Source: Hymenobacter ginkgonis (GTDB lineage: Bacteria > Bacteroidota > Bacteroidia > Cytophagales > Hymenobacteraceae). Taken from it: a DNA stretch of 64,000 nt. This document shows, piece by piece, positions 1 through 64,000 of the stretch. Made by a program: the position numbers and the translations under genes. The notes under the pieces are model-generated. The model saw nothing but the letters and a program-made list of their open reading frames with translations. It had not been told where the DNA came from and made no database searches. Positions within the stretch are counted from its first letter, which is position 1. Each line of letters starts with the position of its first letter. The DNA lies in assembly GCF_009755225.1 (NCBI RefSeq), contig NZ_WQKZ01000003.1:682001-746000 (forward strand), written 5' to 3'.

Positions 1-354
1 TTTGGGCTGTGAGATAACGTACACATTGTAGTCAGTTTTCTCTATACGCAGGCCGCTGGCTGTCACCGCATAGGTCAACTGTTCTTCCCAGGTTTTAAAC
101 GTGTGAGCGGTTATATCGACGAATCGGTTCTTTACTAACTCACTGCGGTACATGAAGAATACGTGATGCGTTTTCTTCAAGTCCAACAAGATGGTTTCCA
201 GCGACGTGCCGCGTTCTGCCGCCCGTACCGGATTCGATTCTGCGTTTTGGACTGGCCGAAGCATTGCCACTACAGGGGTCTGCGCCCGGGCAATATGCAG
301 GCCCCCGGCAACCAAAAAAGGCAGCAGCTTTAAGGAAGGAGTATAGTGGACCAT
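1..354 (-). CDS. SusC/RagA-type TonB-dependent receptor, N-terminal part (cut by window edge)
   Basis: The reading frame starts at an ATG at 354 and stays open to base 1, so only the first 118 codons are present. Residues 1-24 look like a Sec signal peptide ending in IARAQ. Residues about 48-118 fit an STN (secretin/TonB short N-terminal) domain, with the typical pattern SLETILLDLKKTHHVFFMYR followed by a short repeat of beta and alpha elements. STN domains at the front of SusC-like receptors contact the FecR anti-sigma factor across the periplasm. It lies 45 bp downstream of a FecR gene and an ECF sigma gene on the same strand, the classical sigma/anti-sigma/receptor trio, so the receptor is probably both a transporter and a signal transducer. 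The substrate cannot be read from this part. The assignment to the SusC family rather than another TonB receptor comes from context. Confidence 0.8.
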   Translation of the reverse strand, partial: MVHYTPSLKLLPFLVAGGLHIARAQTPVVAMLRPVQNAESNPVRAAERGTSLETILLDLKKTHHVFFMYRSELVKNRFVDITAHTFKTWEEQLTYAVTASGLRIEKTDYNVYVISQPK

Positions 355-399
355 GGGTGGGAAATGAGAAAGGGTGAAAAGCAGCAGGTCAGGTGGTGC

Positions 400-1467
400 T
401 CAGTCAAACCGAACCTGGCTGCCAGTGCGGTGCACGTTGGTATCCAGCGATTTGGCGAGGGTAGTCAGCAGCACATCTAGGTCGTGGTTGGGCACTGAGC
501 CCGTGAGCTTTTGCTGGCGCAAAGCCGGGTTGCGCAGGGTAATGTGCAGCCCGTAAGTGTCTTCTAGTAAGGTGATGACTTCTGCCATCGGTGTGTCGTC
601 AAAGTCTAGGTGGCCGCTAGTCCATGCCGCGTACAGAGGGGCATTGACGGCACGCTTGGCCAGTGGCGCAGCGGGAGCGGCCGGCAGAAACTCCGCCAGT
701 TCACCGGGCTTCAGCAGCAGCTCTTCGGTGTGGCCAGCGAACTGGTGCCGCAGCTGCACCTGCCCCGATTGCAGAATTACATTCGTCCGGCCCGGCCGAT
801 TCAATACGTCGAACTGCGTGCCGAGCACGGCCACGTCGAGCGGCCCGGCGTGTACTGTAAACTTCACCTTGGCTGGCGCATGAGCTACGGCTGTCAGTTG
901 GGCGGGCGCGGTGTGTTGCACTTGAAAAAACGCCTCGCCGGTCAGCCATACTTCGCGGGCGTGGCCCGGTTGCCAGGGGGTAGCCAGTTTCAGCACCGAG
1001 TTGTCGTTCAGGGTCACGCGCGAGCCGTCGGGCAGGTGCACCTGCCGGTGCTCACCGGCGCGGGTGGCATAGCTGGTCCAAGCCGGAGCTGGCGCAACGG
1101 TGGCGTACTGCCACACGCCTACCCCCACCACGCCCAGCACCAGCGCGGCCACCGCCACGCTGGCCCAAACTCGGGCGCGTTGGCTCACTCGTAGCACGGG
1201 CTGCTGCCGGGGCGTGGTGGGTAGGTGCAGCGCTCGCCACAGCTTCGCAGCTTCCACTTGCTTGAGGTGATGAGGCAGGGGCGGCGAATAGCTGGTCGCC
1301 AGCAATTGTAGCAGCGCCATTGCTTCGTCGGCTTCCGCTTGCTTGGCAGGGTGCTGCGCCAGCCACGCAAGCCAAAACTGGCCGGCCGCTGGGTCGTGAC
1401 CCAGCGCGAATGCCTGGAATGATTCGTCGGCTAAAAAATCTTCGGTGGAGTAAGCAGCGTAGTTCAT
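400..1467 (-). CDS. FecR family anti-sigma factor
   Basis: Inner-membrane anti-sigma regulator of 355 residues. The ATG at 1467 is preferred to a TTG six bases upstream. The N-terminal cytoplasmic part (about 1-85) would bind the sigma factor. One membrane segment follows at about residues 95-118 (ASVAVAALVLGVVGVGVWQY). The periplasmic FecR domain is at about 135-235, with the recognisable stretches RAGEHRQVHLPDGSRVTLND and EVWLTGEAFFQV. A C-terminal DUF4974/STN-like domain is at about 280-355. In the family this protein holds the ECF sigma factor until the partner receptor binds its ligand. Here the sigma gene lies 168 bp upstream and the receptor gene starts 45 bp downstream, all on the minus strand, so the three form one regulatory unit. 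The length is normal for Bacteroidota FecR proteins. Confidence 0.92.
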   Translation of the reverse strand: MNYAAYSTEDFLADESFQAFALGHDPAAGQFWLAWLAQHPAKQAEADEAMALLQLLATSYSPPLPHHLKQVEAAKLWRALHLPTTPRQQPVLRVSQRARVWASVAVAALVLGVVGVGVWQYATVAPAPAWTSYATRAGEHRQVHLPDGSRVTLNDNSVLKLATPWQPGHAREVWLTGEAFFQVQHTAPAQLTAVAHAPAKVKFTVHAGPLDVAVLGTQFDVLNRPGRTNVILQSGQVQLRHQFAGHTEELLLKPGELAEFLPAAPAAPLAKRAVNAPLYAAWTSGHLDFDDTPMAEVITLLEDTYGLHITLRNPALRQQKLTGSVPNHDLDVLLTTLAKSLDTNVHRTGSQVRFD

Positions 1468-1635
1468 AGGCAACTAGCAGAGTTAAATAGCGGTATTGCA
1501 CCGCCGTTTGCTAACGGCCAAGTAGTCGTTAGCAGCCCCACTCATTTCCATCACGGCTCAAGCAGCCGTTTATACTCATTCCGGCTAAAACTTTTTTTGA
1601 AGTTACTAAGATTTCAAGAACTAACACGCACTTTG

Positions 1636-2208
1636 TTAGCTAATTAAGAGGCACAGCAACACCAGGGCCAACACCTTGCGCAGCGTTTGCAAAGCCTTAA
1701 AAATCAGATTGCGAACTGACTGCGTATTCAAAGTCATCACTTCCGCAATGCGCTCATAAGAAAACCCATCAAAAAACTTCAAATACAGCGCCTCACGCTG
1801 GCGCTTCGAGAGCTGATTGAGGGCGGCCAGTAGCCGGGCGCTCTGCTCCGCATCAACCTGCTGGGCAATCAAGAACTCCTCGTGCGAGTAGGTAACCTCA
1901 AACGAGTCGGTGTAGGTAGGCAGCAGGTAGCGGTGTCGCCGCAGTAGCTTGGTTTCGTCGCCTAGGTGCCGCCGCAACGCCTTGAATAAGTACGCTTTCA
2001 CAACCTGCACAGCTCGCAGCCCTTCGCGACGGCGCCACAGCTTCTGAAACAAGTTTTGGATGCAATCCTTCACCAATTCCTCGTCGCCCGTCAGCTTCAA
2101 CCCGTAGTGATACATCGCTTCGTAGTAAGTATCAAACAAAGTAGCCAGCGCCTGAGCCTCCCCTCCGCGAAAGGCATTCCAAAGCTGGGTGCTGTACTCA
2201 TCTGTCAT
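1636..2208 (-). CDS. ECF RNA polymerase sigma factor
   Basis: A 190-residue sigma-70 family protein of the extracytoplasmic-function class. Region 2 covers about residues 20-90 (LFDTYYEAMYHYGLKLTGDE, then a stretch matching promoter-melting residues around KLWRRREGLRAVQVVKAYLF). Region 4 covers about 125-180, with a helix-turn-helix around LNQLSKRQREALYLKFFDGF and SYERIAEVMTLNTQSVRNLI. The extreme C-terminus is hydrophobic (LRKVLALVLLCLLIS), as is common in Bacteroidota FecR-linked sigma factors. It is the first gene of the sigma/FecR/SusC set and should direct transcription of the receptor operon and probably itself. The upstream 2209-2582 stretch is AT-rich and would carry its promoter. Confidence 0.93.
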   Translation of the reverse strand: MTDEYSTQLWNAFRGGEAQALATLFDTYYEAMYHYGLKLTGDEELVKDCIQNLFQKLWRRREGLRAVQVVKAYLFKALRRHLGDETKLLRRHRYLLPTYTDSFEVTYSHEEFLIAQQVDAEQSARLLAALNQLSKRQREALYLKFFDGFSYERIAEVMTLNTQSVRNLIFKALQTLRKVLALVLLCLLIS

Positions 2209-2582
2209 GGTTTACAGGCGATAACTGCATTTTGCCGGAGGATAAGGATAGTAAGGCTTAATTTATAATATATATAATTTTATGCTAGTAGATACTTAAT
2301 TGTTAATTGGTAGACAAGTATTCCAATAATAGTAAGCATAAATAGTAAATAATTCTTCTAGCGAAATCATAGCCATCGAAGCTTTTATTATATAGAAAAA
2401 CTTAATCGAATATGGAGATTAGCATGGTAGCTTTCATACTGCTACTTTAGCAGTCGAGGTTAATTAAACTAGCTGTGTTTAAAACGCTTGTAAGAAGGCG
2501 CAATTAGTCTAGAAAATCTGTAATCCAGGGAGTAACAAAAACTATATGTTCATGAAATGACAAACTAAGTGCGCTATTAAAA
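2209..2582. other. AT-rich intergenic region upstream of the sigma factor
   Basis: About 370 bp, strikingly AT-rich compared with the flanking genes and without a supported gene. It contains runs such as TAATATATATAATTTT near 2265-2280. It must hold the promoter of the minus-strand sigma factor gene. I do not see a clear -33/-7 pair of the Bacteroidota type. Confidence 0.5.
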
Positions 2583-2864
2583 CTAGTGTTGAGTATAGCA
2601 ACTAGCTAGGTATAAGATGGTCCGCCCGGTGGCCACCCGCACCAAATAGTAAAAGTCGTCGCCCTTGAGGGTGAGGCTGTAAGGCTTGGGCCCACACCAT
2701 TCTTGATGATTTTGGGCCCACTGGCTAAGCAGAATTTTCGCCTCCTGGATGGAGTTTTACACCTGCCAGTACATCTCTGGCGGCTCGGTATTCTCATTTA
2801 TGAAAATGTGCACCTCCTTTATGTGGGCTTTCATACCCGCGATGAATTCGGCTAGGTAGTTCAT
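2583..2864 (-). pseudogene. Small gene broken by one in-frame stop
   Basis: Read from the ATG at 2864 the frame gives 35 codons (MNYLAEFIAGMKAHIKEVHI and on) to a TAA at 2759-2757. It then continues in the same frame for 58 more sense codons (NSIQEAKILLSQWAQNHQEW and on) to a TAG at 2585-2583. Both halves look like one small soluble protein of about 93 residues with ordinary amino-acid composition, so a single nonsense change is the simplest explanation. No family was recognised. The neighbouring intergenic sequence is AT-rich whereas this stretch has the composition of coding DNA. A sequencing error or a genuinely short 35-residue protein are the alternatives. Confidence 0.55.
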
Positions 2865-2988
2865 GCCGCTAAAACACGGCTTAAACGAGTATATTTAAGA
2901 TGAAATGCCAGCAGAAATGAGGGCTATTTCTGGCAATTCATTTCTATTGGTCACTTTGATAAGCAAATGCTTTAAATGGCTACTCGAC

Positions 2989-4707
2989 ATGAAACGAGCA
3001 TCATTCTCCTGGATGTCTATTGCTATACTGGTATTGGTGGTGTCGTGTAGGGAGCGAAGTAGCGTACCCTCGCAGGCAGCCATAACGGAATTAAGTCTTA
3101 AGCGTGGGCTGATTATTACTTGTGGGGCGCCTGACCACAAATTAGGCGTGGTAGAGTTTCCTACCTCCTGCGGCGGCGAAGCTCAGGCAAGCTTTGACCT
3201 AGCGCTACAGTTGCTGCATTCGTTCGAATATGACGAGGCCGAAAAAGCTTTCGCGACGGCTATTGCTAAAAATCCGGCGTGTGCCATGGCCTACTGGGGC
3301 GTGGCCATGGCGAATTTCCATCCGCTCTGGACGCCGCCTTCCGAACGCGAATTGAAAAAGGGGGTGAAAGCCCTTGCTATTGCCCAATCAATTGCGCAAA
3401 AAACGCCACGGGAAGCCGCTTATATTAAGGCTATTGCCGCTTTTTATACCAACTGGGAGCGCGTGAACCATCGGAGCAGGTGCCTTGCTTTTGCGCAGGC
3501 AATGGAAAGGGTACACGCAACCTATCCCGCGGATAACGAGGCTACTATTTTTTACGCCTTGGCCCTGACTGCGGCAGCCGACCCGGCCGATAAACAGTTT
3601 CGAAGTCAGCGCAAAGCCGGCCAGCTGTTGGCAGCGCTGTATCCCAACGAACCCAACCACCCCGGCATTATTCACTACCTGATTCACACTTACGACTACC
3701 CTGAACTAGCCGCTTTGGCCCTGCCTGCCGCCCGAAAGTATGCGGCGGTAGCCCCTTCCTCCGCCCATGCGTTGCACATGCCTTCGCATATTTTCACCCG
3801 CCTGGGCCTGTGGCAAGAATGCGTCGATTCCAACCTGTCCTCGGTGTCCTCGGCCCAGTGCTACGCGCAGCAAGCGGGCATCAAAGGGCACTGGGACGAA
3901 GAGTTGCACGGATTAGATTACCTAACCTATGCCTACCTGCAACGAGGGCAAAATGTGCAGGCCAAGAAGCAATGGGAGTATTTGAAAACGATTAAGGAAG
4001 TTAGTCCGCTCAATTTCAAGGTTGCGTATGCTTTCGCGTCCATTCCAGCTCGTTACTCACTCGAAAACAGGCGCTGGCAAGAAGCCGCTCGCCTACCCCT
4101 TGATAGTACGACGGTCCCGTGGAATAAATTTCCCTGGCAGCAAGCTATCCTCCACTTTGCGCGGCTGCTGGGCGCCGTTCATACGAGCCAGTTGGAACCG
4201 GCTAAATTAGAATTAGCTCAGCTTCAAGGTCTTCAGGCACGGCTAGCAAAGGAGAAAGATGCTTATAAAGCCAACCAAGTAGCCATCCAGGTGCGCGCCG
4301 GCGAGGCGTGGATTCATGTTTTAGCCGGTGAAAATGCACAGGCGCTGACGCTGATGAACCAAGCCGCCGACCTAGAAGACCAAACCGAGAAACACCCGGT
4401 TACCCCCTGCGAAATCATTCCAGCCCGGGAACTACTGGGCGATATGCTGTTACAACTGCACCAGCCTCACCGTGCGCTAGAGGCGTACGTGGCTAGCCTG
4501 CGGAAACACCCGAATCGGTTTAATGGCCTGCTTGGCGCCGGAATGGCCGCCGAACAAGCAGACCTCCCGGAAAGAGCCCAATTCTACTACCAACAGTTAG
4601 TAAAAGTCGCGGACGCGGCTACGGCCAATAGGCCCGAGCTACCTGCAGCCAGACGATACCTTACCTCCCATGTAGTTGGAGGCAGCGTAGCCCTTCGTGG
4701 AAAATAA
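2989..4707 (+). CDS. TPR-repeat lipoprotein of unknown function
   Basis: The frame is open from 2905, but the ATG at 2989 gives a clean lipoprotein leader (MKRASFSWMSIAILVLVVSC, lipid-attachment Cys at residue 20) and is chosen as start, giving 572 residues. Tetratricopeptide-like helices begin at about residue 65 (YDEAEKAFATAIAKNPACAM) and recur up to the C-terminus, including a last pair near PHRALEAYVASLRKHPNRFN. Such proteins are surface or periplasmic scaffolds. The exact partner is not visible. It stands alone, opposite in strand to the sigma/FecR genes, and no operon partner lies downstream within 150 bp. I know of similar TPR proteins in Bacteroidota without an assigned biochemical role. 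Confidence 0.8.
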   Translation: MKRASFSWMSIAILVLVVSCRERSSVPSQAAITELSLKRGLIITCGAPDHKLGVVEFPTSCGGEAQASFDLALQLLHSFEYDEAEKAFATAIAKNPACAMAYWGVAMANFHPLWTPPSERELKKGVKALAIAQSIAQKTPREAAYIKAIAAFYTNWERVNHRSRCLAFAQAMERVHATYPADNEATIFYALALTAAADPADKQFRSQRKAGQLLAALYPNEPNHPGIIHYLIHTYDYPELAALALPAARKYAAVAPSSAHALHMPSHIFTRLGLWQECVDSNLSSVSSAQCYAQQAGIKGHWDEELHGLDYLTYAYLQRGQNVQAKKQWEYLKTIKEVSPLNFKVAYAFASIPARYSLENRRWQEAARLPLDSTTVPWNKFPWQQAILHFARLLGAVHTSQLEPAKLELAQLQGLQARLAKEKDAYKANQVAIQVRAGEAWIHVLAGENAQALTLMNQAADLEDQTEKHPVTPCEIIPARELLGDMLLQLHQPHRALEAYVASLRKHPNRFNGLLGAGMAAEQADLPERAQFYYQQLVKVADAATANRPELPAARRYLTSHVVGGSVALRGK

Positions 4708-4865
4708 ATTTGGCTTGAACAGTTAGGTTGCGCAAAAGGAAGGTTGTTAAACAAAGAAGTTAAAAGCGCTGCCTTTGGCCTTAATTAAAAGCTCGGGTCA
4801 AGAGGCGCAGTTGCTCCAAACGTTTAATTAAGGCTAAGAATACCACTGCATGGTTACTTTCACGC

Positions 4866-5237
4866 ATGCTTTCTATCCGCTTTGTTTGCTGCCTAGGGGT
4901 CTTAGCTCACGGGCTAGCCGCTTCCGGCCTTGCTCACGCCCAGCACCCGGTTCCACCGCATCCAGCTAAGGCTCGCATCCAACTGGGCCGGTGCGACCAG
5001 CAGGTAACTTATAACCTGCCTGCCCAGCGTTTCGACGAAACTGCCCAGGCCATTGCCCGCACCACGGGCTGCTTCATCCGCTATACTGACCAGTCCCTGG
5101 TTAATGTACCCGTGCAGCCCGTGCGCGGTCGGCTCACGCGCCGACAAGCCCTGCGTGTGGCCCTGCGCGGCACCGCTCTGCGCATTGTGCGCGAAACGCC
5201 CAACCTAATGGAGGTCATGCGCGTCCAAGCTCGCTAG
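4866..5237 (+). CDS. Stand-alone secreted STN-domain protein
   Basis: A 123-residue protein with a signal peptide (residues about 1-25, ending GLAHAQ). A single STN domain follows at about residues 50-118: YNLPAQRFDETAQAIARTTG, then GCFIRYTDQSLVNVPVQPVR, then a repeat RRQALRVALRGTALRIVRET. STN domains normally form the N-terminus of secretins, TonB-dependent receptors or FecR C-termini. Here the frame stops directly after the domain and no barrel-coding sequence follows, so this is either a free-standing periplasmic STN protein or the surviving front piece of a TonB receptor gene. A terminator-like hairpin at 5275-5316 directly after the stop favours an intact short gene. The pattern is closer to proteobacterial-type TonB receptor STNs than to the SusC N-terminus at 1-354. 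Confidence 0.65.
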   Translation: MLSIRFVCCLGVLAHGLAASGLAHAQHPVPPHPAKARIQLGRCDQQVTYNLPAQRFDETAQAIARTTGCFIRYTDQSLVNVPVQPVRGRLTRRQALRVALRGTALRIVRETPNLMEVMRVQAR

Positions 5238-5274
5238 GTTTGCCTCTTCGCTGGCAACTTCCTACTTCGCGTCT

Positions 5275-5316
5275 CTACCCCTCCTCGGCCACACTTGTTG
5301 AGCCGAGGGGGGGTAG
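5275..5316 (+). terminator. Hairpin after the STN-domain gene
   Basis: Left arm 5275-5289 (CTACCCCTCCTCGGC) pairs with right arm 5302-5316 (GCCGAGGGGGGGTAG) around a 12-base loop, with one mismatch. It lies 37 bp after the stop codon. No T-run follows, so it may act as an mRNA 3'-end stabiliser rather than a classical intrinsic terminator. Confidence 0.5.
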
Positions 5317-5418
5317 GGTATCGAGATGCAAGGCACAGTGCTTAAGGAGATTCTGGTCGCTAACTAAGATTCTATAACCAACATATCTCACCGCAAGGTC
5401 GGTTTAGGAGCCGGCTAT

Positions 5419-5632
5419 TTATCCCGGCGTGCTGCGGCTGGTCACGGTGCCGTCGCCCAACTGGCCATATTCGTTCCAGCCCCAGGTCGGGCGGCTGCCG
5501 TTGGTGCGTAGGGCCCCGGAGTGGGAGCCGCCCGCACCCAGTGCCGTCCAGTTGGTGGCGTTGCCTACCGGCACCAGGCGCTAGCTGACACTACTGTCGC
5601 CCTACTGGCCGTGGTTGTTTTAGCTATGCAGC
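5419..5632 (-). pseudogene. RCC1-repeat protein remnant
   Basis: The minus strand encodes LVPVGNATNWTALGAGGSHS, then GALRTNGSRPTWGWNEYGQL and GDGTVTSRSTPG before a TAA at 5421-5419. WGWNEYGQLGDGT is the hallmark of an RCC1/ATS1 beta-propeller repeat. Upstream in the same frame the preceding repeat is still readable (NNHGQ, stop, GDSSVS, stop, RLVPVG) but carries three stop codons. No start codon or other repeats are found, so this is a decayed fragment of a multi-repeat secreted protein. Between it and the next gene (5640-6040) another unassignable plus-strand fragment reads RWEFWPVSGHSYFIQVALGF before stop codons. Confidence 0.7.
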
Positions 5633-6042
5633 AGTGCCGGAGCCGATAGCCAACCTCTGGCTCCGGTGTGCTGCCAGCTTCAGCGCTGGGAGTTTTGGCC
5701 CGTTAGCGGCCACAGCTATTTTATACAGGTGGCGCTCGGCTTCGACCCAGTGGATGGGACTAGCCTGAGCGAGTCGTAGCGTCAACAGCTCAGGCTAGTC
5801 CGCTATGCCCCTTGACGTTCTCGCTACCCATAGAGCACCCGTCTAGCCAGCACAGGCAGCGCAAGCTGCCTCAAGCTGAAAGAAACTATTCGCAAAGCCC
5901 ACCGGTCGCAACCGCAAGCAGTCGCAACTGCGCCCAAGCGAGCAAAGGCCTGAACGGGGGGTAGGGCTGCCACCCGCCTAGAGTTACCCGTTGTCAAGGC
6001 CAGCGTGATACTACGGGCGCCCCCGTAATTTGGCTCTTGCTT

Positions 6043-7284
6043 ATGACTCATGCGCATTATTATCCGGCCGACTTGGCGCTGGCCCTGCTGCAGCGCTGGC
6101 CCGCCGACGCCCCGCCGCTACCGGCGGCAGACGTCTTGACGGACTTCCTTTCGGTGCTCTACCAGGCAAGTCTCCTCTTCGAGGAGGGCCAAGCAGTGCG
6201 CTGCCACGCCGTGCTGGCTTCTCCGGCCCAACTGGCCGCTCAGCCCGTGGCCCTCACTGATTTTCACCTCGTGCGCTTGGCCGAGGTGCGCGCCTGGAAC
6301 GAGCAAGAAGTGCGGCGGCTCAGCCCGGCCGTGCATCCCGCTACTAGTCTGTTAGCCGTAGCACCCACGCCCGATGGTCGCCTGCAGCTGTGGGGCCTGC
6401 TATTTAGCGGGCACCAGTGGGACCAGTTGGCTGATGAACTGCCCCGTACCCTAGCCCACGCGCCCCAAGCACTGCTGGTGCAGCTGGGTGGGCCGGGTAG
6501 CCTGGTGTTCTACTATGGAGCCCACCGCGTCCTTACCCTGCAGCGGGGACGCATTGAGGGCCACGGTTTCTTGCAGTTTCCGCGAGCTTGGGGGGCAGGC
6601 CGCTTTTTAGAAAACCAGCAGTTGGCCGGCCCAGCGGCGGCAGGCTTACCCTGGACGGAGGAGCAGAACGAGTGCCTACTGCACCTGGTATTGCGCATGC
6701 AGCGCCGCGCCCTCACGCAGGCGCGCAGCAGCGGCCACGGAATGCTGGTGGTGCTGGTGCCCACGCCCCGCGTCGCCGAGCTACTCGTGCCGGGTGGCGT
6801 GCTGCGCCCTAAATACCGCCTGCTGCCCCCGGAAGCCGGCCCACGCTACCCTAACCTAGTACGCGCTATTATACAGCGACTGTTGGCGCTGGGAGAATTA
6901 AGTTGGACCTGTTACCAACAGTCGCCCGATGCCGAGCTGCGATACTTGACGGCGGAACTCGACCAGTTTGGCAATGACTTAGCGGCTATGGGTGCGGTGG
7001 ATGGGGCCATCGTCCTCACGCACCAGATGGAAGTAGTAGGCTTTGGCGTGGAAGTACAGGCTACTCAGGTGCCCCTTACCCAGGTATACCGCGCCCTGGA
7101 CGTAGGTGGGCAAACCCTGCAAGCCTTACCCGCCGACCAGAGTGGAACCCGCCACCGGGCCGCCTACCGCCTCTGCCTGGCCGCCCCCGACTGCCTGGCC
7201 ATTGTGGTGTCGCAAGATGGCAACGTGCAATTTGTGCATAACCATGCGGGCAGGGTGATTGTCTGGGACCAGCTATCCTTTTAG
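6043..7284 (+). CDS. DisA-like protein: DACNV-type sensor plus diadenylate-cyclase-like domain
   Basis: A 413-residue soluble protein; the ATG at 6043 is preferred to a TTG two codons upstream. The first about 270 residues resemble the sensor region called DACNV that precedes DisA-type domains in Bacteroidota (features GSLVFYYGAHRVLTLQRGRI). The last about 110 residues carry both signature motifs of the diadenylate cyclase (DAC/DisA_N) fold: DGAIV with Asp320, and GTRHRAA with Arg370-His371-Arg372, followed by a strand like IVVSQDGNVQFV. In active enzymes DGA and RHR bind ATP and metal for synthesis of c-di-AMP. Whether this protein is catalytic or only a nucleotide sensor is not decided by sequence. 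No signal peptide or membrane segment is visible. No operon partner is seen on either side, which is unusual because such genes are often linked to effector genes. Confidence 0.72.
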   Translation: MTHAHYYPADLALALLQRWPADAPPLPAADVLTDFLSVLYQASLLFEEGQAVRCHAVLASPAQLAAQPVALTDFHLVRLAEVRAWNEQEVRRLSPAVHPATSLLAVAPTPDGRLQLWGLLFSGHQWDQLADELPRTLAHAPQALLVQLGGPGSLVFYYGAHRVLTLQRGRIEGHGFLQFPRAWGAGRFLENQQLAGPAAAGLPWTEEQNECLLHLVLRMQRRALTQARSSGHGMLVVLVPTPRVAELLVPGGVLRPKYRLLPPEAGPRYPNLVRAIIQRLLALGELSWTCYQQSPDAELRYLTAELDQFGNDLAAMGAVDGAIVLTHQMEVVGFGVEVQATQVPLTQVYRALDVGGQTLQALPADQSGTRHRAAYRLCLAAPDCLAIVVSQDGNVQFVHNHAGRVIVWDQLSF

Positions 7285-7411
7285 GGACAGCTGTTGGATG
7301 CTAGCCTCAACCAGTTGCGGAGTAGTTTGTGCCGAGGAGTCATTGCGACGGCGGATTGAGTGCAACGGGGCAGTAAAAGCTAAACATAGAACTTTCCTTT
7401 AGAGTCGGACT

Positions 7412-7642
7412 ATATGTTTGGCTCCTTTAAATGAAGCCAATAAATTTACCTGCTGGTTATTACGGGGCCAGTGGACAGCCGAGGTAGCCCTACTTACTAA
7501 GGAAGAGAAGGCCTAAGCTGAGGAGGCCACTAAAGACATTCCTTCTCGGCCCCTCTTCAGCTTTTTGCGCGCTATTTGCTCCGTACTGGTTGCCCTATAC
7601 GAGCAGCAACGGCGGTATAACGTGCCACTGCGAGTTAGGTAG
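7412..7642 (+). pseudogene. Unidentified gene fragment with in-frame stop
   Basis: The plus frame reads NKFTCWLLRGQWTAEVALLT and on to a TAA at 7514, then continues with EEATKDIPSRPLFSFLRAIC and LVALYEQQRRYNVPLRVR to a TAG at 7640. The composition is protein-like on both sides of the stop but no family is recognised and no ATG start is evident. It may be a fragment of a decayed gene. Confidence is low. Confidence 0.28.
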
Positions 7643-7688
7643 GAGACGCTAGACGTCATCCAGCTCATAATTTGACGCGCGTATTTAG

Positions 7689-7762
7689 TACTAATTGGAA
7701 TAAAGCCAAACACCGGGCCAGCGCATGCGCTGGCCCGGTGTTTGGCTTTATTCCAATTAGTA
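7689..7762. repeat. Perfect 74-bp palindrome without loop
   Basis: Bases 7689-7725 are the exact reverse complement of 7726-7762. The centre is GCGCATGCGC and the outer arms end in TACTAATTGG / CCAATTAGTA. Symmetry breaks at the next base on each side. As RNA it would form a 37-bp stem on either strand. It lies in an intergenic stretch 400 bp after the DisA-like gene and 170 bp from the stop of the T9SS-sorted gene. It could be a bidirectional terminator, a recombination or replication site, or an assembly fold-back. Confidence 0.85.
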
Positions 7763-7879
7763 TTGGCCTTTCGGCACACAAGTAGATTTGCAGGCCCAGT
7801 GGCGGTAGTCCCGACCGGAAGCACGGTAGGAGGTCACTGCGCCTCCGCTAAATCAATGGCATATACGCTGCGCGGCAGC

Positions 7880-7931
7880 GTGCAAGTAGCTAGTGATTCC
7901 TTAAGCAAAAGGAACCACTAGCTACTTGCAC
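7880..7931 (-). terminator. Long hairpin directly after the T9SS-sorted gene
   Basis: A 23-base arm at 7880-7902 pairs with 7909-7931 with one mismatch, around the 6-base loop AAGCAA. On the minus strand it begins one base after the stop codon of the preceding gene (7935-7933). No T-tract follows in the direction of transcription. Likely 3'-end structure or terminator. Confidence 0.65.
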
Positions 7932-7932
7932 C

Positions 7933-10900
7933 TTAATGCGTTACCGTTAGTCTGCTCCGTAGAACCTGGCCCGTTGCCAAGCGCACTTCTACCACGTAAA
8001 TGCCAGTAGACAGCTTAGAAACATCAATTGTCGTCGATTCTTGATTACGCTCCTGGCTTATGTGCAGGGCACCGTAGCTGTCGTACACTGCCACGTGGGT
8101 CCAGTCATTGTTATTGGTTTGCAGGAAAACCTGAGCTGAGCTGGGGTTAGGGTGTAGCACGAGTTTGTCGTCGGTAGAGCCGATGATTGTCGACGCGTTT
8201 TCCTGCATACTGGCACTGGCTTGAGCGAAGGTTTGGGACTCACCCACCAAGTTGGTTGCAGCTGCTCGCCACACTTCTAGGCCCGAAACGTTGGCAGCGC
8301 CACCTTGCGTCGAAACGTTGAGGGTACCATCCGAGACGGTGGTCCGCCAAGGGCCTAGTTTTTTCCAGGTGCCGGCGCTGCCGCTGTTGTAGTTACTCAA
8401 TACCGTAACGTTCTCTACTTTAACATCAAACGTCTCGGCATAATTGTCCTCCCACACGTACAGGTATACATCGTAGGTGCCGTTGGGTACTGCACCCATA
8501 GCCATAGACGGCGTGACACCCCAAGAGTCTCCGCCCCACAGGAAAGAGCGAATCATGTTGGCACGGACATCATCGGTAGCCGGAATCAGCGGCACTTGCT
8601 GATTCTGGTAGGTATTGCCCGAAAAGGAGAAGTTAGCGGCCGTACTGGCTTCCCAAGCGTTGCCGTCCAGGGTGATGGCCGGCCCGTTGATGTTAATAGC
8701 CCGGTAAAAGCTGGCTGCGGGGGTAGGAGCGGGGGCAGGGGTAGGGGCAGGAATGGTAGAAGGAGTCGCTGCCAGAATCCCCCCCCGGCGTAGGGCAGTA
8801 ACCGGAATCTGCTGTTTAGTCAGCCCAGGCCCGAAGTAGCCCACGGAGAGTAGTTGCGACCCGCCCCGCTGCAAATACGTAACCGTAATGGCGTGGGTGC
8901 CAGCCTGCAAACCAATGTTGCCGGTGCGCTCATTCTCCCCCAGTTGGTTGTTGTCGACCACTAGCGTCGAGCCAATGTAAAGCTGCGAACCATCATCCGA
9001 ATTAAGGATAAAGGAGTATTGGCCATCCGCTGGTACGGTTACGTAACCGGTGTAGCTCACCAGGTAGCCGTAGTCGCGGCGGCGCATACTCAGCTCAAAG
9101 TCGGTTGTCGTGCCTGTTTTTACGGGCGTTAGTTGCGTCAGGTCAGGTAGGTATTCCCAGTAACCTTCGTAGAGCTTGTAATCGAGGCCAGCGGTGGTGT
9201 TGGCTGGATTCTCGGGTGCACGTAGCCCAGCTGTGGTGGGAGACAGGCACGTTACGGTGCCCACGGAGGAATGCGTTACGTTGCTGAAGCGGCTATCGAG
9301 CACGAGCTGCTTGGCGTTGACGAGCGTAGTATTGCAGACCAACGTATTGTAAGAGCCTGTATTTAAGTACAAAGCGCGTTCGGTATTGATAGCCGTGTTA
9401 TCCTGGAAGATACTGCCCAGCACCGCCGGAATTTGCTCATCCAAATAAGGGGTAGCGCCGGTTTGGTAGTCGAGGTAGTTGAGGTAGCCTTCGGGGTAGG
9501 ACGAATCTACCAAGGCTGGGATATTGGGCTGACCAGCAGTGAGTGTGTTGCGGCGCACCTCTAGGCCAATGACCGAAGTGCCGAAGGTGCGGTTCTGAAT
9601 GGGCTGCACGGTGTGTACGCCGATGAAAACGCCATTGGCGCCGTTGGTATTAGCCACGCGGTTGCCAATGATTTGGTTGTTGTACATGGGCAGGAAATCC
9701 TTGGCTATCCCTGGGATGGGCTGGTCCTGCTGCCAAGGCGAGAGGTCAATCGAGCCACTGTTGGTGAGCGTGTTATCAACAATGGCCACGTTGGTCGTCG
9801 CGTTGCCGTAGAGCGTAATGCCGCGCTGGTGCCCCTCAAGCGTATTACCTTGCAGCAGCCAGTTGCGCGAGCCCCAGTTGAAGATAGCATAGCGGCTAGC
9901 AGAGGTAGGAAGGACTTCCCAGGCGCGGTCGAGGGAGAGGGTATTGCCGTTGCGGCTGGTGATGGTGCGCCACTGGCCCATGCCGGGACCATTGACGATG
10001 GCCACCACCGGGTGCAGGCTCATCGGGCCCCAGCTCTTGGCGTTGTCTTGCAGGGTAGTAGGGGAGGCAGCGCTGACGGTGCCAGTCTCCTCGTCGGGAC
10101 GATTAGGCCCCCCGCCTTCGGCGATAATAGTTTCGCCGTCGTTGCTATTTTGGGCAGGGCCGTTGATGAGCTTAAACAGGTTTCCCTTCACCACTAAGTT
10201 ATTGGCGAAGTCAACGATAAGCACGTGGTTAGTAAACCAAGTGGGGTAGCGGGCGTTGCCATCGCGGTAGATGCGGTTGTTTTCAACAACGGCGTCGGTC
10301 ACGAACTGCAGGTTGAGGCCCCTGGTAGCGAAAGTGACCGAGTTATTGCGCAGAACCAAGTTGGAGCTACCATCGAGCAGCATGGGGCCACGCAGGTTAG
10401 GGTTCATGCCCTGGCTGATGTCCGAATTACCGATGAAAAGCTTGTCAGCGTCGCGCAGCATAAGCCACTCGCCCGTATTCAGGTCGAAGCGGATGCGCTG
10501 GAAAAGCAGTTCCCGGCTTTGCTGGCCCCACAAGTTCATTATCCACTTGCCCGAGTTATCGACGTTAATCATCGCTAGGTCGGCCAAGCCGCTCTGGTAG
10601 GCCTGGTCATCAAAGTGAACGGCCTGGCCCGCAGCCGAGTAGCCCGGCGTATCATAGCCAAACTTGACAAACGTGCGGTCTTTGCCCGCTCCCTGAACGA
10701 CTACCCGGTTCCGCATGGCGAAGCCTCCCCAGCCGCTGTAGACCAGCTTATAGGTGCCTTCGGGCAGGTAAACAATGCCCCCGCCGGCTGCTCCGGCCAT
10801 ATCAATGGCTTCCTGAATAGCCGGCTTATCATTTTCCACGCCGTTGCCCACGGCGTGCTGCGTCAGGCGCGAATCGGTCTTAACGTTATAGACGTTGTTG

Positions 10901-11562
10901 GTGAAATTTAGCTTAGCTGCCCAGCCTACCCCCAGTTGGAAATAGTCGTCGCCCGGTGCGATAGCCGTTATAGAGCGCTCAACCAGTGTTTCGCTGTTGC
11001 TGCGGCCATTGCTTACGTATACATCATAAGTGACGCCGGGCACTAGGTTGCCAGGGGCCGTCACACTTAGCGAGTAGGCATCGCTCTGGCTGGCCTGCAC
11101 GGTGGCCATTGCCATGCCGCTACCGTTGTGCGCCTGAAAGCGCACCTGAGACGCACTGCCGCTCAGCTGCAGGTTGCGCCCAAATAGGCGCAGCGGCCCA
11201 CCGGGTTTCACCTCAGGCGAGTCAAAGTGCATACCCTGCGGCCGGTTGACGTAGGCGATGGGACTGCTCTGCCCCTGGTCTTCTATCCACACTTGGTATA
11301 GGTCCAAGCCTATCGTAGCGGGTAGCTGCGCCGTTAGCTGGCCGGCTCGTTGTACTAAGATGGGGAGGGTTATACCGCCGTTGCTAGACGCGAGAAAAGC
11401 CTTCGCAGTTGCCCCAAAATTGCCTTGTAAACTAATGGCTTCCCCAGGTTGAGCCGAAGTACTAATATTGAATATTCTGGTTTGAGCTAATACGGGCGTT
11501 GAATAGCTAAAAATGCTCCAAAAAATTACTGAGAAAAATGTTTTTGTGAAAAATGTTCTCAT
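7933..11562 (-). CDS. Secreted beta-helix (pectate-lyase-like) protein with PA14, malectin and T9SS sorting domains
   Basis: A 1,209-residue exported protein. Signal peptide at residues 1-26 (ending TPVLAQ). Residues about 30-205 look like IPT/TIG-type beta domains. From about 235 a Pectate_lyase_3-type repeat starts (GVENDKPAIQEAIDMAGAAG, then GIVYLPEGTYKL) and leads into a right-handed parallel beta-helix to about 770 (many strands such as LVLRNNSVTF, LLQGNTLEGH). A PA14 domain lies at about 792-922 (YGYLVSYTGYVTVPADGQYS, NSDDGSQLYIGS). A proline/alanine/threonine linker at about 935-950 leads to a malectin-like carbohydrate-binding domain at about 954-1097 (NGTYDVYLYVWEDNYAETFD). The last 75 residues are a type A T9SS C-terminal domain (LVLHPNPSS and GIYVVEVRLATGQVLRSRLT). 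It should be secreted and attached to the cell surface, acting on or binding plant polysaccharide. The enzyme activity (lyase or hydrolase) cannot be assigned from visible residues. Confidence 0.85.
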   Translation of the reverse strand: MRTFFTKTFFSVIFWSIFSYSTPVLAQTRIFNISTSAQPGEAISLQGNFGATAKAFLASSNGGITLPILVQRAGQLTAQLPATIGLDLYQVWIEDQGQSSPIAYVNRPQGMHFDSPEVKPGGPLRLFGRNLQLSGSASQVRFQAHNGSGMAMATVQASQSDAYSLSVTAPGNLVPGVTYDVYVSNGRSNSETLVERSITAIAPGDDYFQLGVGWAAKLNFTNNVYNVKTDSRLTQHAVGNGVENDKPAIQEAIDMAGAAGGGIVYLPEGTYKLVYSGWGGFAMRNRVVVQGAGKDRTFVKFGYDTPGYSAAGQAVHFDDQAYQSGLADLAMINVDNSGKWIMNLWGQQSRELLFQRIRFDLNTGEWLMLRDADKLFIGNSDISQGMNPNLRGPMLLDGSSNLVLRNNSVTFATRGLNLQFVTDAVVENNRIYRDGNARYPTWFTNHVLIVDFANNLVVKGNLFKLINGPAQNSNDGETIIAEGGGPNRPDEETGTVSAASPTTLQDNAKSWGPMSLHPVVAIVNGPGMGQWRTITSRNGNTLSLDRAWEVLPTSASRYAIFNWGSRNWLLQGNTLEGHQRGITLYGNATTNVAIVDNTLTNSGSIDLSPWQQDQPIPGIAKDFLPMYNNQIIGNRVANTNGANGVFIGVHTVQPIQNRTFGTSVIGLEVRRNTLTAGQPNIPALVDSSYPEGYLNYLDYQTGATPYLDEQIPAVLGSIFQDNTAINTERALYLNTGSYNTLVCNTTLVNAKQLVLDSRFSNVTHSSVGTVTCLSPTTAGLRAPENPANTTAGLDYKLYEGYWEYLPDLTQLTPVKTGTTTDFELSMRRRDYGYLVSYTGYVTVPADGQYSFILNSDDGSQLYIGSTLVVDNNQLGENERTGNIGLQAGTHAITVTYLQRGGSQLLSVGYFGPGLTKQQIPVTALRRGGILAATPSTIPAPTPAPAPTPAASFYRAININGPAITLDGNAWEASTAANFSFSGNTYQNQQVPLIPATDDVRANMIRSFLWGGDSWGVTPSMAMGAVPNGTYDVYLYVWEDNYAETFDVKVENVTVLSNYNSGSAGTWKKLGPWRTTVSDGTLNVSTQGGAANVSGLEVWRAAATNLVGESQTFAQASASMQENASTIIGSTDDKLVLHPNPSSAQVFLQTNNNDWTHVAVYDSYGALHISQERNQESTTIDVSKLSTGIYVVEVRLATGQVLRSRLTVTH

Positions 11563-12335
11563 AAAAATAGATTTACGAATGATTAACTTAATTAGGAATA
11601 AAATACCTTTTTAAGTTAAGGAAACAATTGTGATGTGATGAAACTAAATAGTTTGTAAGTAATAAAATTTTGTTAAAAATAAGGCGCTTTTCTTTATTAT
11701 GAATCATGTGAAGAAAAAATTTATTAAGCGACCAAAGCACAATAAACCTAATAGTACTATTTTTTTCTAGTTCCTTGTTAAGCAAAATTTCAAAAGAAAA
11801 TTGATAAATTTCGCTTAATAAAATTAAAATTTCGATTGGCAAGTAGCTGCCATCCAACCCGTATATTACTATTTCCGATTTGTAAAAACTGTGCGTACCT
11901 GATGATTCTTATCTGAAAAAGAATATTTCACGCATTACTTTCCAGGGGAAGTACTAGTAAATTAAGATATTTGCTGCCTTAGCTAATTATTTTAATTAGC
12001 TAAGTAATCAAAGTAATACTTTTTATTTTTAAAACTTGAAATCTTGCAAACATTTTTTATTTGCTTAACTATGCAATATTTTAAACCGCTCTAGTGATTA
12101 GTGAGGTATTTATGAACCTCATACCAATATGATGAAATATGCCGTAGTGACCCGAAATAGGCAATGAATCGACCCAGCACGTGCTATCCCATAGGTAGGT
12201 AAAAGAGGGGTAGTCTAGTTATGCCAGACAGTTTAGCGTACTAGGTTGAAGAGGCTATTGGTAAGCGGCATATGGCGTCTGGTAGTCAATAGCGAATTGC
12301 AGATGAGAGTAGTTACAATAATTGAAATATATTGA
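11563..12335. other. AT-rich intergenic stretch upstream of the T9SS-sorted gene
   Basis: About 770 bp. The first about 550 bases are much richer in A and T than any coding region of the window. They contain only low-complexity open frames that I do not accept as genes. The region must include the promoter of the minus-strand gene ending at 7933. No repeats or RNA gene were recognised. Confidence 0.5.
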
Positions 12336-12387
12336 TGTTATAAACTGACACCGACGCTGATTCAAGCGTCGGCGTCAGTTTATAACA
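12336..12387. repeat. Long inverted repeat (hairpin)
   Basis: Arms 12336-12358 and 12365-12387 (outer sequence TGTTATAAACTGAC) are complementary over 23 bases with a single mismatch, around the loop GATTCA. No neighbouring intact gene ends here. The nearest coding traces are the transposase fragment about 200 bp to the right. It resembles the hairpins at 7880, 13724 and 57298 in stem length and in having one mismatch. Confidence 0.7.
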
Positions 12388-12591
12388 AGGTCCGCTCGGG
12401 TAGTTCGAGGACCTCCGTTTAGAGGTTCGACTACAGACTTTCAACTTGCGCGTTATAGGGCTTGGCTGTCGATGTGGCAATGCGGCGAGCGCACGAGCTG
12501 GTGTTCATCCAGCAGTTAGCCGATACGCGTTGGCGCAGTGCTGCCTACCCCGGTCGGAGTGCGTGAGCGCGCAGGAAGACTATATAACTGT

Positions 12592-12738
12592 CTAGCTTAG
12601 CTCGATTACTTCAACTTCCGCCACTTCCCCGAAGCCTAGTTGGAAATCAGTCACTATCTCGCCTGTTATAACGTCCATCGCACGCTTAATTAGCTCGAAG
12701 CTTACTCTCGAACTATTGCCCAACGCTGTGCGAATTAG
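12592..12738 (+). pseudogene. Transposase (integrase-core) C-terminal fragment
   Basis: The plus frame from 12601 reads LDYFNFRHFPEA, stop, LEISHYLACYNVHRTLN, stop, LEAYSRTIAQRCAN, stop. YLACYNVHRTLN followed by a leucine-rich linker matches the end of IS3-type rve integrase cores (pattern YN..R.H..L...SP). Three in-frame stops show it is dead. No terminal inverted repeats or the catalytic DDE residues are present nearby, so only the tail survives. Confidence 0.55.
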
Positions 12739-12988
12739 CTAGATAGTGGCCCAGATGGCTACCCAAGTTGCGCTTCACCCGGCTGCACGTATTTATGCGC
12801 ATTATCTTCCTGTAGCTTGATGGGCCGTTAGCATCTTGCGGAACAGATTGGCCTACCGGCCCTGGTACTCATCCGCCCGCAACTGGGCAAGCAGCCTGAA
12901 GGCAGCCCTATTGACCTTGGTCACGTATTTGGCTAGCCTGCTTGCCTTTACCCCGACGGGAGCAACTCAGCCGCAGACCTGGCGCCTG

Positions 12989-13246
12989 TTACTTATCAGC
13001 TAGGCCTTCGGCTGCCTGGAGCATATGATACAGGTAGACCCGCGTTAAAAGCTCCGGAGAGAGGGTCTTGTACTCCAGATTTTGATTTACCCTATCCTGT
13101 ATTGCCTGCGGCACGCGAAAGTTGCTGAGGCCTGCGACAGCAAGCTTTTTGCCTCCAACGGCCGCCTCTTCGCCAATCATCATCCGAAAATCGCACTGGC
13201 TTTCAGGCAATGGGATAAAGCTTGGGTCTTGTGAGAAAGTATCCAT
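12989..13246 (-). CDS. Small hypothetical protein
   Basis: An ATG at 13246 opens an 85-residue frame with a soluble, mixed helical composition (NFRVPQAIQDRVNQNLEYKT, then LSPELLTRVYLYHMLQAAEG). No family was recognised. It sits among gene debris: an overlapping remnant lies upstream on the same strand, and downstream a further minus-strand fragment (AKYVTKVNRAAFRLLAQLRA) is interrupted by stops. It could be a small gene from a lost mobile element or part of a broken one. Confidence 0.4.
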   Translation of the reverse strand: MDTFSQDPSFIPLPESQCDFRMMIGEEAAVGGKKLAVAGLSNFRVPQAIQDRVNQNLEYKTLSPELLTRVYLYHMLQAAEGLADK

Positions 13247-13559
13247 ACAAGTTGCGGTTATGCGCGGATAAATATACTGTCTGCCAATTGATTGTTAAAT
13301 GGATATGTGTGTTAAGGCGCTTTGATAACTTGTTGGTAGCCATACCGGCCGCGCCAGTCGCCGCTGCTATCGTTATGCAGGTCTTTGTGTGGGTGTTCGG
13401 ACTAAGAAGCACTGCTTGCATTTGCGCGTAGATTTCTTTTTGCGCTTCGATATGACGAGCCAGTAAGTTGAAGTGGTACTCGAAATAGGCACCCAAAAAT
13501 CCTGGACTGGGACGGCCACCTCGGAAGAAAAACCGAACACCGGTAGCTTCGCTTAGGAA
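13203..13559 (-). pseudogene. Unidentified protein remnant
   Basis: The minus frame reads LSEATGVRFFFRGGRPSPGF, then LGAYFEYHFNLLARHIEAQK and EIYAQMQAVLLSPNTHTK, which looks like real coding sequence. It then degrades into a low-complexity tail that overlaps the start of the 85-residue frame. No start codon is visible upstream. I regard it as the 3' part of a decayed gene without a recognised family. Confidence 0.3.
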
Positions 13560-13723
13560 AGGGGGGTAGGGCTTCTGGTATTTGAGCAGCGCCCGTGGCG
13601 ATTACCAGATTTCGCTCCGTGGCACCGGCCCTCGAATGAATCTGTAAGGCACTGGGGCGGCTCGCGCCCGCTTGCCAAGGAAGCGTGCGCATGCAGCAAC
13701 TGCCCCGGTCGGCTCGCCCTCCC

Positions 13724-13795
13724 TTTACACGCCAGCAGCCACTTGGCGAAGAAGCTTGATTAAGCTTCCTCGCCAAGTGGCTGCTGGCGTGTAAA
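13724..13795 (-). terminator. 34-bp hairpin downstream of the molybdoenzyme operon
   Basis: Arms 13724-13757 and 13762-13795 are complementary over 34 bases with one mismatch, around the loop GATT. On the minus strand it lies 53 bp after the stop of the large molybdenum subunit gene and is the likely 3' end of that operon. There is no T-tract. The stem contains AAGCTT next to the loop. Confidence 0.7.
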
Positions 13796-13847
13796 TGTTA
13801 AAGAGTAGGTAGAGAGAAGTAAAAACAGGCGCCATTACCGGCGCTTG

Positions 13848-16199
13848 CTAGGCTGGCTGCCGCATCGCGTCCAATACCTTGTCGGGGGTGATGGGCAAGG
13901 CACGCAGCCGCCGCCCGGTAGCGTGAAAAATGGCGTTGCCCACAGCAGCACTCGTGCCCACGATGGAAATTTCGCCAATGCCCTTCACGCCCATAGCGTT
14001 AATATAGGGGTCGTGCTCGTCGATAAATTCCACCGTCATATCGGGAATGTCGAGGTTGACACACACGTGGTAATCAGCCAGGCTAGCGTTCGTGTAGCGA
14101 GCTAAATTGGGGTCGCGGTTGGTGCCTTCCATCAAGGCGGCACCGATACCGAAGATGCTGCCGCCCATGATTTGGGAGCGGGCCGTTTTGGGGTTGAGAA
14201 TGCGCCCACCCGCCACCACGCTCACCCAGCGCGTGACGCGCACAGTGCCCAATTCGGGGTCGACATGCACCTCGCAAAAGTGTGCTCCAAATGAGTGCAT
14301 GGAGTGCTCACCGGCATCATCTTTCTTGGTCTTACTGGCATTGAGGGCAGCTTGGGCCGACTCGTAGCCCGCGCCGTAGCGGCCCGTAGCAATGCCCTCC
14401 ACATCACCCATGCTGGCGCGCTGCATTAGGGCCGCAAATTCCTCGCCTTTGCTGGGATTAGCTTTCAGTTGGAGGCGGCCTTTCACCACCTCTACGTCAG
14501 CGGGCTTGGCTTGATAGAGAGGCGATTTTTTATCTAATACGGCCACCTTCGTTAGCTTCTGCCACACATCTTGCGCAGCCAGGTAGACGGACGACGATAC
14601 CGTGCCCGCCGCCATCGAGCCACCCGACACAATGGTGCTGGGCAAGGCGCTGTCCCCCAGCTCAAACCGGATTTTATCGGGCGTAATGCCTAGGGAATCG
14701 GCCGCTACCTGCGTAATAACGGTGTAGGTACCCGTGCCGAGGTCGGTGGCCCCGGCCTGCACCACCGCGTGGCCGTCGGCATAGAGGCGCACCCGGGCAT
14801 TGCCCTGCCCGCTGTGCACGGGGTAGCTGGCCGTGGCCATGCCCCAGCCCACCAGGGTTTTGCCGGCGCGGGTGGCGCCATTTTTGGGGTTGCGTTTGCT
14901 CCAGCCAAATAGCTCGGCCCCGCGGGCATAGCACTCTTTCAGGCTTTTGCTACTCCAGGGCTTGCCGGTGCTGGGGTCTTTCTCGGCATAATTCAGCAGG
15001 CGAATCTGGATGGGGTCGAGCCCCACGCGGTAAGCCAAATCGTCCATCGCGCACTCGATGGCAAACGAGCCAGGCGCCTCGCCAGGAGCCCGCATGTAGG
15101 TGCTGGTCATCACATTGGCCCGCGCCAGTTGGGTTTGCGCCTCAAAATGCGGGCAGTCGTAGAGCAGGTCCACGATTTTGGCGTTTGTTTCGGCGTAATT
15201 GTCCCAGGCCGAGGTAGTCGAGGTTTTTTCGTGCAGCAGCGCCAGCAGCTTGCCTTCCTTGGTGGCACCTAGGCGCAGGGTTTGCTCCTGGTCTTCGCGG
15301 TGGCCCATGCTCGTGAATTGCTGCGGGCGCGTGAGCGCCAGCTTCACTGGCCGGCCCACAGCCTTGGCGGCCTGAATGGTGAGGATGGTGTGTGGCCAGG
15401 TACTACCCTTGCAACCGAAGCCCCCGCCGAGGTACTTATTCACTACCCGCACCTGGTCAACGGGCAGGCCCAGCATCGCGCTCAGGGACTTTTGCGTCCA
15501 GGTAATGCCCTGGGTAGTGTCGTACACCGTCACGCGGTCGGGGGCCTCCCAGTGGGCAATGGTCGCGCCCGGCTCCATGGGGTTGTGGTGGGTGATGGCG
15601 TGGTGATAAGTAGCCGTCAGCTGAATAGGGGCACTGGCAAAAGCAGTCTGCGCGTCGCCGCGTTTGGGTTGGTTCTCGGTCTTACCAACAGTCAGTTTAG
15701 TAGGGTCAAACAGCTTGGCCTTCGGGTCTTGGTACGATACTGTGGGCACCTCGGTCGCTACCTGCACTTTTAGCAGCGTGGCGGCATACTGCGCCCGTTC
15801 TAGCGTGTCGGCCACCACCAGGGCTACGGGCTGGGCGGCGTAGTAAATCTGGTCCGATGTCAGGGGCAAAAACCCCATCTGTACGCCCATACCGATAGCT
15901 TTCTTGCCCTCGGGCGTGTCGGGTGTAATGGCCAACTTCGGCAAGTTCTGGTGCGTGAGAATGGCCAGCACGCCCGGCGCCCGCTGGGCCGCGCTGGCGT
16001 CGAAACCCGTGATGCGGCCCTTGGCCACGTCGCTGGTTTTGAAAACGCCGTGCACCAGGCCGGGCACGTTGTTGTACTCGGCCGAGTACTTGGCCGCACC
16101 CGTCACCTTGGCCCGGCCATCCACGCGGGTGAGCGGCTGGCCTACCACCCCAGCTTTGGGGTTGGTGTCGGCGAAATTCGGTTCGATATCCAGTTCCAT
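13848..16199 (-). CDS. paoC: Aldehyde oxidoreductase, molybdenum-cofactor-binding subunit (PaoC/YagR type)
   Basis: 783 residues, the normal size for the large subunit of the xanthine oxidase family in its three-polypeptide form. The first about 130 residues hold the aldehyde oxidase a/b hammerhead domain (VDGRAKVTGAAKYSAEYNNV). The rest is the molybdopterin-binding domain with the cofactor motif GGGFGCKG near residue 260, and near residue 740 the motif KGIGE whose Glu is the catalytic base of the family. Substrate would be an aldehyde or N-heterocycle oxidised with water as oxygen donor. It is the third gene of a minus-strand operon: 2Fe-2S subunit, FAD subunit (27 bp upstream), then this one. 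Export is expected with the small subunit, which carries a Tat signal. No PaoD/XdhC-type maturation gene is present nearby. The gene symbol is by similarity of architecture to E. coli paoABC. Confidence 0.9.
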   Translation of the reverse strand: MELDIEPNFADTNPKAGVVGQPLTRVDGRAKVTGAAKYSAEYNNVPGLVHGVFKTSDVAKGRITGFDASAAQRAPGVLAILTHQNLPKLAITPDTPEGKKAIGMGVQMGFLPLTSDQIYYAAQPVALVVADTLERAQYAATLLKVQVATEVPTVSYQDPKAKLFDPTKLTVGKTENQPKRGDAQTAFASAPIQLTATYHHAITHHNPMEPGATIAHWEAPDRVTVYDTTQGITWTQKSLSAMLGLPVDQVRVVNKYLGGGFGCKGSTWPHTILTIQAAKAVGRPVKLALTRPQQFTSMGHREDQEQTLRLGATKEGKLLALLHEKTSTTSAWDNYAETNAKIVDLLYDCPHFEAQTQLARANVMTSTYMRAPGEAPGSFAIECAMDDLAYRVGLDPIQIRLLNYAEKDPSTGKPWSSKSLKECYARGAELFGWSKRNPKNGATRAGKTLVGWGMATASYPVHSGQGNARVRLYADGHAVVQAGATDLGTGTYTVITQVAADSLGITPDKIRFELGDSALPSTIVSGGSMAAGTVSSSVYLAAQDVWQKLTKVAVLDKKSPLYQAKPADVEVVKGRLQLKANPSKGEEFAALMQRASMGDVEGIATGRYGAGYESAQAALNASKTKKDDAGEHSMHSFGAHFCEVHVDPELGTVRVTRWVSVVAGGRILNPKTARSQIMGGSIFGIGAALMEGTNRDPNLARYTNASLADYHVCVNLDIPDMTVEFIDEHDPYINAMGVKGIGEISIVGTSAAVGNAIFHATGRRLRALPITPDKVLDAMRQPA

Positions 16200-16226
16200 G
16201 GGGAAGAAATTAAAGCGTGAAATGGG

Positions 16227-17213
16227 CTAAGCGCCCGCCACTTGCTGCAAGGCGCGCACCAGCGTATTCTGCGCCAGTTCTACTTTGTAGCCATTCTCAC
16301 TGCGCGGCTGCGCCTCGCGCAAGGCCGCCGTGGCGGCTGCCCGGAAGGTGGCCTCCGTTGCTGGTTGGCCCGTAAGTACTTTCTCTGCTTCGCGGCTGCG
16401 CCAGGGCTGAGCCCCCACACCGCCCAGCGCCACCCGAGCCGAGCGAATAGTGCCGCCCTGCACATCCAGGCCCACGGCGGCCGAGGCCAGCGCGTAGGCA
16501 TAGCTGCTGCGCTCGCGCACCTTGAGGTAGGTCGAACGCTGGGCGTGCGTGGCGGTCGGAATAGTCACGGCCACAATCAGCTCGCCGGGCTCCAGTACGG
16601 TTTCCTTCTGCGGGGTTTTGCCTGGCAGCAGGTAAAACTCAGTGATGGGCACTCGGCGCTGCTTGCCTTTCTGGTTTTCCAAGGTCAACACCGCGTCGAA
16701 TGCGGCCAGGGCTACCGATAAGTCGCCGGGGTAGGAGTTGGCAATGCAGCTCTCACTCACGCCCAAGATGGCGAGGTTGTGGTTGTCGCCCGCGATGGCG
16801 GGGCAACCCGAACCCGGTACCCGTTTATTGCACGGAAAAGCGGCATCGCGGAAGTAGCCGCAGCGCGTGCGCTGCAAAATATTGCCCCCAATACTGGCCA
16901 TGTTACGCAGCTGCGGCGAGGCGGCCAGTAGTAGTGACTGTGACACAGCCGGAAACTGCTGCACTAACAGTGGGTGCTCGCCCACGGCGCTCATGCGCTC
17001 CATCGCCCCAATGCGTAGCCCGTCTTTGGTCTGCTCAATACCCTTGAAGGGCAGCGAGTTGATGTCGACCAGTTGGGGTGGCTCCAGCAGGTTGGCCTTC
17101 ATCATATCCAGCAGCGTGGTGCCGCCGGCAATGTAGGCGGCAGTCGGCTGGTCTTTCAGGATGCCGGTGGCCTCCTTAGCCGTAGCGGCCTGGGTATAGC
17201 TGAAGTCGTTCAT
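16227..17213 (-). CDS. paoB: Aldehyde oxidoreductase, FAD-binding subunit (PaoB/YagS type)
   Basis: 328 residues. An FAD-binding PCMH-type domain occupies about 1-220 (AGGTTLLDMMK near residue 30 and ASIGGNILQ near 107 contact the flavin). A CO dehydrogenase flavoprotein C-terminal domain occupies about 225-325. Within the FAD domain four cysteines, 118, 128, 137 and 156 (RCGYFRDAAFPCNKRVPGSG), match the insertion that binds an additional 4Fe-4S cluster in E. coli PaoB and in 4-hydroxybenzoyl-CoA reductase. That cluster distinguishes this branch from ordinary xanthine dehydrogenases. The gene is 33 bp downstream of the small subunit and 27 bp upstream of the large one, clearly one operon. It would pass electrons from the iron-sulfur centres to an acceptor. 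Confidence 0.9.
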   Translation of the reverse strand: MNDFSYTQAATAKEATGILKDQPTAAYIAGGTTLLDMMKANLLEPPQLVDINSLPFKGIEQTKDGLRIGAMERMSAVGEHPLLVQQFPAVSQSLLLAASPQLRNMASIGGNILQRTRCGYFRDAAFPCNKRVPGSGCPAIAGDNHNLAILGVSESCIANSYPGDLSVALAAFDAVLTLENQKGKQRRVPITEFYLLPGKTPQKETVLEPGELIVAVTIPTATHAQRSTYLKVRERSSYAYALASAAVGLDVQGGTIRSARVALGGVGAQPWRSREAEKVLTGQPATEATFRAAATAALREAQPRSENGYKVELAQNTLVRALQQVAGA

Positions 17214-17246
17214 CGTCGTAAGCAGGAAAATAGGGTGATGAAGCGC

Positions 17247-17870
17247 TTAGGCTTTGCCGGCCACTTCGCGCACGGCGGCCAGAATATTGGCGTAGGCGCC
17301 GCAGCGGCAGAGGTTGCCGCTCATCCACTCGCGGGCTTGGTCGTCGGTTTTGGCGTGGCCTTCTTTCACGCAGGCTACCCCGCTCATAATCTGGCCAGGG
17401 GTGCAGTAGCCGCACTGGAAGCCGTCGTGCTTCAAAAAGGCTTCCTGCATCGGGTGCAACTCGTCGCCCTTGGCCAGGCCCTCAATGGTGGTGATTTCCT
17501 TGCCTTGTGCCATCACAGCTAGGGTCAGGCAGGAATTAACCCGTTGGCCATCAATATGTACTGTGCAAGCGCCGCACTGGCCGTGGTCGCAGCCCTTCTT
17601 GGTGCCCGTCAAATCCAGGCGTTCGCGCAGGGCGTCGAGCAGGGTCACGCGGGGTTCGGCCCGCACCGTGCGCACCTGGCCATTGATGCGCAGTGTCAGG
17701 TCGGTCGCGCCTTCAATGGTTTTGGAGTACGCGGTCAGGCGCTCGGCCTGCGCGGCCAGCGGCGGGGCTAAGGCGAGGCCCACAATGCCGCCGGACAGCT
17801 TCAGAAAGGAACGGCGCGAGTTGTCTTCCGGTTGGGGCGCGTCGGTAGGGGTAACTAAGTCAGCTGGCAT
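17247..17870 (-). CDS. paoA: Aldehyde oxidoreductase, 2Fe-2S subunit with Tat signal (PaoA/YagT type)
   Basis: 207 residues. Residues 18-45 form a twin-arginine signal (SRRSFLKLSGG, then a hydrophobic stretch), so the folded complex is probably exported to the periplasm. The plant-ferredoxin-like cluster uses Cys94, Cys99, Cys102 and Cys114 (GCDHGQCGAC). The second, helical cluster uses Cys153, Cys156, Cys188 and Cys190 (CGYC and LCRC). This is the complete ligand set of the family. It is the first gene of the three-gene operon, with a 376-bp non-coding region upstream. The enzyme could detoxify aldehydes, for example aromatic aldehydes released from plant cell walls; that role is inference from the neighbouring pectin genes. 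Confidence 0.92.
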   Translation of the reverse strand: MPADLVTPTDAPQPEDNSRRSFLKLSGGIVGLALAPPLAAQAERLTAYSKTIEGATDLTLRINGQVRTVRAEPRVTLLDALRERLDLTGTKKGCDHGQCGACTVHIDGQRVNSCLTLAVMAQGKEITTIEGLAKGDELHPMQEAFLKHDGFQCGYCTPGQIMSGVACVKEGHAKTDDQAREWMSGNLCRCGAYANILAAVREVAGKA

Positions 17871-18252
17871 AACGAAAGCACAAGAGTAAGAAATGGACTG
17901 CCGCGGCGGCTACCCGGCAACACGAGTAGTGGCAAGGACCTAGCGCACCCGCAATTGGAAGGGAATTTAGCAAGTAAAGTGGTTAGGTCAAAGGTATTTA
18001 GCCATTACCGGCAACTTCTTGCTGTTTTCAAACCACTTCTTAAAAATTTCAAACAATTTTACTTCCTACTTGGGTAAGGAAACAGCTGGTCGGCAGTCGG
18101 CACTGTTTAAAGTTCTTCAAAAGCGGTTTGCTAATCGCTATGGCGGGGGTAAGGCTTTATCACAGTCTTGTCAGCTTCGCCCAGAAGCACCTCAAGCACT
18201 TTACAGATAGCAATTAGCCCTAGCGCGCAGCTAAGCCCAAGGCCGCGCGCCG
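17871..18252. other. Intergenic region upstream of the molybdoenzyme operon
   Basis: About 380 bp between the 2Fe-2S subunit start and the stop of the acetyltransferase gene. It must contain the paoABC promoter. A plus-strand open frame of about 60 codons (18019-18210) has no recognisable feature. I see no riboswitch-like structure, and no molybdenum-cofactor riboswitch is apparent. Confidence 0.45.
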
Positions 18253-18777
18253 CTAGGGCTGCTCTTGCGGGAGCGGCAACTCAAACAAGCTCACCGTCGC
18301 GTGGTGATAATGCGGGGGTAGGCCCTGCGTATTGGTCAGCTGGGCCAAGCCCAAATACGTAAACCCACAGGCGGTATAGTGGGCAATCAGGCCTTTGTTC
18401 TCCCCAATTGTATCTAAGCGCACGAAGCGTTTGCCCCGCTGCTGGGCGTAGTGCTTGGCCCACTGCACAATCTCCTTGACCATATTACGGCCCCGAAACT
18501 GCGGGTTGGTGGCAATGCGGTGCAGGTACAGGGCGGGGTCGGCGTTCCGGGCTTCCCATATCAGGGGGTCGTCGAAGGTAATGGCCCACACGCAGGCAAT
18601 TTGGTTGTCGATGACGAGCTTCCATTGCCGTTGTTCGGCCAGTTCCTGCGCAACCATAGCGCGCTCAAAAGCTGGCCATACCACCAGGCTTTGTACCGAA
18701 GCCTGGTAGGCTGAAGCCAGGGTATATAACCTGAAAATCTCGTCTATATCGGCTGGCGTACTGGGCAGTAGGTGCAT
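18253..18777 (-). CDS. GNAT family N-acetyltransferase
   Basis: The frame is open from 18855, but the ATG at 18777 (MHLLPSTPADIDEIFRLY) begins a typical GNAT fold and is chosen, giving 174 residues. The acetyl-CoA site is the stretch IATNPQFRGRNMVKEIVQWA near residues 95-115, with the R-G-R-N version of the Q/RxxGxG motif. The end (FVRLDTIGENKGLIAHYTAC then GFTYLGL) matches the last strands of the fold. The substrate is unknown: a small molecule, peptide or protein amine. It is a single gene between the molybdoenzyme operon and the glycosidase locus, with no evident functional link. Confidence 0.82.
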   Translation of the reverse strand: MHLLPSTPADIDEIFRLYTLASAYQASVQSLVVWPAFERAMVAQELAEQRQWKLVIDNQIACVWAITFDDPLIWEARNADPALYLHRIATNPQFRGRNMVKEIVQWAKHYAQQRGKRFVRLDTIGENKGLIAHYTACGFTYLGLAQLTNTQGLPPHYHHATVSLFELPLPQEQP

Positions 18778-18836
18778 GAAGGCAGAAGCAGGGGTAGCGC
18801 GCAAAGATATTGCCGAGCCAGCTCCCGCTACCCCCC

Positions 18837-19106
18837 TCATTCCGGGGCAGGCCAAGGCCGAGCGCAGTTGAGCCAGCGTAAGCAGTAAGTGGCGCTCGCG
18901 CTTACTAGTTTAGGGAGATAGCGCGTCCCATTTCTCCCAAGTCTATTTTCTAGAAAGTCAAAAGGCTTACCGCTATACTGCTGCAACGCTCTCCCCGCGG
19001 GCACCCGCCAAAACGTAGGCAACATAGGCTTTTTGCGCACCCTGGTCTTGGCTCTTTGGGCCTGGGCCAGCAGCGCTCAGCCAAGTAGCAGTGAAATCTT
19101 CTGCAT
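18837..19106 (-). pseudogene. Remnant of a secreted protein with broken signal peptide
   Basis: From an ATG at 19106 the minus frame gives MQKISLLLG, a TGA at 19079-19077, then ALLAQAQRAKT in the same frame. Together these form a normal signal peptide with one in-frame stop. Further on, another frame reads AQKAYVAYVLAGARGESVAA, which resembles the beginning of a secreted beta-propeller glycosidase, so at least one frameshift is also likely. The fragment lies 55 bp after the GH43 gene ending at 19162 and may be the rest of a further enzyme of that operon. Confidence 0.4.
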
Positions 19107-19161
19107 GCGGAGAGGTAGAGAAAGGGAAACAACAAAAATAAACTGGTGCCAAAGCCCAGCG

Positions 19162-20181
19162 CTACTCCCCCGAAGGCACAGGCTGTGGGGTAGCCAGCGC
19201 GGCGGGCACGCCAAAATTGGGGGTGCCATCGGAGTTCCAGGTAAAGCGCTGGGCGCGGGCACTGCGCCCCTCACACTTGCCATCGGCCGCCGCCTTGGCG
19301 TGGTAGAGCAGCCAGTTCTCGCGGCCGTCGGGTGAGGTGGTAAAGCCGTTGTGGCCGGTGCCCCACACCCCATTTTCGGCCGAAGGGTGGAAGACCGGCT
19401 GGGACGATTTCACCCACGAGTCGGCCCGTAGCGGGTCGGCACCAGGGCGGGCCGTGAGCATACCCAGCGCGTAATTATCATCCCAGCAGGCGCTGGCCGA
19501 GTACACCAGAAAAAGCTGGCCTTTTTTACCCGCCAAAAACTCAGGGCCTTCTAAAATCTGGCGGCCGCCGCCTTTCTCCCACGTTAGGGTAGGGGTAGCA
19601 AGGATGGTTTCCTGAGTTGCATCCAGCGTCCAGGGATTGTGCAGGGGGGCGATGGCCAGCACGCTCTGCGGCCCCACGTAGGCCGAATACACGAAGTAGC
19701 GCCGCCCACCGTGCTCGAAAACTGTGCCGTCGAGGCCGCTGTATTTGGTATTTACCCGGCCCTTGTCAGTCCAACTACCCGTAGTGGGGTCATGGTTAGT
19801 ATTCTCTAAAACAAACACATAGCGCGTGTCATCGCTGGCAGTAGCCTTGTTGGACGCGGTGTAGTAGAGGTACCACTTGCCATCAAGGAAATGCAGTTCG
19901 GGCGCCCATATTTGGGTGGAGTTGGGGCCCGTGGCGGGGGGCGTCCACACCACCGCACCGGGCGCGTCTTTCACGCCTTCCAGCGTTTTAGACTTCCAGA
20001 GGGTAATGTTTTTGCCCATTGTATTGGTGTAGTAATACTGCCCGCCGTGGCGAATTACCCAAGGGTCAGGCCCATTGGCTTTCAAAGGGTTGGTGAAAGT
20101 GCGGGCGGCCGGTGCCTGTGCCAAAGCCGCCGGGCCGCTACCCAGCAGCAGGGCTCCGAGCAAGATGTTCCAACGCAACAT
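19162..20181 (-). CDS. GH43 family glycosidase (arabinanase / arabinofuranosidase type)
   Basis: 339 residues with a signal peptide (1-22, ending AALAQA). A five-bladed beta-propeller of family GH43 follows with the three acidic catalytic residues visible: Asp39 in GPDPWV (base), Asp151 in GLDGTVFEHGG (pKa modulator) and Glu211 in LEGPEF (acid). WAPELHFLDGKWYLYYTAS is the typical blade-2 signature. Family members release arabinose from alpha-1,5-arabinan or side chains; exo or endo mode is not decided by sequence. The gene begins 9 bp after the GH127 gene stop, so they are co-transcribed behind the palindromic LacI operator at 22271-22298. A close paralogue lies at 30075-31127 (same WAPELHFLDGKWY motif and same PSGE C-terminus). 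Confidence 0.9.
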   Translation of the reverse strand: MLRWNILLGALLLGSGPAALAQAPAARTFTNPLKANGPDPWVIRHGGQYYYTNTMGKNITLWKSKTLEGVKDAPGAVVWTPPATGPNSTQIWAPELHFLDGKWYLYYTASNKATASDDTRYVFVLENTNHDPTTGSWTDKGRVNTKYSGLDGTVFEHGGRRYFVYSAYVGPQSVLAIAPLHNPWTLDATQETILATPTLTWEKGGGRQILEGPEFLAGKKGQLFLVYSASACWDDNYALGMLTARPGADPLRADSWVKSSQPVFHPSAENGVWGTGHNGFTTSPDGRENWLLYHAKAAADGKCEGRSARAQRFTWNSDGTPNFGVPAALATPQPVPSGE

Positions 20182-20190
20182 AGTACTTGG

Positions 20191-22224
20191 TTAAGGAATG
20201 ACGGGTAGGGCCACTACGCGCAGCTTGGTGCAGCCGTAGGGAATGAAGGTGAGGGTTTCGGAGGCGGCTTCAACTGCCCCTTTGTACACCCCATCGCGGG
20301 GCGTGACGGGCTGCGGGGCTACCCCAGCATCGAGCTGCCAGGCCGGGATGCGCCGCCCACTGACGGTGATAGTCACGGGGGCATTCGTGGCATTCCAGTA
20401 GAAGTCGTTAGCGCTGGCCGCCAGTGGTTTTACGGCCACGGTGGTAGTGCGGGTGGGGCCCTCGACCACGGCGTGGGGTAGGCCATAGTTCCAGGGGCTA
20501 CCGGGTATGATGGTGAAGTAGGGGCCTTCGTCGGCGTGGCGGTTTTCCTGCCACTGTTCGGTTATTTTGAGGGCGTACACGAGTGGACCGCGTTCCAGGG
20601 CGCGCGAGTTGCGGGCCCAGTTGCTGGTGCGCACCACCATCGGCAGGCGCAGCGTGAGGCGGTCGTGGGTGCGCCAGGTGCGCGCAATGCTGATAAGCTG
20701 CCCACCTCCGTCGGTGCGCAACGGCTGGCCATTGAGCAGCACGGTGGCCTCGGGGCACCACGCCGGCACCCGCAGGACTAAAGGGAAGGCGGTGGGTTTT
20801 TTGAGGTCAATCACGAAGCTCACCTCCTCTCCAAATGGATAAGCGGTATCTTCTTTAATGGCCACCGGCACGTTGCCATTCACGGTCGTGGTCAGGGTAT
20901 TAGGTGCGTATTCGAGGGCGGCCAGGCCCTTGGCCGGCGTGGCGTACCAGAGGTGGGTAGCAAACTTGGTCCAGCCCTGGTGCATGTTGGCGGTGCAGCA
21001 GGTGTAGCCCGCGTACTGGCCAAATACGTTGTTCATGCCGTGCTCAAAAGGCAGCGAAAAGTCGAACACGCCGCGGGCCACCTGCACCTGGTTGGCCACC
21101 TGAAAATACTGGCGGTTCTCGTAGTCGTCGGTGGTTTGGGTGGGTAGGGCGTTGTAAGCAATGCGCTCCAGCGCGTCGAGGTAGGTGAGGTCGCCGGTGA
21201 GGGCCGCCGCCTGCTCCAGCGAATACATGGCTTCGACTACCGCGCACAGCTCGGTGCCCTGGGTAGGCAGGTTGCCATGCAGGTCTTCATCAGCCGAAAA
21301 CATGCCCGACGGCAAGCCATGCAGCGTCATAATGTCTTGCCAGCCAGTGCGTAGCGCCTGCGGCAGCTGGGGCTGGTCGGGGTGGGCTTGGGCATATACC
21401 ACGGGAAGTTTCAGGCCCATAGCCACGTTCACGCCGTGGCGGTTCATCCAATGCGCGCTGGTCTGGTTGGCGGCTGCCTCCATTACCCAGTCGCGGTTGC
21501 CCAGGTAGGTAGTCCAGGGTGTGGTTTGCTGGTAAATCAGCTCGCCCAGCTCGCGCAAAAAAGGCTCGTTGGTTTGGCGATACAACCAGTACACTACCAG
21601 GAGGTTGTCGCCCCCGCGCACGGTGCTCCACTCGCTCCATTGGCCCAGCGGGGCCGCTTGCAAATTGGCCAGCTGGTAGCGGAAGTATTTGGTAAGAAAG
21701 GGGATAATGCGGTTATCGTGGGTGGCCTGATAGTGCTGCTGCAGCACCTTAAGCATCACCATGCGCGGCCACCAGTCTTCGCCCTGGGTGCCCCGGATAT
21801 CGAGTAAGTGCCCGGCCTGCTGCTCGGCCTTGGTCAGCGGCCCAAAATAGCCCGAGGGCCGCTGGTTGGCAATGGCCCAGTCGATGTAGCGCTGCACTTT
21901 GGCCAGCAAGGGCTTATCCTGGAGCAAGTGGGCTAGGGGCACGGCGCCATCGAGCCAGTAGGGGGTTTCTTCCCAGCCGTCGCCGGTGCCACCGAGCCAG
22001 CCATTGCGGTCGCGTAGCTTCGGGTACGTTTCGTCGAGGTGGCCGGTACTGTGGTCGCGCATGATTTCCAGCTGCTTGCCTAGCCAGCCAGTAGGCCGGC
22101 TGGTACCGGGGGCCAGCTCGTAGTAGGCGAGTGGGGCCAGGGCGGCCGTAGGCTGGGCCTCACTGCTAGCTCCGCTCAGCAATAGCACGGCCAAGCCCCA
22201 GCGGGCAAAGGGCGGAAATTTCAT
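20191..22224 (-). CDS. GH127-type beta-L-arabinofuranosidase (DUF1680)
   Basis: 677 residues with signal peptide (1-23). An (alpha/alpha)6-barrel comes first, then C-terminal beta-sandwich domains from about 430. The zinc/catalytic ligands known from HypBA1 of Bifidobacterium are visible: Glu325 and Cys327 in GTELCAVVEAMYS, and the Cys409-Cys410 pair in YTCCTANMHQGW. In the family one of the paired cysteines is the nucleophile. Members hydrolyse beta-L-arabinofuranosyl linkages of plant arabinan tips, arabinogalactan or extensin glycans. It is the first gene of a two-gene operon with the GH43 at 19162-20181 and lies 114 bp downstream of the LacI gene. A 28-bp perfect palindrome (22271-22298) lies 46 bp before its start and should control it. 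GH146, a sister family with the same fold, is the alternative. Confidence 0.88.
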   Translation of the reverse strand: MKFPPFARWGLAVLLLSGASSEAQPTAALAPLAYYELAPGTSRPTGWLGKQLEIMRDHSTGHLDETYPKLRDRNGWLGGTGDGWEETPYWLDGAVPLAHLLQDKPLLAKVQRYIDWAIANQRPSGYFGPLTKAEQQAGHLLDIRGTQGEDWWPRMVMLKVLQQHYQATHDNRIIPFLTKYFRYQLANLQAAPLGQWSEWSTVRGGDNLLVVYWLYRQTNEPFLRELGELIYQQTTPWTTYLGNRDWVMEAAANQTSAHWMNRHGVNVAMGLKLPVVYAQAHPDQPQLPQALRTGWQDIMTLHGLPSGMFSADEDLHGNLPTQGTELCAVVEAMYSLEQAAALTGDLTYLDALERIAYNALPTQTTDDYENRQYFQVANQVQVARGVFDFSLPFEHGMNNVFGQYAGYTCCTANMHQGWTKFATHLWYATPAKGLAALEYAPNTLTTTVNGNVPVAIKEDTAYPFGEEVSFVIDLKKPTAFPLVLRVPAWCPEATVLLNGQPLRTDGGGQLISIARTWRTHDRLTLRLPMVVRTSNWARNSRALERGPLVYALKITEQWQENRHADEGPYFTIIPGSPWNYGLPHAVVEGPTRTTTVAVKPLAASANDFYWNATNAPVTITVSGRRIPAWQLDAGVAPQPVTPRDGVYKGAVEAASETLTFIPYGCTKLRVVALPVIP

Positions 22225-22270
22225 GAATAAACCGCGTAGCAGGTGGGAAGTAACAGCGCTAAGGTAGCAA

Positions 22271-22298
22271 AAATATGCGCAAACGTTTGCGCATATTT
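22271..22298. promoter_or_regulatory. LacI-type operator upstream of GH127-GH43
   Basis: A perfect 28-bp palindrome centred on GCGCAAACGTTTGCGC with flanks AAATAT/ATATTT. It shares the core GCAAACGTTTGC with sites at 23505 and 36557 and, with one change, at 35996. It lies between the lacI stop and the GH127 start, 46 bp upstream of the latter, where a repressor could block transcription. Confidence 0.85.
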
Positions 22299-22338
22299 CG
22301 CGGAAGATTACCCTACCCCCTCAGCCAGTCGCTTAGCT

Positions 22339-23373
22339 TTACGCCGGTTGCCCCAGGCGCAAGGACGACGCCCGCACGAATAAATCGGGTTGCAGCACGA
22401 CGTGGCGTGGCGCGTAATGCTGTTCGCGCTCCTGCATTATCTGGAATAGTAGGCTGGTGGCCGAGCGCCCCATTAGCTCGCAGTGCTGGTCGATGGAAGT
22501 AAGCTGCGGTGCGGTGAGCCGGGAGAAAAGCTCGTTGCTAAAGCCAACCAGGCCTATGTCCTCGGGTGCGCGCAGGCCCCGTTCAGTGAGGACTTGTAGC
22601 GCGCCCGCCGCCGAAAAATCGCTGCCTGAAAACACCGCGTCGGGCGGTTGGGGTAGGGTTAGTAGCTGCCGCATACCGGCGCTGCCGTCGTCCATCTTCA
22701 TGTCTCCCAGTAAGATAAGGTCTTCGGCCACTGGCAAGCCGTACTCGCGAAGTGCATCTTCGTAGCCCTGGCGGCGGAGCTTATAAATGTTTAAATGCTG
22801 CGGCCCAGTGAAGTGCGCGATGCGGCGGTAACCCTGTTCGAGCAAGTGCTTAGTAGCGCGGTAGCCACCGGCCCGGTCGTCGAGCACCACGGCATTCACG
22901 TCGAAGCCGTCCAGAATGCGGTCGAAAAAAACCAGTGGAATATCGCGCTTGCGTACCTTCTCAAAGTGCCGCATCTCGCGGGTGGTGCGCGAAAGCGACA
23001 CGAGAATACCCTCTACCTGAGCATTCATGAGCGTTTCTACATTGGCGCGCTCGTGCACCACATCCTCGTTCGACTGGCAGATGAGGACGTGGTAACCAGC
23101 CTTGCTAGCGGCAGCCTCAATGCCCTTCACCACTTGCGAAAAGAAATTACCATCGATGTGCGGCACCACCACGCCCAGCATGTTGCTCCGGCCTTTGCGC
23201 AGGCCCGAGGCGAGGCTATTGGGCTGGTAGCCTAGCTCTTTAGCTAGGGCCGTTACCCGCTTGACAGTGGCCTCGCTGATGGCACTGTGGCCACTAAGCG
23301 CCCGCGATACCGTGGAAATAGAAATATTAAGTTGCTGGGCGAGGTCCGTAATGGAAGCGCGTTTTTTAGCCAC
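22339..23373 (-). CDS. LacI family transcriptional regulator of the glycosidase locus
   Basis: 344 residues. The N-terminal helix-turn-helix is at about 6-26 (SITDLAQQLNISISTVSRAL), followed by the hinge helix YQPNSLASGLRKG. The rest is a periplasmic-binding-protein-like sugar-sensing domain (MLGVVVPHIDGNFFSQVVKG; FFDRILDGFDVNAVVLDDRA). The residues of the recognition and hinge helices fit operators with a central CpG, as in the TGCAAACGTTTGCA sites found here. One such site lies in its own promoter region (23505-23518), suggesting autoregulation; three others precede GH127, susC and GH78. The ligand is unknown; arabinose, an arabino-oligosaccharide or a rhamnose derivative is expected from the regulon. 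Confidence 0.92.
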   Translation of the reverse strand: MAKKRASITDLAQQLNISISTVSRALSGHSAISEATVKRVTALAKELGYQPNSLASGLRKGRSNMLGVVVPHIDGNFFSQVVKGIEAAASKAGYHVLICQSNEDVVHERANVETLMNAQVEGILVSLSRTTREMRHFEKVRKRDIPLVFFDRILDGFDVNAVVLDDRAGGYRATKHLLEQGYRRIAHFTGPQHLNIYKLRRQGYEDALREYGLPVAEDLILLGDMKMDDGSAGMRQLLTLPQPPDAVFSGSDFSAAGALQVLTERGLRAPEDIGLVGFSNELFSRLTAPQLTSIDQHCELMGRSATSLLFQIMQEREQHYAPRHVVLQPDLFVRASSLRLGQPA

Positions 23374-23504
23374 GAAAAGGAGAGAGGAAAGGGGTTTACT
23401 TTAGTGCAAACTGCGCAAAGTCTGCAAAGAATTATGCAAGAGATTGTGCAAAGATTGCATGAAATAAGCTTGTTTCGATTACCTGCGTGCAAGAACAATC
23501 TTCA

Positions 23505-23518
23505 TGCAAACGTTTGCA
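23505..23518. promoter_or_regulatory. LacI-type operator upstream of lacI
   Basis: Perfect 14-bp palindrome TGCAAACGTTTGCA, 131 bp upstream of the regulator start on the minus strand. The stretch between it and the gene also has several TGCAAA half-sites (23408-23460), which may support looser binding. Confidence 0.82.
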
Positions 23519-23654
23519 CGAATCAATTCATTTCCCTACTTTGTGGCCCAACAGCGTAGGCATTCTTGCACGGGGTTAGTGGTTACTTAGCCATCCTATT
23601 TCTCTTTTCTCCATGTCTTACCCTCCGCAACGTAAGTCGCTAACGAGCAGTAGT

Positions 23655-24110
23655 AGTGCGCTCAACTCTCTGCACGCCGGCTGGGCTTCAACCGCCACGT
23701 ACGCACTGCCAAGCCCGGCCGATTGGCCAATGAGCCGACGCTCACGCTCCCCTACCTGAGCCAAGACGGGGAAGAAGGCTATCCCAGCAACCTGAAGGTA
23801 ACCGTAGTTTACACGCTCACCAACGAGGACGCGCCTCGACTACACTACTACTGCCGAACAGGCCGAAGATGCTCAACCACACCTACTTTAACCTCAAAGC
23901 GGGCCAGGCTGAAGATGTGCTAGGCCACGAAGTGCGTACCAAAAGAGGCGCAAAGGTGGCATTGCCTACGGGCCGCACTACGGCTTTTGCCTCAAAACAC
24001 AACACTTCCCCAGTCGCCCAATGAGCCGAAGTTTAGGAGCACCGTGCTGCAGCTAGGCGAGACGTTCCTTATCAACTACGGAATACCGCTTTGGCGTGCG
24101 CAAATAATAG
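23655..24110 (+). pseudogene. galM: Decayed aldose 1-epimerase (galM)
   Basis: Fragments in shifting frames spell an aldose 1-epimerase: GFNRHVRTAKPGRLANEPTL, then TLPYLSQDGEEGYPSNLKVT and VVYTLTNEDA, then LNHTYFNLKAGQAEDVLGHE, then YGPHYGFCLKTQHFPSRPNE and KFRSTVLQLGETFLINYGIP. SxDGEEGYPGNL, NHxYFNL and ETQHFPDSPN are signature stretches of GalM. The N-terminal third is missing, at least two frameshifts are needed, and the C-terminus ends abnormally. It lies between the LacI operator and the plus-strand DUF4965 gene, 40 bp before that gene starts. It was probably once part of this sugar locus, interconverting anomers of the released sugar. Confidence 0.78.
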
Positions 24111-24149
24111 GATTAGTCCGAATTGCTTTTACTTATTCTCTTCGCGGAA

Positions 24150-26633
24150 ATGCATTTCAAATCACCTTGTTTTGCCTTAGTACTAAGTGGATTATCCTTG
24201 GGCGTTTCCCAGGCTCAAACGTTGCGCCCGCCCGCGTACCCGCTCCTTACCCACACCCCCTATTTCAGCGTGTGGGCCTTTCAGGAGGAGCTAGCAGGCG
24301 CGCCTACTCGGCACTGGACCGGCGAGCCGCAAGCGCTGGAAGGGGTGGTGCGGGTCGATGGGCGGGCGTACCAGTTTATGGGCCGCGCCGCGCCGCAGTA
24401 CCGCGCCCTGATTCCGACGGTGCGCGAGCAGCCCTACCGGGCGCGCTACACCTTTAAGCAGCCGGCAGCGGGCTGGGAGAAAGCCAGCTTCGCGGCTGCT
24501 AGCAGCTGGCAGGAAGGAGCGGCTCCTTTCTCCGACAACCCCAGCGACCACGGCACCACCTGGACGGGCGGCGACGTGTGGGTGCGCCGCACCGTGCGCC
24601 TACCCACCCTCGGCCCCACCGGCGAGCTGCGCCTGCTGATGGAGCACGACGACGACGCGGAAGTGTACCTCAACGGGGTGCTGTTGACCAAGCAGCCGGG
24701 CTTCAATAGCAAATACGACTTCTTCGACGTGCCGCCCGCCGCCCGCCAAGCCCTGCACACCGGCGACAACGTGCTGGCCCTGCACGCCAACAGCCCCCAG
24801 GGCGGCGAGTACCTCGATGCCGGCCTCTATGAAACCCTACCCCCCCCGGCCCCGCTGCCGCTAGCCAAGCAAACGGCCGTGGCCGTGACGGCTACTCAAA
24901 CGACGTACACCTTCGTGGCCGGCGCGGTCGAGCTGAAAGTCAATTTCTTGTCGCCGCTGCTGCTTGATGAACTCGAAACCGTGGCCCGGCCCGTGAGCTA
25001 CGTTACCTGCACGGCCACCGCCGCCGACGGCAAAACGCACCCTACCCAGGTACTGCTGACGGAGGCTGGCACGCTGGCCACCAACACGCCCTACCAAGCA
25101 GTGAGTACTCGCCTCGGCCAGGCAGCCAGCTTGCGGTGGTCGGCGGTGGGCACCACCGAGCAGCCGCTGCTGGCCAAGCAGGGCGATAACCTGCGCATTG
25201 ATTGGGGCTATGCCTACCTGGCCGCCCCCAGGGCAGTGCAACTGAGCACTGGGGAACCCGCTGTCCTGCAAGCGGCCTTTGCCAAAGCCGGCACGCTGCC
25301 AGTCGCTAGCCCTACTAAACCTGCCCAGGCGCAGCGCGTGGCCCAGGCCGCCGTGCTCGACCTCGGCCAAGTGGCCGCCCAGCCAGCCGCGCAGCACCTG
25401 CTGCTGGGCTACGACGAGCAGTATGCCGTGCAGTACTTCGGCCAGAACCTGCGGCCCTGGTGGCGGCGCGATGCGGCCATGACCATGGAAAAAGCCCTGC
25501 AAACTGCCGAGGCCGACTACGGGCGTTTGCGCCAGAAAGCCACGGCTTTCGACCAAAAGCTTTACGCCGATGCCCAGGCCGCGGGCGGCAAGCAGTACGC
25601 CGACTTGTGCCAGCTGGCGTATCGCCAGGCCATTGCGGCGCACAGCATTGTGGCTGGGCCCAAGGGCGAGCTGTTCTTTTTCTCGAAGGAGAATTTTTCG
25701 AACGGCTCGATTGGCACGGTGGACATTACCTATCCGTCAGGACCGTTGTTTTTGTTGTATAACAAGGAGTTGGCCAAAGGCATGCTGCGCTTCATCTTTG
25801 ATTACTCGGAGTCGGGGCGCTGGAAAAAGGACTTCCCGGCCCACGACGTGGGCACCTACCCCCGCGCCAACGGCCAGACCTACGGCGAGGATATGCCAGT
25901 GGAAGAGGCTGGCAACATGCTGATTATGACCGCTGCCGCCGTGCAAATGGATGGCAAGGCCGACTTTGCCCGCGCGCACTGGCCTACCCTCACCAAGTGG
26001 GTCGGCTTCTTAAAACGTGATGGCTTCGACCCGGCCAACCAGCTCAGTACCGACGACTTTGCTGGCCACCTGGCCCGCAATACCAACTTGTCGGTGAAGG
26101 CCATCATAGGCATCGCTTGTTACGGCCAAATGGCCCGCCAGCTCGGCGACGCCAAAACCGCCGACGAGTACCAAACCCTGGCCCGCGACCTGGCTAAAAA
26201 GTGGCAGCAACTGGCCCAGGATGGCGACCACTACGCGCTCACCTTCGACAAACCCGCCGGCTCTTGGAGCCAGAAATACAATTTGGTCTGGGACAAGGTG
26301 CTCGGCCTGCACGTATTTCCGCCCGAGGTAGCGCAGCAGGAAATGGCCTTTTACCTCCAGCACCAGCAGCGCTACGGCCTACCCCTGGATAGCCGCAAAA
26401 CCTACACCAAGTCAGACTGGATACTCTGGACCGCCACGCTAGCTACCAGCCAAGCTGATTTTGAAGCGCTGGTAGCTCCGGTGTGGCAGTTTGCCAACGA
26501 CACGCCCAGCCGCGTGCCCCTCACCGACTGGCACGAAACCACCGATGCCAAGCAGCAGGGTTTCCAGGCCCGCTCGGTAGTGGGTGGCTACTTTATGAAA
26601 CTGCTGAGCGACAAGCTCAACGCTAGCAAGTAG
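24150..26633 (+). CDS. DUF4965-type glutaminase-A-like secreted protein
   Basis: 827 residues from the ATG at 24150 (a TTG nine codons upstream is less likely). Signal peptide about 1-23 (SLGVSQAQT). The front (YPLLTHTPYFSVWAFQEELA) is the DUF4964 domain. It is followed at about 110-235 by an inserted galactose-binding-like jelly-roll (WVRRTVRLPTLGPTGELRLL, DDAEVYLNGVLL). Then come DUF5127/DUF4965 regions and a C-terminal (alpha/alpha)6-like DUF1793 domain (HDVGTYPRANGQTYGEDMPV). Fungal relatives are called glutaminase A, but members in Bacteroidota occur inside polysaccharide loci and their true substrates are unsettled. It is transcribed alone on the plus strand, opposite to the rest of the LacI locus, and converges on the GH43 gene that ends at 26690. 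I infer a role in plant glycan breakdown from context only. Confidence 0.8.
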   Translation: MHFKSPCFALVLSGLSLGVSQAQTLRPPAYPLLTHTPYFSVWAFQEELAGAPTRHWTGEPQALEGVVRVDGRAYQFMGRAAPQYRALIPTVREQPYRARYTFKQPAAGWEKASFAAASSWQEGAAPFSDNPSDHGTTWTGGDVWVRRTVRLPTLGPTGELRLLMEHDDDAEVYLNGVLLTKQPGFNSKYDFFDVPPAARQALHTGDNVLALHANSPQGGEYLDAGLYETLPPPAPLPLAKQTAVAVTATQTTYTFVAGAVELKVNFLSPLLLDELETVARPVSYVTCTATAADGKTHPTQVLLTEAGTLATNTPYQAVSTRLGQAASLRWSAVGTTEQPLLAKQGDNLRIDWGYAYLAAPRAVQLSTGEPAVLQAAFAKAGTLPVASPTKPAQAQRVAQAAVLDLGQVAAQPAAQHLLLGYDEQYAVQYFGQNLRPWWRRDAAMTMEKALQTAEADYGRLRQKATAFDQKLYADAQAAGGKQYADLCQLAYRQAIAAHSIVAGPKGELFFFSKENFSNGSIGTVDITYPSGPLFLLYNKELAKGMLRFIFDYSESGRWKKDFPAHDVGTYPRANGQTYGEDMPVEEAGNMLIMTAAAVQMDGKADFARAHWPTLTKWVGFLKRDGFDPANQLSTDDFAGHLARNTNLSVKAIIGIACYGQMARQLGDAKTADEYQTLARDLAKKWQQLAQDGDHYALTFDKPAGSWSQKYNLVWDKVLGLHVFPPEVAQQEMAFYLQHQQRYGLPLDSRKTYTKSDWILWTATLATSQADFEALVAPVWQFANDTPSRVPLTDWHETTDAKQQGFQARSVVGGYFMKLLSDKLNASK

Positions 26634-26689
26634 CTTCGACAAGCCCAGCAGTACGAGCAGATTTTAACGTAGCTTGATTTGGGCACAGG

Positions 26690-28300
26690 CTACTGGTTAT
26701 TAACCAGCTCGAACCGCTCGAACGTGGCCGTAGCGGCTGGGCCCTGGGCTACTAAGCCCACGCGCACGCCCCGGTCCCAGGGGGGCAGGAACTGGCCGTC
26801 GGCCGTTGCGGTGCCCGGTAGCATGGGCTGCCAAGTGGTGCCATCGGTGCTCCAAGCGAAGGTGTAGCGGCTGCCCCCCTGGTCTTGCATGCGCAACTGC
26901 ACGGCGCGAGTCGCGCCGGGCGGCAGGGCCGTTTCGGCTAGCACGCGAGCCTTGCCATCGCGGCGCTCTAGCAATTGCAATTGGGTGGCGCTCGCTACGA
27001 GGCGCAGCGAATTATTGGGGTCGCCGAGGGCGGCTAGGCCAGCGGTGGTACCGGCTGGCAGCGTAGCTGGGTTGAGCAGGGTAGTAGTAGCTACGTAGTT
27101 GGCAGCCAGGGTAGGGCGGCCTAACTCAGCGCCTCCCCGGTCGGGGCGGGCAGTGAGCTGCAATTGCCCTCCGCGCAAGGCAACTTGGGGCTTGTCTTCC
27201 ACCGGCCACTCCCACGCCGACGATAGAGTAGCGTCGGCAAATTCGTCCTGCACCACCGGGGGCACTTTGGCGGGGGCGGCGGGCGTGCTGTGGTTGTTTA
27301 GGAACTGCGGCCAGCCGCTGGCGGTCCACTCAAACTCGCTTAGCACCCCCTGCCGGCCCACGTATTGGAAGCTGCCGGTTTGGTAGGCGTGGTGCAGCAT
27401 GTACCAATGGCCATTGCGCTCGATGGCCGTGCCGTGGCCGGGGCAGGTCCAGGTGTCGTTTTTGGTGAGGATGGGGTTTTGGGCGTACTTCTCCCAGGGG
27501 CCGAGTAGGTTTTTGGCGCGGGCTACGCCAGTAGCGTAGGTGCAGCCGGCTCCGCAGCAGCCGTTGGCGGCGTAGAACATATAGAAGTAGCCGCCGTGGC
27601 GCACCACGCTGGGGCCTTCCACAAGGTTGCCCTCCCAGGCGGCCGTGTTGCGAAAAAGCTCGGTTTTCTCGCCCACCAAAGCCGTGCGGTCGGCATTGAG
27701 GCGCTGGGCCCAAATGGGGGTAGGCTTCTGTATACTGTTGCCGTCTTCCTTCCAAATGAGGTAGGACTGCCCTTTCTCATCGAGCATCGGGAAGCCGTCG
27801 ATGGAGCCGTCGGGCTGGCCTACCAGCGGGCCGTGGTCGGTGTACGGGCCCTCGGGGCGGTCGGCGCTGGCCACGCCCACAGCTAAGTTGCCGCCACGCT
27901 TGTGCGCCGTATAAAACACGTAGATTTTGCCGTTTTCGTCGTGGTTAATTTCGGGCGCCCAGAAGTAATAATCGGCCCAGGCGGGCCGCTCGCCCGGAAA
28001 CACGTGCCCCACCAGCGACCAGTGCTGCAAGTCATCCGATTTTAGCAGCGGAAAGGTCGGCCCCCAGTTCGACGACGTAGCCGTGGCCCAATAGGTGCTG
28101 CCCACCTTCGTCACCGACGGGTCGGGGTAGTCGCCGGCCAGCACAGGGTTGGCAATGAGGGTAGCCGCTTTGGCGGCGGTGGCAGCCGGGGTTTTGGCTT
28201 TTGCCAGCCGTTGGGCCGCGGCAGTATTGGCTAGCAGCAGGCCGCCAGTCACCGTTAAGCAAGTGAGAAGATTAACCTGAGATTTTCTGGAAATGAGCAT
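26690..28300 (-). CDS. GH43 family glycosidase with C-terminal beta-sandwich
   Basis: The ATG at 28300 (MLISRKSQVN) gives a proper signal peptide (1-30, ending TAAAQ) and 536 residues; longer starts are not supported. Catalytic residues of the GH43 propeller are Asp60 (GDYPDPSV), Asp168 (SIDGFP) and Glu228 (VEGPS). Residues about 370-535 form a concanavalin-type beta-sandwich (DEFADATLSSAWEWPVEDKP), as in beta-xylosidase/arabinofuranosidase subfamilies, which shapes the active site. The enzyme probably removes terminal arabinose (or xylose) from oligosaccharides. Two CC/GC-rich cysteines (GCCGAGC) may be structural. It is the last gene of the susC-led operon, 46 bp after the lectin gene. Its composition differs from the two smaller GH43 proteins, so the three are not recent duplicates. 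Confidence 0.88.
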   Translation of the reverse strand: MLISRKSQVNLLTCLTVTGGLLLANTAAAQRLAKAKTPAATAAKAATLIANPVLAGDYPDPSVTKVGSTYWATATSSNWGPTFPLLKSDDLQHWSLVGHVFPGERPAWADYYFWAPEINHDENGKIYVFYTAHKRGGNLAVGVASADRPEGPYTDHGPLVGQPDGSIDGFPMLDEKGQSYLIWKEDGNSIQKPTPIWAQRLNADRTALVGEKTELFRNTAAWEGNLVEGPSVVRHGGYFYMFYAANGCCGAGCTYATGVARAKNLLGPWEKYAQNPILTKNDTWTCPGHGTAIERNGHWYMLHHAYQTGSFQYVGRQGVLSEFEWTASGWPQFLNNHSTPAAPAKVPPVVQDEFADATLSSAWEWPVEDKPQVALRGGQLQLTARPDRGGAELGRPTLAANYVATTTLLNPATLPAGTTAGLAALGDPNNSLRLVASATQLQLLERRDGKARVLAETALPPGATRAVQLRMQDQGGSRYTFAWSTDGTTWQPMLPGTATADGQFLPPWDRGVRVGLVAQGPAATATFERFELVNNQ

Positions 28301-28346
28301 AAATAAAAGCGGGAGCACCAGCCGCGTAGGAGACGCGGCCGCCCCT

Positions 28347-28859
28347 TCACATGGTCGGGTGTTGCCTATAAAGCGTCCAAAATTGCAGCGGAGCATCCAT
28401 TTTTTTAGCTAGTAGAATGGGCGTATTCACCGCCCCGGTAGCATGGGCCGGCGTGACGTACAAGGCCGTGCCGCGCAGCCGGATGCGGTAGGTTTGCCCC
28501 ACGCCCGGCTCAAATTCCCACTGCTGGCTGGCTTGGTTGGCAGCCAGGGGCCGCTGGTGCAGCGCCGCCCCGGCGGCCGGGGCGGCATCTGGTTGGAAGG
28601 TTTTGTGCGTGAGCAGGTTTTGCAGGCGATATACGTTGCCCTCCACGTGCTCAAAATTCCAGGTCATGTATTTCCAATTGGTAGGGGGGTAGGCCACCAG
28701 CGCGGTGCCATCGGCCGACTGCGCATCCTGAATGCGGAGCAGCAAGCCGGTTTTAACATTGCGAATAGCAAACGTGCCTTGCAGCACTTGGGCAGTGGCA
28801 GGCGCGGCCCACCCACTGGCACCCAGCAGCACACAGAGGTAGTAGGGCAACAGTTTCAT
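28347..28859 (-). CDS. Ricin-type beta-trefoil lectin protein
   Basis: 170 residues from the ATG at 28859, with signal peptide (1-23, ending APATAQ). The remaining about 145 residues form one beta-trefoil of the ricin B / CBM13-like class: YRLQNLLTHKTFQPD, ASQQWEFEPGVGQTYRIRLR, then a final QFWTLYRQHP. The QxW repeats typical of these lectins are partly kept (QQWEF, MTWNF, QFWTL). There is no catalytic domain, so it is a free carbohydrate-binding protein. It lies between GH93 and GH43 in the same operon (19 and 46 bp gaps). It may bind arabinan or galactan chains at the cell surface, which is inference. Confidence 0.75.
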   Translation of the reverse strand: MKLLPYYLCVLLGASGWAAPATAQVLQGTFAIRNVKTGLLLRIQDAQSADGTALVAYPPTNWKYMTWNFEHVEGNVYRLQNLLTHKTFQPDAAPAAGAALHQRPLAANQASQQWEFEPGVGQTYRIRLRGTALYVTPAHATGAVNTPILLAKKMDAPLQFWTLYRQHPTM

Positions 28860-28878
28860 GCGCTGGTTCTTGACTTGG

Positions 28879-30045
28879 TTACCTGGTTTTACGACGCGTC
28901 GCGGTTTTGGGCTGGGTGCCGGCCGGTTTGGGCAGCGGCGCAGTTTGGTAGAAGGCTTGGCAGCGGCCATCCACAAAATCGAGCGCGATTTCCAGCACCG
29001 TCAGGCCGTCGGCGGCGGGTAGCAACTGCGAGCTATAGTTAGGGCAGGGATTGTCTTTGGCATCAGGTACGGGCATGGGGGCGGGCACTTCGGCCCAAGC
29101 ACCCTGGCCATTTTGGGTATTCACCATGTACACCTGGCCATTGGCAGCAGCCACGGCGTTGTCGGTGTTGTTGAGCAGCATTTGGCCGATAGCCAACACC
29201 TGGCCATTAGGATTGCCTTTTTGCGGGGCCCAGGCCACGGTAGGCGCGTGGGCAAAGTGGTGCCCGTCGGTAGACTCGATGCGCTGGCCGTTGTCGGCGG
29301 GGTCGCCCCAGCTCACGCCGTCGGGCGAGGTGCGCACGTAGGCGTCGCAGCCCAGGCCGCAGATTTCGTAGCTCATCAAGTACTGGCCGCTGGGTAGGCG
29401 GCGCACCACGGCCATACCGGGGCGCAGCTTGCCATCGGCCTTGCCTACGTCGATGATTTCGGCGCTCCACGTCAGGCCGCCGTCGGTCGAGGTTTTGTGG
29501 GCTAGCAGCTGGTTGTAGCCCTCCGCCTTGTGCTCCTCGCTAGAATAATACACCACCAGCCGGCCCTGCGCATCGAGCAAAAACTCAGGTTCCCAAAGGC
29601 CAATAAACCCGCTGACCGGCGTGCTGAAGTACGTCCAGGTGTGCCCCCCGTCGAGGCTGCGGTGCAGGCGAATGCTGCACGGCCCGCGTCCGCCTTTGTC
29701 GGTGCCTACCGAAGTGGCCCAGAGCAAGGTGCCGGCCGGCGTATCACCCTGCTTGGCCGGCATTTCATACAGCCCGCTGCAACACATGCTCGGCGGCGTA
29801 GTCTCCGGCACGTCTGCCAGGTGCTGCCAGGTTTTGCCGTTGTCGGGGCTTTCGTAGATGGCGCCGGCCTTGCCCGCGTCGAAGCTGGCCAGCAGCCGGC
29901 CCGCGTTGCTGCCCTGCCCTAGCCTGATAACGCGGGGGTAGTAGGTAGGCCGGCTCGGGTCGAGCTGGGTTTGGGCCAGGGCCGGGCCGGCCAGCGCCAG
30001 CAGCAAGCCCACTGCCCAGCTTAGTCGATGAAGTAGCTTTTCCAT
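28879..30045 (-). CDS. GH93 exo-alpha-1,5-L-arabinanase (arabinobiose-releasing type)
   Basis: 388 residues with signal peptide (1-25, ending PALAQ) and a six-bladed sialidase-like propeller. Four Asp-box motifs are visible (SPDNGKTW, SLDGGHTW, STDGGLTW, SPDGVSW). Two segments match the catalytic glutamates of fungal Arb93A: Glu152 in LWEPEFLLD with the following RLVVYYSSEE, and Glu227 in RPGMAVVRRLPSGQYLMSYE. On that basis I place it in GH93 rather than in the sialidases, which keep an Arg triad not seen here. The enzyme would cleave two-residue units from the non-reducing end of linear alpha-1,5-arabinan. It is gene four of the susC-susD operon, 29 bp after a GH43 gene. In Bacteroidota arabinan loci GH93 is less usual than GH43/GH51, so this adds a distinct exo mode. 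Confidence 0.85.
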   Translation of the reverse strand: MEKLLHRLSWAVGLLLALAGPALAQTQLDPSRPTYYPRVIRLGQGSNAGRLLASFDAGKAGAIYESPDNGKTWQHLADVPETTPPSMCCSGLYEMPAKQGDTPAGTLLWATSVGTDKGGRGPCSIRLHRSLDGGHTWTYFSTPVSGFIGLWEPEFLLDAQGRLVVYYSSEEHKAEGYNQLLAHKTSTDGGLTWSAEIIDVGKADGKLRPGMAVVRRLPSGQYLMSYEICGLGCDAYVRTSPDGVSWGDPADNGQRIESTDGHHFAHAPTVAWAPQKGNPNGQVLAIGQMLLNNTDNAVAAANGQVYMVNTQNGQGAWAEVPAPMPVPDAKDNPCPNYSSQLLPAADGLTVLEIALDFVDGRCQAFYQTAPLPKPAGTQPKTATRRKTR

Positions 30046-30074
30046 AGCTCAGAAAAACAAGTAATTAGCAAGGG

Positions 30075-31127
30075 CTACTCGCCAGAAGGCCGGGGCAGCG
30101 GCGTGTTGAGGAGGGCGGGCCGGCCAAAGTTGGGCGAGCCATCGGCGTTCCAGGTAAACTTTTGCATGCGCGGATTGCGCAGGTCGCCGCAGCCCTGGCC
30201 GGGCTGGCTGTTGGCGTGGTAAATCAGCCAGTCCTCGGTGCCGTCCTTCGACTTGAAAAACCCATTGTGGCCCGGCCCGTAGGCGTTGGTGTTCTGGACA
30301 AAGACCGGGGTAGGAGACTTGGTCCAGTTGCTGGCCACGAGCGGGTCGGCGGTGCTGCTCATGCGCAGCTGGCCTAGGCCGTAGTAGTCGGTGCCACAGT
30401 GGCTGGCCGAGTACAGCAGAAACGTGTTACCCCCGTGCTGGATAATTTCGGGCCCTTCGTTGACGGGCACGGTGCCGTATTTTTCCCAGTCATAATCGGG
30501 CTGGCTCAACTCCACCCGCGGGCCGGTCAGGGTCCAGGGGTTGCTCATTTGGGCAATGAAAATGCGCTGGGTATCGTCGTTGGCGCGCTGGCCCGACCAC
30601 AGCAAATAGCGCTTGCCGCCCTGCTCAAACACGGTGCCGTCGATGGCCCAATAGTCGTCGGCCTGGGTGTAAAGGCGACCCTTCTCGGTCCAGGTGCCCT
30701 GGGTAGGGTCGGGGCTGGCGTTTTCGAGCACCCACAGGCGCTGGCCACCGCAGCAGTTGCCCGGCCCCGCCGTGAAATAAATGTACCACTTGCCATCCAA
30801 AAAGTGCAGCTCGGGGGCCCAGATGTCGCGCGAGTTGGGCCCGTTAGGGACGGGTTGCCAGGCTATCACAATAGGGCCCGTGGCCAGCTCCGACATCTTG
30901 GCCGTTTTGCGAATGCGCACGTCGCCGCCGCTCGTTATCAGGAAGTAGTAAACCCCGTCTTTCTGGTACACCCACGGGTCGGGGCCGCTGGCCAGCAAGG
31001 GGTTAGTAAATGTAGTGGCCGTTGGGGGAGGGGGAGGGACCGGGGCCGGTGCGGTGCCCGTTGCTACGTTTTTTTGGCAAGCCCCGCAGTTGAGGCCCAG
31101 CAGTACAAAGAGGAGTAAGTGGCGCAT
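30075..31127 (-). CDS. GH43 family glycosidase, lipoprotein-like N-terminus
   Basis: 350 residues. The N-terminus (MRHLLLFVLLGLNCGACQKN) is a short hydrophobic leader with cysteines at 14 and 17 that could be lipid-modified, followed by a proline-rich tether (APVPPPPPT), pointing to outer-membrane surface location. GH43 catalytic residues: Asp50 (SGPDPWV), Asp163 (IDGTVFEQGG) and Glu224 (NEGPEI). It is a paralogue of the enzyme at 19162-20181. Alpha-L-arabinan is the likely substrate. It follows susD after 141 bp, with a hairpin between (31197-31224), and precedes GH93 by 29 bp. As a surface enzyme next to SusCD it may make the oligosaccharides that are imported. Confidence 0.88.
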   Translation of the reverse strand: MRHLLLFVLLGLNCGACQKNVATGTAPAPVPPPPPTATTFTNPLLASGPDPWVYQKDGVYYFLITSGGDVRIRKTAKMSELATGPIVIAWQPVPNGPNSRDIWAPELHFLDGKWYIYFTAGPGNCCGGQRLWVLENASPDPTQGTWTEKGRLYTQADDYWAIDGTVFEQGGKRYLLWSGQRANDDTQRIFIAQMSNPWTLTGPRVELSQPDYDWEKYGTVPVNEGPEIIQHGGNTFLLYSASHCGTDYYGLGQLRMSSTADPLVASNWTKSPTPVFVQNTNAYGPGHNGFFKSKDGTEDWLIYHANSQPGQGCGDLRNPRMQKFTWNADGSPNFGRPALLNTPLPRPSGE

Positions 31128-31196
31128 CGATTTAGCCTAAAAGCATGAAAAAGCAACTGGTGCCTCGGTCCATGGGGGGTAGCCCGCCATAGCAAG

Positions 31197-31224
31197 GCCG
31201 CCGGAATAGTGGTATTCCGGCGGC
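31197..31224 (-). terminator. Hairpin between susD and the following GH43 gene
   Basis: Perfect 11-bp stem (GCCGCCGGAAT / ATTCCGGCGGC) around the loop AGTGGT. It lies 44 bp after the susD stop. Without a T-tract it is more likely an attenuating or mRNA-stabilising element than a full terminator. It would raise susCD transcript levels over the downstream enzyme genes, a common arrangement in SusCD operons. Confidence 0.6.
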
Positions 31225-31268
31225 CCAGGTAGTAGCACCATAGCGTAGCGGCAGCTGCTGGTTACGGG

Positions 31269-32765
31269 TTAGTAGCCAGGGTTTTGCTTGAGATTGGGGT
31301 CGGCCGTGAGGTCGGTGCGGGTGATGGGATACAGTTCCGATTTACCAATCACGAAGTTGATAAAATCGGGGTCGTGGTTGGGGGCCTTCAGCACATCCAG
31401 GCTAGCCTGGGTGCTAAGCAGGCCCCAGCGGTTGAGGTCTAGCCAGCGGGTGCCTTCACCAGCCAGCTCGCACACGCGCTCGTGCATAATCTGGGTGCGC
31501 ATCTGGGCTTGGCTGAAGGAGCCAGTCAGCGGCGTGATATTCACCGATGGGCGACTCCGCACTTGGTTGATGAGGGGTAGGGCCGCCGCGGTATTACCCA
31601 ATTCGTTCTGCGCTTCGGCTTGCATCAGCAGTATGTCGGCGTAGCGGATGAGGCGGAAGTTGATACCCGAGAAGTAATTCTCGAAGTTCTGGATGCGGTC
31701 ATCCTCATACTTGTGCCAGAAGGTATCGGTAGTCGGCACCTTACGCGCCTCGTACGTTTGGCCAAACAGCAGCATGGGGTAGTGAAATACCGTGATGTCG
31801 CGGCGGGGGTCCACGTCGCCGGTCGTCGTCTTGTCGCTCATCTCGTCCAGCAGCCACGGGCGGGCGCGGCCATCGGTCCAGCCGATGCCGGGAGGGCCAA
31901 AAAACTGGGCGCGTTCGAAGCCTTCGCTGGCACCGGCCACGTCTTGAACACCGCCCTGGTTCACGCTGGAAAACTGTACTTCAAACACCGACTCGCTGTT
32001 GTTTTCATTGGCTATCGTAAAGTTATCCAGGTAGTTGGCCACCAGCGCATACTTACCCGAGCTGATAATGGCCGTAAACAACGCCGACGCATCCGACCAC
32101 TTGTGCTGCTGCATGTATACCCGGCCGAGCAAGCCCTGCGCCGAGCCTTTAGTAGCGTGGCCCACGCTGTTGCTCACCGGTAGGTCGGCGATGGCGGCCT
32201 GCAAGTCGCTCACTACCTGCGCCATGCCCGTAGCAATGGTCCCCTGCGGAGCCGTGCTGCGCACGGTGGAGGGGTCCAAGATTAAGGGCACGTTGCCGAA
32301 GTACGTCACGAGGTTGAAGTAGTACACCCCCCGCAGAAAATGCGCCTCGGCCAGCAGTGTTTTTTGCAGCGTGGCATCCATCTGGATGGTGGGCACATTG
32401 GCTAAAATTTGGTTGCAGCGGTACACGCCGCGGTAGTGGTCTTCCCACATCACGCGCACGGGCTCCAGGTCGTAGTCGAGCTGCACAAAGCGGGTCGAGT
32501 TGGCGAGGTCAGTCCAGGGGCTCAGGCTGTAGCCTTCGTCCGAGCGGATGTCATTGGCGAAGTGCACCCAGCGGGCGTAAGTGCCCGGAAACTGCAAGGC
32601 CGAGTAAGCCGCCGCTACGCCAGCTTGGGCATCGCTAGCCGTTTTCCAAAAGTTCTCGACGGTAGGCTGGTTCGGATTGACCTTATCCAGCAGGTCCTTC
32701 TGGCAGCTGGTCGAGAGCGCCAGGGCCCCAAATAAGGCCACCACGGTACGCTTATGAAATTGCAT
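31269..32765 (-). CDS. susD: SusD/RagB family surface glycan-binding lipoprotein
   Basis: 498 residues from the ATG at 32765 (MQFHKRTVVALFGALALSTS, lipid Cys at residue 21). The SusD-like N-terminal TPR-rich region (NPNQPTVENFWKTASDAQAG) and the RagB C-terminal domain (FRLIRYADILLMQAEAQNEL, WLDLNRWG) are both present. The mature lipoprotein sits on the outer membrane as the lid of the SusC barrel and binds oligosaccharide. It starts 54 bp after susC, as expected for the pair. The ligand is inferred from the arabinan enzymes downstream. Size and domain order are normal for the family. Confidence 0.93.
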   Translation of the reverse strand: MQFHKRTVVALFGALALSTSCQKDLLDKVNPNQPTVENFWKTASDAQAGVAAAYSALQFPGTYARWVHFANDIRSDEGYSLSPWTDLANSTRFVQLDYDLEPVRVMWEDHYRGVYRCNQILANVPTIQMDATLQKTLLAEAHFLRGVYYFNLVTYFGNVPLILDPSTVRSTAPQGTIATGMAQVVSDLQAAIADLPVSNSVGHATKGSAQGLLGRVYMQQHKWSDASALFTAIISSGKYALVANYLDNFTIANENNSESVFEVQFSSVNQGGVQDVAGASEGFERAQFFGPPGIGWTDGRARPWLLDEMSDKTTTGDVDPRRDITVFHYPMLLFGQTYEARKVPTTDTFWHKYEDDRIQNFENYFSGINFRLIRYADILLMQAEAQNELGNTAAALPLINQVRSRPSVNITPLTGSFSQAQMRTQIMHERVCELAGEGTRWLDLNRWGLLSTQASLDVLKAPNHDPDFINFVIGKSELYPITRTDLTADPNLKQNPGY

Positions 32766-32819
32766 AATAATTAGAGCTAAATGGGTGGGAAACAACAGCA
32801 GGGGTAGAGGATAGCAGCC

Positions 32820-35800
32820 TTAGAAGCCCACTTGTACCCCGCCAATGAACGTTCGCAGGTTGGGGAAGGCGTTGTAGTCAACCCCGCGCTGGAAGAAGTT
32901 GCCGTTCACAAACTCTGGGTCGGGGCCGCTATAACCCGTCACGGTGAAGAGGTTTTGCCCCGTCACGTATACCCGCAGGCTGCTGATGGATTTTAGGTTA
33001 TTAAACACCGATTTCGGAATGGTATAGCCCAGCGAAATATTCTTCATACGGGCGTACGAGCCGTTTTCTAGGAAGCGCGAGCTTCCGCGGGCGTTCGAGG
33101 CGGCGGCGGCTTGCAGGTTGCCCGTAGCGCCGCCCGATTGCAGTGCCCGGGGCGTAGTAGTCGAGCGGTTATCCGGCGTCCAGGGCTGGAAATCCGCCCG
33201 GAAGTTGCTGGGGTCGTCGGTACGGTCCATCGTCGAGCGAGCCACGTTAAATACCTGGCTGCCCGCAGAGCCCTGTACCAAGAACGACAGGTCGAAGCCC
33301 TTATACCCCGCGTTGGCACTAAAGCCAAATTGTACTTTCGGAATGTCAGTGTCCGAGTATACCCGGTCGTCGTCGTTGATTTGGCCGTCGCCATTCACGT
33401 CTACGTAGCGGGCATCGCCGGCGCTAGCGTAGGGTTGAATGATTTTGCCCGCCGCATTCTTGTAGCTATCAACCTCGGTCTGGCTCTGAAATACACCGTC
33501 GTACTGAATCAGGTAGAACGCGCCTACGGGGTGGCCCACCGCCGTCTGGGTAGCCCCGCTGCCGATAACCTGGCCTTCTTGGGCTAGCTGCAATACCACA
33601 TTTTTTACGCTCGACAGGTTCGCCGATGCCCCGTAGGTAAAGTCTCCTCTGTTTTGCTGGTACGCCACCTGGAATTCCCAACCTTTGTTGCGCAGGCTAC
33701 CCACGTTGGTGAAGGGGTTACCCCCCGAGTTGCCCAGGTAGGCGGGCAGGGTAGGGTTTACGAGCGCATTTTTAGTAGTTGAGGTGTAGTAGTCGGCCGA
33801 AAATGTTAAGCGGTTGTCAAGCAAGCCCAAGTCAACGCCGAAGTCCGTGGTGTAGCGCGACTCCCACTTGATACCCGTGCTGGGTAGTGCCGTCTGAATC
33901 TGCCCGTTGTTGACATCAACGCCGTTGAATGGGTAGTTAACATTCTGATTGATAACGCCTTGGTAAGCATATTCGCCCAAGTTGTCGTTGCCATTCACGC
34001 CATAGCTCGCGCGGGCTTTTAGGTTGCTGATTGCAGGCACGGCATTCTTGAAGAATTCTTCTTCGCTGATGCGCCAGCCTACCGAGCCGGCTCCGAAATT
34101 ACCCGCCCGGTTTTCGGGAGCGAAGCGCGAGGAATAGTCGCGCCGGAAACTACCCGTTATCAAGTAGCGGCTCCTGTAGTCGTACACCAACTGGCTGAAA
34201 TACGAGCGCTTAGAGTATTCTGCAATAGTCCCACTCACGCTTGTTGTGCCCGTGCCCGCCGTAATAACGTAGCCATTTTGCGAACCTGGCGAATTGTCGA
34301 CGAAGCTGCGGGCCGTGGCCGAGGCGTTTGTGTTTTTGCCGCGTTGCTCCGAGTAGCCCACCAGCACGTTCACGCCGTGGTCGCCGAAATGCTTATTGAA
34401 ATTCAGGATGTTTTCGGCCAGCAAGAAGGTGTTATCCCCCCGATTTTCGGTGAGGAAAGACGGGTCCGTGGGCGCGTTTTGGGAGATGCGACCAAAGCGG
34501 CGGGCATCACGGTCGGTATAATCCAGCGATTCTACGCCCAAATTGAGCCGGTAAGTCAGAAAGTCAAAAATAGAATATTCCGCAGTCACGCTGCCCTGAA
34601 TACGGTTGTTGTACTGCGTGCGCGTCTCAATAGTTTGTGAGCCTACTGGGTTGGTGCCAAAGGTGTTAGCTGCTGGCGAGCCGTAGCCGTAGCCGGCCGT
34701 GTAGGGGGTCTCACTAGGGTCGTACACCGGAATGGTAGGCAGCAGGCGCACAGCATCCTGAAAGGGCTGGCCATTAGCTAGCGTGGTGAAGGCGTGCGCG
34801 AGTTGTACCGATTCGTTAATTTTCAGGCGGCCGTAGGTTAGGCCTGAGTTTAGGCGCAGCGTATAGCGGGTGAAATCGGTATTAAGCAACGCGCCTTTCT
34901 GCTTAAAAGCATCGCCGGAAATCAGAAAGTTGGTGCTGTACTTATCGCCCGTCGACCCGCCCGATAGGTTCAGGTTGTAGTCCTGCACTGTGCCCGTGCG
35001 CAAAATCTCGCTTTGCCAGTCGGTATCCGGATAGTTCTGGGGGTTCGCCACCGAGCCCGGGAAGGGTAGGCCGGCATTGGTGTAGGCCTGCTGCTCGATG
35101 GCTGCCCACTGCGCGGCATTGGTCAGCTTCCAGCGGCTTACCGTGTTTTGCACCCCCGCATAGGCATTAACGCCAATGGTAGGCTTGCCAGCTTTGCCAC
35201 GCTTGGTCGTGATGATAATCACGCCGTTAGCGCCCCGCGACCCGTAAATAGAAGTCGACGAAGCATCCTTCAGCACGGTCAGCGCTTCAATGTCGGTTGG
35301 GTTCAAGTCACGGATGTTATCCGTCCATAGCCCGTCCACCACGTAGAGCGGCGCGCTACCACCGTTGATGCTACCTAGCCCCCGAATCGTGATGCTGGGG
35401 TTCTGACCGGGATTGCCGCTGTTGTTGATTTGCACGCCTGTAGTGCGGCCCTGAATAGCCTCGGTAATGGTGGCGGCGGGGGCTTTTTTGGCCCCGCCAA
35501 TGTCTACGTTACTCACGGCGCTGGTCAGGTTCTGGCGGTCCTGGCTTACGTAGCCGAGTACTACTACCTCATCTAGCTTCTGGTCGCTGGCGTTGAGCGT
35601 CAGGTTAATGGAGGTGCGGCCACTCACCGGCACCTCCTGGCTGGCATAGCCAATTGAGGAAATAACCAGAATCGCCCCTTCGGGCGCATCAAGCGAAAAA
35701 TTGCCGTTCACGTCCGTCGTAACGCCCCTGGAAGTGCCCTTCACAAGTACCGTTACGCCAGGAATGCCTTCGCCCTTGGCATCCGTAATGCGTCCGGTAA

Positions 35801-35936
35801 CGGGGGCCACTGGCTGGGCATTGGTTGAGGGGGTAGGGGCGATTGCAACTGGAGCGGCAGTAGCTACTGCCAGTGGCAGGCAGCAAGCCAGCACCTGAAC
35901 CAGTGAGCGCCCAGGTAAGGGTAGCAGCTTGTTCAT
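32820..35936 (-). CDS. susC: SusC/RagA family TonB-dependent glycan importer
   Basis: 1,038 residues with a signal peptide (about 1-27). A carboxypeptidase-like regulatory (CarboxypepD_reg) beta-sandwich lies at about 45-125 (VTGRITDAKGEGIPGVTVLV). The plug domain is at about 130-250, with the SusC signature ALTVLKDASSTSIYGSRGAN. A 22-strand barrel runs to the C-terminal FIGGVQVGF. No STN domain is present, in contrast to the receptor at the left edge, so this transporter is not expected to signal through FecR. Instead a LacI operator (35996-36009) lies 60 bp upstream of its start. It is the first gene of a six-gene minus-strand operon that runs to 26690. Together with SusD it imports the oligosaccharides cut at the surface. 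Confidence 0.95.
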   Translation of the reverse strand: MNKLLPLPGRSLVQVLACCLPLAVATAAPVAIAPTPSTNAQPVAPVTGRITDAKGEGIPGVTVLVKGTSRGVTTDVNGNFSLDAPEGAILVISSIGYASQEVPVSGRTSINLTLNASDQKLDEVVVLGYVSQDRQNLTSAVSNVDIGGAKKAPAATITEAIQGRTTGVQINNSGNPGQNPSITIRGLGSINGGSAPLYVVDGLWTDNIRDLNPTDIEALTVLKDASSTSIYGSRGANGVIIITTKRGKAGKPTIGVNAYAGVQNTVSRWKLTNAAQWAAIEQQAYTNAGLPFPGSVANPQNYPDTDWQSEILRTGTVQDYNLNLSGGSTGDKYSTNFLISGDAFKQKGALLNTDFTRYTLRLNSGLTYGRLKINESVQLAHAFTTLANGQPFQDAVRLLPTIPVYDPSETPYTAGYGYGSPAANTFGTNPVGSQTIETRTQYNNRIQGSVTAEYSIFDFLTYRLNLGVESLDYTDRDARRFGRISQNAPTDPSFLTENRGDNTFLLAENILNFNKHFGDHGVNVLVGYSEQRGKNTNASATARSFVDNSPGSQNGYVITAGTGTTSVSGTIAEYSKRSYFSQLVYDYRSRYLITGSFRRDYSSRFAPENRAGNFGAGSVGWRISEEEFFKNAVPAISNLKARASYGVNGNDNLGEYAYQGVINQNVNYPFNGVDVNNGQIQTALPSTGIKWESRYTTDFGVDLGLLDNRLTFSADYYTSTTKNALVNPTLPAYLGNSGGNPFTNVGSLRNKGWEFQVAYQQNRGDFTYGASANLSSVKNVVLQLAQEGQVIGSGATQTAVGHPVGAFYLIQYDGVFQSQTEVDSYKNAAGKIIQPYASAGDARYVDVNGDGQINDDDRVYSDTDIPKVQFGFSANAGYKGFDLSFLVQGSAGSQVFNVARSTMDRTDDPSNFRADFQPWTPDNRSTTTPRALQSGGATGNLQAAAASNARGSSRFLENGSYARMKNISLGYTIPKSVFNNLKSISSLRVYVTGQNLFTVTGYSGPDPEFVNGNFFQRGVDYNAFPNLRTFIGGVQVGF

Positions 35937-35995
35937 TCGGGTGGGAATTAAGGTGAGGGAAAATCAGAACTGGGCGACGGTTTGCTTATTATCAA

Positions 35996-36009
35996 TGCAA
36001 ACGATTGCA
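35996..36009. promoter_or_regulatory. LacI-type operator upstream of susC
   Basis: TGCAAACGATTGCA differs from the perfect palindrome TGCAAACGTTTGCA at one position. It is 60 bp upstream of the susC start codon. It probably controls the whole susC-susD-GH43-GH93-lectin-GH43 operon; the slight asymmetry may give weaker repression. Confidence 0.78.
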
Positions 36010-36556
36010 CGTAAGAAGCAAAAAAGCGGCTAGGCAAAAAATGGAAGCCGTGAAGTCTGAATGGCTAGGCATGCCCAGCCGAGTAAGGATGGCCTCAAAA
36101 AGCCATGATTGCTGGCAGCAACCAATGGCTGCGGTCAAGCAAAGGCAGCTGATAAACAGCGGTTGTGATAAGTAAAATTAATTGTAATTTGCTAGCAAGC
36201 AAGTAGTAATAGAGAAAAACAAGTATTTTGTAGATTTTTTTTACGATTCCTACTCCGCTGATATCGCACCTGGGCTTGGTTAAAACTTCGCTGGAGAAAC
36301 TAACCAGAACTGTATAGATGACGCGTTGCTACCGTTTATCTCACTCATATATAAAAGCAGTATGGGCTCTACAACTAGCGGTTGACTGGTTTTATCTGCT
36401 TTACCAAAGTCAAAAATTTCGACTCGCGGAGCTAATAGGGCTACAAGTCTCGGGGTTTCCTTTATGCTTCTGGTTAACAAGTATATAAAAGATGAAAAGA
36501 AAGGCTATATTCGTTAAATTTTATCAATGACTTGAGAAGCCGCTTAAAGGCACATG
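36010..36556. other. Divergent intergenic region between susC and GH78
   Basis: The 796-bp space between the divergent susC (minus) and GH78 (plus) genes carries two LacI operators near its two ends and AT-rich sequence around 36170-36260. It must hold promoters for both directions. A minus-strand frame at 36280-36480 is not supported as a gene. Confidence 0.5.
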
Positions 36557-36570
36557 TGCAAACGTTTGCA
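36557..36570. promoter_or_regulatory. LacI-type operator upstream of GH78
   Basis: Perfect palindrome TGCAAACGTTTGCA, 162 bp upstream of the GH78 start. Same core as the operators at 22271 and 23505, so the rhamnosidase gene should belong to the same regulon. Confidence 0.82.
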
Positions 36571-36732
36571 TTGCTTATAGTAGGGCTTCAATTCATCACG
36601 GACTACTCACTTTTCTGTTTTGATGACTGCTGCCACAAGTAGCGCTTGAGTTAAGCGAGAACCACTAAGCCAGCCCTCCCTCTGGCAGGCTTATGCACAC
36701 GCTTTACAAGGCCTATTCTTTGCCCCACCCGC

Positions 36733-39567
36733 ATGGCCCTTTTCTCGCCCATAACTATTCTGCGCCCCCAGTTGGCAACCAGCTGCCTCGCTTCTCAGCT
36801 GAAAAAACTAGTTGGGTTCTTCTTGCTGCTGGGTTTGTGGCCTGGGGCGCGCGCCTCGGCCCAGGTGCGCGTGCAGCACTTGCGCTGCGAAAACCTAATT
36901 AACCCACTGGGCCTGGATGTGGCTCGGCCCCGGTTTAGCTGGCAGCTGGTGGCGCCCGCAGGCCGGCGGGGGGTGCGCCAAAGGGCCTACGAACTGCGGG
37001 TAGCGTCGGCGGCGGCTGGTTTGGCCCAAGGCCCCGTGGTGTGGGCATCGGGCAAAGTGCTATCCGATTCATCGGTGAATGTTAGCTACGCCGGGCCGGC
37101 GCTGCGGGCGCACCAGCGCTACTACTGGCAGGTACGGACCTGGGATGAAGCCGGCAAGCCCGCCGCGTGGAGCTCACCCGCTACTTGGCAGGTAGGGCTA
37201 CTTACGCCCGCTAATTGGCAAGCGGCCTGGATTGGCCCCGGCTACACCGAAGACTCGGTGCAGCGCCCTAGTCCGCTGCTACGCAAAGACTTCACGGTGC
37301 GCAAGGCCTTGGCCTCGGCTACGGCCTACATCACGGCGCACGGCTTGTACGAGGCCCAGCTTAATGGCCAGCGCGTGGGCGACGCCTACTTCACGCCGGG
37401 CTGGACAAGCTATGCTAAGCGCCTAGCCTACCAAACCTACGACGTGACGAAGCTGCTGCACGAAGGCCCCAACGCCGTGGGCGCTACCCTGGCTAGCGGC
37501 TGGTACCGGGGCTACGTGGCCTTCGATGGGGTTCACAACATCTACGGCCGCGAGGTGGCCCTGCTGCTGCAACTGCACTTGGTGTATGCCGACGGCACTA
37601 CCGAAGATGTCGGCACGGACGGCACCTGGCAGACTAGCCCCGAGGGACCGATTCGCTACGCCGAGTTGCAGCGCGGCGAAACCTACGACGCTCGGCGCGA
37701 GCAGCCGGGCTGGGCCCAGCCCGGCTTCGCGGCCCGTGGGTGGGTAGCGGCGCGGGTGCAGCCCTACCCCAAGAACGTACTGTTTGCCTCCGCTAATGAG
37801 CCTATTAGAGCGCACGAAACCTTTCGCGCCCTAACAATGACCACATCGCCAAAGGGTGAAATCATTCTGGATTTTGGCCAGAACCTAGTGGGCTGGGTGC
37901 GCGTGAAAGCCCGCGGCCCGGCCGGCGCGCGCATTACCCTTTCGCACTCGGAGGTGCTGGACAAGCACGGCAACTTTTACCTGGCCAACCTGCGCTCGGC
38001 TAAAGCTGAGGATACGTACTACCTGCGCGGCACCGGCCAAGACGAGACCTTCGAGCCTCATTTCACGTTTCACGGTTTCCGCTATTTGCGGCTTGATGCC
38101 TACCCCGGTACGGTGAATCTCGCTGACTTTACGGCCGTGGCCGTGTACTCGGATATGCCGGCCACCGGCGAGTTTAATTGTTCTAATCCACTGGTCAACC
38201 AGCTACAGCACAACATTCAGTGGGGCCAAAAGGGCAATTTTCTCGACGTGCCCACCGACTGCCCGCAGCGCGACGAGCGCCTGGGCTGGACCGGCGATGC
38301 GCAGGTATTCAGCCGCACGGCGGCTTTCAACCGCAACACTGCCAGCTTCTTTGCCAAGTGGCTGCGCGACCTGGCCGCCGACCAGGGTCCCGATGGGGCC
38401 GTGCCGTTTGTAGTGCCTGGTATGCCCTTTACCAGCGGTAAAAACCTAATTGGCGCGGCCGGCTGGTCCGACGCGGCTACCGTCATTCCGTGGGACGTAT
38501 ACACCGTATTTGGCGACCGCCAGACGCTGGCCGTGCAGTACCCAAGCATGAAGGCGTGGGTGAAATACATCGAAAACAAAAGCCAGCAAGACTTATGGAA
38601 CACCGGCTTCCAATTCGGCGACTGGCTTGCCTACGATGTGGACGACGACAATGGCGGCCGCTCGGCCGTAACCAGCCACGCTCTGGTGGCCCAGTGCTTT
38701 TGGGCCCACTCCACCCAAATCATAGTAGATGCAGCTACGGTGCTGGGCCGAGCCGACGACGTGGCTTATTATACGGCTTTGCTTCAGCGTATTAAGGCTG
38801 CCTTCGTGCGCGAATATGTGACGGGCGGTGGGGCCCTGCTATCAAACACCCAAACGGCCTATGTGCTCGCGCTGCACTTTGACATGCTACCCGAAAACCT
38901 GCGCCAACAGGCCGCCGAGCGCCTCGTGCAGAACGTAGCCGAGTACGATACCCACTTGACTACGGGCTTTTTAGGCACACCCTACCTATGCGAGGTGCTG
39001 AGCCGCTTTGGCCACCCCGACGTGGCGTACCGGCTGCTGCTGCAAAAGACCTATCCCTCTTGGCTTTACCCCGTTACGATGGGGGCCACTACCATGTGGG
39101 AGCGCTGGAACTCGCTGCGGCCCGACAGTACGTTTGCGCCACCTTCAATGACTTCGTTCAATCACTACGCCTACGGCGCTATTGGCAATTGGCTGTACAC
39201 ACGCGTGGCGGGCCTGCGCGCCGACGCTCCTGGCTACCATCGCTTTACGGTGCGGCCCGAGCTGGGTGGTGGGCTCACCCAGGCCACCGCACAGTTTGAA
39301 ACGGTATACGGCCCGGCGCTGGCCCACTGGCAAACCAGCGGCCCCCAACTGACCCTCGACGTGACCGTGCCGTCTAACACTACAGCTACCGTATATGTGC
39401 CCGCCCCCGGCCCCGCGGCAGTGCGCGAAGGCAATCGCCCACTGAGTGCTAGCCGGGGCACCCTAGCGGGGCCGGCCACCCAAGGCTACGTACCGGTGCA
39501 AGTGGGCTCGGGGCAATATCACTTCACTGCGCCAGCGTTCACGAAGGCTGTAGGCGAGGTAAAGTAA
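36733..39567 (+). CDS. GH78 alpha-L-rhamnosidase
   Basis: 944 residues with a signal-anchor or signal peptide region at about 23-43 (KKLVGFFLLLGLWPGARASA). Domains in order: an N-terminal fibronectin-like domain (VQHLRCENLINPLGLDVARP), Bac_rhamnosid_N beta-sandwich (ITAHGLYEAQLNGQRVGDAY), a Bac_rhamnosid domain (about 370-470), the six-hairpin (alpha/alpha)6 catalytic domain (about 480-830), and a C-terminal beta-sandwich. The active-site block DCPQRDERLGWTGD gives Asp509, Glu514 and Asp521, and the distal Glu790 lies in TMWERW, matching Asp567/Glu572/Asp579/Glu841 of Bacillus RhaB. It removes alpha-L-rhamnose from rhamnogalacturonan-I fragments or rhamnosides. It is transcribed divergently from susC and has its own LacI operator. 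No downstream partner follows. Confidence 0.93.
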   Translation: MALFSPITILRPQLATSCLASQLKKLVGFFLLLGLWPGARASAQVRVQHLRCENLINPLGLDVARPRFSWQLVAPAGRRGVRQRAYELRVASAAAGLAQGPVVWASGKVLSDSSVNVSYAGPALRAHQRYYWQVRTWDEAGKPAAWSSPATWQVGLLTPANWQAAWIGPGYTEDSVQRPSPLLRKDFTVRKALASATAYITAHGLYEAQLNGQRVGDAYFTPGWTSYAKRLAYQTYDVTKLLHEGPNAVGATLASGWYRGYVAFDGVHNIYGREVALLLQLHLVYADGTTEDVGTDGTWQTSPEGPIRYAELQRGETYDARREQPGWAQPGFAARGWVAARVQPYPKNVLFASANEPIRAHETFRALTMTTSPKGEIILDFGQNLVGWVRVKARGPAGARITLSHSEVLDKHGNFYLANLRSAKAEDTYYLRGTGQDETFEPHFTFHGFRYLRLDAYPGTVNLADFTAVAVYSDMPATGEFNCSNPLVNQLQHNIQWGQKGNFLDVPTDCPQRDERLGWTGDAQVFSRTAAFNRNTASFFAKWLRDLAADQGPDGAVPFVVPGMPFTSGKNLIGAAGWSDAATVIPWDVYTVFGDRQTLAVQYPSMKAWVKYIENKSQQDLWNTGFQFGDWLAYDVDDDNGGRSAVTSHALVAQCFWAHSTQIIVDAATVLGRADDVAYYTALLQRIKAAFVREYVTGGGALLSNTQTAYVLALHFDMLPENLRQQAAERLVQNVAEYDTHLTTGFLGTPYLCEVLSRFGHPDVAYRLLLQKTYPSWLYPVTMGATTMWERWNSLRPDSTFAPPSMTSFNHYAYGAIGNWLYTRVAGLRADAPGYHRFTVRPELGGGLTQATAQFETVYGPALAHWQTSGPQLTLDVTVPSNTTATVYVPAPGPAAVREGNRPLSASRGTLAGPATQGYVPVQVGSGQYHFTAPAFTKAVGEVK

Positions 39568-39654
39568 TCTGCCTATCTGCTATTTACTCCTATGCAGTTT
39601 GCCTGAGTGAGGTACTGGGGGGTAGGGCAGCTGTAGGCGAAAGTACCGGGCTGA

Positions 39655-39858
39655 AGTTATGGGCTACGGCTTGGGCCATTCTGGCCGGACACTTACCAAG
39701 GCGCTGAATGCCAAGCCAAGTTTCGCAACCTAGAAGCCGAGCGAGCCGAATTCGGATTGCTGAGGCGCTGCTTTGGCGAGACGATTCAGGAGAAAAAGGG
39801 TAGCAAGCTGGCCAAGCGCAAGCATCAATTTCAGAGGACGCTGAAACTGCCATTTTAA
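39655..39858 (+). pseudogene. C-terminal fragment of an unidentified protein
   Basis: An open frame without a start codon reads GPFWPDTYQGAECQAKFRNL, then EAERAEFGLLRRCFGETIQE and KKGSKLAKRKHQFQRTLKLP before TAA at 39856. The charged, helical composition looks like a genuine protein tail. It follows a stop codon directly and has no ATG. No family was recognised. Confidence 0.3.
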
Positions 39859-39998
39859 TATAGTCTTTATCCCAAAACTACTCTGCTGCAAGGTGGGGCT
39901 AGCATGTTTATGCGATACTGCTGTGCTTAACCGGGGTCTACCTTTGCGCTTATCGCCAGCAGTAGCCTTAGGCCAAGGGCGGTCTCTAGTTTCTCAAG

Positions 39999-40745
39999 AT
40001 GACTCAGATTTATTCCTTCCTCCAAGGTGTACTGCTCTTAGCAGTAGCTGGTAATTCCTTAACAGCCCACGCGCAAGGCGTCGGTATTGGCGGTGCGCCG
40101 AATGCGGCGGCGGCGCTCGATATTATCAGCACCACTAAAGGACTGTTATTACCTCGCCTGACGAATACACAAATGCAAGCGCTCCCCCCGGTAGTTGGGA
40201 TGGTGGTGTACAATACGGACCAGGCCGGATTCTATGGCTATCAAGCCAGCAAGGCGACCAATGCGATAGAACAAATTGCAGCCTCTTCCACCAGCGCAGT
40301 TTCGTTAAATCAGAAGCAATACGCCGGTTCGCTGACACAATCGTTTACTGCTGTGGCAACAAGCTTTGAGTATGCGACGGTTTATGGCTCTCTTTCTAGC
40401 TTCAATGGGTATGCACCAACAGTTTCTAGCTCAGCTATTTTGCAGGCAACGTTCTCCATTAAAAACTCTTCGGGAGTCGTGGTCGGGTCTGCGGATGGCA
40501 GCTTCGCGCTATCCCCCAGCGCTACTGCCTTGACGCTGAATTTGCCTGTTTCTGGGTTAGTAGTCGGCCAAACGTACACCTTCACTATTACGCGCCAAGA
40601 CGATAATACGGCGGGGTTTGCGCTTACTTATTCTTCCGCCAACCCCTACGCTGGGGGAGTGCTTTATGGGCTGTCTACAGGCGATTTAGCGTTTCAGCTT
40701 GGCTCCTATGGACACCTGGCGGGGTGGGCGCCGCTAACAAGATAG
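39999..40745 (+). CDS. Secreted protein with a tail-fibre-like N-terminal motif
   Basis: 248 residues with signal peptide (about 1-25, NSLTAHAQG). The next stretch, GIGGAPNAAAALDIISTTKG and LLLPRLTNTQMQALPP, with VVGMVVYNTDQAGFY, is a motif that opens many Bacteroidota surface proteins and resembles tail-fibre shaft segments. The remaining about 150 residues form a beta-rich domain without a recognised family (VAGLVVGQTYTFTIT-like strands). There is no T9SS sorting tail, so location could be periplasm or medium. A terminator-like hairpin follows at 40777-40810. It is a single-gene unit with no link to the glycosidases. Confidence 0.65.
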   Translation: MTQIYSFLQGVLLLAVAGNSLTAHAQGVGIGGAPNAAAALDIISTTKGLLLPRLTNTQMQALPPVVGMVVYNTDQAGFYGYQASKATNAIEQIAASSTSAVSLNQKQYAGSLTQSFTAVATSFEYATVYGSLSSFNGYAPTVSSSAILQATFSIKNSSGVVVGSADGSFALSPSATALTLNLPVSGLVVGQTYTFTITRQDDNTAGFALTYSSANPYAGGVLYGLSTGDLAFQLGSYGHLAGWAPLTR

Positions 40746-40776
40746 GGCGGAAATATTCGCGTCTGCCACTCCACTG

Positions 40777-40810
40777 AAAAGCTCCTGGTGACTGCTGCTA
40801 GGGGCTTTTT
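40777..40810 (+). terminator. Intrinsic terminator after the secreted protein gene
   Basis: AAAAGCTCCT (40777-40786) pairs with AGGGGCTTTT (40800-40809) with one G-T type mismatch, and a short T-run follows. Located 32 bp after the stop at 40745. This one has the classical T-tract. Confidence 0.65.
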
Positions 40811-41116
40811 GCGGTCATTTTGGGAGTTGATAAACGCTTTTACTCCAAAGTTCGTGGTGGGGTCTAGGGCTGCTCCGCGAGCAGCGGTCACAGCCCTACT
40901 GGGCCGTGAGCATATATACCCATACCGGCTGGAGGGGGGGCGCCCGCCGCATTCCTGGGGGTTTGCACATCAGGGACTTCGGTCGCATGAGCCAGCTGGG
41001 ACGTAACCGCCGTGCCGGGATAAGTGGTGGTAAGTGCCCGCGCCTGCCCAAAAGGAGGAGCAGTTCCGTCTACCCGATGGGGTAGCCCCAGCTGTGGCTC
41101 CTGCCAAATTTAGTGG

Positions 41117-41983
41117 CTACTGCCGCGGCAGTCTTTCCAGCAGTTTATCAACCCGCTCCTTGATGCGTGAACCTTTCCCCCGATTAGCCTGCGCAAACGC
41201 CCGCACGGCTTCCACATCCGTCCCTGGCGGCAAGGGGCTGAGGTGCGCCAGCACAACGAGCGTGTTGTACAGCCCGTTGAGGTTGCTTGGCTCCGCTTCG
41301 GCCCGTTTGATGAGGGTAGGCACCAAGGTGGGGTCCGTTGCGTAATAGCTCATCAGGGCTTGGTAGGCCGCCCCACGCCGGCTGGCAGTGCGGGCAAACA
41401 AGCCCTCAATCTGGCTAGCCAGGGGTGCTACACCGGCGGGCGCCACTTGGGGCGCAGTTGGTTTGGCGGCTTGCAAGTCCACGGTCACGTCGCCGGCGTG
41501 TTGGTCGATGGCCAGAAAGCTTTGCCGCAATTGCTGCAGCTGCGGCCCTACCGTGGCCAGCTTTGCGTGGTCTTCTGGGGAGCCCGCGGCTAGCTGCGCC
41601 AACGAATCGAGCCGTTGCGTGGCTAGTTCGGTCTGCTTGGTTACTGCTTGCACTTTGCGCCGGGCGCTCGTGATGGCCGCTAGGTACTGGGCATTGAGCG
41701 TGGCTAATTTTCCCTGTTCCGCTTGGAGGCGCTTGACCGTCACCTCGTTTTTACTTACCTCCTGCTTGAGCTTCTCATTTTTTAAATCTGTCAGGTTGTA
41801 GCCAATACCAAGGGCAATTAGACCTCCGCCGACGGTGACCACCGTTTTCACCAGCTCGGCCATGCGCGCCGGCCAGGCAGTTGTGCGCGCGAGCTGCTCC
41901 GTTTCCAAGGAAAGCTTTTTCAGCTCGGCTACCTCGCGCTGGAAACGCAGGGTCTCTTTTTCGGCTTCGGTAATTTCACGCAT
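41117..41983 (-). CDS. Membrane-anchored coiled-coil protein of unknown function
   Basis: 288 residues. A charged N-terminal helix (about 1-45) is followed by one membrane segment at about 47-63 (VVTVGGGLIALGIGYNL). A coiled coil follows at about 65-130 (LKNEKLKQEVSKNEVTVKRL), and a C-terminal helical-repeat region from about 185 resembles HEAT-type repeats (LVPTLIKRAEAEPSNLNGLY, NTLVVLAHLSPLPPG). No catalytic motif is visible. The layout (N-in, large outer or inner helical part) would suit a scaffold. It stands alone between two intergenic gaps. I do not recognise a family. Confidence 0.65.
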   Translation of the reverse strand: MREITEAEKETLRFQREVAELKKLSLETEQLARTTAWPARMAELVKTVVTVGGGLIALGIGYNLTDLKNEKLKQEVSKNEVTVKRLQAEQGKLATLNAQYLAAITSARRKVQAVTKQTELATQRLDSLAQLAAGSPEDHAKLATVGPQLQQLRQSFLAIDQHAGDVTVDLQAAKPTAPQVAPAGVAPLASQIEGLFARTASRRGAAYQALMSYYATDPTLVPTLIKRAEAEPSNLNGLYNTLVVLAHLSPLPPGTDVEAVRAFAQANRGKGSRIKERVDKLLERLPRQ

Positions 41984-42068
41984 GGTCTGCCGCTACTTGA
42001 AATCGTTCAGCTTACGCTCCCCACCTGCCTGCCGCCGCTGCCCAAACTTACAATAGCAACTTGAATGA

Positions 42069-42290
42069 CAAGCGTATAAGCCGAATAAAAACAGGTATGG
42101 ACGCTCCCATCCGAGCGCCTATGTGCAAGCCGATATCTTCGTAGACGGCCAAATACACAAATCGCTTCGAATACAAGGGGATATGGTTGGCCCAACGGCC
42201 TACTACGGGGGGCAATTTGCCTATCTCGCCTTCCAAGAATTACTCATAGTACCTCTTCCCCAGCGTAGACCCGCCAAAAACAAGCCTTAG
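42069..42290 (+). pseudogene. C-terminal fragment of an unidentified protein
   Basis: An open frame beginning right after a TGA reads RYGRSHPSAYVQADIFVDGQ, then IHKSLRIQGDMVGPTAYYGG and QFAYLAFQELLIVPLPQRRP to a TAG at 42288. It has no ATG at its beginning. The composition is that of a folded domain, so it is likely the 3' end of a lost gene. The family is unknown. Confidence 0.32.
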
Positions 42291-42335
42291 TGGCTAGGAG
42301 GGAGGCTTCTTATTCCGTGAAGCGTGTTGAACTTG

Positions 42336-42377
42336 GTTTGAGCTGCTGCTCTGAGAATTGCAAGCAGTAGCTCAAAC
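42336..42377 (-). terminator. Hairpin after the alpha/beta hydrolase gene
   Basis: GTTTGAGCTGCTGCT (42336-42350) pairs with AGCAGTAGCTCAAAC (42363-42377) with one mismatch around a 12-base loop. It lies just downstream (minus strand) of the last gene of the 42385-47913 run and is its likely end. Weaker pairing extends the stem outward (TGAACTTG with CGAGGTTCA). No T-tract. Confidence 0.6.
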
Positions 42378-42384
42378 ACGAGGT

Positions 42385-43326
42385 TCACGGTACGTTAGTA
42401 AGTTGCTTGGTGAGAAAAAAGCTCAGTAGGGCCTGCTGCACGGCGGGCGTATTTTCTTGCACTAACCAGTGCCCGGCTCCGGGAATAGTGGCTTCCGTCA
42501 CGTTGGTGGCCACTAGCCGCGAGTGGTCGGCCAGGAAGGCGGCGGCATAGTGTTGCCCGCCCATTGCCAGCAGCGGCATGGGCAGTTTGTGCTTCATCAG
42601 CAGTAAGTTGTCTTTCGCATCCTGCGGAAAGGCGCCGAACCAGTGGAAGCTGCCCGTGGTAGCGCCGGGCCGGGCATATGCCCTGATAAATTCGTCTTTC
42701 TCAGTCTGGGTGAAGGGGTTTTTCACGTAGCCGACCTGCGGCCAGAAATCAGTTAGAAACTCCTTTTCATGACCTGCTACCAGCGAGCCGGCTATGGGTC
42801 GGGCAAAAAAGCCGAACCACCAGGCCGTCGTCGAAACCTGGTGCCACACTGGCTCCACGCCCGGCAGCAAGGCATCCATCAGGGCCACTTTTTTCACGTC
42901 GGCCGGGTACTGCGCGGCGTAGGCGTAGGCCACCATCAGACCGATGTCGTGCCCCGCCAGGTTGATGCTGGAGTAGCCTAGCTTCTTGGCCAGCTCGTGC
43001 AAATCCGTAGCCATGGTTCTTTTGTCGTAGCCACTGGCGGGCTTGCTAGATTCGCCTACCCCCCGCAGGTCGGGTGCAATGACGGTGAAGTGCTTGGAAA
43101 GTTCCGGCAGCAGCCGGTTCCACATGTACCAGTTCTGCCCAAACCCGTGCACCAGCATCAAGGGCGCCCCCTTGCCGCCAATGACGTAGTGAATGTTCAC
43201 GCCATTTACGGCCGCGGTTTGGTGCTTGAAATTGCTTGGTGGCGAAGCCGGCACCTGCGCCAGGGCCGAGAAGGCAAGCGCAACGGCTACTAAAAGTGCC
43301 ACAAGAGTTTTGAATGGATTTTTCAT
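42385..43326 (-). CDS. Exported alpha/beta hydrolase (epoxide-hydrolase-like)
   Basis: 313 residues from the ATG at 43326 (MKNPFKTLVALLVAVALAFS, a signal peptide ending SALAQ). The fold signature HGFGQNWYMWNRL holds the oxyanion region. The nucleophile elbow GHDIGLMVAYA has Asp as nucleophile, which separates haloalkane dehalogenase / epoxide hydrolase types from Ser esterases. The catalytic His is in GAGHWLVQE. It would hydrolyse an epoxide or halide in the periplasm. It is the last gene of the seven-gene run, 180 bp after the SnoaL-like gene, and a hairpin follows. The substrate is unknown; detoxification is likely. Confidence 0.85.
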   Translation of the reverse strand: MKNPFKTLVALLVAVALAFSALAQVPASPPSNFKHQTAAVNGVNIHYVIGGKGAPLMLVHGFGQNWYMWNRLLPELSKHFTVIAPDLRGVGESSKPASGYDKRTMATDLHELAKKLGYSSINLAGHDIGLMVAYAYAAQYPADVKKVALMDALLPGVEPVWHQVSTTAWWFGFFARPIAGSLVAGHEKEFLTDFWPQVGYVKNPFTQTEKDEFIRAYARPGATTGSFHWFGAFPQDAKDNLLLMKHKLPMPLLAMGGQHYAAAFLADHSRLVATNVTEATIPGAGHWLVQENTPAVQQALLSFFLTKQLTNVP

Positions 43327-43506
43327 AGGAGTAGGGAGTGAGTACAGAATAAAAGGAGCACCAACCAACTCAATGAGCGTTAGTATCGCAGGCCCATCGA
43401 GGGGAGACAGCAGAAGTAGCGCTGGCCGCGCAGCTAGTGTGAGGAATGAGCTGGAAGAAGCCTACAGAGAAAAACAAGTGCTTACCAGGTAGCAAGGAAG
43501 GACGAC

Positions 43507-43902
43507 CTAGGCGCCGCCAGAGCCAAGGGCATGCCGCATGGCGGCCGTGTCGATGTACGCTTCTAGGCGTGTAATCAGGCCATTGCGCACGGTCCAGACG
43601 TGCACCAGCCGGCAGTCGAAGGGCTGCTGGGTTTGCAGGGCCGTACCCCGCGTGTGGCCAATGGCGCACACCGCATCGCCAGCCTCGATGAAAGAAGTAA
43701 TCGCTACCTGCGCGGCAATGAGCGGCTGCATGGCAGTCAAAAATTCCTGCACCCCGGCGTAGCCCTGGTGCTGGCCGCCCCAGGGCAATTGCGCAGTTTG
43801 GCGCAATTCCACGGCTGGGTCGAGCAGGGCAAAATAGGCTGGCACGTCCTGAGCCGCGAGCAGCGCGTAGGCGCGCTTAACCGTTTCAAGGGGGGTAGGC
43901 AT
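43507..43902 (-). CDS. SnoaL/NTF2-like domain protein
   Basis: 131 residues from the ATG at 43902 (MPTPLETVKRAYALLAAQDV). It forms one NTF2-like alpha+beta barrel: helix YALLAAQDVPAYFALLDPAV, then strands VCAIGHTRGTALQTQQPFDC and RLVHVWTVRNGLITRLEAYI. Such folds bind small hydrophobic molecules and act as cyclases, isomerases or dehydratases; this sequence gives no specific reaction. It lies 41 bp downstream of the AhpD-like gene in the same run. The size is typical for the family. Confidence 0.8.
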   Translation of the reverse strand: MPTPLETVKRAYALLAAQDVPAYFALLDPAVELRQTAQLPWGGQHQGYAGVQEFLTAMQPLIAAQVAITSFIEAGDAVCAIGHTRGTALQTQQPFDCRLVHVWTVRNGLITRLEAYIDTAAMRHALGSGGA

Positions 43903-43943
43903 GGCAATAAACAAGTGCAAATCAGTAGAAAATACCGAATGCC

Positions 43944-44426
43944 CTAGGCCGGCACCTTGCGTTGGGCAATGCCCAGGCGGTTCCAGGCATTCATGGCTAC
44001 TGTAGCCAGCAGCACCTGGGCGAGGTAGGTTTCGCCGAGCAGCCGTTTGGCCTCGTCGTACACCGCATCCGCTACGTGGTGCTGGGGTAGTAGCGTCACT
44101 TCCTCCGCCAAGGCCAGCAGGGCGCGCTCCTCGGCGGTGAAGTAGGGGGTCTCGCGCCAGGCGGGCAGGGCGCGGAGGCGCTGCTCGGTTTCGCCGTGGT
44201 CGAGCGCCTCCTGCGCGTGCGTCATCAGGCAGTAGGCGCAGCCGTTGAGCTGCGACACGCGCACGTTTATCAAATCCCAGTGCGTGAGCGACAACTCCGA
44301 TTGGCTGAGTTGCTTGTGCATGGTCATCAGGCCGGCATAGGCCCTAGGCTCGGCGCGCACTAAATCGAAGCGTGGCTGCGGCACCACGCGGGTAGCCGGC
44401 CAGGCAGGCGAAAGCGTATTTTCCAT
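43944..44426 (-). CDS. AhpD-like carboxymuconolactone decarboxylase family protein
   Basis: 160 residues. The characteristic redox motif is CAYCLMTHAQEAL near residue 70 (Cys-x-x-Cys followed by His), as in alkylhydroperoxidase AhpD and related proteins. The surrounding helices (LSQSELSLTHWDLINVRVSQ) form the all-helical CMD fold. Members reduce peroxides or peroxiredoxins, while others are lactone decarboxylases; the CxxC-H pattern favours the peroxidase branch. It is upstream of the SnoaL-like gene by 41 bp and part of an operon with an FMN reductase and UspA, consistent with an oxidative or electrophile stress role. Confidence 0.88.
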   Translation of the reverse strand: MENTLSPAWPATRVVPQPRFDLVRAEPRAYAGLMTMHKQLSQSELSLTHWDLINVRVSQLNGCAYCLMTHAQEALDHGETEQRLRALPAWRETPYFTAEERALLALAEEVTLLPQHHVADAVYDEAKRLLGETYLAQVLLATVAMNAWNRLGIAQRKVPA

Positions 44427-44642
44427 AAGGCAGTGATTAAGGTGAAGAAGTAACAGGCAATCGTTTGGTGGTCAATAGTAAATAGCTTATTCAGCGCCGG
44501 CGCCAGCAGCGCACTGGCCGATTTTAGATGCAATACCTGCTGCCTTACTGGCTGCATCAGCGCGCAAGTGAGGGCTTCAAGCAGAGCGGTTTCGACTTGC
44601 TGGACAGGTTCAGGCTAGTTCCAGCATTGTTGGACTAGTAGT

Positions 44643-45221
44643 TTAGCTTATCGTTGCCGCCGCCTCGCGCAGGGAATGAAGGCTGCCAGTCCACCGCGCC
44701 AACTCGTTGAGTTGCGCGCTCAGGGCGGTTTTCGTTACCTCGTTGGGGGCAAACTGCTCGTCGTGAATGAACTGGGTGAAGAAAGGAATATTGACGGCTT
44801 CCACCAGCGGCACCATCCGGTAGGAGGATAGGTCGCTTTTAAGTGCATTCCAAGCCCGCGTGCCGGCCGATACACCCCCGTAACTCACAATGCCAGCCGC
44901 CTTGTAGGCCCACTCGTGCACCAGGTATTCCAGCGCATTCTGCAAGGGCGCAGGGTAGCTGAAGTTGTACTCGGCCGTCACGAAAATGAAGGCGTCTGCA
45001 CGGTCGATGTGGCGGCTCCACTGCCGGGTGTGCTCCTGGGTGTACTGGCGCAGAGACGGGTGGAAAGGCTCGTCCATAAGGGGCAGATTGAGGTGCTGCA
45101 AGTCAAGTACCTCCACCGCGAAGGCGCCGTGCGCCCGTGCCTGCGCCGCTACCCAGTCGACGATAATGGGCCCTAGGCGACTGGGCCGCACCGTTGCGCC
45201 AATGATTTTGAGTTGATACAT
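44643..45221 (-). CDS. NADPH-dependent FMN reductase / quinone-reductase-like flavoprotein
   Basis: 192 residues of flavodoxin-like fold. The N-terminal strand-loop IIGATVRPSRLGPIIVDWVA binds the FMN phosphate. AFIFVTAEYNFSYPAPLQNA is the strand-4 loop that holds the flavin ring. Proteins of this family reduce FMN, azo dyes, quinones or chromate with NADPH. It starts 38 bp after the lipoprotein hydrolase gene, so the two are co-transcribed. No signal peptide. It probably protects against quinones, which are products of plant phenolics; this is inference. Confidence 0.88.
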   Translation of the reverse strand: MYQLKIIGATVRPSRLGPIIVDWVAAQARAHGAFAVEVLDLQHLNLPLMDEPFHPSLRQYTQEHTRQWSRHIDRADAFIFVTAEYNFSYPAPLQNALEYLVHEWAYKAAGIVSYGGVSAGTRAWNALKSDLSSYRMVPLVEAVNIPFFTQFIHDEQFAPNEVTKTALSAQLNELARWTGSLHSLREAAATIS

Positions 45222-45259
45222 GGTAAGCTGGCGTTAAAAGTAGAATAATCAATTGCTGG

Positions 45260-46072
45260 CTAATGAGCTATCTCCAATAGCACGTTGCTCACTTGGTCGG
45301 GCATCGACAGGAAAGGGCAGTGGCCGCTGTTCAGCGTGTAGGTGTGCGTGATGCCGGCCGCTTTCGCCATGCGCTGCTGCAAGCGCAGGCCCACGGCCTG
45401 GTCCTGGCTAGTGTGCACGTAGTACTTGGCCACCCGGCCGAAATTGGCCGCTGTCAGGGCCACGGGGTTGGTAAAGGGTATAGCGGGCTCAGCGCAATAA
45501 TTGTCCGTCACCAGCTTTTGGGCGGTCGCGCTCCCGTCTTGAATAAAGACGGGCACCAGTCGGTCGGGTTTGATGCCGAGGGTCAGCTGGTCGGCCGAGG
45601 GCACCAGTGCTGCACCCAGGTGCGAGGTGCTGTCGGTGGCGGCCAGGGCCAGCAACGACTGCCCATTGGCCGGCAGAAATGCCCCGATGTACACCAGCTT
45701 GCGAATGCGGTCTGGGATTTTCTCGGCTACGGCCGTTACCACCATGCCGCCCATACTGTGGCCCACCAGAATCACGTTATCCGGCTGCGCCGTGATGGCC
45801 GCCACCACTTTGTCGCGGTAGGCGTCGAGGGTAAGCGTAGCGGGTGGGGTAGGGTCGGCACCGTGGCCGGGCAGCTCCACTACTAGCACGTGCTGCCCCT
45901 GTTGCACCAGCTGCTGCTGCACGTATTGCCAAGCATAAGGGGCTTGCCAGGCACCGTGTACCAGCACGTAGGTACTGGGCGCAGGTGCGGTATCCTCGTC
46001 TTTCGAGCAGGCCGCCCCGAGTGCCATGAGGAAAACAGCCACCAGCCAGGCGGTCAAGCGAGTCGGTTTCAT
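45260..46072 (-). CDS. Alpha/beta hydrolase, lipoprotein
   Basis: 270 residues. The leader MKPTRLTAWLVAVFLMALGA is followed by ACSKD, a lipobox with Cys22. The alpha/beta hydrolase core shows HGAWQAPYAWQYV, the Ser nucleophile in GHSMGGMVVT and His in NSGHCPFLS near the C-terminus. It resembles salicylate/pyrethroid-type esterases often annotated as alpha/beta hydrolase. A periplasmic, outer-membrane-attached esterase of unknown substrate is expected. It lies 129 bp after uspA and 38 bp before the FMN reductase gene. Confidence 0.87.
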   Translation of the reverse strand: MKPTRLTAWLVAVFLMALGAACSKDEDTAPAPSTYVLVHGAWQAPYAWQYVQQQLVQQGQHVLVVELPGHGADPTPPATLTLDAYRDKVVAAITAQPDNVILVGHSMGGMVVTAVAEKIPDRIRKLVYIGAFLPANGQSLLALAATDSTSHLGAALVPSADQLTLGIKPDRLVPVFIQDGSATAQKLVTDNYCAEPAIPFTNPVALTAANFGRVAKYYVHTSQDQAVGLRLQQRMAKAAGITHTYTLNSGHCPFLSMPDQVSNVLLEIAH

Positions 46073-46201
46073 AAGGCAGCGAAAAAGTGAGAAAATGGAC
46101 TTGCCCTACCCGCCGCGTGTCAGCGCTGCTGGGTCTTTAATAGATAGTTTTGCCGTGGCAGGCTAGTGGCCGCCACCCAGTGCAAGAGGTGCTCGCCCAC
46201 G

Positions 46202-47011
46202 CTACACGCCGGCGGTGGCCTTGTCATCCTCGGCCAGCCGAAACGTGAGCACCGGCGGCAATCTGGCGTTCTCCGTGTCCTCCGAGATAGGCCATAGCCA
46301 GCCGGCCGCGCCCACGTGCAACACCACCATATCGGCCTGCACCCGCTGCGCAAACTGCGCGATACCTAGGCGCCGGTTGGCCGCCACTACCACGGCTAGT
46401 TGGCAGTTGGCCAGGCCTACTTGCTGTGCCAGCTGCGCCAAGGAAGCAGCTAGTGTTTCGGCCGACTGCTCGGCCGCGCCTACGTGCAGTAGGTAGCATG
46501 CGGCGGCCGGAAAAAAGGCCTGCAAGCGCCGCAGCACTGCGCCGGCTCGCAGCGCCCGCACCGAGAAACCAGTCGGAAAAACCACCGTGCGCACTAGGCT
46601 GCCGCTAATCGGGTGGCGTACTACCAGCACGGGACACGGCGCGGTGCGCAGCAGCCACTGGATGGTATGGCTAAGCGGCTCGGTAGGGGCCGAGCCAACA
46701 ACCAGCATATCCGGCTGCTGGGCCAGCGCCGCCAGAATGGCCGTACGGTGGGGCATTACCTGTAATAATTCTTGGATAGTGGCTTGAGAGACGTGCTGGC
46801 TGGCTTCGCGCAGCAACAATTGTAGTTGGTGCTTGGCGGCTTGCAGCAGCTTCATCACGAATACATTGGGCCGCAGGTCGGGGGTAGGGGGCAGCTCTAC
46901 GGCGTGCAGGAGCGTGATGCGACCGGCCAGTGGCTGGGCCAGTTGCACGGCCGCCGTTAACGCGTGGTGGGAGACGGGTGAAAAATCGGTGGGAACCAGA
47001 AAATGCGTCAT
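46202..47011 (-). CDS. Universal stress protein with two UspA domains
   Basis: 269 residues from the ATG at 47011 (MTHFLVPTDFSPVSHHALTA); the longer open frame upstream lacks support. Two tandem Usp domains are seen. The first (1-about 140) ends with the ATP-loop-like MLVVGSAPTEPLSHTIQW (G-2x-G-9x-G(S/T) pattern partly kept). The second runs from VVFPTGFSVRALRAGAVLRR to the end (ADMVVLHVGAAGWLWPISED). Such proteins bind ATP or signal metabolite stress. It lies between two alpha/beta hydrolase genes in the same run, which argues for a general stress-response unit. Confidence 0.88.
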   Translation of the reverse strand: MTHFLVPTDFSPVSHHALTAAVQLAQPLAGRITLLHAVELPPTPDLRPNVFVMKLLQAAKHQLQLLLREASQHVSQATIQELLQVMPHRTAILAALAQQPDMLVVGSAPTEPLSHTIQWLLRTAPCPVLVVRHPISGSLVRTVVFPTGFSVRALRAGAVLRRLQAFFPAAACYLLHVGAAEQSAETLAASLAQLAQQVGLANCQLAVVVAANRRLGIAQFAQRVQADMVVLHVGAAGWLWPISEDTENARLPPVLTFRLAEDDKATAGV

Positions 47012-47073
47012 TGCCCACGAGCCAGAGTGAAAAAAGCGTTGTCTAGCGTTCCAGTAGCTTTCCACCAATGGGC

Positions 47074-47913
47074 TTAGTGGCCGATGGCCTGCGCTAGCGC
47101 CCGCTTGTCGGCGGCTACTTCTAGCCCAGCTGCCAGCTGTTGCAGCCAAGCCAGCACGCACAGCGCATCCTCGCGCCAGGTGGGCTGGCCCAGCACAAAA
47201 TGATTGCGGCCGGGCAGCTCGCGGTAGGTCGTCACGGAGCCGGCGTGCTGGTAGCGGCGGTAGTTCGAGTAATTGAGCGAGGCCGGGATAATGTGGTCGG
47301 TGCTGCCCGCCAGAAACAGCAGCGGCGCATGAGGCCGCCGAAAGTCAATCTTAGCCGCCGCCGTCAGGCCATCGCGCGATACGTGCTTCGACTCCGGCAC
47401 GGCAAATTGCTCGTAGGCCGCCCGCTGCGCTGCCAGCGGCATGCCGTTGGTAAAGGCATACTGCCACTGGCCGAACGACATTAAAAAGCTCTGCGCCACG
47501 GGCGTGAAGTAGCCCAGCGGCCCCCACACCGAGCGGTAAAACGACCATTTGAAGGTGATAACCCCCTGCGGCGGCACCGAGTGAATAGCCACGCCGGCCG
47601 CCGCCAGGTCGCGTTGCAGCAACAGCTGGGTTAGCAGCCCGCCCATCGAGTGCCCTATCAAGATGGGCTTTTCGGGTAGCTGAGCCACGAAGTTGGCGTA
47701 GTACTCCGTGAGTTGGCGCAGGCGCGTGGCAGCCACTTGGGCGTCGGGCTGCCGGCGGCGCAGCTCCGGCGCAGGCGCGTCCTTGTGGGGCCACGCCGGC
47801 ACGAGGCAGTGGTAGCCGTAGCTGGTGAAAAAAGCCCGCCATTCGTCCCAGCAGCTGCTACTGACGAACGCGCCCGTAATAAAGACGATGGTGGAGGAAG
47901 GAGTAGTTTTCAT
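47074..47913 (-). CDS. Alpha/beta hydrolase (first gene of the stress run)
   Basis: 279 residues from the ATG at 47913 (MKTTPSSTIVFITGAFVSSS). The core shows FITGAFVSSSCWDEW near the oxyanion loop, the Ser nucleophile in GHSMGGLLTQLLL and His in PGRNHFVLGQ. No signal peptide, so it is cytoplasmic. It is the most upstream gene of the minus-strand run that ends at 42385. The 300 bp upstream contains the 20-bp motif shared with the response-regulator promoter (48077-48096). It is probably an esterase or lactonase; substrate unknown. Confidence 0.85.
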   Translation of the reverse strand: MKTTPSSTIVFITGAFVSSSCWDEWRAFFTSYGYHCLVPAWPHKDAPAPELRRRQPDAQVAATRLRQLTEYYANFVAQLPEKPILIGHSMGGLLTQLLLQRDLAAAGVAIHSVPPQGVITFKWSFYRSVWGPLGYFTPVAQSFLMSFGQWQYAFTNGMPLAAQRAAYEQFAVPESKHVSRDGLTAAAKIDFRRPHAPLLFLAGSTDHIIPASLNYSNYRRYQHAGSVTTYRELPGRNHFVLGQPTWREDALCVLAWLQQLAAGLEVAADKRALAQAIGH

Positions 47914-48076
47914 GGTGCACGAGCTGAGTGAGCAATATCTCCAATGGACTATTACCCAGCGCTTGCAAAACCATGCCACCCGAATTCAACTAGTAATCAA
48001 CGATACTTGTCAATAGTAATTGATTGATTTACAATGTTATTAAGCCAGAAGCAGTTCTCTGCTGCTGATTCGTTTC

Positions 48077-48096
48077 TTCCAGTTTTTTTGGAGAAG
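48077..48096. promoter_or_regulatory. Shared inverted-repeat motif upstream of the stress run
   Basis: TTCCAGTTTTTTTGGAGAAG matches the site at 52805-52824 at 17 of 20 positions. The outer half-sites TTCCAG and TGGAGAA are inverted around a T-tract. It lies 164 bp upstream of the first hydrolase gene. A binding site for the neighbouring sigma-54-type response regulator is proposed. Confidence 0.55.
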
Positions 48097-48213
48097 TTTG
48101 GAATACTCCGGATTCATTGTTGCTAGTAATTCTAGTTGGAGTCAGCAATCAACCAAAAGATTCTGCCAGCAAAGCAACTGGGCGCACCCAAGCCGGGCGC
48201 TCCGCAAGGCGAA

Positions 48214-50475
48214 TTAGCCCCTGGCTACCACGTCTAGCTGGCTGAATTCCAAGTTAATTACGACCCCGCCCACATCCTGCACTTGCAGGTGACCGCCCAG
48301 CTGCTTGCTGAGGCCCTGAATGAGGTTGAGGCCCAGCGTGCGGCAGCGTGCCGGCTCAAAATCACGCCCAAAGCCTACCCCATCGTCGCGGATGGTAAGC
48401 CGGTAGTGGTCGGGCGCGGGCGCGTCGAAGCCGATGAACAGGTGCCCGGCGTGCGTGGCGGGAAAAGCGTACTTAAGAGAGTTGGTAATGGCTTCGTTCA
48501 AAATCAGGCCCACCGGCACGGCTAGGGCCACGTCCAGCTCCACGGGGGCCACCGCCAGCTCGGTCTGAATAGCGGGCGAACAGTCGAAGGAAGCCAGCAG
48601 GTGCTCCACTATTTCCTGAATGTAGGCGTCCATGGGCACGCCCGCCAGATGCTGGCTCTGGTAAAGCTTTTGGTGAATAAGGGCCATCGAGTGCACCCGG
48701 TTGCGGCTTTCGCGCACGGCGGCGCGCGCTACCTTATCCTGCAAGTACACCGACTGCGAGCGGAGCAGACTGCCAATAATTTGCAGGTTGTTTTTCACGC
48801 GGTGGTGAATCTCCTTCAGCATCCATTCCTTCTCCTCCAAGAGGCCGTTTTTTTCCAGCAGCAAGTTGGCCAGCGACTCGTTCTGCGCGAAAATTTCCGC
48901 CTGCTTGGCTTCCAGCAGCCGGGTGCTGCGCTGCTTGAGGCGGTAGCGATTGTAGCCTAGGCCCAGCAGCAGCGCCAGCAGGGCCATCCCCCCCAGCAGG
49001 GCATTGCGCTGGCTTTCACGCTGCCGCAGGTGGGCTTGCTGCACCAGGCTCTGCTTGGTGAGCAACGCCACATCCTGCTCCTTTTTACGAGTGTCGTATT
49101 GAACTAGCAAGCTGGCTATCTGCTTGCTTTTATGGTCGTTGAATAGCGAGTCGTGCAGCGTCTGGTAGCGCTGGAGGTGGGCAATGCCCGCCAGGTAGTA
49201 CCCCTGAGCGGAATCGAGCTGGAAGAAAAGCCGCTCGGTGGCAGCCTGGCCCGCAATGCTGGTATGCCGGCGGAGGGCGGTAGCCTTGCTTAAATAATAC
49301 CGGGCGGCCGCGTAGCGCCGCGTCAGCAGGTATACCTGGCCCAGAAAGCAGTAGGCCCGGCTACGGGTGGAGATACTCGCCTCGGTTTTTCGGGCTTCCA
49401 GTATGCTGAGCAGCTGCAGCTCGCAGCGTTCGGCGGCGGCATACTCGCGGTTGGCTAAATAGCAGGTGGCCAGCAGACTCCATCGGGAAATTTGCCCGTC
49501 GCCGCTGGCCGGCTGCACCCGCGTTTGGGTGAGCGCCAAGGCCAGCGCCTGCCGGGGCTGCTTCAAGCTGATGAGCGCCGTAGCCAAGGTGTGGGCAATA
49601 CCAAACACATCCGACGGGTCGTGCGCCCGCTGGGCGCGCGCGAGGGCCAGCCGACAATAATGCGCGGCGTCAGCGGGCTGGTTTAACGCTAGATATAAGT
49701 AGGCTACCCGGCCGTAAAACAGGTTGATGAAAGTCGTGTCGCCCGTGGCCTGGGCACTTTCGAGCGCTGCCAGCCCGTAGCGCAGGGCTTCCCGATAATT
49801 GCCTGCCTTATCGTTCACGACATTGAGCAAGTCGTAGGCGTAGTGGGAGCGGCCCAGGCGGCGGTAGCGAGGCAGTACGCGCAGCAGTTCCTGCTGCGCT
49901 AGCCCTAACTGGCCCTGCGTCAGGTGCTGGTCGGCAATAGCTTTCAGAATAAAGGCAGTTCGCGCCTCGTCGCCCAGCGCCTGGTAGAGCGCCAGGGCCC
50001 GTTGCAGGCAGGCGATACGCCGCACTATATCAGCCGCCGACGAGGTGTACGTGGCTACCGAATAGTACCAGCCGTCGGCCTCCAAGCGCGCATCGCGCAG
50101 CTGGCGGCTGCGCGCCAGGCCCTGCGCCAGGAGCCGGGCCCCGTCAGGCACCTGATTGAGGCACAGCGCAACGTTGCCCAACGCATACTGGCTCCGAATT
50201 TGGCCCCGCACGTAGCCCAGGGCTTGGCTTAGCTGGGTGGCTTCTTGCCCATAACTACTGGCGCTGTCGAGGGAGGTGCCCAGCCCCATATAGTTGGCCG
50301 TAAGGTCTTCGCTCAACCGTAGTAACAGGTCTACGCGGCGCTGGCTGGCCGGCGTGTGCCAGAGCTGGCGGCGTAGGCGCTGGCTGGCCGCTACGGACAA
50401 AGGGGGGTAGAGCGGCTCGGCAACGAGCACCCCGCTAGTCAGAAAAAACAAGAAAACCAGTAGGTGGCGGAGCAT
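48214..50475 (-). CDS. TPR-containing sensor histidine kinase
   Basis: 753 residues from the ATG at 50475 (MLRHLLVFLFFLTSGVLVAE, signal peptide). The periplasmic part (about 30-480) consists of tetratricopeptide-type helical repeats (QIRSQYALGNVALCLNQVPD and on). One membrane segment is at about 486-505 (ALLGGMALLALLLGLGYNRY). A coiled linker follows, then a HisKA_2-type dimerisation domain with the phosphorylated His in KEIHHRVKNNLQIIGSLLRS near residue 553. The HATPase domain comes last (NEAITNSLKYAFPATHAGHL, N-box; DDGVGF, G1-box). This branch of kinases is common with LytTR or sigma-54-type regulators. It lies 56 bp downstream of the response regulator and forms a two-component pair with it. 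Confidence 0.92.
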   Translation of the reverse strand: MLRHLLVFLFFLTSGVLVAEPLYPPLSVAASQRLRRQLWHTPASQRRVDLLLRLSEDLTANYMGLGTSLDSASSYGQEATQLSQALGYVRGQIRSQYALGNVALCLNQVPDGARLLAQGLARSRQLRDARLEADGWYYSVATYTSSAADIVRRIACLQRALALYQALGDEARTAFILKAIADQHLTQGQLGLAQQELLRVLPRYRRLGRSHYAYDLLNVVNDKAGNYREALRYGLAALESAQATGDTTFINLFYGRVAYLYLALNQPADAAHYCRLALARAQRAHDPSDVFGIAHTLATALISLKQPRQALALALTQTRVQPASGDGQISRWSLLATCYLANREYAAAERCELQLLSILEARKTEASISTRSRAYCFLGQVYLLTRRYAAARYYLSKATALRRHTSIAGQAATERLFFQLDSAQGYYLAGIAHLQRYQTLHDSLFNDHKSKQIASLLVQYDTRKKEQDVALLTKQSLVQQAHLRQRESQRNALLGGMALLALLLGLGYNRYRLKQRSTRLLEAKQAEIFAQNESLANLLLEKNGLLEEKEWMLKEIHHRVKNNLQIIGSLLRSQSVYLQDKVARAAVRESRNRVHSMALIHQKLYQSQHLAGVPMDAYIQEIVEHLLASFDCSPAIQTELAVAPVELDVALAVPVGLILNEAITNSLKYAFPATHAGHLFIGFDAPAPDHYRLTIRDDGVGFGRDFEPARCRTLGLNLIQGLSKQLGGHLQVQDVGGVVINLEFSQLDVVARG

Positions 50476-50531
50476 ACGATAGCGGCTGCGAAGAGGGGGG
50501 TAGGGCAGCGGCGCAGCAGGGCACTTTTCGC

Positions 50532-52580
50532 TCACGCCTCCGGGCCGGTGGTGGTTATCGTTTTGCGAATACCCAGCTTTTCCATGCGGTATTCGAGGGT
50601 GGTGGGCTTGAGCTGGAGCAGCTCGGCCGCGCCGCCACTGCCTCGCACCCGGCCGTTGGTTTTCACCAGCACGCTCAGAATGTATTCGCGCTCCGTTTCC
50701 TGCTGCAAGTGCTTCACGTCCAGCAGGTCTTTGGGGGGCTGCGGGGTAGGGCTGCGGGGCGCTTCCTCGGCCGGCCTACCCACCCCGCTAGCCTGAAAAA
50801 GCGGGCTGGCCAGCGAGCGGCCCAGCTCCAGCGGCTGCTGTCCATCGCTGATGATAACCGACTGCTCAATAATGTTTTCCAACTCCCGAATGTTGCCGGG
50901 CCACGCGTAGGCTGTCAGCTGCTGCAAGGCCATCGGCGCCAGGCCCTTAAACGGCTTGCCTAGCTTGCGGGCCGCCTTTTGGGCGAAGAAGGTGGCCAGC
51001 GCCGGAATGTCGCTCGCCCGCTCGCGCAGCGGCGGCACGGTGAGCGGAAACACGGCCAGCCGGAAGTACAAGTCCATGCGGAAGCGGCCCGCGCTGACTT
51101 CTTTTTCCAGCTCGCGGTTAGTGGCTACCAGCACCCGCACGTCGGTTTTGATGGGCGTATTGCCCCCTAGGCGCTCAATTTCTTTGTCTTGCAGCACGCG
51201 CAGCAGCTTGGCTTGCAGCTCCAGCGGCAGCTCGCCGATTTCGTCCAGGAAAATGGTGCCGCCCTTAGCCAGCTCAAACTTTCCAATGCGGCGCTCCAAC
51301 GCGCCCGTGAATGCGCCTTTTTCGTGCCCAAATAATTCGCTCTCAATCAAAGTAGCCGGCAGGGCGGCGCAGTTGAGCTTGACCAGAATCTTATCGCGGC
51401 GGGCTGATAGATTATGAATGGCCCTGGCAAACAGCTCTTTGCCGGTGCCGCTTTCCCCGAGTATTAGCACGGTGCTGTCGGTGGGTGCTACCTGCGATAC
51501 TTGATTGAATACCTGTAGCAATAGGGGACTGGTGCCAATAATCTCCTCGAAGTTGGCCGTGGTCTTGACTTCTTCCTGCAAATAGGAATTCTCCTGCCGC
51601 AATTGCTCGCTGAGTCGGGCGATTTCCTCAAAGGCCAAGGCTCGCTCCAGCGTGAGTACCATCGGCTGCTCTAAGCGGTCGAGCAGTGCCAGGTGCCGCG
51701 CCTGGTAGGCTGCGGGCTGGCGGCTGAAAAAGGAGAGGATGCAGTGGTGCGTTGGCCCTACCGCCATAGGCATGACGAGCGCCGAACTCATGCGCAGCGT
51801 CTTGGCGATGCGGTGCATCAGCGGGTGCTGCTGGCCCAGTTCTGCAAACTTTTCTTCGTTGTAGTAGCCCGGCGTTTGATTAAAAACTGTTGCTACGACT
51901 TGTAAATCAGTTGATAAGGCCGCCGGCAGGTTGGTGAGCCGTAAAAAAGCTTCTTCATCCAGAGTTTGGTATTCATCAAACCCCGTGCGGTAAAAGCAGT
52001 AGTGGAGGTAAGTCTGCGCATCCTGGTAGCGCACAGTCACCAAGTCGAAGCCAATAGGTGTTTGTAGCAGCCGCGCTGCTTGCAGCAGCTTCTGCGGCCA
52101 GGGTACCTGTTCGGCCAGGGTTTCGGTGAGGGCAATCTGGAGCGTTTTTTCTTCGCGCAGTCGCATTTCTACCCCGTGTGCGTGCCGGTAGCGGCCAATT
52201 TCGAGGGCCGTAAGCACGTCTTTTTCCCGAAACGGCTTCACGATATAGCCGCTGGGCTGGGTGGCTTTCACCGCCTCGAGCACGCTCGGGCTATCGTTGG
52301 CCGAGAGGTAGATGAAGGGAATGCCCGTTTCTTCCAACGTCGCGGCCAGGTCGAGGCCCGTAGCGCTGCCTTTCAAGTAGATGTCGAGTAGCACGATGTC
52401 GGGCCGCTGCTGGCCGAGCAGTTGGCGGGCCTCAGCCACCGAGTCGGCAATGGCCATTACGCCGTAGCCAGCGTCGAGCAGCAGTAAACGCAGGTCGTTG
52501 GCAATCACGTACTCATCTTCCACAATGAGTACGCAGCAAGTAGCAGCGACAGGAGGTGCAGTAGTGGTTAACTGGTCCAT
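50532..52580 (-). CDS. Sigma-54-dependent response regulator (REC-GAF-AAA+-Fis)
   Basis: 682 residues. The receiver domain (15-135) has the acidic pair Glu21-Asp22 and phospho-acceptor Asp66 ([11 protein letters not shown]). A GAF-like middle region (about 150-320) follows. The AAA+ sigma-54 interaction domain is at about 345-575 with Walker [17 protein letters not shown] and the sigma-54 contact loop GAFTGA ([20 protein letters not shown]). A Fis-type helix-turn-helix ends the protein ([20 protein letters not shown]). It is an enhancer-binding activator for sigma-54 promoters, switched by the adjacent kinase. The palindromic motif at 52805 upstream of its own start suggests autoregulation. 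No convincing -24/-12 sigma-54 promoter was found by eye. Confidence 0.93.
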
Positions 52581-52804
52581 AACTCGTTAGTTGGCGGCAG
52601 ACCCGTCATGCTACGGTGGCGGCAAGTAAAAGCTGATACTCAAGATAGTACTTGCGTCGCACTTCGGTTTCCCTGCTAGTAGTTAGTGCGAGCTAGCCTA
52701 CCCCCGCTATAAGCCCCCAGGCTGCCTGGCAGAATCATGCCAATGGCACTGGTCGGTACCAGACCAGGCAGAAGCAACCTACACGCTCAGACTTAGGCCG
52801 ACAA

Positions 52805-52824
52805 CTCCAGTTTTTCTGGAGAAA
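52805..52824. promoter_or_regulatory. Shared inverted-repeat motif upstream of the response-regulator operon
   Basis: CTCCAGTTTTTCTGGAG is a perfect inverted repeat (CTCCAG-N5-CTGGAG) extended by AAA. It is 225 bp upstream of the regulator start on the minus strand. It resembles the motif at 48077-48096 (17 of 20 bases identical). Confidence 0.55.
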
Positions 52825-52836
52825 CCCAGCTATTTG

Positions 52837-53019
52837 TCACCATTCTGGAGGCAAGCAGCCGGCCATTACGGCTCGGTAGGCATCCTTGTAGGTGACTTCA
52901 GAGCCCCCTTGAACTGAATGAACTCGCTTGGCAGTCAAACCAATCCCCTGCGTGATAGCTTTAGTTTGAAAAGGAATAACAGTAGCATCGTATTTGCGCT
53001 GGCTAGCTAACGGAGTCTT
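52837..53019 (-). pseudogene. Unidentified open fragment
   Basis: A minus-strand frame of 61 codons, without an ATG at its start and ending at a TGA (52839-52837), reads ASQRKYDATVIPFQTKAITQ, then GIGLTAKRVHSVQGGSEVTY and KDAYRAVMAGCLPPEW. It looks like real protein sequence. No family was recognised. It may be a remnant, or a small gene starting from an unusual codon. Confidence 0.3.
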
Positions 53020-53055
53020 TCAGCACATGGCTTTGGTTTAGCTCATCGGCCTGCG

Positions 53056-54069
53056 CTAAACCGGCAACGATTCAAAATACTGCTTGGCACGGGCAAAGCC
53101 TTTGTCAAGCATGTTCTGCATGGCTTGTGGGTTGAACGTCAGGCCGCCCGGGCCGCCCTCTTCCAGTTTGGCATCAGGCCGGATTTCGTGGATGGTGGTG
53201 ACGGCGGCCGCGCCAAACGGCGCCCCAGCCTTCGCCAGCGCAGCCTGCACCACCGGCAACGCGACGCCCTGCGCCACCAGGTGCTGCTGCACAGCTCGCG
53301 CGTAGGTATTGTGCTGCTGATAGAGGTGGGCCAGCCGGTAGTCATTTGTCCCCACGTCTTCGCTATACAGGTCTAGGGTACGCTGCAGAATCTGGAAAGC
53401 GTTGGTCATCTTGGTGTTGTCGGCCGCCGTTTGGGCGGGGCCGAGGGTAATGGCGAGGATGGTATCGGCGCCTTGGTCGATGGCCGCCTGGAGGGGCGTT
53501 ATCTCGCGCACGCCGCCATCCACGTACTGGCGCGTCGGCTGCGCACCGGGCCGAATTTCGATGGGCTGCATAAACACCGGCTGGCACGAAGAGGCTAGCA
53601 TGGCCCGGCGCAAGTCGGTAGCGCTCGCCAGCGGTACCACGTCGTAGTAGGGGCCCGGAGCCTGGAAACGCTTGCTTGACCAGTACACGAGTTGCTCGGT
53701 TTGCAAGCAGATGGTGGCGAGCGCCAGCGAGGCGGCGGCGTGTTGAATAGTTGCGTAGCGCTCGTCGGTGAGCAGTTCGTTGATTTTGTTTTTCAGGGGC
53801 GTGGCATCGTGGATAGAAATGCCCCGCAGCAGGTTGCCGATGCTCCCTAGGTTTAGAATGTCGCCCTGCTGCAAGGTGGTGTACTCGTGCTCGAGCAAGG
53901 GCAGCTCGCCACACAGTGCCAGCGGCACAATGAGCGAGCCAGTGCTAGTGCCGCAGTAAATATCAAACGTATTAATTCGCTGAATGAACTGGTCTACGTA
54001 CTTCAAAACGCCGACGGCGAAAGCTCCCTTCGAGCCGCCACCGCTAACCACAAGTGCTGTTTTAGGCAT
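53056..54069 (-). CDS. Patatin-like phospholipase
   Basis: 337 residues. The oxyanion loop GGGSKGAFAVGVLKYV is at residues about 10-25. The nucleophile motif GTSTGSL has the catalytic Ser near residue 44. The partner Asp is in DGGVREITP near residue 178, the order expected for the Ser-Asp dyad. No signal peptide, so it is cytosolic or secreted by another route. It would release fatty acids from phospholipids or neutral lipids. It lies 17 bp downstream of an outer-membrane-type protein gene on the same strand, and the two are likely co-transcribed. The length is typical for bacterial patatins without an outer-membrane barrel. Confidence 0.88.
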   Translation of the reverse strand: MPKTALVVSGGGSKGAFAVGVLKYVDQFIQRINTFDIYCGTSTGSLIVPLALCGELPLLEHEYTTLQQGDILNLGSIGNLLRGISIHDATPLKNKINELLTDERYATIQHAAASLALATICLQTEQLVYWSSKRFQAPGPYYDVVPLASATDLRRAMLASSCQPVFMQPIEIRPGAQPTRQYVDGGVREITPLQAAIDQGADTILAITLGPAQTAADNTKMTNAFQILQRTLDLYSEDVGTNDYRLAHLYQQHNTYARAVQQHLVAQGVALPVVQAALAKAGAPFGAAAVTTIHEIRPDAKLEEGGPGGLTFNPQAMQNMLDKGFARAKQYFESLPV

Positions 54070-54086
54070 AATTATCAGGGAGTTAG

Positions 54087-54632
54087 CTAAATATTGGTTG
54101 GCGGCTGGAACGCTTTGTAGCGCAGGTTGAGGGCCAGCGTAAACTGGCCGTAGGTAGTGGGGGTTTGAAAGTCCCGGTGCACCTTAAATGCTACGCCAAG
54201 CAAGCTGCTGGTTTCGAGACCAATGCCTACCCCCACCCACTGCCGCCAGGTGTCAGAATGCGTCCATACTGCCGGTAGGTATTCGCCCAGCAGGTGCACA
54301 TGAAACGAGCTGGCTAGCAAGAATTTCTGGCCCTCGATTACTTTAAGGGTGGCGCGCCCACCGGCCAAGGCACCTACCCGGGTGCCGGGGTAAAACACGC
54401 CTACCACCGGGCCTAGGCGCAGCCGCTCGGGCACTACCGTCCACTGCGGGGCTACTTGCAAAGTGGCCAGGTACAGGGTGTTGCCACCCGACGACCGGTT
54501 GAATCCCTGACCTAGCTCGGCCATGAAGACGGGCCCCTTGCCCGCGGGCATTTCCTGCGCTCGGGCCGGTGGCGCGGCGAGCATCCCGCCACCCAGCAGG
54601 GTATAGCAGCCGCCTAGTATAGCTGATTTCAT
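54087..54632 (-). CDS. Secreted/outer-membrane protein of unknown function
   Basis: 181 residues from the ATG at 54632 (MKSAILGGCYTLLGGGMLAA, signal peptide ending PPARAQ). The mature part alternates hydrophobic and polar residues in strands such as NTLYLATLQVAPQWTVVPER, FLLASSFHVHLLGEYLPAVW and TTYGQFTLALNLRYKAF, as in small outer-membrane beta-barrels. No known family was identified. Gene order: this gene first, then the patatin gene 17 bp on. The pair may act on membrane lipids together, but no direct evidence exists. Confidence 0.6.
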   Translation of the reverse strand: MKSAILGGCYTLLGGGMLAAPPARAQEMPAGKGPVFMAELGQGFNRSSGGNTLYLATLQVAPQWTVVPERLRLGPVVGVFYPGTRVGALAGGRATLKVIEGQKFLLASSFHVHLLGEYLPAVWTHSDTWRQWVGVGIGLETSSLLGVAFKVHRDFQTPTTYGQFTLALNLRYKAFQPPTNI

Positions 54633-54959
54633 AAACTGAATCTGAAGTGCAATGCGAAGCAAATCTGCCGTTGCGGCTATGGCTAGAGGCGGGCATGCAG
54701 CACCAAGTTGCCTGTGCGGGCGCCCTCGCCCGCAACAAGTTGGTAGCTATGGGCGAGGCCTGCGCATTTGCAACGTCAAGGTCAATACAGCGACTAGTAT
54801 TCTGTATCCGTGGCACCACTGAATTTTAGTAGCTGGTAACCCCCTCTGGATAGCTAAACGCAGGGCCCTTATTAGATTATTTGTATTAAAAGCCAGTAAG
54901 TTGCGCTTGAAGATTTGCGCTCACCGCCCAGTAAGGCTGGTTGAGGTGGTCGGGTAGAT
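54633..54959. other. Intergenic region upstream of the outer-membrane protein gene
   Basis: About 330 bp between the outer-membrane-type gene start and the endonuclease remnant on the other strand. It should contain the promoter of the minus-strand pair. I see no additional feature in it. Confidence 0.4.
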
Positions 54960-55399
54960 GTGGACAAAATAGGGCTTTATCTCTCAAGCGTCGTACAAGA
55001 CAACCCGGCACCTGCCAACCGTCGCCGCTACGATGCCGCGTGTGCTACATCCACGTTTCACCAGCTGGCCGCCCTCTGCTACGTGCTTAACCTCGACCCA
55101 CAGACTCGGAATATCATATCGTTGACGACAACGACTAACTACCACTACACCAACGTGCGCTGGGTGACCAAGCGCGAGAACTGCCAAAACCTGCTGGGCA
55201 ACAAAACCGGTATAACTACGAGCAAATACGTTGGCATTAGCTAGAAGAAGTGGGAGCAGCGCTAGATGGCCCAAATCCGAACTGACGGCAGCAACAAATG
55301 GGGTACTCTAAAGATGCTGCCGATGCCGTGTGGGCCTACGACCAAGCGCTAGTAGGGGTAGGGCTAACCCCAGTCAATTTCTCGCTCAGCAAAGAATGA
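54960..55399 (+). pseudogene. Decayed HNH endonuclease with AP2-type DNA-binding domain
   Basis: The frame from 54960 reads LDPQTRNIISLTTTTNYHYT, then NVRWVTKRENCQNLLGNKTG and ITTSKYVGIS before a stop. It continues past two in-frame stops (KKWEQR, stop, MAQIRTDGSNKWGT), then after a +1 shift reads KDAADAVWAYDQALVGVGLT and on to TGA at 55399. NVRWVTKRENCQN is the end of an HNH nuclease domain, and SKYVGIS / QIRTDGSNKWG are the AP2 domain of free-standing HNH-AP2 homing endonucleases. Two stops plus a frameshift leave it dead. It has no partner and resembles a mobile endonuclease left in the chromosome. Confidence 0.72.
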
Positions 55400-55493
55400 C
55401 GATTCGTCATAAGTGCTCTAGCGGTACAAAAATGCGATACAGAATTGCCTGACCGAACGGTACAGATTCAAACTCAAATTGAATGCTTAAAAC

Positions 55494-55530
55494 AAAAAAG
55501 GCATTTTGGAACTCCAAAAGGCCTTTTTTT
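55494..55530 (+). terminator. Intrinsic terminator
   Basis: Seventeen-base arms 55494-55510 (AAAAAAGGCATTTTGGA) and 55513-55529 with one mismatch. The loop is small and TTGG/CCAA closes it. A run of seven T follows the right arm. It lies between the endonuclease remnant and GH28 and would stop readthrough from the left. Confidence 0.75.
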
Positions 55531-55775
55531 GCACTTTTCAGTGACTTAATGTAGCCCGTAGGGAGCTAAAAACTAGGGTCTAGAGGTGTCTAGGGTAGGG
55601 TAGAGACATCTAAGAAATAGCTTCGAGAGAGTAAAGACAAGGCTCGGAATCTACTGAAGCCTAATTTCGGCTACCTGAAAGGACCAATGAGTCCCCTCGC
55701 AGGTCCTCGCTTAAGTTGAACAGCCTACCTAGGCGTAAACTTGCAAAGTCTACAGTGTACTGGTATATCCTGCTT

Positions 55776-57308
55776 ATGCTCCGTTCTGCCCTCGTATTGC
55801 TTCTTTTTATCTTCAGCCTTACTGCCCACGCAGTTCCGCCCGATACGTACAATGTGAGAACCTTCGGAGCTAAAGGCGACAGCGTAACCCTCGATACAGA
55901 AGCGATTAACCGCGCTATCAGCGCCGCGGCCGGTGCGGGTGGGGGTACGGTGCTGCTGCCGGCCGGCCGCTATCGCAGCTACTCCATCCGGCTGCGCAGT
56001 CATGTGGCATTATATCTCGACCAGGGTGCGACCATTCTAGCTGCTACGCCGGTGGGCAATGTCGGCTACGACGCGCCTGAGCCAGCGGCTAATGATAAGT
56101 ACCAAGACTTTGGGCATAGCCACTGGCACAATAGTTTGATTTGGGGCGAAAACCTGGTGGATATATCCATCCTCGGCCCTGGTACTATCTACGGGCAGGG
56201 CTTGACGCGTGAAGGGCCGCACCAGGCGCCAGTTGGCAACAAGGCTATTGCGCTGAAACTGTGCCGCAACGTGATACTGCGCGATTTTACCATTCGGCAG
56301 GGCGGGCACTTTGCTGTCCTCGCCACGGGCGTGGATAATCTAACCATCGACAACCTCAAGCTTGATACCAACCGCGACGGCCTCGATATAGACTGCTGCC
56401 GCAATGTGCGGGTATCGAATTGCACCGTCAATTCGCCCTGGGATGACGCTATTTGTTTGAAAAGCTCCTACGCCCTGGGCTACGCCCGACCTACCGAAAA
56501 CGTCACCATTACCAATTGCCAAGTGAGTGGCTACGACCGGGGTACGCTGCTCAACGGTACTTACCAACGGCGCGAGGCCGACCTAGTGCCCGACCACGAA
56601 GGGCCCACCGGCCGCATTAAGTGCGGCACCGAGTCGAACGGCGGCTTCAAGAACATTGCCATTAGCAATTGCGTGTTTGAGTACTGCCGGGGCCTGGCGC
56701 TGGAAACGGTAGATGGCGGCTTGCTGGAAGATATCGTTATTAGCAACATCACCATGCGCGACATCATCAACTCGCCAATTTTTCTGCGATTGAGTAGCCG
56801 GCTGCGTGCCCCAGCTGGCACGCTGGTAGGCGCGTTGCGGCGCGTCACCATCAGTAATGTGAACGTGTACAACGCCGATGCGCGCTTTGCCACGCTCCTT
56901 AGCGGGGTGCCGGGCCACGCCATTGAGGACGTGCGCCTGAGCAACATCAGCATCTGGTACAAACCCCTAGACGCCGCCTCCGCTGCCAGCATTCAAGCCG
57001 ATTTGCCGGAGGATGAAAAGGGCTACCCCGAACCCCAGAAGCTAGGTGTAGGCCCGGCCTATGGCTTCTATATTCGCCACGCCAAAAACCTGACGCTACG
57101 CGACGTAAATCTTTACTTATTAGGCTCCGAAACGCGCCCCGCGTTGATGCTAACCGATGTGCAAGGCGCAATGCTGCAACAGGTGACGGTGCCCGCTGCC
57201 ACCACCGCGCCGCGCCTGGTGCTGCATGATGTGAGCGGCTTAATAGTAAAAGACAGCGCCCCTTTGCCCGAAATAAAATTAGTCAAAGCCACCACGAAAA
57301 CCTATTGA
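55776..57308 (+). CDS. GH28 polygalacturonase / rhamnogalacturonan hydrolase type
   Basis: 510 residues from the ATG at 55776 (MLRSALVLLLFIFSLTAHAV, signal peptide). The pectate-lyase-superfamily front (TYNVRTFGAKGDSVTLDTEA, then INRAISAAAGAGGG) leads to a right-handed beta-helix. Active-site blocks: NRDGLDIDCCRNV (NxD variant), SPWDDAICLKSS (the Asp pair), and RIKCGTESNGGFKN (RIK motif). The GHG motif of fungal polygalacturonases is absent, as usual in Bacteroidota members. Exo- or endo-acting polygalacturonase or rhamnogalacturonan-degrading activity is likely. It opens the plus-strand pectin module with GH42, the CBM9/PKD protein and the SGNH esterase. Confidence 0.88.
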   Translation: MLRSALVLLLFIFSLTAHAVPPDTYNVRTFGAKGDSVTLDTEAINRAISAAAGAGGGTVLLPAGRYRSYSIRLRSHVALYLDQGATILAATPVGNVGYDAPEPAANDKYQDFGHSHWHNSLIWGENLVDISILGPGTIYGQGLTREGPHQAPVGNKAIALKLCRNVILRDFTIRQGGHFAVLATGVDNLTIDNLKLDTNRDGLDIDCCRNVRVSNCTVNSPWDDAICLKSSYALGYARPTENVTITNCQVSGYDRGTLLNGTYQRREADLVPDHEGPTGRIKCGTESNGGFKNIAISNCVFEYCRGLALETVDGGLLEDIVISNITMRDIINSPIFLRLSSRLRAPAGTLVGALRRVTISNVNVYNADARFATLLSGVPGHAIEDVRLSNISIWYKPLDAASAASIQADLPEDEKGYPEPQKLGVGPAYGFYIRHAKNLTLRDVNLYLLGSETRPALMLTDVQGAMLQQVTVPAATTAPRLVLHDVSGLIVKDSAPLPEIKLVKATTKTY

Positions 57309-57344
57309 TAACGCGGAGCAAAGCCTAGCGTCATCAATAGGTTT
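57298..57344 (+). terminator. Hairpin overlapping the GH28 stop codon
   Basis: Seventeen-base arms 57298-57314 and 57328-57344 (AAACCTATTGATAACGC on the left) pair with one mismatch around a 13-base loop. The left arm includes the stop codon TGA (57306-57308). No T-tract follows. This is the same design as the hairpin at 7880, which begins one base after a stop. Confidence 0.65.
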
Positions 57345-57369
57345 CCAGTTGGAACCTACCTTAAGGTCT

Positions 57370-57528
57370 GTGAAGGGCGGCTTCATCCTCGCGGCACTGG
57401 TTTGCATCCTTCTGCAAGCCGGCGCCGCCAAGGCAGGCCTAAGCTGACTGCCGCTTTCCATTCGCGTGGGGGGTAATAAACGGGAAGTAGTAAAAGGCTC
57501 CGTCAAGCTACCGAACGGACTTTATTGA
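57370..57528 (+). pseudogene. Remnant of a small secreted protein
   Basis: A frame that could start at GTG 57370 reads VKGGFILAALVCILLQAGAA then KAGLS, a clear signal peptide. It meets TGA at 57445 and continues in frame as LPLSIRVGGNKREVVKGSVK and LPNGLY to TGA at 57526. One nonsense change in a short exported protein is the simplest reading. It follows GH28 and may once have belonged to this module. Confidence 0.42.
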
Positions 57529-57722
57529 TTAGCAAGCCGGTGGGTGATTTTAATAGCTATTGAGCACACGACCAGTATGCTGCCAGCAGTGCGAATACTA
57601 ATATTATATTCATCTTAAGCGAGTGGCTGTTGCGCAAATGTGCTTGAGTAGACGTACGTTGCATGTCGGCCGGCACAACCAGTATCCGGGTAGCCCTACC
57701 TATAAAAGCAACTTGCCTTTTC

Positions 57723-59807
57723 ATGAAATACCGTTTGCTCGCTCTCGCGCTTGCTGCTGCTACCCCCGCTTGGGCCCAAAGCAACCCGAAGTTTTTCGCC
57801 GATGGTCCGCTGATGTCCGTCGGCAGCTACTACTACCCCGAGCAGTGGCCGCACGATAACTGGGCGCGTGACATCAAGAAGATGGCAGAAGTCGGGTTTC
57901 AATTCACGCACTATGGCGAGTTTGCCTGGACATTTATTGAGCCTGAAGAAGGCAAATTTGATTTCACTTGGCTGGACGAGGCCGTGGCGCTGGCCCACCA
58001 GAACGGGCTAAAAGTTATCATGTGCACCTCCACGCCTACCCCCCCGGCCTGGCTGGCGCAGAAACACCCCGAAATCCTAATGGTAAACGCCCAAGGGCGC
58101 ACCATGCAGCACGGCTCGCGACAGCAGATTTCGTGGTCAAGCCCGGTGTATCGGCAGTATGTGCAGCGCATGGTAGAAGCCATCGGCCAGCACTACGGTA
58201 AGGATACCCGCATCTGGGGCTGGCAACTCGATAATGAGCCCTCGCACTACGGGCAGTACGACTACAGCCCGGCTGCCCAGGTCAGCTTTCGCCGCTGGCT
58301 CCAAGCTAAGTATCAAACGGTTGACGCGCTCAATAAAGCCTGGGGCACCGCCTTTTGGAGCATTCGCTACAACGATTTCGGCCAAGTACTCATCCCCAAT
58401 CAGCAGGAGTTGATTGCGCAGCCCGCACCGGCGGCCGCGCTCGATTTCAAGCGTTTTTCGGCCGATGAAGCCAATGATTTCCTGAGCTTTCAGTACAAGC
58501 TGCTGCGTAAGTACGTGCCAGCTACGCAGTGGATTACGACCAACCTCATGCCGGAGCACGTGGACGTGGACCCGACCCACATTACGGGGCTCGACTTTCT
58601 CACTTACACCAAGTACCTGGTGGCCGGCTACGATAAGGGGGTAGGGGAGCAGGGTTTTCGGATGGGTTCGCCCACTAGCATTGCTTTTGCCAACGACTTG
58701 TTTCGGTCGTTTAACGGCACTACCGGCGTGATGGAATTGCAGCCAGGGCAAGTGAACTGGGGCAAGTTTAACCCCCAGCCGCTGCCCGGTGCGGTGCGCA
58801 TGTGGATATGGCACGCCTTTGTAGGCGGCAACAAGTTTGTGTGCAACTACCGCTTCCGGCAGCCACTCACAGGCGGCGAGCAGTACCACTACGGCATCAT
58901 CGGCACCGATGGCGTGACGCCCAGCACTAGCGGTCAGGAGTACATCAAGGTAATCAAAGAGTTGGCGGCCGTACAAAAGCAATACCGCGCCAGTGCTACT
59001 ATGCCAGCGGCTTACCGCCGCCGCCAGGCCGCCGTGCTCTACAACGCCGACAACCGCTGGGAAATGGACAACCAACCTCAGACTAACCAGTGGAGCTTTA
59101 TGGACCACCTCAAGCGCTACTACGGGGCATTAAAGCAAGTTGGCGCGCCGGTTGATGTCATCACCGAAGCCAAGGATTTTACGCCCTACCCCGTGCTGAT
59201 AGCTCCAGCCTACGAGTTGCTGGACAAGCAGTTGGTAGCGCGCTGGCGGCAGTACGTGCAGCAGGGCGGCCACCTAATCCTCAGCGCCCGCACCGGCCAA
59301 AAAGACCGCACCGGCAAGCTCTGGGAAGCCCAGTGGGCCGGCCCAATAGTGGACCTCATTGGGGCCAAAATCTCGTTCTACGACCTACTGCCCGAAACCG
59401 TAACCGGCACGGTGGCGGCCAATAGCCAAACCTACGCCTGGAATAACTGGGCTGACGTGCTGGAACCCCAACCTGGCACCGAAGTATGGGCTACCTACAC
59501 CAACCAGTTTTACGCCGGTAAGGCGGCTGTTGTCTCGCGCTCGCTCGGTAAGGGTACCGTCACCTACGTTGGCCCCGATACCGACGATGGGGCGCTGGAA
59601 AAAGCCGTTCTTCAGAAAGTGTACCAGCGGGCGGGTATCGCCCTCGCCGACCTGCCCGAGGGTGTCATCGTCGACTGGCGCGACGGCTTCTGGGTAGGCT
59701 TGAATTACTCCGATAAGCCCTACGCCGTGCCGGTGCCAGCTCTAGGCAAGGTGCTCATTGGCAGCTCGGTACTGAAGCCGGCCGACGTAGTCGTCTGGAA
59801 AGAATAG
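57723..59807 (+). CDS. GH42 beta-galactosidase
   Basis: 694 residues from the ATG at 57723 (MKYRLLALALAAATPAWAQS, signal peptide). A TIM barrel follows: MSVGSYYYPEQWPHDNWARD opens the GH42 catalytic domain. The acid/base Glu is in WGWQLDNEPSHYG (about residue 173). The nucleophile Glu is in TTGVMELQPGQVNW (about 339). A trimerisation domain (about 410-610, YNADNRWEMDNQPQTNQWSF) and a C-terminal beta-sandwich follow. The signal peptide indicates export, unlike many cytosolic GH42. It would remove beta-galactose from galactan side chains of rhamnogalacturonan-I. It starts 414 bp after GH28 (a remnant lies between) and 16 bp before the next gene, so it is the first gene of an operon with the CBM9/PKD protein. 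Confidence 0.9.
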   Translation: MKYRLLALALAAATPAWAQSNPKFFADGPLMSVGSYYYPEQWPHDNWARDIKKMAEVGFQFTHYGEFAWTFIEPEEGKFDFTWLDEAVALAHQNGLKVIMCTSTPTPPAWLAQKHPEILMVNAQGRTMQHGSRQQISWSSPVYRQYVQRMVEAIGQHYGKDTRIWGWQLDNEPSHYGQYDYSPAAQVSFRRWLQAKYQTVDALNKAWGTAFWSIRYNDFGQVLIPNQQELIAQPAPAAALDFKRFSADEANDFLSFQYKLLRKYVPATQWITTNLMPEHVDVDPTHITGLDFLTYTKYLVAGYDKGVGEQGFRMGSPTSIAFANDLFRSFNGTTGVMELQPGQVNWGKFNPQPLPGAVRMWIWHAFVGGNKFVCNYRFRQPLTGGEQYHYGIIGTDGVTPSTSGQEYIKVIKELAAVQKQYRASATMPAAYRRRQAAVLYNADNRWEMDNQPQTNQWSFMDHLKRYYGALKQVGAPVDVITEAKDFTPYPVLIAPAYELLDKQLVARWRQYVQQGGHLILSARTGQKDRTGKLWEAQWAGPIVDLIGAKISFYDLLPETVTGTVAANSQTYAWNNWADVLEPQPGTEVWATYTNQFYAGKAAVVSRSLGKGTVTYVGPDTDDGALEKAVLQKVYQRAGIALADLPEGVIVDWRDGFWVGLNYSDKPYAVPVPALGKVLIGSSVLKPADVVVWKE

Positions 59808-59823
59808 CCCTGCTCAACGCGCC

Positions 59824-60948
59824 ATGCAAACCAATTATCAGCCCGTCAATCAAGGCCGCACCCGCTACGCGCGCTGGGCCACAACCGCCCTGCTGTTCCT
59901 TGTGGCTGGTAGCGTCCAATTCGCCGCTTTTGCGCAGGAAGACCGGGGCTATAAGGTGTACCAGTTTCCGGCCAACATGATTCCGCGCATCGATGGCAAG
60001 GCCGACGATTGGGTTAGCTTTCCAGTAGAATATGTGGTGGGCACCAACCAACTGCGCGACGATTCGGGGCACTACCCCCAGCCGGACTCTACCAACCTGC
60101 ATGTCAAGGTAAGAGTAGCGTGGGTGAAAGGCCTGAACCGGCTCTATTTCCTGTACGAAGCCTACGATAACTACTGGGATTTCACGCGGCCCGACCTGCA
60201 CAACGACACGTTTGAGGTAGTCGTCGATGGCGACTTATCCGGTGGTCCGCTCATCGCCGAGCAGCACCCCAATCAAGAGTTGCCGCTCATGGACCGGTAC
60301 TTCGCTTTTCACGGGGTGCAGGCACAGAACTACCACATTTTCATGCCCGCCGTGGGCAAAGACTGGGCGCTGGCCTGGGGCAGCCAACCCTGGATTAAGC
60401 GCCTACCCTATGCCAACATTGCCTACTCCTACGATTTCAAGCCCGGCCAGCCCGGCAAACTGACGGCCGAATTTTGGATTACGCCCTTTGATTATGCCGG
60501 CGCAGAAGGCCCCAGCCGGGCCGTAGAATCGGTGCTGACTGATAACAAGAAAATCGGCCTTACCTGGGCCGTAATCGACTACGACGACGTGAACGACGAG
60601 ACCAAGAAAGGCTTTTGGAACCTATCGAAGAACCATAAAATGTACGGTAATTCCAGCCTTGGTACCATTTTTACGCTGCTGCCGCTAGCTGAGAAATACC
60701 AGCCGGTGCTGGCGGCGCAGTGGTCGTTCAGCGTTACGGACGCCGCGCAGCGGCAAGTAACATTTACCGATGAAAGTCAAGGCAAAGTCACCAAGTGGCG
60801 GTGGGATTTTGGCGATGGTAGTACGTCTGGCGTTCGGAGCCCGGTGCATCAGTACCAAGCGGCCGGCAAGTACATTGTAGTGCTAACCATCGAAGGCCCA
60901 GCCGGCACAGCCAGGATGTCAAAAGTGTGGGATGTGGCGCTGAAATAA
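59824..60948 (+). CDS. CBM9/DOMON-like sugar-binding protein with PKD domain
   Basis: 374 residues with a signal peptide (about 1-37, SVQFAAFAQ). The main domain (about 45-285) is of the CBM9/DOMON type: IDGKADDWVSFPVEYVVGTN, RLYFLYEAYDNYWDFTRPDL, and DTFEVVVDGD. The last about 80 residues are a PKD domain (VTKWRWDFGDGSTSG, YQAAGKYIVVLTIEGPAGTA). No catalytic residues are visible, so it is a surface or periplasmic binding protein. It starts 16 bp after the GH42 gene and is co-transcribed with it. It may bind galactan or rhamnogalacturonan and hold it for the enzyme. Confidence 0.8.
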   Translation: MQTNYQPVNQGRTRYARWATTALLFLVAGSVQFAAFAQEDRGYKVYQFPANMIPRIDGKADDWVSFPVEYVVGTNQLRDDSGHYPQPDSTNLHVKVRVAWVKGLNRLYFLYEAYDNYWDFTRPDLHNDTFEVVVDGDLSGGPLIAEQHPNQELPLMDRYFAFHGVQAQNYHIFMPAVGKDWALAWGSQPWIKRLPYANIAYSYDFKPGQPGKLTAEFWITPFDYAGAEGPSRAVESVLTDNKKIGLTWAVIDYDDVNDETKKGFWNLSKNHKMYGNSSLGTIFTLLPLAEKYQPVLAAQWSFSVTDAAQRQVTFTDESQGKVTKWRWDFGDGSTSGVRSPVHQYQAAGKYIVVLTIEGPAGTARMSKVWDVALK

Positions 60949-61140
60949 GTTGCCGCTTCTCCCTTGCCGACCTGCATAATAGATGCCCCGTAGCAACACG
61001 CGCATTTCAAAGCCCTAGGTATACCTTGCCCTCAACGTGCGCGGAGAGTGCCCGAATTGGTTAGATAAGCGGAAGCAGATTGGGGTGTAACGAGTTTAGC
61101 GTTCCGCTTAATAAAGTATTCAGTAGCAACTATCAACTGC

Positions 61141-61824
61141 ATGAAAGTCCTTTTGACCTGCCTATTTTTTATGCCCTTTGCGTTGGCTGCGCAGCCGTCG
61201 GCCCCTACCGGTAGAGCCCTCAACGTCTTTACACTCGGCGACAGCAACGGCACTTTTCCGGATAGCTGGCCGGTACAATTGCAACGAGCGCTGCCAGAGG
61301 CGCAGGTGTTCAATCTTAGCAAATCCGGGAGAACCATTGGGTTTGTCAACAACGGCGACAGCACGCTGAACTCGTTGCTGGTCATTGACGAGAACCTGCG
61401 CAAAGCCGCCGAGTTCACCCAGGCCCGCCCCTTCGATTTTGTGGTTATAGAACTGGGTACCAATGACGCCAAAGCCGTTTTTGCCGACCGGCAAACTGAA
61501 GTGCCCGCTAACTTGGAAAAACTCATTCGCGCTATAAAGAGTAGTCGGTATCCCACTCTCAGGCAGGCCAAGGTTATCATCATCTCGCCGCCGCCCTACG
61601 GTACCAAAGCCGAAGCCCTCCCGAAGTACGCGGGGGGTAGCAAACGGGTCCAGGCAATGAGCAAAGCCTTTCAGCAGGTAGCTAAACGAAATCAGTGCCT
61701 GTTTGTGGATGGCTTTCACACGCCCGGCCTCAGTATCGAAACCATGACTGCGGACGGCTTACACCTAGACGCGGCCGGCTCTCGGAAGCTGATAGAACCA
61801 GTGCTGACCCTGCTGGTCCGGTAA
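61141..61824 (+). CDS. SGNH/GDSL-type esterase
   Basis: 227 residues with signal peptide (1-20, ALAAQ). All four SGNH blocks are present: the Ser block TLGDSNGTFPDSW (catalytic Ser about 38), the Gly in SKSGRTIG, the Asn in ELGTNDAKAV and the Asp-His pair in DGLHLDAAGSRK. The family removes acetyl or methyl-type esters from sugars; rhamnogalacturonan acetylesterases belong to it and would fit the pectin module. It follows the CBM9/PKD gene by 192 bp. The substrate is inferred from context. Confidence 0.85.
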   Translation: MKVLLTCLFFMPFALAAQPSAPTGRALNVFTLGDSNGTFPDSWPVQLQRALPEAQVFNLSKSGRTIGFVNNGDSTLNSLLVIDENLRKAAEFTQARPFDFVVIELGTNDAKAVFADRQTEVPANLEKLIRAIKSSRYPTLRQAKVIIISPPPYGTKAEALPKYAGGSKRVQAMSKAFQQVAKRNQCLFVDGFHTPGLSIETMTADGLHLDAAGSRKLIEPVLTLLVR

Positions 61825-61879
61825 GTAAAACAGCGTCTACTTACCGCCTCGTGGCAGACTTTCAGCGACGCCTCGCTCA

Positions 61880-63385
61880 CTAGGTCGTCGCTCCCTGCTT
61901 AACTTTTGTTGCAGTGAAGTAGAGCGACGCCTGCGTGAGGGTGCTATCGGCCAGGATGCGGCGGGCCAGGGCCGGAGCCTCGGCAGCCGATACGGTGCCG
62001 GTGAGGATGGCCAGGGCATTGGCGTGCTGCGAGAAACTGGTTTTGTCGGCGGTGTCGGCGTAAAGCCGCCGGTAATCATCCCAATACTTGCGCTGCACGG
62101 TCTGGCGCAACTGCGCGGCCTGCTGCTGGTACTGGGCCGCCACGGCAGGCAGCCCCAAGTGGGTTTCGAACTGCTGCGCCGCCTGGTAGGCCAGTAACAG
62201 TTGCAAGTCGAAGAGGGCGCTACCCCCGTCGGCCCCCAGCGGGGGCGCGCCAAAGCGTCAGCCCGCGGCATTCACCGTCCAATCGGTAAAGCCCCAGTAT
62301 GGCAGGCCCTGAAGGGAGCCGTCGGCTTGCTGGGTGTGCGCAAAAAAAGCGAGCATGGCTCGCGCACCGGGCAGCTTATTCTGCACAAAGGCGCTGTCGG
62401 GGCGGTAGCGGTCGTAATCGTGTAGCATGCCAATCCAGAACAGCGAAAAGGGGCAATCTGCTGCGGGTTGCTGGTGGGGTAGCGGCTCAAGGTGATGCCC
62501 TCGGCCATGCGCGAGTTATCGAGTTGGGTGATAGCTTGGCGGGCCAGCCGGTCGTATTACAGTACGATACGAGGGCCTGAATGCGGGTGTCGCCGATATA
62601 CTGGAGCTGTTCGTAGTAGGGGCAGTCCATATACGTTTCGACCGCGCACCGGCGCGCCGTGCGCCAGCCCACGGCGGCAATTTGCTGCACCAGCGGGTTG
62701 TCAGTCGCTAGCCGGGCTTGCGGCTGAAAGGGGTAGGCTGTGAACACGCCGTAAATGTCTTCGAGCACCAAGAGGGCCGCTTGGGTGGTAATGCGTAGCT
62801 GCACGTAGCGGTAGGTGCGCCAAGTGAGGGGCGTAAATACTTGCTGCGGCCCCCCGTCGGAAAGTACGCTGTCGCGCCGCCCCAAAAAGTGCTTGCCCAC
62901 CACGTCGTTGCGGTTGCCTTTCTTTTTGCCGCGCACGTACAGGCTCTCGGCGTAGCCCAGCGACAGGCCCGCCCCTTGCCCGCCGCTGAACACAAGCGTG
63001 GGGTAGGCATTGGTCAGAAATGTTTGGTTGAGTAGCAGCGTGACCGAAGTATGGGCCGGGATGGTAGCGGTCGTTTTGGCGGCCGGAAACGCCTTGGGAA
63101 TGCCCACCAACCCCGTGGCCAGCCGCAAGTGAGGCAGACGCTGCGTGGTCAGTTCCAGCGGCGGTAGGGGCGAGGGCACCAGCATCCACCCGTTGAAGCT
63201 GCTGGCGGCGCCCTTGGGTTGGCCCAGGGTAAGGGGTTGGGCTGTGGGCCAAGCGCTATCGTTAAAGCCCGCCATTGGCCACCCGGTTTGCTGCTGCGTT
63301 CGGTCTACGCGCTCGCCGGGCCCGGCCACGTAGTAGCCCACCACCTGCGCGGCGTTTAGTGGTTGGTAGCCAGCATCGCGACGCG
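61880..63385 (-). pseudogene. Broken GH78-type alpha-L-rhamnosidase gene
   Basis: Three successive frames spell one protein of the GH78 hairpin-barrel type. It starts about 63385 with AGYQPLNAAQVVGYYVAGPG and includes the active-site-like block MDCPYYEQLQYIGDTR. It shifts frame near 62551 (continuing DRLARQAITQLDNSRMAEGI, LSRYPTSNPQQIAPF) and again near 62455 (SLFWIGMLHDYDRYRPDSAF). It has an in-frame TGA at 62258-62260, then ends prematurely after LTQASLYFTATKVKQG at 61880. The N-terminal domains and the final part with the distal catalytic Glu are absent. It is clearly inactive. Its closeness to the pectin module suggests a lost rhamnosidase. Confidence 0.8.
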
Positions 63386-63387
63386 CT

Positions 63388-63594
63388 TTCCAACTGAACC
63401 AATTTCGGCACTTGCGCACGCAAACCGTCCAGCGCCTCGAACCCTTATAAGGCAGTGACCTTGACCTATCGGCGCGGCATCCGCGGCTGCAAACCCTCAT
63501 GCGTATTCCCGACCTGTTTCTATTCGTGGCCGAGCACGACGACTATTACCTCGCCCGCATTACGGCCCTGGCGCGCCAGCTGGCGGCTAGCTAG
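63388..63594 (+). pseudogene. C-terminal remnant of a DinB-like protein
   Basis: The plus frame reads FQLNQFRHLRTQTVQRLEPL, a TAA, then GSDLDLSARHPRLQTLMRIP and DLFLFVAEHDDYYLARITAL to TAG at 63592. The stretch FVAEHDDYYLA resembles the last helix of DinB-type four-helix proteins (usually EHDDHHLA, a metal-binding site; here the His pair is Tyr-Tyr). It directly abuts the broken end of the GH78 pseudogene, so a deletion or rearrangement joined two decaying genes here. Confidence 0.45.
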
Positions 63595-63606
63595 ACTTAA
63601 GCTTTT

Positions 63607-64000
63607 TTAACAGCAGAATGCTTCGACAAGCAACATGACTAAGCTTGGCAGCACTCCTTGCAAGATGAAATACTGACGAATAAACTTGAGCGCGTGCGTC
63701 ATCTGGGCTTCTATCGTCTTGACAGAAATATTGAGCTCCTGCGCAATCATTGCGTTCGACAGACCTTGCTGCCGGCTCATGATAAATATTTCCCGCCGCT
63801 TGGCCGGCAACTGGGCCAGGGCGTGGGTATAGCACAAGCTGAGCTCCTGGTATTCTAGCTCCATTGATTGAGATGCTTGTTGCATCACCAGATTTTCGGA
63901 GCAGTCCTGATACAGCCAGGTGTGTTGCCGCCGCACTTGGTTTAGGATAGCATGGTAGGCGCAGGTGTAGAGGTACCCCTTAGCGGCCGTTGGATCGACG
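63607..64000 (-). CDS. ECF RNA polymerase sigma factor, C-terminal part (cut by window edge)
   Basis: The frame runs from the right edge (bases 63999 down) to the stop at 63607, giving about 131 residues. The beginning DPTAAKGYLYTCAYHAILNQ matches the end of sigma region 2. The region 4 helix-turn-helix is LPAKRREIFIMSRQQGLSNA with MIAQELNISVKTIEAQMTHA. A hydrophobic tail (VLPSLVMLLVEAFCC) follows as in the sigma factor at 1636-2208, suggesting the FecR-linked class. The expected FecR gene is not found downstream; only the DinB remnant and the broken GH78 gene lie there. The start is outside the window. Confidence 0.88.
   Translation of the reverse strand, partial: VDPTAAKGYLYTCAYHAILNQVRRQHTWLYQDCSENLVMQQASQSMELEYQELSLCYTHALAQLPAKRREIFIMSRQQGLSNAMIAQELNISVKTIEAQMTHALKFIRQYFILQGVLPSLVMLLVEAFCC

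Follow-up and report, generated by a model that had tools for sequence, protein, structure and literature searches.

A perfect 74-bp palindrome at positions 7689–7762 of the window (the whole 64,000-nt stretch of DNA analysed here) is probably a gene-end hairpin that would work as a bidirectional intrinsic transcription terminator and 3′-end stabiliser between two convergent genes, a reading to which we assign a probability of roughly 0.6. That it ends transcription is what we infer from its anatomy, its convergent position and the behaviour of the class of long hairpins to which it belongs. The features of the locus are the following:

7689..7762, no strand: palindrome, perfect over 74 bp, with 37-bp arms and no spacer
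7705..7746, no strand: inner GC-rich part of the palindrome (GCC...GGC, 42 nt), from the sequence
7747..7752, plus strand: TTTATT, the candidate U-rich tract for transcription from the left, within the perfect arm (from the sequence)
7699..7704, minus strand: mirror tract for transcription from the right, AATAAA on the plus and TTTATT on the minus strand
6037..7284, plus strand: gene with DACNV and DAC domains (diadenylate-cyclase-like), from domain matches and gene calls
7588..7662, minus strand: decayed start of an IS5-family transposase gene, a neighbour recognised by sequence matches
7880..7931, minus strand: second hairpin of the gap, with a 23-bp stem, 1 mismatch and a 6-nt loop
7933..11562, minus strand: convergent secreted-protein gene with beta-helix, PA14 and Por secretion-tail matches, from domain matches and gene calls

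The palindrome is its own reverse complement over all 74 bases, with 0 nt between the 37-nt arms, as the initial annotation had claimed, and the symmetry breaks at the very next base on both sides. Given the base composition of the window, 9e-18 such palindromes are expected by chance, and its hairpin score of 37 compares with best scores of 9 to 14 in 40 order-2 Markov shuffles of the window; chance is therefore not the explanation. A GC-rich stem-loop, as looked for in a terminator, is predicted in the RNA of both strands, either of which folds into a stem of 35 pairs with a 4-nt loop (−65.9 kcal/mol), and the fold computed with flanks has z = −13.3, with 0 of 200 shuffles as good. Both strands carry the layout A-tract, GC stem, T-tract (AATAAA-GCC...GGC-TTTATT) and this, together with the convergent gap, favours a bidirectional terminator. 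The terminator reading is weakened by the U-rich tract that follows the GC part on each strand, since TTTATT is not a pure T-run, is located inside the perfect arm and is not a strong U-tract, and because a simple terminator consensus scan, while placing sites at the palindrome on both strands, gave a regional total of 11 against a shuffled mean of 9.6.

The palindrome is situated in a 648-nt gap with convergent genes on either side, 404 nt beyond the stop of the plus-strand DACNV–DAC gene, the DAC match of which is barely over its cut-off (27.1 versus 27 bits), and 170 nt beyond the stop of the minus-strand beta-helix gene. The second hairpin lies 1 nt past the stop of the latter gene, with no T-run after it. 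The initial annotation had called the surroundings non-coding, and this holds as far as tested: a mechanical 103-aa ORF spanning the palindrome (7513–7824, minus strand) was dropped by the coding-score gene caller and has no Pfam match up to E 1. A search of window positions 1–20000 against Rfam returned nothing at the gathering score. We also considered a decayed plus-strand gene ending ~50 nt before the palindrome, which would have given it the usual hairpin-to-gene-end distance; the candidate frame (7403–7639) is without a relative in 60 other genomes and was rejected. Both neighbouring genes have relatives in the same contig. That of the DACNV–DAC gene (44%; G000 C22:631216-632439) has one in-frame TAA, and some genomes hold several such relatives, with 10 matches in the fragmented genome G027; that of the beta-helix protein (58% over residues 13–782; G000 C22:354716-357064) is followed by a 35-bp near-perfect hairpin.

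A search for further copies, suggested in the initial annotation, found the full 74 bp once, in place, among 59 genomes comprising the 5.67-Mb genome itself and 58 relatives. The best match elsewhere is 27 nt long (E 0.0014), and at E up to 10 the sequence is matched in 54 of the 59 genomes, always over a short stretch. Within a collection of 84,980 species, the search of which may omit the window's own genome, the core 20-mer occurs only in Shimia marina and Azospirillum cavernae, two unrelated bacteria. The arm has no 14-mer in common with the rest of a 704-kb sample of the same contig, and a 361-nt piece of the gap had no match among plasmids and phages. Occurring once in its genome and, over its full length, in none of the relatives, the sequence is neither repetitive nor a conserved site within the scope of these searches. 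The nearest orthologue of the DAC gene (82%, G033) is followed, 378 nt past its stop, by a loopless palindrome of 16 bp that differs from the one studied, in a gap that gives no convincing or meaningful alignment with that of the window. Eleven loci of DAC relatives were examined (L082–L092), with L090 left out because of a wrong ORF choice, and a hairpin scoring at least 10 lies downstream in 3 of the 10 readable ones. No homologous or ancestral form of the palindrome was found in its own genome, in the 58 relatives or in the nearest orthologous gap (G033), so the event behind it cannot be read from the locus.

Long hairpins as a class were surveyed in the same 704 kb, window included, of a total of 5671 kb. 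The hairpin finder grew stems from the centre, with a loop of up to 10 and a score of −3 per mismatch, a penalty that favours perfect stems; genes were called with our own simple coding-score script, and E. coli was counted without gene calls. The sample contains 60 hairpins scoring at least 13, 23 of at least 20, 12 of at least 25 and 10 of at least 30, the longest perfect arms measuring 42 bp, and includes a loopless perfect 35-bp palindrome at C22:527114. Markov shuffles, one per set, contained 0 hairpins scoring at least 13. At score 13 the density is 8.5 per 100 kb here and ranges from 4.0 to 12.5 across six further genomes of the genus; it is 6.0 and 0.5 in two members of the same order (G040 and G045, respectively), 0.5 in E. 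coli K-12 (a single 14-bp hairpin in 200 kb) and 2.0 in 150 kb from two plasmids of Hymenobacter sp. NBH84 (3 hairpins, one with 28-bp perfect arms). Hairpins scoring at least 30 number 10 in the 704 kb, 1 per 200 kb in G012 and in G031, and 0 in the other six sets; the longest hairpins may be commoner in this genome than in the other sets, the samples being small.

Six of the 60 hairpins overlap called genes, one lies at an edge and 53 are in gaps. Convergent gaps, which make up 17% of gap bases, hold 26 of these 53 (binomial P 1e-7), divergent gaps (24% of gap bases) hold 4 (P 0.002) and the remaining 23 are codirectional, while 49 of the gap hairpins have an upstream stop, which for 43 of them is no more than 60 nt away. 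When seven genomes of the genus are taken together and searched with a somewhat more permissive finder, 57 hairpins are in convergent gaps (37 kb in all), 59 in codirectional gaps (157 kb) and 5 in divergent gaps (57 kb). The terminator reading is supported by this enrichment in convergent gaps, depletion in divergent gaps and closeness to stops. The palindrome at 7689–7762 is convergent like its class but, at 170 and 404 nt from the stops, an exception in distance, which weakens the same reading. Elsewhere in the window, a giant gene-end hairpin at 13724–13795 (34-bp stem, one mismatch, 4-nt loop) lies 52 nt past the stop of a xanthine-dehydrogenase-like gene (13848–16199, minus strand), and a hairpin of the gene-end type at 12336–12387 (23-bp stem, one mismatch) is without a near gene, the called genes being 773 nt and 1460 nt off. 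An exception to the gene-end rule is found between divergent genes at G000 C22:353967-354081, where a strong hairpin of 15 perfect pairs is separated by three nt from another, AT-rich one of 37 perfect pairs.

Other hairpins of the class indicate that these structures act as RNA: pairs in the stem after lolA covary, and mismatches favour G-U on the transcribed strand. Each such G-U mismatch reads as A-C on the opposite strand. Among 84 hairpins within 150 nt of a stop in seven genomes, stem mismatches after codirectional genes comprise 23 G-U, 9 A-C and 8 other on the transcribed strand (two-sided P 0.02). An earlier, overlapping count from four genomes gave 14 G-U, 5 A-C and 4 other; convergent gaps, for which a bias would not be predicted, gave 8 G-U, 7 A-C and 2 other. 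In the window, the hairpins at 7880, 12336 and 13724 have one mismatch each, in every case G-U on the minus strand, which is the strand of the neighbouring gene and, for 7880–7931, the transcribed strand. The 3′ end of lolA is followed by a hairpin scoring at least 8 in 25 of 30 loci. An alignment of the stem from 24 of the 30 loci (23 distinct rows) has 95.3% of cells paired and 7 of 11 pairs changed on both sides; such two-sided changes occur in 16 cells, compared with 3.1 in shuffles, and none of five measures was equalled in any of 500 shuffles. L211 (the genome itself), L214, L216, L217, L221 and L223, which have another hairpin or none there, were left out. This count replaces a first one from 19 of the 30 loci (8 of 11 pairs changed on both sides), which omitted five loci with less well pairing cores. 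The stem after lolA is perfect over 32 bp in this genome, and the others score 8 to 21. An inversion of the lolA loop, considered by eye as a mark of template switching, was not decisive and was dropped.

Other gene ends point to turnover of the hairpins. After surE, a hairpin scoring at least 8 is present in 24 of 30 loci and one of at least 16 in 11, mostly of unlike sequence, including 42 perfect pairs in this genome and 72 pairs with one mismatch in G035. The 72-pair stem (L191) starts at the stop codon itself and contains a tandem GGTCAGT stretch and a GTCATGCTGAGC repeat. The surE hairpins of L182 (G033) and L184 (G072) are apparently homologous; three substitutions and a 1-nt indel separate them, and every change has its mirror image in the opposite arm (one example, read by eye). 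Template switching would produce an indel mirrored in this way. The 3′ end of thiL has a hairpin in only 9 of 30 loci (L162 was misread, the gene being cut short), so such hairpins are not obligatory. The 35-bp loopless palindrome at C22:527114 is absent from the nine nearest orthologous loci, where G033 has a 45-bp stem with 5 mismatches and the others have weak hairpins or none.

If the palindrome is a two-way terminator, RNA polymerase arriving from the side of the DAC gene, or from the right after passing the hairpin at 7880–7931, would transcribe it, and its RNA would fold into a very stable GC-rich stem followed by UUUAUU, with release of the transcript. Because the DNA is a perfect palindrome, termination would be the same on both strands. 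The extra length and perfection would arise during replication, when template switching copies one arm onto the other; the excess length seems most simply explained in this way, as the arms would be extended and corrected in one step. Stems far longer than the usual terminator and the mirrored surE pair support such template switching. The terminator reading is weakened, in addition to the points above, because the minus-strand gene already has a hairpin right after its stop, so that the palindrome would mainly serve the DAC gene, across a gap with a decayed IS, and because hairpins in only 3 of 10 gaps of DAC relatives imply that none is obligatory there. A broader proposal, which we regard as speculative and rather unlikely, is that the genus (probably Hymenobacter) has an unusually active DNA-level process, for example template switching, that creates, lengthens and re-perfects gene-end palindromes, with giant terminator hairpins of unrelated sequence re-arising at the same gene ends in different species and the 74-bp palindrome a fresh product.

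The main competing explanation is a functionless by-product of mutation, an inverted duplication left in decaying intergenic DNA by fold-back synthesis or template switching and too recent to have lost its perfection. The sequence is private to this genome, adjoins a decayed IS relic and is farther from stops than 43 of the 49 class hairpins; the minus-strand gene has its own hairpin, and the loopless 35-bp palindrome at C22:527114 is likewise missing from its nearest orthologous loci. Mutation alone, however, should be indifferent to the 26 convergent against 4 divergent placements among the 53 gap hairpins, and A-tract, GC core and T-tract form a terminator layout, so we consider an origin without function improbable, if less so than the remaining alternatives. 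The relic itself is recognised by a 77% match over 75 nt in G091 (E 1.8e-9), and the 404-nt left part of the gap is matched in 16 of 100 other genomes at E ≤0.01, mostly over the relic stretch. An open copy of the transposase in G003 has DUF4096 and DDE_Tnp_1 domains, the closest record among plasmids to a relative's IS5 transposase is from Hymenobacter sp. NBH84 (65.6%), and the IS end used as a query matched only the relic in the genome itself. The left arm could be the end of this relic and the palindrome an inverted duplication at the IS tip, given that the transposase start lies 26 nt left of the palindrome and that the arm contains short words also present in the IS tip (CTAATT, CCAAACAC). 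Positions 7664–7725, however, align to all six IS ends compared no better than shuffles do (P 0.12 to 0.50); the arm was rejected as an IS tip, and with a single copy in the genome we consider the initial annotation's relic of a mobile-element end very improbable.

Mobility of another kind, as a REP/BIME or MITE-like palindrome, is brought to mind by a REP-like motif, GTCATGCTGA, which is counted 21 times over the two strands of the 704-kb sample, is part of some giant hairpins (by exact motif, only 2 of the 23 scoring at least 20) and resembles the CGTC-tagged REPs described from Bacteroidetes among other phyla (PMC3733652). The palindrome, in contrast, is present once in the genome and absent from the 58 relatives searched, contains neither GTAG nor CGTC anywhere in its 74 nt and shares no 14-mer of its arm with the remainder of the sample, which leaves little room for such an element. 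A role as DNA, in protein binding, recombination or replication, would suit the perfect dyad symmetry, but the sequence is single in the genome, common to none of the 58 relatives and represented in the 84,980-species collection only by a core 20-mer in two unrelated bacteria. There is no sustained GC-skew switch at the palindrome either, the skew in 20-kb blocks of the contig having the same sign on both sides, though it is weak and noisy there; we therefore hold the recombination or replication site suggested previously to be highly unlikely. The draft state of the genome (37 contigs) might recall an assembly fold-back, yet the flanks are unique, mutually unrelated and inside a 1.09-Mb contig, 74 bp is well under short-read length, and comparable hairpins are found in other assemblies, some of them consisting of a single contig, all of which makes an artefact barely credible. 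Of the four options listed in the initial annotation, the bidirectional terminator is the best supported, by anatomy, convergent place and class behaviour, and is putative for 7689–7762; a mobile-element end and a recombination or replication site found no support, and a fold-back is unlikely.

The palindrome had also been described as of a structure unstable in many bacteria, a statement too strong for 74 bp when the same contig holds arms as long or longer. In the work reported in PMC4245961, the palindrome lethal to E. coli expressing SbcCD was perfect over 460 bp. Instability is no strong objection here, because the genome has a gene for SbcD, which is the nuclease subunit of SbcCD, an enzyme that cleaves palindromes, and keeps several such hairpins. 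Taken alone, the palindrome is just another gene-end hairpin, near the upper limit of length. What deserves attention is the class, for its near-perfect stems of 30 to 70 bp with differing sequences across species at the same gene end; the genus offers a natural test of template switching as a builder and maintainer of RNA stems in bacteria, and the class is a source of candidate strong two-way terminators in Bacteroidota.

Gene-end hairpins are a known kind, of which 7689–7762 is a newly found example; among the matches listed in the open-licence PMC literature, none concerned giant gene-end hairpins in this genus. REPs have been described as GTAG- or CGTC-tagged elements of 20–40 bp, present in many copies, extragenic and mostly downstream of genes (PMC3733652); the palindrome is also extragenic, but single copy, untagged and perfect over 74 bp. 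RNA stems that template switching creates or corrects (PMC8794818), and quasipalindrome correction (PMC7202029), are further points of comparison; the palindrome is alike in having long perfect arms that would hardly be built by single mutations, and differs from template-switch stems in that its locus is without an ancestral form. Perfect inverted repeats have been reported as enriched downstream of stop codons, with 4 bp as their commonest spacer in Bacteria (PMC13155455; PMC6060812), and E. coli as poor in arms of at least 13 bp (PMC6060812). The palindrome resembles these repeats in its gene-end place and perfect arms, but its arms are far longer than those of E. coli and have no spacer. 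Stem-loops have been found preferentially in convergent gaps and at the 3′ ends of genes in the species examined (PMC1590033; PMC13155455), and those flanked by A and T (4A/4T) in convergent gaps have been proposed as bidirectional Rho-independent terminators (PMC1590033). Intrinsic-terminator hairpins have species medians of ~20–35 nt in all, according to PMC12207403, and the initial annotation was right that the palindrome is much longer than an ordinary terminator, with its 37-bp perfect arms. It also differs in keeping its T-tract inside the palindrome and in lying farther from the stops than most of its class. It is like the bidirectional terminators in its convergent gap, its GC-rich stem, its A-tract and T-tract, and two strands that read alike.
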